Of a stretch of DNA of 23,919 nt, positions 1-23,919 are shown in pieces; position 1 is the first letter of the stretch, and every line of letters begins with the position of its first letter. Both the position numbers and the translations under genes were made by a program. The notes beneath the pieces are model-generated. The model was not told where the DNA came from. It did no database searches and worked only from the letters and a program-made list of their open reading frames with translations. Origin of the DNA: a virus. The DNA lies in the IMG/VR virus record IMGVR_UViG_3300043410_001900, positions 1 through 23,919 of that record. One strand, given 5' to 3'.

Positions 1-3000
1 CGCCGCCGATCCGGTTCATGATGTCCGCCCACTCCTGCTTTATTTCTGAAGCAATGTCTTCACCTCTATTTCTTGCTTCACCCCCCAAAGTTTCCAGCTC
101 TCTCCTTCTTGAATCGAGCTTTTCGTGCTCGGCTTTCGGTAATGCAAAGCCCTTTTTCCGGCCCTCTTGCGCCCAGTCCGACTGAATTTCTTCGATAAAC
201 AGCACCTTGTCGCCTTCGGTATCGGTGCGGTCGTTGAAACGAATGTGCGCCAGGATATTCGGCTCGGACCAGTGAGATGAGGCGTATGCCGCCGCTGTAC
301 CGGTGGAGGACTGGATGGTCATGATCCCGTGGTTTCGCTCGGCCAGCGTTTTGAACGCGGCCATTTGCTGGCCATTCAGGCCATTAAACTCCACCGCACC
401 CCTCGCATCATCGGAACCATAATCGAGATCCGCGTAGCCCTCAGCCGAAAGATCAACCAGAAAGTCTTCCAGCTGATACGCATGAGGGAACGTAATGGAT
501 CCTGAGTGTCCAGCATCCGTCGCCTCGGGGAGGGTAATCAACAGCTCACGATAGTTCTGGCCGCCCGGTAGGGTGTATTCATCATATTTCGTCGCGTTTA
601 CCTTACGCTCCGCTTCGATGACCATGAAATCCATCGCTTGGATTTCTGAGGCGCGATCAAGCAGAACTTGGCCCTGGGGATCCACGACCCGCCAAGAGCC
701 TTCCTCATTGCGTTCGGCCTTGAGATTCCGGCGAGTGGTGCCCTCACCCTTCAAAACCTCATTTACCTCGACCCCATTGTCTTTCACAAATGCCAGCACA
801 TCGGTTTTGGAGAGCTTGGCCTTGCCCTTGAGCGTCAGGTAGTCCTCAAGACCCGACCACAGCATCTCGTCGTGTTTGATACCCAATGGGGCTGCGTTCG
901 AACGAACCCAAGCCAGCCATTGCGCTGCCGGTTGCGCGGCGACCTTGGCAGTTTCAATGCCTCGCTCCAGGCTGGAATAGAACACCGGACGACTGAGGGT
1001 CGGTTGTTCGGAGGTCGGACGACGGGTGGGAGCGCGTTCGGTGCTGAAGCGGGGGGCGCTTTCTTTGCCGACGGCCACCGGGCCGCCTTGCGCATAGGCA
1101 TTCAGGGTTGCTTCAAGATGCTTTCGCAGCGCTTCGACATCGGAGAAATAGCGGGAAGACCCGAGCCCTTGCTGGGCCAGCTTCTTTGACACCTCCTTCA
1201 GCCATTGCACGATGGCATTGAACAGCTTCTTGAATTTGCCCGGATTGGCTTCCGCCAGCTGCTGGGCAAACACGGGATCGGCTAGGGCATCCCCCACAAA
1301 ATCCCCCAGCAGCTCTTCTTCCGCCGCTTCGCGGTCATAGGTGTCTTTGTGGCCTCCGGCAATCGCATTCAGTCGCGATTGATACTCCGAGAAATCTTTG
1401 TAATAGCCACGGGCCTGCTCGGCAAACCACTGGTACAGATCGGGTCGATCCTTTTTCAACTGGTGGAGGAGTTCGTGTCCGGCAATGGGGATGAACCCGA
1501 TTTTGCTGTCGAGATTGACGTAGTTAACGCCTTCGTAGTTGATGCCGTTGAACTGATCGAACCGTTCGTGGCTGGGGGTAATGCCAACAACTTCCGTGCC
1601 AAACGCTGCCCTTGTGGCTTCGGCAAATTCAGCAAGAGATTCAGGCAAATCCCTTTGGACATAGGCGTTCTCCCATTCTGGAATTTTAAAATGCCGAGCC
1701 AGCACCCGATTGATGGCTTTGGCTTTGGACTGATCGGCGGAAACGGGGGCAGCCTCCTTGGCGTCGGGGCGTTCACCGGGCAGCTCCTGTCGAAGCAGCG
1801 TTTCCGGGCGGCGGAACAGGAGCGTTCCGCTTTCGGTTTTTTTCGTTTTGATTTCCTTGACGAACGCCTCAAAAGCCCGGTTGATGGCTTTCCGCTCTTC
1901 ACCCGCCGGGAAGGGTTGCTTAAAACCCCAGGGCGTCATGATCCCAGCCCGTTCCGGGGCGTAGTTGAGGAAAGGGCTGGAGGCGCCCTGAGCCGCAATC
2001 CGGTCTTCCACAAACCCCTGGAAGGCGCGGGCTGCCATTTCGTGGGGGGTCGTCCAGTAATCGGTGCCCCGCCCCTGATCCAGCTCTTTGGCGTTCATGG
2101 CGAATTCGGTGGGCACCTTGCGGGTTTTCTCTTCCCCGGACTGGGCCGAAGCCAGGAGCTTGAGGCGCCCGCTGTAGCGGGTCATGTCGTTCCGCAGGCG
2201 ATCCATCACCCCGCTCTGGGTGGCGCTGTCAAAACCGCTCCGGCCTCGAACCGCCTTGTAAATCGAGCTGAGTTGTTCCAATGCCGCATTCGACCAGCGC
2301 ATACCATTGAGTCGGACACTCTTGTTGCCGGTCGGCGTCGGCGCTATTTCCAGCGCTTCCCCAGCCAGAATCTGTTGCGCTACCGTATCAAAGGCCGCCA
2401 ATTGCTCGGCGCTGGCGGGCTTGTTATGGCGTTTGTAGTATTGGGGGTTTTTCTCGCTGGCCAAGTCATTGCGAAGGTCGGTCAGACGGCGGGCCACCTC
2501 TTCCCGTGACGTCGCGACGAAGGCATCCGCCTTGAGGGTATCGTCCACATAGGTCTCGGCCTTTCGGAGCAGGGTGTCGATGATGTGGTTGTAGGCTGTT
2601 CTTAGCTCCTCGCGGACCCCTGAATTGTTCCGCTTGAAGCCGCCACTGGCCATGTCGGATTCAGCGCCTTGAACCTTGAACAGTTTGGTGCCATCCGGCA
2701 GCACTTGCCATTGCCCGGACGCTTTGCCGTCCTGCCGCCCGAGATAATGGTCCAGCGCATGGAACCACTCGTGTGCCAGCGCCCCGGCTCCATTCATCTT
2801 GGTCAGGTTAATGACGGATCGGTCCCGCTCATAATGGGCTTTGGCGCTAGTGAGCCCCTGCCCTCTCGCGCCAAACGCCAAGGCCAGATCGCCATTCAGT
2901 CCGATGGCTTCCGGCGGAATCGCCATCACCTCGGCCAGATCCATGAGCCCGTCATAGGCGGCATTCATGACCTCCTGACGTTCGATCTGGTTATTCCAGT

Positions 3001-6000
3001 TCCCAAACTCCACCCCGCGAAAACCAAAGGTTTCCATGAAGTCCCGGCCTTCGACATCGCCCTGACGGCGTTCAGCGCCGGTTCGGTTCGTCCGGTCCGG
3101 GGTCGGCAAATCCGCCTCGCCAAAAGTGGTGTTGGTTTCGAGAATGGCGCGGGCATGCTGGACCATGTATTCCATGGCCGCCCTTCGGGAGAGGAACGTT
3201 TCACTGACGACCTTGACCCGCTTGCGGTCATTGATTTCGCGCCAGATCTCATAGGGCTGGTCCCCATTGTCGTTACGCGGGCCGACCGGAATGATCTTGT
3301 GCTTGAGGGCGACCGCCGTCAGCGGCAAGGCTTCTTGCGCCGCTTCCTGGCTTTCATAGGTGTTGTCGGGACCGCCGACCATTTTGGCTTGGCCGAATCG
3401 GTCCTTTTGTCGCTTGTCCCGAATGACCCATCGGCCTTCGCCGGGGCCTGCCACAATCTGGCTGATTTCATACCGCCTGGCCCACGTCGGCGTCTCATCG
3501 TTGACCGCGGATTTCCGCCGGGGGCCGGTGCTGATGGCATCATCCTTGCGGGCACCGCCAATCTTTTCCCCCAGATCCTCAATTTTTTCGGGAATCGTTC
3601 GGGTTTTCTGGCTCACCACCCGCTTCTTTCGGGTTGCCGTGTTTGCTGGCGTTTTTTCAGGTGGCTCTGTCGGCTTTTGGGCTTCAGTCGCAGGCTGGAC
3701 TTTGGCGTCAATCAGTTCCTGAATGGACTGATTTGCGGCAACATCATCAAGATCCTGGTAATAGAAATCCTCGACTGCGTGAGCGATCTCCTCTTCCGTG
3801 ATGCCTGCATCGACGGCCTTTTCGATCAGCGACCGATTCAGCCGGTCGAATCGATTGGCGATAGCCATGACCGGGTGGTCAATGGCGTTGTTGGCGGCAA
3901 AGAACCCGTAAGCGAATCCTTCCGGGGTGGCGCTTCGGGCGTTCTTCGTGGCAAGACTTTTGCCGCCATAAAGCTTGTGCATCTTGGAGCCTTCGGTCGG
4001 CTCAACGGGTGCAATCGGGAGGTCCGCATTGAAACGACCCCAAAGAAGGGTTTTTTTGGTGTAGGGGTCTCCGATGTGATTCGGATCAAATGAAAGTCGC
4101 CAGGGCGGAAGACCGCCCAGCTTCTCGATGCGACCTACGGGATTCTCAACGGCCCAGATGGCGGGCTTGAAGTATTCAATGGTAGCCAGCGTCTGGTGAA
4201 CCAGTTTGACGGAGGCCACGGTTCGGCCATCAGAGTCCTTGGCTGCAAAATGACGCGCTCCGCTGGAGGCAAAGTCGGTGCAGGGACAGGCCGCCAGAAT
4301 CGCGTAGATATCCCGGCCTTCAAACATGTCCTGCGTATCGTTGAAGAACTCGGTACCGAACTTATTAACGTCACCAAATTCCGGGTCATCCTGAATATCG
4401 AAACGGTAGACCTGATAACCCGCTTCTTCCCAGGGAGCCGACCATGATCCGGTCAAATCAAACAGGGACAGGACGATGCGTTCGCTGTTGCCGTTGCTCT
4501 TGTCCTTGCCTTGCGCCTTTGCATGGGCCTGCCATTCAGCGATGCGGACCTTGGCTTCGGCAGGCGTCATCCAGCCATGATCCTTGTTGTAGACCTTGAC
4601 CTTCTCACCCAGCCTGACGATTTCGCCTTTGGTGGGCGCATCGAAAATATGGGTGACTTTCTGGTCGTTTTCTACGCTGGCTTGTTGCGCCCTGTTGAAT
4701 TCCTCAACAATTTCACCCAGCTCGCGATCATCGACCCCCGCGCCAGCATGCTCGGGTGCCGTCGATCCCGACTGGGGGCCTGCCGTTACCTTGGGTCGCT
4801 TGAGCTCTCGGGGTTCTGGTTTTGCGGCGGGGGCGGGTTCGCTGGAACGGGATCGGCTGTCGTTTTCTCCTTGGGGGTTTTCCTTGGCTTGGGCGGGTTC
4901 TTTTTCCATTCCCTGAGCATTTTCAGGGCCATTTTCGCGTGTTCTCCCATTGATGACTCTCCATAGGTCAGCCATGATTTCAGTGTCGGATCGAGGGCTG
5001 TCCAGCAGCGCTTCGATTTTTTCGTCGCCCAGGATTTGGATCGCTTCCCGAGCTAGATCAGAAAGGGTACGCGCCATGGCGTGCGCCTCAGGATCATAAG
5101 CCTCTTCTTCAAGGATAAAACCATAGTCGGGCATTTCTTCCATGCCCGGCTGGCTCAGCCACTGTTCCACATCGCTCTCAGTCAGGGTCGCCTGATTCTT
5201 GGCCGCCCGCAGTAAGGATCGAATTTCCTTGCGTCGCTCTTTAGCCAGGTCGATCACATTCGGCGCCGTCCGATTTTCGCCAATTTGATCAAGCAGATGG
5301 CCGATCAATCGTTCCTGCCGAACCCCGAGAGGTTTTCCGGCCATGGCCTTATCGATGGCCTGCTTAACTTGATCAACCGTCATGACCAGATCTTCAGGCA
5401 GATTTTTAAACCAGTCTGGATTGACGGAAGGCGTTCTGCCGATGATGGTGCCGTGCTCGTCTCGAACATAGCTCACATCGCCGCCTTTCACCAGATCGTG
5501 CTTAAAGGACGGCAAGGCGCTTCGATAAACCTCGCGCTTCATGCGGGGATCGTCGTAAATCGAGCGCGGGACTGCGAAATCCGATGGCGAGGCTGTTGCC
5601 GCCAGATTCTGTTGCTCCTGTTCGGTGTTCCAGAACGCTTCAGCTATCCGTTGTTGATGTTCCGGGTCCAGATCGCTCCAGGGCTTGGGCAGCAATTGGC
5701 GGCCTTTGGGGATGACGCCGACCAGAGATTCCCGGCTTTTACGCGGCATTTTGTTCCAGGCTGCTCCGGCACTTTTCAGGCGGGCCGCGGCCATGCCTTG
5801 CTGAAACATGGCAGAAGATGCCTCCTCAGTCTGCGCATCAAGTACGGATGGCAAAGGAGCGTCTGTCGTACCGGCTGGGGCAGTTTCAGCGCCTGTCAGT
5901 GATTGGCTCAGTTTTGACTGAAGGTCGGGACGAATCTGTGACCATGACTGGCCCACCAGTTTTTTTCCGAACGGGTTCGCCCCCCGCGCCTTGGTTCCCC

Positions 6001-8452
6001 AGCCCGCATTGACGATGACTTTTTCACGATCCTCTGGCGTCAGACGATCCCATTCCGCTACTGGGGTCGGGTCGGACCGCTCCAGGGGATAATGGCTTTC
6101 GTGGCTCCCTTCAGTCGATCCGGGTTCGCTTTCAGATAGTCCGTCAGGATTTGCTCCAGCCCCGGAGGAAAAATGATCGTGATCACCGATGGATCTTGTG
6201 GTGGGCTCTGGTTGGTCGATGCTTCCATCTGAACCTGTTCCAGCTCCTCCGTTACGATCAGCGACAGGTAGTACGCCTGCTCCTCCAGCAAGGCCACCAC
6301 TTTCTCCACCAGCTCCTCCAATTTGCTCTTCGCCATTTCCCCCTCCGGTAATCGCGTTTGGCGTTCCTGCCGCTTCTTGCGCAAGCTGTGCGTGAGCGGA
6401 ATCCAGCGTGGACTGAAGGGTTTCGGAAATCAGCGGGGACCGCTTATTTTCGGGGCCGGATGCCCCTCCCTGCTTGAGTGCCAACTCCGCACCCTTGGCC
6501 AGCGTGACTTGCCCGCCAACGCCCACCAATGTCGCAACCAAGGTTTGATTGATTGCCGATGGCCGCTCCTTCAGATAATCCATCCCCGTCTTTTCCGGGT
6601 GCAATGTGGCCCACTCCATCAAATCCTGGAGCGAGGTTGCCACCTGTTCGGCGGGTACCTCAGTCGCCAATTGGTGGGTCAGCACCTTCATGAAAGAAGA
6701 CCCGGCCTTGATGTCTTTCAGGAGATAGCCCACAGGAAGGACTTCGGTTCCATATTCGATCAGGCCCTGAGCGGTGGCGTTAGTCAGCGCCATGGGCACG
6801 TTCGCGCCTTCATCGCGGGATTCGCCATAAGCCGACCCCGCTGTCATGGCCGTCATGGGGCCAAGCAGCAGATTGGGATTGTCGGTTGCGATGGCGGCTG
6901 GAACCAGAAGACCGTTCTGCACCAAAGATTGGATGCCGGAATAAAAGCCTCTGGCAATATCGTTATCGGCCTGCGGCGTGAACTTTTTACGTAAAAAGGT
7001 TTGCCCCTGACGAAGATCCCGAATGCCGGATTCAATTCGTGCGCCGGTGTCTTCAGGGAGAATGCCCCTGTCAGCCAGCGGGCCTGTCAGGTATTCACTG
7101 AGAGCGCCTGCCCCCGCTTCTGCGCTCCCCAATAACCCTTCGCTAGCCCCATAGAGACCGGCAAGGGCCGCGCTTCCAGTGCGTCTATATACGTCTCTGA
7201 GACTTAAGCTGTCGTCTTCTTTGGCGGGCTGGGTAGGCCGTCCCAGATGAATGTCCTCTCCGGCCAGCTTGGCCGCAGTATTGTGGTCATAGCCTTGATC
7301 AATGTAGGTTTGCACCCGATCTTCCCGACGCGTTCCGACCCCGGTCTGAGCCAGGCGCGATCCCATAGCGTCATCGGCTTCCCGATAAGAAGTATCGAGA
7401 TAGCGAGCCACTCGGCCTTCAACGTCATTTGCGTTGATCATGCGAGCACGTTCGGCGGGACTCGCCGCATCGTATTTTGCTCGAACCGCTTCTATGAAAC
7501 CGGGCTTGACGGCCGCACCAAAAAGTTCCGGGGAAAAGGCCTGTCCTTCTTTTCCCAGGTTGGCGCGGAAAGCCCCAGCAAAACGGTTTTCATTGGTAGT
7601 TGCTTCGATGCCACCAGGGAGTGAGGTCCAGACCGAAGACAGTGCTTTGCCAATTTCAGCGTGGATCTTGGGATCGTTGGAGCGAAGATCCCCCAGGAGG
7701 CTGCGTCCGGTCTTATTGGCGTAAGTTTCTTGCGCCAGATTCCACGCGGCTTGATCCTGACTCTCAGGGGAGAAGTCTTTTAGACCGAGCTTTTGAGCTT
7801 GATCGTCCCACGTGCCCTCAAGGAATTGATAGCGACCGGCAGCGGTCGAAGTTTGGCCCTGATTCGGTCCTGATTGAATGCGGATAGGCTTTCGCGGATG
7901 GTCGGTCAGATTTCCAAACCGGGTGCCGCCATACAGCACGTCGTAGCCAGGAGATTCGGTTCCGGCCAAGGTATCGAGCAATGCCCGTCCTTCGGCAGGA
8001 ATGTGCAAATTTTGAGCGCGAGTCGGCGTCTTGGGATTTTTAAGCCCCGGAATATCTTCATCGCGAAAGGCATCAGAAAAAACAGTTTTGGCTTGATCGG
8101 CCACCGCATGGGCACCTGCTGCGACCAGCCGGCCAGCATCGTGAGCGACCCGGCCCACCTTGCCGGATCCAGTGACGCTATCAAAACGTTCCCGCACCAG
8201 ATCCAATTCATCTGGCGGGGACATCGGGGCCACCACCGTATCAAAAAAGCGGTTCCTGACGATTTCCTGCTCGTCGCTGCTCAGCGAACGATAAGCCGAA
8301 GAATCCGCTACCTCTTTCCAGTGCTTGGTTTTGGGGGGCGATGCAGCGGGCTCTGTGGCCGCCAAGCGGTTTTCCTGTTCAGTTTGGTTTGAGCGCGATT
8401 CCGGGGCGGAGTTTTCGGTGCCGACCCGGACAGGATCAAGTAGCGTGGTCAT
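1..8452 (-). CDS. Giant phage polyvalent protein, C-terminus beyond window (at least 2,817 aa)
   Basis: One reading frame stays open from the ATG at 8452 to the window edge; AGGGA lies 6 nt upstream of the start. Residues ~155-285 match the lambda R lysozyme/transglycosylase fold (GH104-like): Glu166 in GTES, a TDHPRK block, TAAGRYQF, FSPESQD and WTSLPG at 275. Residues ~417-660 are rich in Ala, Gly and aliphatics and may contact membrane. Residues ~1325-1525 form a C5-cytosine methyltransferase-like domain: FDLTGSW 1331-1337, PC 1390-1391 with the likely catalytic Cys, ENP 1436-1438. Residues ~1790-2000 resemble LPD1, with FRGVEFGNW and zinc motif HEWFH 1894-1898. A second peptidase-like domain has HELLH 2326-2330 and acidic EEELLGD near 2375. 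Residues ~2725-2765 (HWSEPN, EEIQSDW) match another polyvalent-associated domain. Such multidomain proteins are thought to be packaged and injected with phage DNA; that role is inferred. No activity has been shown here. Confidence 0.9.
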   Translation of the reverse strand, partial: MTTLLDPVRVGTENSAPESRSNQTEQENRLAATEPAASPPKTKHWKEVADSSAYRSLSSDEQEIVRNRFFDTVVAPMSPPDELDLVRERFDSVTGSGKVGRVAHDAGRLVAAGAHAVADQAKTVFSDAFRDEDIPGLKNPKTPTRAQNLHIPAEGRALLDTLAGTESPGYDVLYGGTRFGNLTDHPRKPIRIQSGPNQGQTSTAAGRYQFLEGTWDDQAQKLGLKDFSPESQDQAAWNLAQETYANKTGRSLLGDLRSNDPKIHAEIGKALSSVWTSLPGGIEATTNENRFAGAFRANLGKEGQAFSPELFGAAVKPGFIEAVRAKYDAASPAERARMINANDVEGRVARYLDTSYREADDAMGSRLAQTGVGTRREDRVQTYIDQGYDHNTAAKLAGEDIHLGRPTQPAKEDDSLSLRDVYRRTGSAALAGLYGASEGLLGSAEAGAGALSEYLTGPLADRGILPEDTGARIESGIRDLRQGQTFLRKKFTPQADNDIARGFYSGIQSLVQNGLLVPAAIATDNPNLLLGPMTAMTAGSAYGESRDEGANVPMALTNATAQGLIEYGTEVLPVGYLLKDIKAGSSFMKVLTHQLATEVPAEQVATSLQDLMEWATLHPEKTGMDYLKERPSAINQTLVATLVGVGGQVTLAKGAELALKQGGASGPENKRSPLISETLQSTLDSAHAQLAQEAAGTPNAITGGGNGEEQIGGAGGESGGLAGGAGVLPVADRNGGAGTGSDGSIDQPEPTTRSIGDHDHFSSGAGANPDGLSESEPGSTEGSHESHYPLERSDPTPVAEWDRLTPEDREKVIVNAGWGTKARGANPFGKKLVGQSWSQIRPDLQSKLSQSLTGAETAPAGTTDAPLPSVLDAQTEEASSAMFQQGMAAARLKSAGAAWNKMPRKSRESLVGVIPKGRQLLPKPWSDLDPEHQQRIAEAFWNTEQEQQNLAATASPSDFAVPRSIYDDPRMKREVYRSALPSFKHDLVKGGDVSYVRDEHGTIIGRTPSVNPDWFKNLPEDLVMTVDQVKQAIDKAMAGKPLGVRQERLIGHLLDQIGENRTAPNVIDLAKERRKEIRSLLRAAKNQATLTESDVEQWLSQPGMEEMPDYGFILEEEAYDPEAHAMARTLSDLAREAIQILGDEKIEALLDSPRSDTEIMADLWRVINGRTRENGPENAQGMEKEPAQAKENPQGENDSRSRSSEPAPAAKPEPRELKRPKVTAGPQSGSTAPEHAGAGVDDRELGEIVEEFNRAQQASVENDQKVTHIFDAPTKGEIVRLGEKVKVYNKDHGWMTPAEAKVRIAEWQAHAKAQGKDKSNGNSERIVLSLFDLTGSWSAPWEEAGYQVYRFDIQDDPEFGDVNKFGTEFFNDTQDMFEGRDIYAILAACPCTDFASSGARHFAAKDSDGRTVASVKLVHQTLATIEYFKPAIWAVENPVGRIEKLGGLPPWRLSFDPNHIGDPYTKKTLLWGRFNADLPIAPVEPTEGSKMHKLYGGKSLATKNARSATPEGFAYGFFAANNAIDHPVMAIANRFDRLNRSLIEKAVDAGITEEEIAHAVEDFYYQDLDDVAANQSIQELIDAKVQPATEAQKPTEPPEKTPANTATRKKRVVSQKTRTIPEKIEDLGEKIGGARKDDAISTGPRRKSAVNDETPTWARRYEISQIVAGPGEGRWVIRDKRQKDRFGQAKMVGGPDNTYESQEAAQEALPLTAVALKHKIIPVGPRNDNGDQPYEIWREINDRKRVKVVSETFLSRRAAMEYMVQHARAILETNTTFGEADLPTPDRTNRTGAERRQGDVEGRDFMETFGFRGVEFGNWNNQIERQEVMNAAYDGLMDLAEVMAIPPEAIGLNGDLALAFGARGQGLTSAKAHYERDRSVINLTKMNGAGALAHEWFHALDHYLGRQDGKASGQWQVLPDGTKLFKVQGAESDMASGGFKRNNSGVREELRTAYNHIIDTLLRKAETYVDDTLKADAFVATSREEVARRLTDLRNDLASEKNPQYYKRHNKPASAEQLAAFDTVAQQILAGEALEIAPTPTGNKSVRLNGMRWSNAALEQLSSIYKAVRGRSGFDSATQSGVMDRLRNDMTRYSGRLKLLASAQSGEEKTRKVPTEFAMNAKELDQGRGTDYWTTPHEMAARAFQGFVEDRIAAQGASSPFLNYAPERAGIMTPWGFKQPFPAGEERKAINRAFEAFVKEIKTKKTESGTLLFRRPETLLRQELPGERPDAKEAAPVSADQSKAKAINRVLARHFKIPEWENAYVQRDLPESLAEFAEATRAAFGTEVVGITPSHERFDQFNGINYEGVNYVNLDSKIGFIPIAGHELLHQLKKDRPDLYQWFAEQARGYYKDFSEYQSRLNAIAGGHKDTYDREAAEEELLGDFVGDALADPVFAQQLAEANPGKFKKLFNAIVQWLKEVSKKLAQQGLGSSRYFSDVEALRKHLEATLNAYAQGGPVAVGKESAPRFSTERAPTRRPTSEQPTLSRPVFYSSLERGIETAKVAAQPAAQWLAWVRSNAAPLGIKHDEMLWSGLEDYLTLKGKAKLSKTDVLAFVKDNGVEVNEVLKGEGTTRRNLKAERNEEGSWRVVDPQGQVLLDRASEIQAMDFMVIEAERKVNATKYDEYTLPGGQNYRELLITLPEATDAGHSGSITFPHAYQLEDFLVDLSAEGYADLDYGSDDARGAVEFNGLNGQQMAAFKTLAERNHGIMTIQSSTGTAAAYASSHWSEPNILAHIRFNDRTDTEGDKVLFIEEIQSDWAQEGRKKGFALPKAEHEKLDSRRRELETLGGEARNRGEDIASEIKQEWADIMNRIGG
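6058..6336 (-). CDS. Candidate overprinted small gene nested in the giant gene (92 aa)
   Basis: I do not recognise this protein. It starts at ATG 6336 behind GGAGGGGGAA, a strong ribosome binding site with good spacing, and ends at TAG 6058-6060. The N-terminal ~40 residues look like an amphipathic helix or coiled coil (LEELVEKVVALLEEQ), followed by a Ser/Pro/Gln linker and a second helical part. Its codons mostly end in G or C, like the neighbouring genes. The overlapping giant-protein frame here (residues ~706-799) is a Gly/Ser/Pro/Glu linker with many GGA, GCT and GGT codons. That contrast suggests the nested frame is the constrained one. Alternatives are chance composition, or a patch of the giant protein that was once read in this frame. 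The in-frame ATG at 6384 lacks a comparable ribosome binding site, so I prefer 6336. Confidence 0.55.
   Translation of the reverse strand: MAKSKLEELVEKVVALLEEQAYYLSLIVTEELEQVQMEASTNQSPPQDPSVITIIFPPGLEQILTDYLKANPDRLKGATKAIIPWSGPTRPQ
6337..6346 (-). promoter_or_regulatory. Shine-Dalgarno of the nested gene
   Basis: On the minus strand the bases directly before ATG 6336 read GGAGGGGGAA, giving an anti-SD match of GGAGG with about 5 nt spacing. It lies in the middle of the giant reading frame, where no ribosome binding site would be needed, and this decides the start chosen for the nested gene. Confidence 0.5.
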
Positions 8453-8473
8453 GAGCTATCCCTAATGCAGGAC

Positions 8474-8510
8474 AATAAAAAACCCCGAAGGCTTTTCGGC
8501 CTCGGGGTTC
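8474..8510 (-). terminator. Rho-independent terminator between the internal-protein operon and the giant gene
   Basis: On the minus strand, AACCCCGAGGC and GCCTTCGGGGTT pair around a CGAAAA loop, with one bulged T, and the hairpin is followed by a TTTTTTA run at 8483-8477. It sits just after the stop of the 494-residue gene and 22 nt before the giant gene's ATG. There is no room for a normal promoter between terminator and ATG, so the giant gene needs readthrough or a promoter inside the upstream gene. Confidence 0.9.
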
Positions 8511-8528
8511 GTTGGGGAGCGATGGCGG

Positions 8529-10013
8529 TTAGGGCTCAAACAGGCTGAGCGCTTTCTTTGCGTTAGCGGAAAGCTCCTTGCCGGATTTTGGATTGGCGGG
8601 CTGGGTGGCCGAATTTCCTCCGACCTTTTGCTTGACCAGATTGTAAGCCTGAGCCCCGGTCAGGTTGGGGTTTTCGCGCAAAACGGCATCCAGCTCGGTG
8701 ATGGCGGCATTGGCCTTTTCAGCGGCATTCCCGGTCAGCGTTTCCATCCCCAGTTCACCCGTCGAATACTCTTTTTCAAACATCCGTCGAGCGACATTAA
8801 AAGCCTCTTTTCGCTGGGCTTTCTCGTCGCGGGTCAGTTCTCGGGCTTCCCGGCGATTGGCGCGGTTCTCCGAGCGCACCTTGATTTCCCGTTCCAGAGC
8901 TTTGCTGGAATCGCCGTTCCCATATTGCCCGGAATCGATCTGCGCCTTGAGGGTGCGGGCTTCCTGAACCAGTTTGGGATTTCGCGCCTGCCATTCCCCG
9001 ATCCCCTGAAGATCGGTGAACATGCGGTTGACATCTTCCGGGGAAAGCCAGAGCGGTTTACCCCCCAGAGCCATCGGGGTGCGCCCATCCGTCAGCATCT
9101 GCTCATATGCGGGGGGATGCAGCTCCTTTTCGATCTGGACCGCTTGCTCGGGGGTGGCCTGCTTCAGCTGGGCTTCCAGCTCTTTTCGCCGCTGCGGCGC
9201 GGGCGCGGGCTGCACTCTCAATACCGCCCCCAGCCGGTTGTCCTTCGGGTTTCTGACCAGTCTGACCACTTCCGATCCTTCGATCACGCGGGTACCGGCC
9301 TGATCCAGCGGCAAGCCCTTGTTTTTGTCGATGCCTACCTTGAGCGCGGCATTGATCGACCCCAAGGTCTTTTCGTTATTGAACGCATCGTCCGCGTTGG
9401 CGTCTCCCCGCTGAACAGCGGAAACGTAACCGATTGAGGCGTCATGAAAATTCTTAATGTGTTCGGGAATGTTTTCCATTCCGGCCAGATCCAGAACCTG
9501 TGACGCTCTACGCACATCCACATCATCGGCTTCTCCCTCAAGCATTCGCCCCAAGGACCCGGAAAGATCCTTGTTGTAAGCCTGGGATTGGGCCTCTTCG
9601 GTGTTTTTAAGGTTTTGCGCCGCTGCTTGTGAGGCATGCAATGCGCTGGAGGCTTTGCTTTCCTCAATCGCGGCATTGACTTTTCCCGGAAGCAGGCTGG
9701 TATTGACGCGCTCACCCTCGGTCTTGGCCTTTTTTTCTTCAAGGTCCGCTTTGGCCATATCTCCAACCAAAGGAAGCTCAGCCTCCAGCCGGTCGGATTG
9801 GAGGTTGCGATGACGACTCACCGATTCCGCTTCTTTCGCAAGCCGCTCTTCCCGGATACGCTCCAGCTCCTGATCCATCTGAAGGCGGCGATCTTCGCGT
9901 TGCTGTTTTTGTCGCTCGGCCTCAATCACGCCTCGTTCGGCAAAATTTCTTCCCATGGCCTCAAAGCCCTGAAGGAAGCCCGTTCCAAAACCGCTGACGC
10001 CATATCCGCTCAT
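8529..10013 (-). CDS. Probable internal virion (ejection) protein, 494 aa
   Basis: No family is recognised with certainty. The N-terminus is Gly-rich (SGYGVSGFGTGF), then residues ~25-160 are strongly charged and Ala/Glu/Arg/Gln-rich, typical of long helices or coiled coil; the rest is helical and hydrophilic with no signal peptide or membrane segment. Its position between other small Ala/Gly-rich genes and the giant polyvalent gene suggests a protein stored in the capsid and ejected with the DNA, as for T7 or P22 internal proteins; this is inference. ATG 10013 shares one base with the TGA of the upstream gene (TGATG), implying translational coupling. A TTG four codons earlier (10025) is less likely. 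A strong terminator follows the stop. Confidence 0.85.
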   Translation of the reverse strand: MSGYGVSGFGTGFLQGFEAMGRNFAERGVIEAERQKQQREDRRLQMDQELERIREERLAKEAESVSRHRNLQSDRLEAELPLVGDMAKADLEEKKAKTEGERVNTSLLPGKVNAAIEESKASSALHASQAAAQNLKNTEEAQSQAYNKDLSGSLGRMLEGEADDVDVRRASQVLDLAGMENIPEHIKNFHDASIGYVSAVQRGDANADDAFNNEKTLGSINAALKVGIDKNKGLPLDQAGTRVIEGSEVVRLVRNPKDNRLGAVLRVQPAPAPQRRKELEAQLKQATPEQAVQIEKELHPPAYEQMLTDGRTPMALGGKPLWLSPEDVNRMFTDLQGIGEWQARNPKLVQEARTLKAQIDSGQYGNGDSSKALEREIKVRSENRANRREARELTRDEKAQRKEAFNVARRMFEKEYSTGELGMETLTGNAAEKANAAITELDAVLRENPNLTGAQAYNLVKQKVGGNSATQPANPKSGKELSANAKKALSLFEP

Positions 10014-10339
10014 CAGTCCCACCAATCCTTAAAGAAGTGTTGAAGGTCATCCAGCGCCGAATACTCCGGCTTGGAAACGTTTTTTGTGAGTGCGTCGGAG
10101 CTGCTGGACCATGCCTTGTCCGCCTTTTTTTCAAAAGCGGCCTTGCGGTCATCGTAGATGCCTTGCGCGGCTCGGGTAGAGGCACCGGTCAATAGCCCCG
10201 CCGCTTGCCCGGTCGCCGCTTCCTCGTCCCTTTCCTGCTCGGCTCGCAATAACTCGCGCTGCGACTCCCGCGCCCCCTGCCTGGCCATGCCATTCAAGCC
10301 AAGGCGGGCCAGATTCTGCCCATATCCACCGATATTCAT
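10013..10339 (-). CDS. Small phage internal-protein candidate, 108 aa
   Basis: Function unrecognised. After a Gly/Asn-rich start (MNIGGYGQNLARLG) the sequence is helical and rich in Arg, Glu, Ala and Gln, with an aromatic C-terminus (HFFKDWWD). The ATG overlaps the upstream stop by 4 nt (ATGA) and its own TGA overlaps the next ATG, so it lies in a tightly coupled set with the genes on both sides. Size, composition and position suit a minor internal or scaffold-like virion component; this is inferred from context only. Confidence 0.8.
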   Translation of the reverse strand: MNIGGYGQNLARLGLNGMARQGARESQRELLRAEQERDEEAATGQAAGLLTGASTRAAQGIYDDRKAAFEKKADKAWSSSSDALTKNVSKPEYSALDDLQHFFKDWWD

Positions 10340-10725
10340 GCGGCCACCCCGCCAAAGGTCATGCCACGCTGGGCGTTGACCAGGCTGCTGCGGGCATTGT
10401 TTTTGACCATGACGCCAGTCGATGCCTTGGTCAGGGCTGATGCGTTATCGTTGGCGGCCTGTTGATCCGGCGTTAGCGAAATGCCGTAGCGGGCCGCAGA
10501 TCGGGCCTGGATGCCGGGGGCTGGGTTGGGAGTTTCCAGCGCCTGATCGACGGCGCTCATCCCTTTCAGCAACAGTCCACCCGTGGCCAGATTGGCCTGC
10601 TCCTGAGCCAGAGGGGCTGTATTTTCAAAATAATCCTTCACCAGAACTTTCCCTTGCCGGAAAAGCTCGGACTGCATGGGCGAAAGCCCTTTTTGCGGAA
10701 CGCCGCCGCCACCACCACCGTTCAT
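10336..10725 (-). CDS. Small phage internal-protein candidate, 129 aa
   Basis: Function unrecognised. It begins with a run of six glycines (MNGGGGGGVPQKG), followed by an Ala/Asn/Gln-rich helical body and the segment ISLTPDQQAANDNASALTKA. An excellent Shine-Dalgarno (AGGAGG) lies 5 nt before ATG 10725. The stop overlaps the next gene's start (ATGA). There is no signal peptide. Together with its neighbours it resembles the block of small ejected or neck-associated proteins that precedes large internal virion proteins in short-tailed phages; the role is inferred. Confidence 0.82.
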   Translation of the reverse strand: MNGGGGGGVPQKGLSPMQSELFRQGKVLVKDYFENTAPLAQEQANLATGGLLLKGMSAVDQALETPNPAPGIQARSAARYGISLTPDQQAANDNASALTKASTGVMVKNNARSSLVNAQRGMTFGGVAA

Positions 10726-10734
10726 GTGTGCCTC

Positions 10735-11571
10735 CTAGCCAAACGCCATAGCAATATTGCCCATCGACCCATAGGTCTGACCGGAACCCGCGACTCCTGA
10801 AAGCGCCCCTCGGTAACCCGCGCTGGGGATGTTTTTCAGGTCTACGACACGCCCACCGACGCCGGTTTCAGATCCAGGGCTGACACCGCCCGCGCCGCCT
10901 GCGGCGCTTAACCCCGACATCCCAAGACTCATCAGCGATCCCCCGATCTGACCCACCGCCTGATTGGTGCCAATGTTTCTTTGAACTTGTGCGCCAATTC
11001 GAGCCGCCTGACGACTGGCCGCGGCATCGCCGCCGCTTTGAACCAAACCCATGCCCATCTCAAGATCCTGCGACTTACGGTCCACGTATTGCCCGGAACG
11101 CGCCAGATATTCCTGAAGCGCACTGAGGCGTCCGCCCACCTTGGCCTTGGTCACATCGGAATCGAGCTGGCTTCCTGCCGCGCCCAATCGCGCCGCAAAC
11201 CGTCCTGATCCCGGCCCACCGGATCCCGCTGCCGTGGTCGCCAGCGTGCGCTCCAGCGCGGGCGAGTCTGCGCCCATGGCGGTATTGACCGCCACTCCCT
11301 CCTGAAGATCGGCTTGGCCGGTTGATCTCAGTGTGTTCAGGTCTTTACGCGCCAGAGCATCGACTGGCTTTTGAATCTTCTGACTGAAATCGAAGACTTT
11401 TTTGGATTGCTTGGTGGCTTCCAGCTCTTCGGGGGTTGGGCCGCGTTTATCGACCGGCCCGTTGAACGCTCCGGCTGCACTGGCCGCAGAAAGCCCCATA
11501 CCAACAATTCCCGTGCCTGCGGCAATGGTGCCGCCAACGCCCAGCGTCCCTACAATTGCTCCGAATGGCAT
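10735..11571 (-). CDS. Probable internal virion/ejection protein with hydrophobic N-terminus, 278 aa
   Basis: Residues 1-36 are a Gly/Ala/Val-rich hydrophobic stretch (MPFGAIVGTLGVGG), possibly membrane-inserting. The middle (~50-200) is helical and charged, and the C-terminal ~80 residues are Gly/Ser-rich (GGAGGVSPGSETG). AGGGAGGG precedes ATG 11571, which overlaps the oxygenase gene's 3' end by 22 nt. The hydrophobic start plus helical body fits proteins that leave the capsid and form a channel in the host envelope, but I see no family-specific motif, so this is inference. A general membrane-associated virion protein is the alternative. Confidence 0.85.
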   Translation of the reverse strand: MPFGAIVGTLGVGGTIAAGTGIVGMGLSAASAAGAFNGPVDKRGPTPEELEATKQSKKVFDFSQKIQKPVDALARKDLNTLRSTGQADLQEGVAVNTAMGADSPALERTLATTAAGSGGPGSGRFAARLGAAGSQLDSDVTKAKVGGRLSALQEYLARSGQYVDRKSQDLEMGMGLVQSGGDAAASRQAARIGAQVQRNIGTNQAVGQIGGSLMSLGMSGLSAAGGAGGVSPGSETGVGGRVVDLKNIPSAGYRGALSGVAGSGQTYGSMGNIAMAFG

Positions 11572-12131
11572 AGCGCCCTCCCTTCCGGTTGAATAGAGAC
11601 AATCAGCGTGATGCGGTCTACCGCTGATTCGTTTTTGACCCAGTGGGTCACATCATTCTTGAACCAAAAAACCGATCCGGGATCCCCGGACATGGCTCCC
11701 TCTTCGTAATACATGGCCTGACCCGGCGCCGATTCCAGAATCACGGCAAACTTTTCGTAGGCCTTGGCGTTATAACCATCGTCAATGTGCGGCAGGACCG
11801 CGCCTCCGGCTGGAATGCGCGTAATCAGGATGCCTCCAAGCCGCTCCCCGCGCACCCAGGCCATCAGCTCAAACGCGATATCCTTGACGGCTGACAGGGC
11901 GTCTGCGGCGGGATACCAGATGCAATCGTGAGGCTCACGGGCAAAATCACTCCATGAGCCATTGAATTCGTTGCGGTCGCGGTAACGAATCCAGATATCC
12001 GAGACCCCGGCATGAGGGGACTCGTAACTTTCAGTCCGCTCCCGGTAAAGATTCCAGTATTCCGGGTGGGTCTTGAGCTGCATCAGAAGCCGGGTAACGG
12101 GAACCGTCCCCAATAGGGCAAAGTTATTCAT
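11550..12131 (-). CDS. 2-oxoglutarate/Fe(II) oxygenase-like protein (aspartyl/asparaginyl beta-hydroxylase type), 193 aa
   Basis: The C-terminal half carries the facial-triad pattern of this superfamily: His115-x-Asp117 (HID), distal His163 in VTHWVKN, and Arg173 ten residues later in a position suited to bind 2-oxoglutarate. PGSVFWFKND before the distal His is typical of jelly-roll strands in aspartyl/asparaginyl beta-hydroxylase-like phage proteins. Members of this superfamily hydroxylate protein side chains or bases; the substrate here is unknown. The true start is taken as ATG 12131, which overlaps the upstream TGA by 4 nt (ATGA); an ATG nine codons earlier would overlap more. Coupling to a sulfotransferase-fold gene suggests joint modification of a virion or host component, which is inference. 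Confidence 0.82.
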   Translation of the reverse strand: MNNFALLGTVPVTRLLMQLKTHPEYWNLYRERTESYESPHAGVSDIWIRYRDRNEFNGSWSDFAREPHDCIWYPAADALSAVKDIAFELMAWVRGERLGGILITRIPAGGAVLPHIDDGYNAKAYEKFAVILESAPGQAMYYEEGAMSGDPGSVFWFKNDVTHWVKNESAVDRITLIVSIQPEGRALCHSEQL

Positions 12132-12619
12132 TGCGCCGCCCCTGTCAGTTCCTGACACATTTTGATGGCGGATTGGTTTTGAACATTGAGCCTCCGTAAG
12201 CCGTGAAAGCGGTCTTCATCAAAGGGGTAGCCCACCAGCCATTCATGCGCTGCGCTGAATTTGGAGGGGCTAAAAACGGCATCAAAGGTCAGGTGGTAGC
12301 CCTCAATCGAGTCGAGATTAGAGGCTGCCTTGGCATCCATTTCCGGCAAGCCCAGCGCTGCCAGGGATTGATTGACTGCCTTGAGTGGTCGATGAACGAT
12401 CAGCTTTTTGCCGGGGAGCGCGTTGATTTCATCGGGGCTGAATTGGCAAAGCGCGGTTTCCGCGACACCCAGCATGCGACCGTGGCTCATGGCGGCCAGG
12501 GACTTGAGATCTTGCGTCATTAGGGTCTCATGCCAACAAATGCTTTTTTCATTGGTAAACCACGCAGAGAGCCATGCCGTTGCGGATCTTGGCAGGGCGG
12601 CAATCGCAAAATCGATCAT
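12128..12619 (-). CDS. Sulfotransferase-fold protein, 163 aa
   Basis: The N-terminus IAALPRSATAWLSAW (residues ~6-20) matches the P-loop-like 5'-phosphosulfate-binding motif of PAPS sulfotransferases, with Ser in place of Gly. VHRPLKAVNQSL gives Arg77 and Ser85 spaced as in the 3'-phosphate-binding motif. His30-Glu31 could serve as the catalytic region. At 163 residues it is much shorter than most cellular sulfotransferases (~250-300), so it is a minimal or reduced enzyme. ATG 12619 overlaps the upstream stop (ATGA), and its own stop overlaps the oxygenase start. Acceptor unknown. A kinase-like or inactive nucleotide-binding protein is the alternative. Confidence 0.78.
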   Translation of the reverse strand: MIDFAIAALPRSATAWLSAWFTNEKSICWHETLMTQDLKSLAAMSHGRMLGVAETALCQFSPDEINALPGKKLIVHRPLKAVNQSLAALGLPEMDAKAASNLDSIEGYHLTFDAVFSPSKFSAAHEWLVGYPFDEDRFHGLRRLNVQNQSAIKMCQELTGAAQ

Positions 12620-13008
12620 GGCAGATCCCTCTCAAATAGCGTGGTGACCTTGCGCCACCCTTCGACCCGTTCCCAGCCTTTGCGCGGGCTGCTCATGACC
12701 AGCTTGTGATAACCGTTCTCAATGGCAAGTTGATCGATGGCGGGTTGAAACCGCGTGATATTGCCTGTACCCGAGGCGCAGGCAATCCAGATTAAAAGCG
12801 CCGCCTCCCCGGTAATTTTGTCTTTGTCGGGCTGAACCACGATAAAGCCGGTTTCCCCCGTATAAAGGTGGGCCGATCCTGTAACCACGGCGGCGTAAAC
12901 GTCTTCAGCTCGAAATGCGCCGTTTCCTTTTTGAATCAGCCGCTCAATGACAGGCCGAATGCGATCCCATTCGGATCGGATGTCCGCCAATTTCAGCCTT
13001 GTATCCAT
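12616..13008 (-). CDS. GNAT-like phage protein, 130 aa
   Basis: The layout is an N-terminal helix (IRPVIERLIQKG), then strands LYTGETGFIVVQPD and AALLIWIACA, then a helix and strand QLAIENGYHKLVMSSPRKGWERV with a C-terminal strand-like VTTLFERDL. This resembles a reduced GCN5-type acetyltransferase fold as seen in small phage tail-operon proteins, but the canonical acetyl-CoA pyrophosphate loop is not evident, so catalysis is uncertain. ATG 13008 overlaps the upstream gene by 16 nt; a longer reading from 13155 would lie wholly inside that gene. The stop overlaps the sulfotransferase-fold gene, so these are co-translated. Confidence 0.78.
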   Translation of the reverse strand: MDTRLKLADIRSEWDRIRPVIERLIQKGNGAFRAEDVYAAVVTGSAHLYTGETGFIVVQPDKDKITGEAALLIWIACASGTGNITRFQPAIDQLAIENGYHKLVMSSPRKGWERVEGWRKVTTLFERDLP

Positions 13009-13235
13009 TCGGGCTTCACCGGAAACGGTTCGCTGTAATCGCCGGATACCGGCCATTGCCTGAGGTCTTCCCGGTAATCGAGGAGTTGGTTGTATTGTTC
13101 CTCCGAAAGAGCCGTAGGACGACCTTGGCGTAGCTGGTCTTCTTGTCTCCGACACATCCAGTCGGTGTCGTCCAGAAACCCTTTCCGATGGGCTTTCCGT
13201 TGCTCAGTCGTTCCAAGGACAACTCTAGGTGGCAT
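12993..13235 (-). CDS. Phage tail assembly chaperone-like protein, 80 aa
   Basis: The pattern RKGFLDDTDWMC, then LSEEQYNQLLDYREDLRQWP and finally PFPVKPEW matches the Phage_tail_APC-type domain found next to tail fibre genes: a short helix ending in TDW, a helix-turn with EQ-Y...YR--LR-WP, and a Pro/Trp-rich end. Such proteins are thought to assist fibre folding or tail assembly. GAGG lies before ATG 13235, which overlaps the preceding gene by 11 nt. It directly follows the tip-fibre gene and its partner, as expected for a fibre chaperone. Confidence 0.82.
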   Translation of the reverse strand: MPPRVVLGTTEQRKAHRKGFLDDTDWMCRRQEDQLRQGRPTALSEEQYNQLLDYREDLRQWPVSGDYSEPFPVKPEWIQG

Positions 13236-13653
13236 TGAATTTCACCTCGACAACCTGATAAGGGAAGGCATCAATGAGAAGGGTGTATGCGCCAGGGAGA
13301 CCCACCGCCACCGAAATATCCCCAGCCGCCTCAGACCATAAGTCACCGGCGGGACCAAGCAAATTCACTTTAACGGCAACGGGCGCACCAGAGACTGTAA
13401 TCGGTGTCTGTCCATCAGCTGGGATTGTCGTTACCGAAACGATGGGGTTCCATGTCGGGCGAGGCTCAACCACTTCACTCAGAACGTAGTGTTTGTCGTG
13501 GCTGACGTCGATGTCATCCGTCACTTCAATGCGATCAAACGTTCTGGGGTCGCCGGGAATAACTAATGGGGGGGCTTCCGGTGTCCCTTTAATTTCCGGG
13601 ACGCCAAGGATGCGCTCGATGTATCCGGTACCGTCGAAATCTATAAGTTTCAT
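13225..13653 (-). CDS. Tail-associated protein of unknown family, 142 aa
   Basis: Not recognised at family level. The sequence is beta-rich, with an Asp/Pro-rich first half (MKLIDFDGTGYIERILGVPE) and a second half resembling an immunoglobulin-like sandwich (VTTIPADGQTPITVSGAPVA, then YTLLIDAFPYQVVEVKF). ATG 13653 has GAGG at good spacing and begins 2 nt after the tip-fibre stop; the longer frame from 13695 would overlap that gene without a ribosome binding site. Small beta proteins at this position often decorate or cap the fibre; this is context only. Confidence 0.82.
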   Translation of the reverse strand: MKLIDFDGTGYIERILGVPEIKGTPEAPPLVIPGDPRTFDRIEVTDDIDVSHDKHYVLSEVVEPRPTWNPIVSVTTIPADGQTPITVSGAPVAVKVNLLGPAGDLWSEAAGDISVAVGLPGAYTLLIDAFPYQVVEVKFNAT

Positions 13654-13655
13654 GG

Positions 13656-14939
13656 TTACCTCATCAATGCAAAAGCGACCGCAGATACGCCCCACTGGAC
13701 CAGTGTGCCGCCACCTCCCCCGTTGTAGGTATAAGCCTCAAAGCCGTAGTACCCAGGACCTACGGCGCCGACCCAACCCATTTGAACAATCCCTTGCCCC
13801 CAGCCGCGATGGATTGAGTTGCCTCCATTGGCTATTTCCCCACCGTTAAATTTCAATGCGAAATTGGCCTGCACATCATTGGTTCCGCTGGACTCGCTGA
13901 CACCAGCGACGCCCATAATCACGATCCCCTGCGCGCCATTCGGCAGATAAATCCCGCCACTGGCGTACCAACTGCCACCTGAAACCGGAACCATGGTGGT
14001 GACGGCGTTGCCTGAAACCCTGAGCGTATCAACAGCGGCAGTTTGAATTTTTGCGTTGGTAATGGCGGCATCGGCAATCTTGGCACTATCAATCCAGGCT
14101 TCACCAATGAGCGCCTTCTGGATGTAAACATTGCCCCCCTGAACAGCGAAGCAGGGCCGAGCCCCGGTCGAATCATCTCCGACCGCAAAGCGATCCACGC
14201 GAACGTAGAAGGAAGAAGTAATCCCGTCATTGAAAAGACCGATCCCAGCAACCCGGCCATTGACGTCCGTCTTGACCGTCCATTGCGCGGCCATTCGATT
14301 ATTGGTATCGATCTGGGTCTGCGAAAGCGTCTGGATGGAGGCGCTTTGATTGCCGACCGTTGTATTCAGCGTCGAGACCTGCGCTGCCGTGGTGGCCGTA
14401 GTCGAATTGAGCGTGACGATGGAGGACTCTGCGCTGCCCATCCGAGTGGCTAGCGCATTGATTTGCGTGGCCTGCGTAGCGGTCGTGCTCTGTAGGGTCA
14501 CGATGGCTGAGGAGTTTCCGCCAACATTGGTTTGGAGCGTCGTGATCTGGGACGCCTGAGTATCGGTGATCGTCTGAAGGGTCGTGATCGAAGACCCCTG
14601 AACATTCAGCGCCGCTTCAAGTGTCGCCCGGGTTGAGGCCAGTTGACCTCGCATGGATTCCGGGAGCGATGCAGGCCCATTGATAACGTCGATCCGATCC
14701 GCCAGAAGTTTCCAGTTGGGATCGTTGGCGATTTCACCAAAAACCGTATCGAGAATGGCCTGCACGGCGCCCGGAGGAAGAAATCCATTATTGAAATCAC
14801 TGATGGCCGCGCTCTTGGCTGCCGTAATGATTTCAGTCCTGACAGACTGGGGGATTCCACCTTCAACCGCCTGCCGTAGATCCCGGAGGAATCCATCCAG
14901 CGCCGGAGAAAGCCCTGAGGGAACTTGCCGGATTCCCAT
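13656..14939 (-). CDS. Tail tip/fibre protein with lambda-J-type C-terminal domain, 427 aa
   Basis: Residues ~1-100 form an anchoring domain. Residues ~105-210 are repeated Ser/Thr/Gln helices (SSITTLQT, SAIVTLQST, SSIVTLNST, SASIQTLSQ), as in trimeric fibre coiled coils. Residues ~218-300 (AQWTVKTDVNGRVAGIGL, FAVQGGNVYIQKALIGEAWI, AKIADAAITNAKI) match the DUF1983-type segment near the C-terminus of lambda J and related tip proteins. The last ~110 residues are Gly/aromatic-rich and likely contact the host. The ATG follows the upstream TAA directly. The family is normally central to siphovirus tail tips; here it is a short version that seems grafted onto a different tail. Confidence 0.87.
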   Translation of the reverse strand: MGIRQVPSGLSPALDGFLRDLRQAVEGGIPQSVRTEIITAAKSAAISDFNNGFLPPGAVQAILDTVFGEIANDPNWKLLADRIDVINGPASLPESMRGQLASTRATLEAALNVQGSSITTLQTITDTQASQITTLQTNVGGNSSAIVTLQSTTATQATQINALATRMGSAESSIVTLNSTTATTAAQVSTLNTTVGNQSASIQTLSQTQIDTNNRMAAQWTVKTDVNGRVAGIGLFNDGITSSFYVRVDRFAVGDDSTGARPCFAVQGGNVYIQKALIGEAWIDSAKIADAAITNAKIQTAAVDTLRVSGNAVTTMVPVSGGSWYASGGIYLPNGAQGIVIMGVAGVSESSGTNDVQANFALKFNGGEIANGGNSIHRGWGQGIVQMGWVGAVGPGYYGFEAYTYNGGGGGTLVQWGVSAVAFALMR

Positions 14940-17219
14940 TTACGCCTCACGCAGCTCGGTGACGGAGCCTGCAACCACACAGGTTTTGATTTTGACCGAT
15001 CCCGTCAGCTTGATTTGAAAGTTCAGCGCCCTGAAACCCGAAGGCAGCCGGAAAGGCTCGTTATTGACTACGGTCTGGGTGTGCCTCAGGGTGCCGTCGG
15101 CATAAAGCATGAAAGTGACAGGATTTGCCGAAGTGGCTTCCGAGATTACTTGCGCCGCCCCCATGCTGGTGGGGTACGGAGCCTGAAACAGTTTGCTGGT
15201 CAGGGAATACGTGAGATAGCCCGCACCCCGGTCCCAGGCAGCAATTGATCCATCCGACTGAAGCACATAGAGGGTGTCGGTCGATAGGTCGTTGTAGAAC
15301 GCCGAAAACACCTGATCGACTTGCACAAAATCCTTGGTCGAAGGATTAAAGACGAAAGTCTTCGAATCGCTTGATCCAAAGTATTTCCCTTCATAAAAGG
15401 ACGCCTTGATCGCTGACGGGGTGTACTCCTGCCATTGAAGGCGGGAAAACACGGAACCCGTCACCACCTGGGCATCATTTTGGGCGATGGCCACCAATCC
15501 GAAAGGACTGGCGTAGACGGCATAGTCACCCATATCCACAATTGATTTTGCGCTGACACACGCCTGGGCCGCTTCCAGCTTGACCAGTGACCACGTGGAT
15601 GGATCGGTACCCACGATCAACGAGGGAAGCCCCTGCGTCAGCACCACGACCCCAGCGGCTGTGTTGACCAACCCCACAATGGGATAGTCCACCTTCAGTT
15701 GATACTCGTAAGGGTAGGCCGAGGCAATGTAAGGAACGCTGGCATAAATCGACTTATCGACAAACCCCACGATCACCCCGCCCGGCATCAAAATGATGCC
15801 TTGCAAATTGGCTGGAGGCTCATACCAACCCAGCGTGGGCAGCGACTCCCCGAGGAGCGCATCGTAGGTGGTGTCTACAACATTCACCGACCCATAAGGA
15901 ACATCCGTGGTCTTGCTGCCATCGGCCAGCGTCATGGTGGTCAGGCGGAAAAGACCGTTGGCATCGGTGCGGTAATAGCGGATGGCCGTCAGGTTATAGT
16001 TTGTTGGTCCGTTCAGATTGGTCGAGGGCGTGGCAGCAAAGGTACAAGCCGTCCCCTGGGTCATGGCGCGAATGTCGGTAGGGCTCGACGGCGGCCCTTC
16101 TTCGCCATAGCCATTGACGAAAGTCGCCACATAGGCGCGGTCGCGCAGATTGGCGGCCACATCCGTCTTGATCCAGCCGTTTTGACTGCCGTTGGGATAA
16201 GCCGTGATGACGTATTGCGCACTGCCAGCATCCCAGATGAAGTTCGGCAGATTGGTGAACGTGTTTTCGGGGGTCGTGACCGTGGCTGGACCATACATTG
16301 GGTCGGAAGCCTCTTGAAGAATGACCGCCTGTTGATGCTTGGTCCCCGTCAAGCTGTGGATGGCGGTTGAAGACCAGCTATCCGTTCCGACCAACTGGAA
16401 GCGATTCGTATCCTGATAGGCCACCATGTAAGGTGAATCCGGCGTCAACTGTGTGCCGCGCATGTTCGTGGCATCGGTATGCACGAGCACGATGTCCCCA
16501 TCCGAGAAGGGATGGCCATTGGCTTGCACGGACAGCATCTGTGCGCCGCCATTGTTCACGTCATCCTTGGGCTTTTTGACGCTGCTCCAGTTGGCTTTTT
16601 TCCGGGTGTAGCCCCGGATTCGGAACATTGTGGGCTGATCCTGAATGTCCGAGGTGATGACGACCGTAAACGCGCCTTTTGAAGCAAAGCCTGGGAGATT
16701 GAGAAGAACGGTGTCATTGGTCTTGAGGCCATGCGCTGCCGTACAGTTGACCAGTGGCAGCGCGGAATCCGCGGAACTGTTCAGGGTATAGAGCGTGACC
16801 GAGGCCACAAGCCCCTGCCCGGCCTGTGTAAAGGTGTATCCGGGAAGGGTGGGCGCGGGCAAACCGACTTTGCGTGAGGCGGCAGGTGCGCCGGAGCCCG
16901 CTCCGATCAGGTCGTCATCCGTAACCCTGAAATTGGTGCCATCCGAAAAATAGATCCGGTGTTTTGTGTCACTGGCATTCGGGGCGCGAACGACGCTGAC
17001 CCTGCCATTCCATGCCAGCCACCGCGTAGGATGGCGATAGATCGTGTCATTTCCTGACGGACTGATTCCAGAGTTGGCCGCAAAAGCGGCTGTTTTGAAC
17101 GGTGCCAGATCTCCCGACTGGATGAGACAGTTTTTTGCCTCCACCGCTTGAGAATCCTCCAGGCGCTGGGGAGCGATCACATTGACCTGACCCTGAAAGC
17201 CTGGAATGGTGATTCGCAT
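14940..17219 (-). CDS. Large tail structural protein, possibly nozzle/tail-tube B-like, 759 aa
   Basis: The N-terminus (MRITIPGFQGQ, then PQRLEDSQAVEAKNCLIQSG DLAPFK split by a turn) matches a class of podovirus virion proteins that begin by listing parameters of a beta-propeller. The long body is beta-rich with repeated short strands and WxxW/Gly turns (for example IYFSDGTNFRVTDDDLIGAG, YGPATVTTPENTFTNLPNFI). Function as a T7 gp12-like nozzle is inferred from size, composition and its place beside tip and fibre genes. GGAGGG precedes ATG 17219, which shares a base with the upstream TGA. No signal peptide. Confidence 0.82.
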   Translation of the reverse strand: MRITIPGFQGQVNVIAPQRLEDSQAVEAKNCLIQSGDLAPFKTAAFAANSGISPSGNDTIYRHPTRWLAWNGRVSVVRAPNASDTKHRIYFSDGTNFRVTDDDLIGAGSGAPAASRKVGLPAPTLPGYTFTQAGQGLVASVTLYTLNSSADSALPLVNCTAAHGLKTNDTVLLNLPGFASKGAFTVVITSDIQDQPTMFRIRGYTRKKANWSSVKKPKDDVNNGGAQMLSVQANGHPFSDGDIVLVHTDATNMRGTQLTPDSPYMVAYQDTNRFQLVGTDSWSSTAIHSLTGTKHQQAVILQEASDPMYGPATVTTPENTFTNLPNFIWDAGSAQYVITAYPNGSQNGWIKTDVAANLRDRAYVATFVNGYGEEGPPSSPTDIRAMTQGTACTFAATPSTNLNGPTNYNLTAIRYYRTDANGLFRLTTMTLADGSKTTDVPYGSVNVVDTTYDALLGESLPTLGWYEPPANLQGIILMPGGVIVGFVDKSIYASVPYIASAYPYEYQLKVDYPIVGLVNTAAGVVVLTQGLPSLIVGTDPSTWSLVKLEAAQACVSAKSIVDMGDYAVYASPFGLVAIAQNDAQVVTGSVFSRLQWQEYTPSAIKASFYEGKYFGSSDSKTFVFNPSTKDFVQVDQVFSAFYNDLSTDTLYVLQSDGSIAAWDRGAGYLTYSLTSKLFQAPYPTSMGAAQVISEATSANPVTFMLYADGTLRHTQTVVNNEPFRLPSGFRALNFQIKLTGSVKIKTCVVAGSVTELREA

Positions 17220-17404
17220 CAGTCCGTCCCTCCGACCGCTTCGTCAGGTGCTTCGGCGGGCGTCTCGGACTGCTTGAGCGGCATCTGGGGGCGGAGCTCG
17301 TCATGAACCGCACAGATGATGCTGTTCACTTCGCCCCAGGGGCGCTTGTCGAGATACTCCAGCATGAGATTCAGCGCTTGAATCGTCAATTGGACTGTTG
17401 GCAT
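17219..17404 (-). CDS. Small conserved phage protein, 61 aa
   Basis: The pattern MPTVQLTIQALNLMLEYLDK then RPWGEVNSIICAVHDELRPQ is a two-helix protein type often seen beside phage tail genes (a short LT-QALN--L--L--RP--EV unit). No biochemical role is known to me. AGGAA lies before ATG 17404; an upstream ATG at 17443 is less likely because the conserved part starts at MPTVQ. The TGA overlaps the next ATG (TGATG), so translation of the 759-residue protein is probably coupled to it. Confidence 0.78.
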   Translation of the reverse strand: MPTVQLTIQALNLMLEYLDKRPWGEVNSIICAVHDELRPQMPLKQSETPAEAPDEAVGGTD

Positions 17405-17446
17405 GTCGGTTCCTGATTGAGTGGCAGTCGGGTGCAAGGTCAAAAA

Positions 17447-17929
17447 TCAGATTTCGATTTTGGCTGCCTCAATGAAGAGCAGATCAAGGTCGCTGTCAGA
17501 CCAGCCCATGCTTTGCGCAATTGCCAGCAACAACGGCGATTCTCTCCGGTACTCGATGGCATTGGTCCACGCCAGCTTGACCAAGGGATCCGTGGCCGCA
17601 TTGACGAAAGCCTCCACCGCATCCAGCGAACCTTCCTGCAACAGAACCGCCTTGGCCTGTAGCGGCGAGACGGCTTGCGGCACTTCACTGGGGGGCGGTG
17701 TCCAGACAGGAAGCTCGGGCGGTTGGGCGTTGGGAAAATCCGCGCGGGTCAAACCGAAGCGGTCAATGACGCTGTTGTCTTCAATCGCCACAAATCGACG
17801 GTTAATGTCATCGCGCTGAATCAGCCAAAGACTGCCTTCGAGAAGCTGCATGAACTCAGCGTATTCCACGGTCCCCTCCAGGGCGTCCAGATCTTCACGC
17901 GAATTGATGATGGTCGTACCCAAGTTCAT
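17447..17929 (-). CDS. Phage tail accessory protein overlapping the RT gene, 160 aa
   Basis: The start is ATG 17929, with GGAG 8 nt upstream, inside the last 35 nt of the reverse transcriptase gene; a longer frame from 18046 would overlap RT much more and has no such site. The first part (LGTTIINSREDLDALEG, LLEGSLWLIQRDDINRRFVA) and a Pro-rich linker lead to a helical C-terminus (VSPLQAKAVLLQEGSLDAVE, SDSDLDLLFIEAAKIEI) of a type common in small proteins beside phage fibres, where it resembles XkdW-like C-termini. Likely a fibre-associated or assembly protein; not proven. Confidence 0.83.
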   Translation of the reverse strand: MNLGTTIINSREDLDALEGTVEYAEFMQLLEGSLWLIQRDDINRRFVAIEDNSVIDRFGLTRADFPNAQPPELPVWTPPPSEVPQAVSPLQAKAVLLQEGSLDAVEAFVNAATDPLVKLAWTNAIEYRRESPLLLAIAQSMGWSDSDLDLLFIEAAKIEI

Positions 17930-18896
17930 ATTGATTCTCCAAATGGATGAGAAGGTGGTGGGTGTCCGCCCATCGGGCATGTCCAGCCCAGGCGGCAATG
18001 AATTTGTTGAGGGCGGCCCAATCCTTGTGGGCAATCGCCGCTTCAATCTTTTGTCGGGCTCGCTTCACCGAAGCCTTGCGTAACAATTTATGCGTAGCCC
18101 AGATGCGATAGCCCAGGAAATTGATGCCCCGCGTCGTTGAGGCCGCTTGCCACTTACTGATCGAAAGCCCAAGCTCGGTTTTGGAAAACGTTTCGATTCC
18201 GGCGAAAACCTGACGAAGGTGATTCGCGTCGTGACCCAGAATGATGATGTCGTCCATGTATCGAGCCCAGTGCCGCTCACCCAGTTCAAAGTGAATGAAT
18301 CGGTCCACGGCCCCGCCGTAGACATTCGCAAACAACTGAGACGTAAGGCTTCCGATGGGAAGCCCCTGCCCTACGGGAGGAATGATTTCCCGAAGCACGT
18401 CCAGGGTCCGGGGGCAGCCGATTTTCTTTTCGATCATCCGATGCAGGACATCGTGGCGAATACTGGGGAAAAACCGCCGAAAATCCGTTTTCAGAAAATG
18501 CGTGGCCTGGGTTTTCCTGAGGGCCGCCTGAATATGCTTGACCCCGGCATGGGTGCCTTTTTCGGGGCGGCAGGCATAGGTGTAAGGCAAGAGCCCCGCC
18601 TCAAAAATGGGTCCGATGACATTGCACAGCGCATGCTGGACCAACCGATCCTTGAATCCGAGCGCGGAGATGTTTCGCGCCTTGGGTTCATAGATGGTGA
18701 ACTCTCGGTAAGGTCCGATGCGGTAACTCCCCGAGAGCAGCTCGTCGCGAATCTCCCGAAGATGCAGTTCGTCATACTCCTTGAAGTTCAGATAACCCCA
18801 GGTCATCCGCTTGTTTTTTGTGGTTCGGGCATAAGCCCATCGAAGGTTGCCGGGGTCGGCAATCCGTTCAATCAGGTGTTTGTGTCGGATACCCAT
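17895..18896 (-). CDS. DGR reverse transcriptase, 333 aa
   Basis: RNA-dependent DNA polymerase that copies TR with adenine errors. The N-terminus MGIRHKHLIERIADPGNL is typical of DGR RTs. Palm motifs are visible: TDFRRFF with Asp138, GLPIGSLTSQLFANVY (178-193) with the IGxxxSQ form that marks DGR enzymes rather than the QGxxxSP of group II introns, and YMDD at 213-216. NFLGYRI (259-265) follows in the thumb-proximal region. No maturase or endonuclease domain is present and the length fits the family (~330). The ATG at 18896 begins the conserved region; a GTG at 18989 would add 31 unusual residues and has no ribosome site. No strong SD precedes 18896, so RT may be made at low level. The 3' end overlaps the next gene by 35 nt. 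Confidence 0.95.
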   Translation of the reverse strand: MGIRHKHLIERIADPGNLRWAYARTTKNKRMTWGYLNFKEYDELHLREIRDELLSGSYRIGPYREFTIYEPKARNISALGFKDRLVQHALCNVIGPIFEAGLLPYTYACRPEKGTHAGVKHIQAALRKTQATHFLKTDFRRFFPSIRHDVLHRMIEKKIGCPRTLDVLREIIPPVGQGLPIGSLTSQLFANVYGGAVDRFIHFELGERHWARYMDDIIILGHDANHLRQVFAGIETFSKTELGLSISKWQAASTTRGINFLGYRIWATHKLLRKASVKRARQKIEAAIAHKDWAALNKFIAAWAGHARWADTHHLLIHLENQYELGYDHHQFA

Positions 18897-19163
18897 TAAT
18901 GCTGGCCGCGCCTTTCCCGTCCCTGGTACTCGGCGCTCTGCCAGACCCCGAAGCGTATTCCCCGAAGGAGGACTTTCCCGGCTGACCACATGTTGAAGTG
19001 GACGGCCTGCTGAGCCTTGACCGCAGCAGAGCGAAAATCATGTGTCACAGGCGCACCGCAACCCGATGTTGTCGTTCGAGTTCGAGGCAGCGTTGTTCCA
19101 GTTCGACGAGCGAGACCCGCAGTTCGCCCCGTTGTTCCAGTTGCCGCCAAAGATCGCCGCGTT
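18897..19163 (-). ncRNA. DGR template RNA: TR plus 147-nt spacer
   Basis: The transcript from the TR 5' end (19163) through the 147 nt between TR and the RT start (19043-18897) corresponds to the core DGR RNA of BPP-1, where a spacer of about 140 nt 3' of TR is needed for cDNA priming. The length agreement is visible; folding and priming site are not verified. The spacer holds a direct repeat, CTTCGGGG twice on the minus strand (around 18950-18968), and no convincing gene. Confidence 0.7.
19044..19163 (-). repeat. DGR template repeat (TR), 120 bp
   Basis: Pairs with the VR at 19590-19709 at a constant offset of 546 bases. It holds 26 coding-strand adenines, mostly in AAC codons (GGCAACTGGAACAAC); 13 of these differ in VR and none of the other 94 bases does. 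Read in VR's frame it would give an Asn-rich ground-state version of the target's binding region. Its 5' base pair lies inside the avd stop codon. Immediately 3' the sequence diverges from VR after a short imperfect match containing a 1-nt gap. Confidence 0.97.
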
Positions 19164-19548
19164 AATTCCCGGTAAGCCCCTGCTTTTTCTTTCGCTTTAT
19201 CCACATATGAAGCATGCCGCCGACTTCTGCAGTCAGTCCCTGAGCAAACTCCAGCTGACGATGACTCATACAGCGTTGGGCGTGAAGAAATCGCATCCAG
19301 AAGCGAAGATGCGCGAGTCCCGCATCGGCCGCATAAAGTTTGCTGACTTGATTGGACTTCCCGGCTTGAAAAAACAAGTCGGGTTGCCCCATCAGACATT
19401 GAAGAAAAAGATCGCGGGCTACGCCATGCTTTCGGGGAATTGATTGGGCAATCGGATAAAGATATCCAATGATCCGCTCGAACTTCTCCACGATGGCCAT
19501 CTGGTCGTAACACGCAATTTGTTCCTCTGGTTGTTGTTCTTCGCTCAT
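19162..19548 (-). CDS. avd: Avd, DGR accessory variability determinant, 128 aa
   Basis: A small basic four-helix-bundle protein that forms a pentamer, binds RT and the DGR RNA, and is essential for mutagenic cDNA synthesis in BPP-1. The sequence shows CYDQMAIVEKFERIIGYLYP, PRKHGVARDLF, AGKSNQVSKLYAADAGLAHL and a Lys-rich end (IKRKKKQGL), close to the BPP-1 protein from my memory of it, and the length is the same. It sits between the target gene and TR, as expected, and its TAA overlaps the TR by 2 nt. Only a weak SD (AGG adjacent) is visible, behind the post-VR hairpin. Confidence 0.94.
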   Translation of the reverse strand: MSEEQQPEEQIACYDQMAIVEKFERIIGYLYPIAQSIPRKHGVARDLFLQCLMGQPDLFFQAGKSNQVSKLYAADAGLAHLRFWMRFLHAQRCMSHRQLEFAQGLTAEVGGMLHMWIKRKKKQGLTGN

Positions 19549-19555
19549 CCTGAGC

Positions 19556-19571
19556 GGGCGCTTTCGCGCCC
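19556..19571 (-). promoter_or_regulatory. Post-VR hairpin with GAAA tetraloop (DGR homing-site element)
   Basis: A perfect inverted repeat GGGCGC-GAAA-GCGCCC on the coding strand starts right after the target gene stop, 18 nt past the VR end. In BPP-1-like phages a hairpin/cruciform with a 4-nt GRNA loop just downstream of VR stimulates retrohoming; this one has the right place, strand and loop, with a 6-bp stem, slightly shorter than the described ones. No T-tract follows, so it is not a terminator. It could also affect avd translation, since avd starts 7 nt later. Confidence 0.82.
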
Positions 19572-20762
19572 TTAATCAAGGATCAAGTGGTCACAGGCGC
19601 ACCGCAACCCGATGGTGCCGGCCGAGAACGAGGCAGCGTAGCTCCAGAGCGACGAGCGAGACCCGCAGTTCGCCCCGTTGTCCCAGTCGCCGCCAAAGAA
19701 CGCCGCGTTGGGTGGGTAATACGATTGGCCGCGTCCCCCGGTATCGGATTGCCAGGCAGCTGTAGTGTTGTATGGCCCACCGCGCTCCTGACCCCAGACC
19801 CACATGACGCCGGTCGCCTGGATGATGCCGTGCTTGGAGGTGTAGGCCGCATTCAGGATGGTCGAGCCTTGATCCGTCCCGATGGAAGAGCCTTCCGTGG
19901 TGCCGTAGGTGGCGGCCATGAATTCCGATTGGAACAGGGGCCGCTTGCCATAGGCATGCGCCACTTCCTGCGCCTCAAAGAAGGTGAGCGAGCCATACGC
20001 TGTCGCGCCATTGCCGCCGTAGAACGTCGGGATCTTGGGAGGCGAAGAGCCATCGGCAATGGTCTTGTTGTAGCTACTGGTGCCATTGGTGCCGGGGTCG
20101 GTGTTGGTCAGGTAAATGTCGCACCAGAAGCCGCCTCCAATCAGGGCCATCCCGCGCGGATCGCCGCAGCGCGGACGGAACTTCAAGTCCCAGAAGCTGT
20201 AGGGGTTGATGGCGGGCGTGGTGTCGCCCCCTGAAGTGCCTGTGGCATTCCCGCCCGGCGCGTAATGGAAACCGCCCACCAGCCGCCCATTGGTAACCGG
20301 GGCGCTGGAGAAGTTGGTGGTGGCCTGAAGTGTTCCATCTGGATTGGCCCAGATGGCGTAATCCGTTCCCGCCGTTGCGGTCGGCATGGAGACCACTGTA
20401 CCCGAGGCAATGGTTTTGGTGACGCCATTGACTTCCACGTAGAGGGTCATGGCGGTCGAGACCGCAAAGGCCCCGGTTTTGCTCCAGGCGACAACACCTT
20501 GGACGGCTTTTCGGAACAAACCGTAAATGGGGGTTTGCGGGGCAAACGTCTGGACCGCAAGCTTGATTTGCGCGGGGGTCATGCCCCTGAGAGCGGTCAG
20601 CGCTCCAGCAATGATTTCAGCATCGCTGGCGGCGACGGTGGGTGTGTCGGGGCTATAGGCTTGAATCCCGGCGCGGGGAACGGTGACGTTGACGACAGTT
20701 GCGCCATCTTCGGGAACAAGAACGACGGCCCCGCCGCTGGCGGAATCAAGACGTGCTGGCAT
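19572..20762 (-). CDS. DGR target protein, C-type lectin fold, likely receptor-binding fibre tip, 396 aa
   Basis: Residues ~1-190 look like phage anchoring beta domains (NVTVPRAG, TPIYGLFRKAVQGVV, MTLYVEVNG). Residues ~190-391 fit the C-type-lectin/formylglycine-generating-like fold used by DGR targets: FRPRCGDPRGMALIGGGFWC, EAQEVAHAYGKRPLFQSEFM, MWVWGQERGG, then FGGDW, GANCGSRS and IGLRCACD framing variable residues. Four Cys in this part may bond. After VR only HLILD follows. TAGGAGAG precedes ATG 20762. By analogy with BPP-1 Mtd, variants would switch host receptor; the actual ligand is unknown. Length is similar to Mtd (381). Confidence 0.93.
   Translation of the reverse strand: MPARLDSASGGAVVLVPEDGATVVNVTVPRAGIQAYSPDTPTVAASDAEIIAGALTALRGMTPAQIKLAVQTFAPQTPIYGLFRKAVQGVVAWSKTGAFAVSTAMTLYVEVNGVTKTIASGTVVSMPTATAGTDYAIWANPDGTLQATTNFSSAPVTNGRLVGGFHYAPGGNATGTSGGDTTPAINPYSFWDLKFRPRCGDPRGMALIGGGFWCDIYLTNTDPGTNGTSSYNKTIADGSSPPKIPTFYGGNGATAYGSLTFFEAQEVAHAYGKRPLFQSEFMAATYGTTEGSSIGTDQGSTILNAAYTSKHGIIQATGVMWVWGQERGGPYNTTAAWQSDTGGRGQSYYPPNAAFFGGDWDNGANCGSRSSLWSYAASFSAGTIGLRCACDHLILD
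19590..19709 (-). repeat. DGR variable repeat (VR), 120 bp
   Basis: Encodes residues 352-391 of the target in exact codon phase. Relative to TR, 13 positions differ, each an adenine in the coding-strand TR: five to G, five to T, three to C. Ten codons change: residues 355, 359, 361, 372, 374, 375, 379, 381, 382, 383. The last 25 bp (19614-19590) are invariant, as expected for the initiation-of-mutagenic-homing end. Confidence 0.97.
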
Positions 20763-20773
20763 GGATATCTCTC

Positions 20774-21169
20774 CTAAAGGCTTGCGCCGGTGGTATAGAT
20801 GGCGAATCGCACAAGGGACGTCGCCGGGATGCGGAGCGTGGCGGTTGCCGCAATTTCAGTTGCGCTACCCGTGGTGTATTCGGTGGATCCCGCAAGGGTG
20901 GTATCGACAGATATCACTTTGGAGGCGTATCCCCCACCGATGCTGCCCCATCCACCTGACTTCTTGCCCTCAAAATCATCCGTTGAACTGTTGTAGCGGA
21001 CGGATCCCGTATTGCCTGCCCGTTGTGCGGTGGTGCCGACGGGAAGCTGGGCGGACCCCGTTTCTGAATTCTTTTCAACCTTGGTCTGGTTGAGGTTGTC
21101 GAAATTGGTATCGACTTCCGCATTGGTTAAAGGGGAGCCCTTGACGGCTCGAAGCGTGATGGTTGTCAT
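20774..21169 (-). CDS. Small tail fibre protein, 131 aa
   Basis: The start MTTITLRAVKGSPLTNAEVD, followed by TNFDNLN, is the typical N-terminal attachment segment of many phage fibres. SVRYNSSTDDFEGKKSGGWG is a common fibre repeat of the type NSSTDDFEG-----W, and the C-terminal ~60 residues are beta-rich. It is short for a full fibre and has no tip domain, so it may be an adaptor connecting to the DGR target encoded 11 nt downstream. GAGGGGAG precedes ATG 21169 but is caught in an inverted repeat that could hide it. Confidence 0.86.
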   Translation of the reverse strand: MTTITLRAVKGSPLTNAEVDTNFDNLNQTKVEKNSETGSAQLPVGTTAQRAGNTGSVRYNSSTDDFEGKKSGGWGSIGGGYASKVISVDTTLAGSTEYTTGSATEIAATATLRIPATSLVRFAIYTTGASL

Positions 21170-21181
21170 GGGGGCTCCCCT
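21131..21181 (-). promoter_or_regulatory. Inverted repeat that could sequester the start of the small fibre gene
   Basis: AGGGGAGCCC (mRNA 5' side, bases 21181-21172) is perfectly complementary to GGGCTCCCCT (21140-21131) across a 31-nt loop holding the ATG at 21169. The 5' arm contains the ribosome binding site, so the folded mRNA would block initiation. Function is inferred. Confidence 0.5.
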
Positions 21182-21187
21182 CTAGAC

Positions 21188-21652
21188 TCAGGCAGAGGCG
21201 TTCTGGGTCACGGTCCAGGTCACGCCGAGCGTGTCGTCAGCGCCTTTATTGACCACGGCGAACACCACGCGATTCAGCATGTCGCCGCCCGTTAACGCAT
21301 TGAAAATTCCGGCTTCCGTGATCGCTCCGGTCGAGATACCGGCACCAAAGGTCGCGGTATAGACGATCTTTTCATTGTTGGTCCCGGCAATGGTGGTTGC
21401 CGTCAAGCTGACTCGGGCTCCAAGCGCACTGATCAGGCCGGTCTGGTCGGCAGCAGGAGCGGTCGCTCCAGCCCCGACCCCCATGTGCGACATCACGGCC
21501 TTGCTGGTGTCCTTCATGCGGCTGATCATGAAGGCCAGTCCGGTAGCCACCAAAAGGTTCTTTACGTGACGCTCTTCTTTGACGCTGAAGTCCTTGTCCC
21601 AAAGAACAATATCGACTTCGCCGCTGGCTTGCGCCCCATCAAAAGTCTTCAT
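21188..21652 (-). CDS. Small phage tail protein, 154 aa
   Basis: The layout, VKNLLVATGLAFMISRM then HMGVGAGATAPAADQTGL, a beta-strand region TATFGAGISTGAITEAGIFN and MLNRVVFAVVNKGADDTLGV, is common in small tail or baseplate proteins of phages that carry fibres. No enzyme motif. AAAGGAG lies 7 nt before ATG 21652, which begins 13 nt after the upstream stop. It ends 18 nt before the next gene's ATG. Probably a structural connector in the tail. Confidence 0.84.
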   Translation of the reverse strand: MKTFDGAQASGEVDIVLWDKDFSVKEERHVKNLLVATGLAFMISRMKDTSKAVMSHMGVGAGATAPAADQTGLISALGARVSLTATTIAGTNNEKIVYTATFGAGISTGAITEAGIFNALTGGDMLNRVVFAVVNKGADDTLGVTWTVTQNASA

Positions 21653-21665
21653 CTGGATCTCCTTT

Positions 21666-22538
21666 CTAGAAAACTACGGAAGTACCGACAAAATCTTCCG
21701 CAAAGTAAGTGAAGTCGCAGTAGCTTTGACTTCTGACGGACCCCGTGTCGGTAGCCGAGGCCGTATCCTTGAGCGATTTCTGGGGGCTAAGCGCCGCCAC
21801 ATCGGAGGCGATGCCCGTATCGGTTCGCGCCATGCCGACCGCCTTGGTTGCGGCATCGGTTGCGGTGGCGTTATCAATAAATGTTCTGACCCGATCCCAG
21901 AAAAAGGCGATGGCATCGCTGGCAATCGCGACATCCACCAGATCGCGGGTGATCTGCTTGAACAGCACCACGACTTCGGTTGCGTAAGCGGCATCAGCAA
22001 AAGGCTTGCTCAGGCTCAACGCGGCGGGATCGCGAACGGTGGCCGCATCATTGAGGCTCCGATTGAAATCGACGTGGCGCACGAATTCATCGCTGACTAT
22101 CGATTGATCGCTGAGACCCTTGCCAAGGGACGCCTGAACCGCATCTGTGGCGTGGGCGGCATCGACTGCCCCTTTACCGATGGCCAGGGCTGCCTTGTCG
22201 CTTGCCATCAAGGCATCGTTGAGCCCTTTGCCCAAGGAGATCAGGGCCTGATCCTGGGCTCTGGCGGCATCGCTGAACGGCTTATGAAGTGAAGCGGCCA
22301 GCGCATCGAGCGCGGTGACGGCATCCCTGAGCGCCTTGGTCATCGCCAGAACCTGATGATCTGACGCGGTGGCCTGATCCTCTTGCTCCAAAAGGACAAT
22401 GAAGCGCCCCAGCACGGCGCTCATGGCGAGGATTCGCGCTGAATTCTGCGCCGTCAGCTTTTGGGCTGAAATGTCCGCACGAAGAATTCTTGCCGCTTCG
22501 ATCAGGCGAAGCAGCCGAGCGGACCAACGGGCATCCAT
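21666..22538 (-). CDS. Virion protein of 18-residue tandem repeats, 290 aa
   Basis: After ~67 helical residues come about eleven tandem units of roughly 18 residues (residues ~68-266), consensus K-x-L/F-x-D-A-x4-S/T-D-x-A-A-L-x-L-G, for example KPFSDAARAQDQALISLG and KGLNDALMASDKAALAIG. The last 20 residues are aromatic (YCDFTYFAEDF). Similar repeats occur in phage tail shaft or fibre proteins and presumably form a regular stalk; this is inference. ATG 22538 shares one base with the upstream stop (TGATG). Confidence 0.86.
   Translation of the reverse strand: MDARWSARLLRLIEAARILRADISAQKLTAQNSARILAMSAVLGRFIVLLEQEDQATASDHQVLAMTKALRDAVTALDALAASLHKPFSDAARAQDQALISLGKGLNDALMASDKAALAIGKGAVDAAHATDAVQASLGKGLSDQSIVSDEFVRHVDFNRSLNDAATVRDPAALSLSKPFADAAYATEVVVLFKQITRDLVDVAIASDAIAFFWDRVRTFIDNATATDAATKAVGMARTDTGIASDVAALSPQKSLKDTASATDTGSVRSQSYCDFTYFAEDFVGTSVVF
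21741..22337 (-). repeat. Tandem 54-bp (18-codon) repeats inside the virion gene
   Basis: About eleven degenerate copies; clean units begin at residues 68, 86, 104, 122, 140, 160 and 178. The protein consensus is conserved while DNA identity is weak, so the copies are old or under protein-level selection. One unit (140-159) has 20 residues. Confidence 0.8.
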
Positions 22539-22873
22539 CAGGTAAAGTCGTCGCGCAACGAAAAGTTGAGGTAATTGCGAACGGTCTGCCGAATCTGGCC
22601 GACAAAGTTCACTCGAACTTCAGCCTCGTAGTTGCCTGCGGTCAGATTGAGATCGCCGGTTTGCCAAACCATGTAGGCAATCCCTTGGGGCGCCTTGGTC
22701 GGATCAATGAAAAGCTGACGCGTGATCAGGGTGGTCGTCGATCCCACTTCTCTGAATCTCAGCGTGGCCACGCCTCCGGTCAGATCCACGGCTTCGCCGG
22801 TGGCCTCATCAACGATGGTGATTTCAAGCTGGGGTGCGGTATCGTTTCGCGTCAGCGGGATGCGCTCAGCCAT
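22538..22873 (-). CDS. BppU-like small tail/baseplate beta protein, 111 aa
   Basis: TRNDTAPQLEITIVDEATGE, a VDLTG turn, TLRFREVGSTTTL, then LNLTAGNYEAEVRVNF and a closing NYLNFSLRDD match the N-terminal immunoglobulin-like domain of phage baseplate upper (BppU-type) proteins and many stand-alone homologues. In those proteins it docks fibres to the tail. AGGAGG lies before ATG 22873, which follows the upstream TAA directly. The upstream adaptor-like gene suggests a neck or tail role. Confidence 0.87.
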   Translation of the reverse strand: MAERIPLTRNDTAPQLEITIVDEATGEAVDLTGGVATLRFREVGSTTTLITRQLFIDPTKAPQGIAYMVWQTGDLNLTAGNYEAEVRVNFVGQIRQTVRNYLNFSLRDDFT

Positions 22874-23539
22874 TTAGCCTCCTGTAGCAATGCGTGATGG
22901 CGTACCGCCTTGATTGGCGGCATTGGGCGACGTCACGAGAGCGATTCGACCCCCATCCGTCAGGGCGTTTTCAAATCGGCTGTAGTGGCTGGCGGCCCGC
23001 TCGGCGCTGCCTGCAAATTCAGTGTCCTTGCTGTAGCAGCGATAGCAGATGTAATCGACCAGCGCCCCGAGGTACATGGATTCGGTCACGCTCAAGGCGG
23101 CGTTGTCCGCCAGATCCTGAGGCGTGGCCTGATAAACGATTTCAAGCCTGGCTCCCGCCAATGCCGGGGGATAGACCCAGAAAGTGGTGGGATAGCGTTC
23201 ATCCATCATGAAATGACGAATGACTTTGGATCCCGGCATGAGCTGCCACTTGGGCTTGAATTGATCCAGCAACTCTTTCTCCGTGACCGTGCAGGCAGAG
23301 CCGCCGACGTTTCGGGTGACATCGGTCAGGCGCATGCCATCGCCGGGGATGCTCTGAGCCGCCCCGGCAACCAGATCGAGGGGCGCCTTAATGGCGTAAA
23401 GGTCCGGGCGCAGGGTGGCGATTTCCCTTCGGGCATCATTCAGCCAGCCCAGTAACTCCGGTGACGTCCAGCGGGTTGCGCCATCGTCCTTAAGGAGGAT
23501 GCTGGCCCGCGTCAGCGCAGAAGCAGTGGTGTGCGACAT
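22874..23539 (-). CDS. Phage adaptor (DUF6682-like, head-tail connector), 221 aa
   Basis: Early helices (RASILLKDDGATRWTSPELL, GWLNDARREIATLRPDLYAI) and beta part (AAQSIPGDGMRLTDVTRN, TTFWVYPPALAGARLEIVY) fit the DUF6682 adaptor family, with similarity in arrangement to T7 gp11. Such proteins form a ring linking portal to nozzle. The C-terminal helix (MYLGALVDYICYRCYSKDTE, HYSRFENAL) is typical. AAGGAG lies 8 nt before ATG 23539. The gene's place next to the tail genes agrees. Confidence 0.88.
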   Translation of the reverse strand: MSHTTASALTRASILLKDDGATRWTSPELLGWLNDARREIATLRPDLYAIKAPLDLVAGAAQSIPGDGMRLTDVTRNVGGSACTVTEKELLDQFKPKWQLMPGSKVIRHFMMDERYPTTFWVYPPALAGARLEIVYQATPQDLADNAALSVTESMYLGALVDYICYRCYSKDTEFAGSAERAASHYSRFENALTDGGRIALVTSPNAANQGGTPSRIATGG

Positions 23540-23551
23540 GCGGCTTGCTCC

Positions 23552-23919
23552 TTAGAGGTAATGACCGGCGACCCGGCGCGGAGCACGAGTAAAGCCCTTG
23601 TCGGCTCGATGCTTGGCCTGGTTGGCGGCAGCCATAAATTCAGCCTTGCGCTCGGCAGCGAGCGTTTCGCTGTAGCAAGGCAGATTCTGTTTCCCGGCCA
23701 GCGTGGCCACAGCGCCTTTGGCGATATCGCCGCCGTATTGCTGAAACAGCCAGTCCGGGACCGTGGTTGCGGCGCGGTCCAGCGTGTAGCAAGCGCGAAA
23801 TTCAAGCCCTTTCGGGAGGTCCACCAGAGGGCATGGGATCAGCGTCAGGCTGACCGGATTGAACTGGGAGAAAACTTCGGGGATGCCCTTGCGGGTGGTC
23901 CAGTTGACGTAGCGGTTCC
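23552..23919 (-). CDS. Partial neck/virion protein, N-terminus beyond window
   Basis: The frame is open to the right edge (first whole codon at 23917) and ends at TAA 23552-23554; ~121 residues are visible. WTTRKGIPEVFSQF, LTLIPCPLVDLPKGLEFRAC and DIAKGAVATLAGKQN, then ETLAAERKAEFMAAANQAKH resemble a short virion protein commonly encoded just before DUF6682 adaptors; its function is unknown. A GTG at 23824 could be a start, but good similarity of the upstream residues in the same frame argues it is internal. Confidence 0.84.
   Translation of the reverse strand, partial: NRYVNWTTRKGIPEVFSQFNPVSLTLIPCPLVDLPKGLEFRACYTLDRAATTVPDWLFQQYGGDIAKGAVATLAGKQNLPCYSETLAAERKAEFMAAANQAKHRADKGFTRAPRRVAGHYL

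Follow-up and report, generated by a model that had tools for sequence, protein, structure and literature searches.

Does the stretch between positions 17895 and 20762 of an uncultured viral contig fragment hold a complete DGR, and does that element still diversify its target? The window analysed here is 23,919 nucleotides of the IMG/VR record IMGVR_UViG_3300043410_001900, and all features of the cassette lie on its minus strand. A preliminary description had listed a reverse transcriptase (RT) with a YMDD motif, Avd, TR, VR and a hairpin; each of these parts was examined and is present. The cassette holds every part of a BPP-1-type DGR, in the canonical order, and with a probability of about 95% the element, carried by an uncultured tailed phage, is complete and functional. 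Scans of the cassette for sigma-70 promoters and terminators gave results at or below chance level, and no tRNA was found in the window.

The target gene (19572-20762) encodes an Mtd-like protein of 396 aa, probably the receptor-binding protein and tropism determinant. It matches Pfam mtd_2nd (PF21916, E = 2.9e-13) and the tail protein family PHROG 11262 (E = 2.6e-109), and its last 314 residues (83-396) are 47% identical to BPP-1 Mtd. A lectin fold had been proposed for this protein, with structure prediction suggested as a check. The AlphaFold2 model (pLDDT 82, the first ~80 residues being poorly modelled) agrees: the predicted fold is that of a C-type lectin, and Foldseek superposes the model on the solved Mtd structures 1yu2 and 1yu0 with TM values of 0.76 and 0.80, respectively, and an rmsd of 1.5-1.6 Å. 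The VR (19590-19709) lies near the C terminus and covers codons 352-391. The adenine-containing codons of the TR fall on Mtd residues 344, 346, 347, 350, 357, 359, 360, 364, 366, 368 and 369, within the variable residues 344-369 of BPP-1. An Mtd-like stretch, ~45% identical to the target, also occurs in the tail fibre gene 17 of two T7 records (LR745707 and LR745708); this is unexpected for T7, and the stretch is perhaps engineered.

At the 3' end of the VR, positions 19590-19611 are identical to the TR and nearly free of adenines, and the divergence between TR and VR starts right after them. This segment resembles an IMH, a function assigned to it by analogy with the IMH of BPP-1 (PMC3240598); it was taken as one stretch, with the sub-elements GC14 and 21 bp not separated. 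A hairpin or cruciform (GGGCGC-GAAA-GCGCCC, 19556-19571, fold z -2.84), with a perfect stem of 6 bp and a GAAA loop, follows 18 nt past the end of the VR, and most relatives carry a hairpin with a GRNA-type loop at the same place.

The accessory protein of 128 aa encoded by avd (19162-19548) matches Pfam bAvd (E = 4e-27), NCBIfam DivGenRetAVD above its curated cut-off, and the PDB entries 4dwl (E = 2.2e-47) and 8ub7_B. Right behind the avd stop lies the TR (19044-19163), located both by a repeat finder and by alignment. The spacer between TR and RT (18901-19032) is occupied by the DGR RNA RF03022 (Phage_DGR) of Rfam, scoring 97.4 bits against a gathering threshold of 50 (E = 3.2e-16), and 11/11 relatives examined have this RNA in the corresponding position. 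The RT of 333 aa (17895-18896) belongs to Pfam RVT_1, is 62% identical to BPP-1 Brt and matches PDB 8ub7_A (E = 1.6e-138), so that the solved-structure matches among the cassette proteins are Mtd, Bbp7/Avd and Brt. It carries YMDD at residues 213-216 and IGSLTSQ at residues 181-187, an instance of the IGxxxSQ motif that marks DGR RTs. The reading frame remains open upstream to a GTG at 18989, which would give a product of 364 aa and read back through the TR-RNA. Homology supports the ATG at 18896 as the start instead, since residue 1 of BPP-1 Brt (8ub7_A) aligns to residue 1 of the frame that begins there.

The relation between the two repeats is highly specific. When the TR is reverse-complemented and compared with the VR on the minus strand, the two align without gaps over 120 bp, with 13 mismatches. 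The TR contains 26 A, 39 G, 35 C and 20 T, and 13/13 mismatches fall on its adenines against 0/94 on the other bases (hypergeometric P = 1.2e-10), exactly as the preliminary description had claimed. Realignment also returned the same outcomes (A>G five times, A>T five times, A>C three times) in the same number of codons. These ten, codons 355, 359, 361, 372, 374, 375, 379, 381, 382 and 383 of the target, are all changed non-synonymously. Independently of the alignment, a repeat finder run over 16000-23919 returned the TR/VR pair as the sole long direct repeat. Moreover, in a symmetric scan pooled over 76 loci, 985/1076 TR/VR mismatches fall on A.

The resemblance to the mtd-avd-TR-brt cassette of BPP-1 (NC_005357) extends, beyond the protein identities and the shared variable residues, to the gene order, the orientation, the single VR at the 3' end of mtd, the Rfam spacer RNA, the hairpin and a bbp4-like gene behind the RT. 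The two systems differ in their surroundings: the BPP-1 cassette adjoins endolysin genes, whereas the cassette of the window is placed within a block of virion-structure genes, flanked upstream by an SU10-type adaptor and downstream by an internal virion protein and a further tail fibre gene. In addition, residues 1-82 of the target do not align with Mtd, the hairpin stem counts 6 bp instead of the 8 bp of BPP-1, and no near-identical DNA was found for the window's phage in the phage records searched. The catalogue of Roux et al. (2021) comprises over 30,000 DGRs with broad activity; those of phages diversify host-attachment proteins, and most were recently active by read data (PMC8144416). 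No feature was found that distinguishes the present DGR from the phage lineages of that catalogue. It is an ordinary member of the BPP-1/Mtd family, in a phage without a close sequenced relative. Elsewhere in the window, an open frame of more than 2800 aa (2-8452, minus strand), which runs off the window, combines lysozyme-like, DNA-methyltransferase-like and other segments and is a polyvalent phage protein. Among the related loci compared (designated by L-numbers), six Mtd-type DGRs (L073, L078, L079, L080, L084 and L089) have one TR and two VRs, ~950-1000 nt apart.

Evidence for activity comes from these related loci. The nearest relative found, L002 (IMGVR_UViG_3300016484_000532), has an RT 82-83% identical, an Avd 88% identical and a target 95% identical outside the VR. 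All three are under strong purifying selection (dN/dS of 0.076, 0.082 and 0.033, respectively), against a dN/dS of 2.2 in the VR. The TRs of the two phages are identical at 116/120 positions; three of the differing sites are non-A in both phages and one is a G/A site. At 4/4 of these sites, the VR of each phage follows its own TR. The VRs differ at 22/120 positions. In 19 of these, one TR or both have an adenine, and the 18 differences away from the TR-differing sites are all at adenines common to both TRs. The same mirroring of TR differences at non-A sites of the VR is seen with L002-L009 and L058, in 3/3, 6/6, 2/2, 4/4, 4/4, 6/6, 6/6, 4/5 and 13/13 cases. Furthermore, pS against L002 is 0.10 in the VR, compared with 0.55 elsewhere in the target, whose silent sites have reached a dS of about 1. 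The low silent divergence of the VR means that it is repeatedly overwritten from the TR and, together with the recurrence of non-A TR differences in the VR and the reversed dN/dS, is a hallmark of ongoing TR-to-VR copying.

Comparisons between near-identical sister contigs show the same bias. Between L007 and L058, 13/29 adenine sites of the VR differ, against 0/91 other VR sites, 0/120 positions of the TR and 0/1001 of the RT. The compared stretch of L065 and L067 differs at three VR adenine sites only, and L036 and L039 differ at 19/28 VR adenine sites versus 3/93 others. As the TR stays constant while the VR varies, these pairs support a one-way transfer of information from TR to VR over time. 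Variation off the TR adenines, or an RT or Avd disrupted in close relatives with a fixed VR, had been named as what would speak against an active element. The VR variation of the relatives lies almost entirely on TR-adenine sites. Wherever the sequence of a nearest relative covers RT and Avd, these are intact; only more distant relatives show a disrupted or missing DGR. The earlier claim of activity thus agrees with the comparative tests, at the level of the lineage: a search of viral contigs for an exact 39-mer of the TR gave no match, and activity is supported for the phage's lineage, via its relatives, rather than for this very genome.

Two other explanations of the TR/VR pair have to be weighed against this reading. 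Taken by themselves, TR and VR form a direct repeat and nothing more, as would arise from an ordinary gene duplication followed by mutational bias or chance, without any DGR. The chance of this is negligible: it is refuted by the base specificity of the mismatches (P = 1.2e-10), by the RT, Avd and RNA that adjoin the repeats and by the dozens of contigs that keep the same architecture. A complete DGR that has fallen silent in this genome, the TR/VR differences being a fossil of past activity, is a more serious candidate, if still an improbable one. The activity evidence comes from relatives and not from the population of this phage, DGR loss does occur among more distant relatives, and the stem of 6 bp is shorter than the stems of 7-10 bp described in phage DGRs (PMC3240598). 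In BPP-1, homing drops sharply when the 8-bp stem is shortened by 2 bp (PMC3240598). The same 6-bp stem is nevertheless found in relatives with diversified VRs, such as L036 and L039, and hence is no argument for inactivity. Against a silent element stand also the complete absence of non-A differences between TR and VR, despite the high dS of the target, the dN/dS of RT and Avd below 0.1, and the fact that the VR tracks the TR in the comparison with every near relative.

A third question concerns the bbp4-like gene (17447-17929, minus strand), whose first 35 nt overlap the end of the RT gene and whose product consists of a bbp4-like N-terminal domain and a second domain. Almost all BPP-1-like relatives have a homologue in this position, and the constancy of the position, with the overlap, could speak for a new DGR accessory protein. 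That role is highly unlikely and was rejected, as the gene tracks the target and not the RT. It lies directly behind Mtd-like targets that lack RT, Avd and TR (L144, L157, L161-L164, L166, L168 and L171-L173), and it is missing from more distant Mtd-type DGR loci (L072-L081 and L084-L089). Weak homologues of its C-terminal domain also occur in phages that were not screened for DGRs. The N-terminal domain (INTREDLDA..., ~80 aa), which is conserved behind Mtd-like targets whether or not a DGR is present, matches no Pfam family and has no significant hit in PHROG. Rather than belonging to the DGR, the product may be the target's partner, either in the tail or as a chaperone.

The loss of the element can be followed in several contigs in which the Mtd-like target is directly followed by the bbp4-like gene, with avd, TR and RT missing in between. 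A search for RVT_1 in the DGR-less records that were searched, which are fragments, gave no match. In five loci (L151, L154, L159, L160 and L176), scars remain between the target and the downstream gene: the TR and most of the RT are gone, approximately the last 12-55 residues of the RT survive, and this surviving end overlaps the start of the next gene. L151 retains all of avd, joined to RT residues 271-325, L159 has avd and RT residues 307-323, L176 a partial avd and RT residues 271-322, and L160 only RT residues 271-324; in L154, as in L160, avd is lost. Judged from these sequences, the scars reflect repeated deletion of avd-TR-RT among the relatives.

In two DGR-less clades, g1 (L161, L163 and L164) and g2 (L166, L168, L171, L172 and L173), the VR is strongly variable between contigs that are ~95% identical. 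For g1, a pattern search found DGR-bearing sisters (L188-L201) with a TR that matches the VR skeleton. Compared with this TR, the VRs of L161, L163 and L164 have 11, 19 and 17 differences at adenine sites, respectively, and 2-3 others; two non-A changes of L164 also occur in the VR of L189, which has a DGR. For g2, the corresponding search matched only the five g2 VRs. The simplest reading of this variation is recombination with DGR-bearing sisters, but an action in trans or an RT elsewhere in the incomplete genomes may also account for it. Tentatively, and with a good deal more doubt than confidence, the mtd-like and bbp4-like genes could be seen as enclosing a removable module, avd-TR-RT; lineages that have lost it would keep gaining new VR alleles from DGR-bearing sisters in the same community, through recombination with them or by their action in trans. 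This proposal is based on the relatives (L161, L163 and L164 versus L188-L201) and not on the window, and an RT could lie in the missing parts of incomplete contigs.

If the cassette of the window works like that of BPP-1, for which homing through IMH and hairpin (PMC3240598) and the work of the RT in E. coli (PMC12875486) have been described, the TR and spacer RNA would be transcribed and then reverse-transcribed by the RT together with Avd, and cDNA synthesis would be error-prone at the adenines of the template. The cDNA would take the place of the VR, in the 3' end of the gene for the Mtd-like tail protein, and leave the TR unchanged, and the IMH-like end of the VR and the adjoining GAAA hairpin would guide its entry. 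About 12 exposed residues of the receptor-binding surface, in a C-type lectin fold, would thereby be randomised, which would let the phage sample host receptors; the enzymology, the role of IMH and hairpin, and the switching of tropism are all drawn by analogy from BPP-1. Over the related loci pooled, AAC codons (n = 599) are found as N in 23%, S in 16%, Y in 11%, D in 10% and G in 9% of the cases. This is similar to the spectrum of the BPP-1 RT in E. coli, where the leading changes are Y (14%), S (12%) and D (10%) (PMC12875486), although the natural counts include selection.

The mechanism itself has been established since the Bordetella phage BPP-1, and what is added here is an intact DGR outside the Bordetella phage group. 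Together with its relatives, it offers a comparative test of DGR activity that requires no reads, through the concerted evolution of TR and VR, the reversed dN/dS of the VR and the adenine-confined variation between sisters. If avd-TR-RT is indeed a removable module, phages would draw on a common diversification machinery instead of each owning its own.
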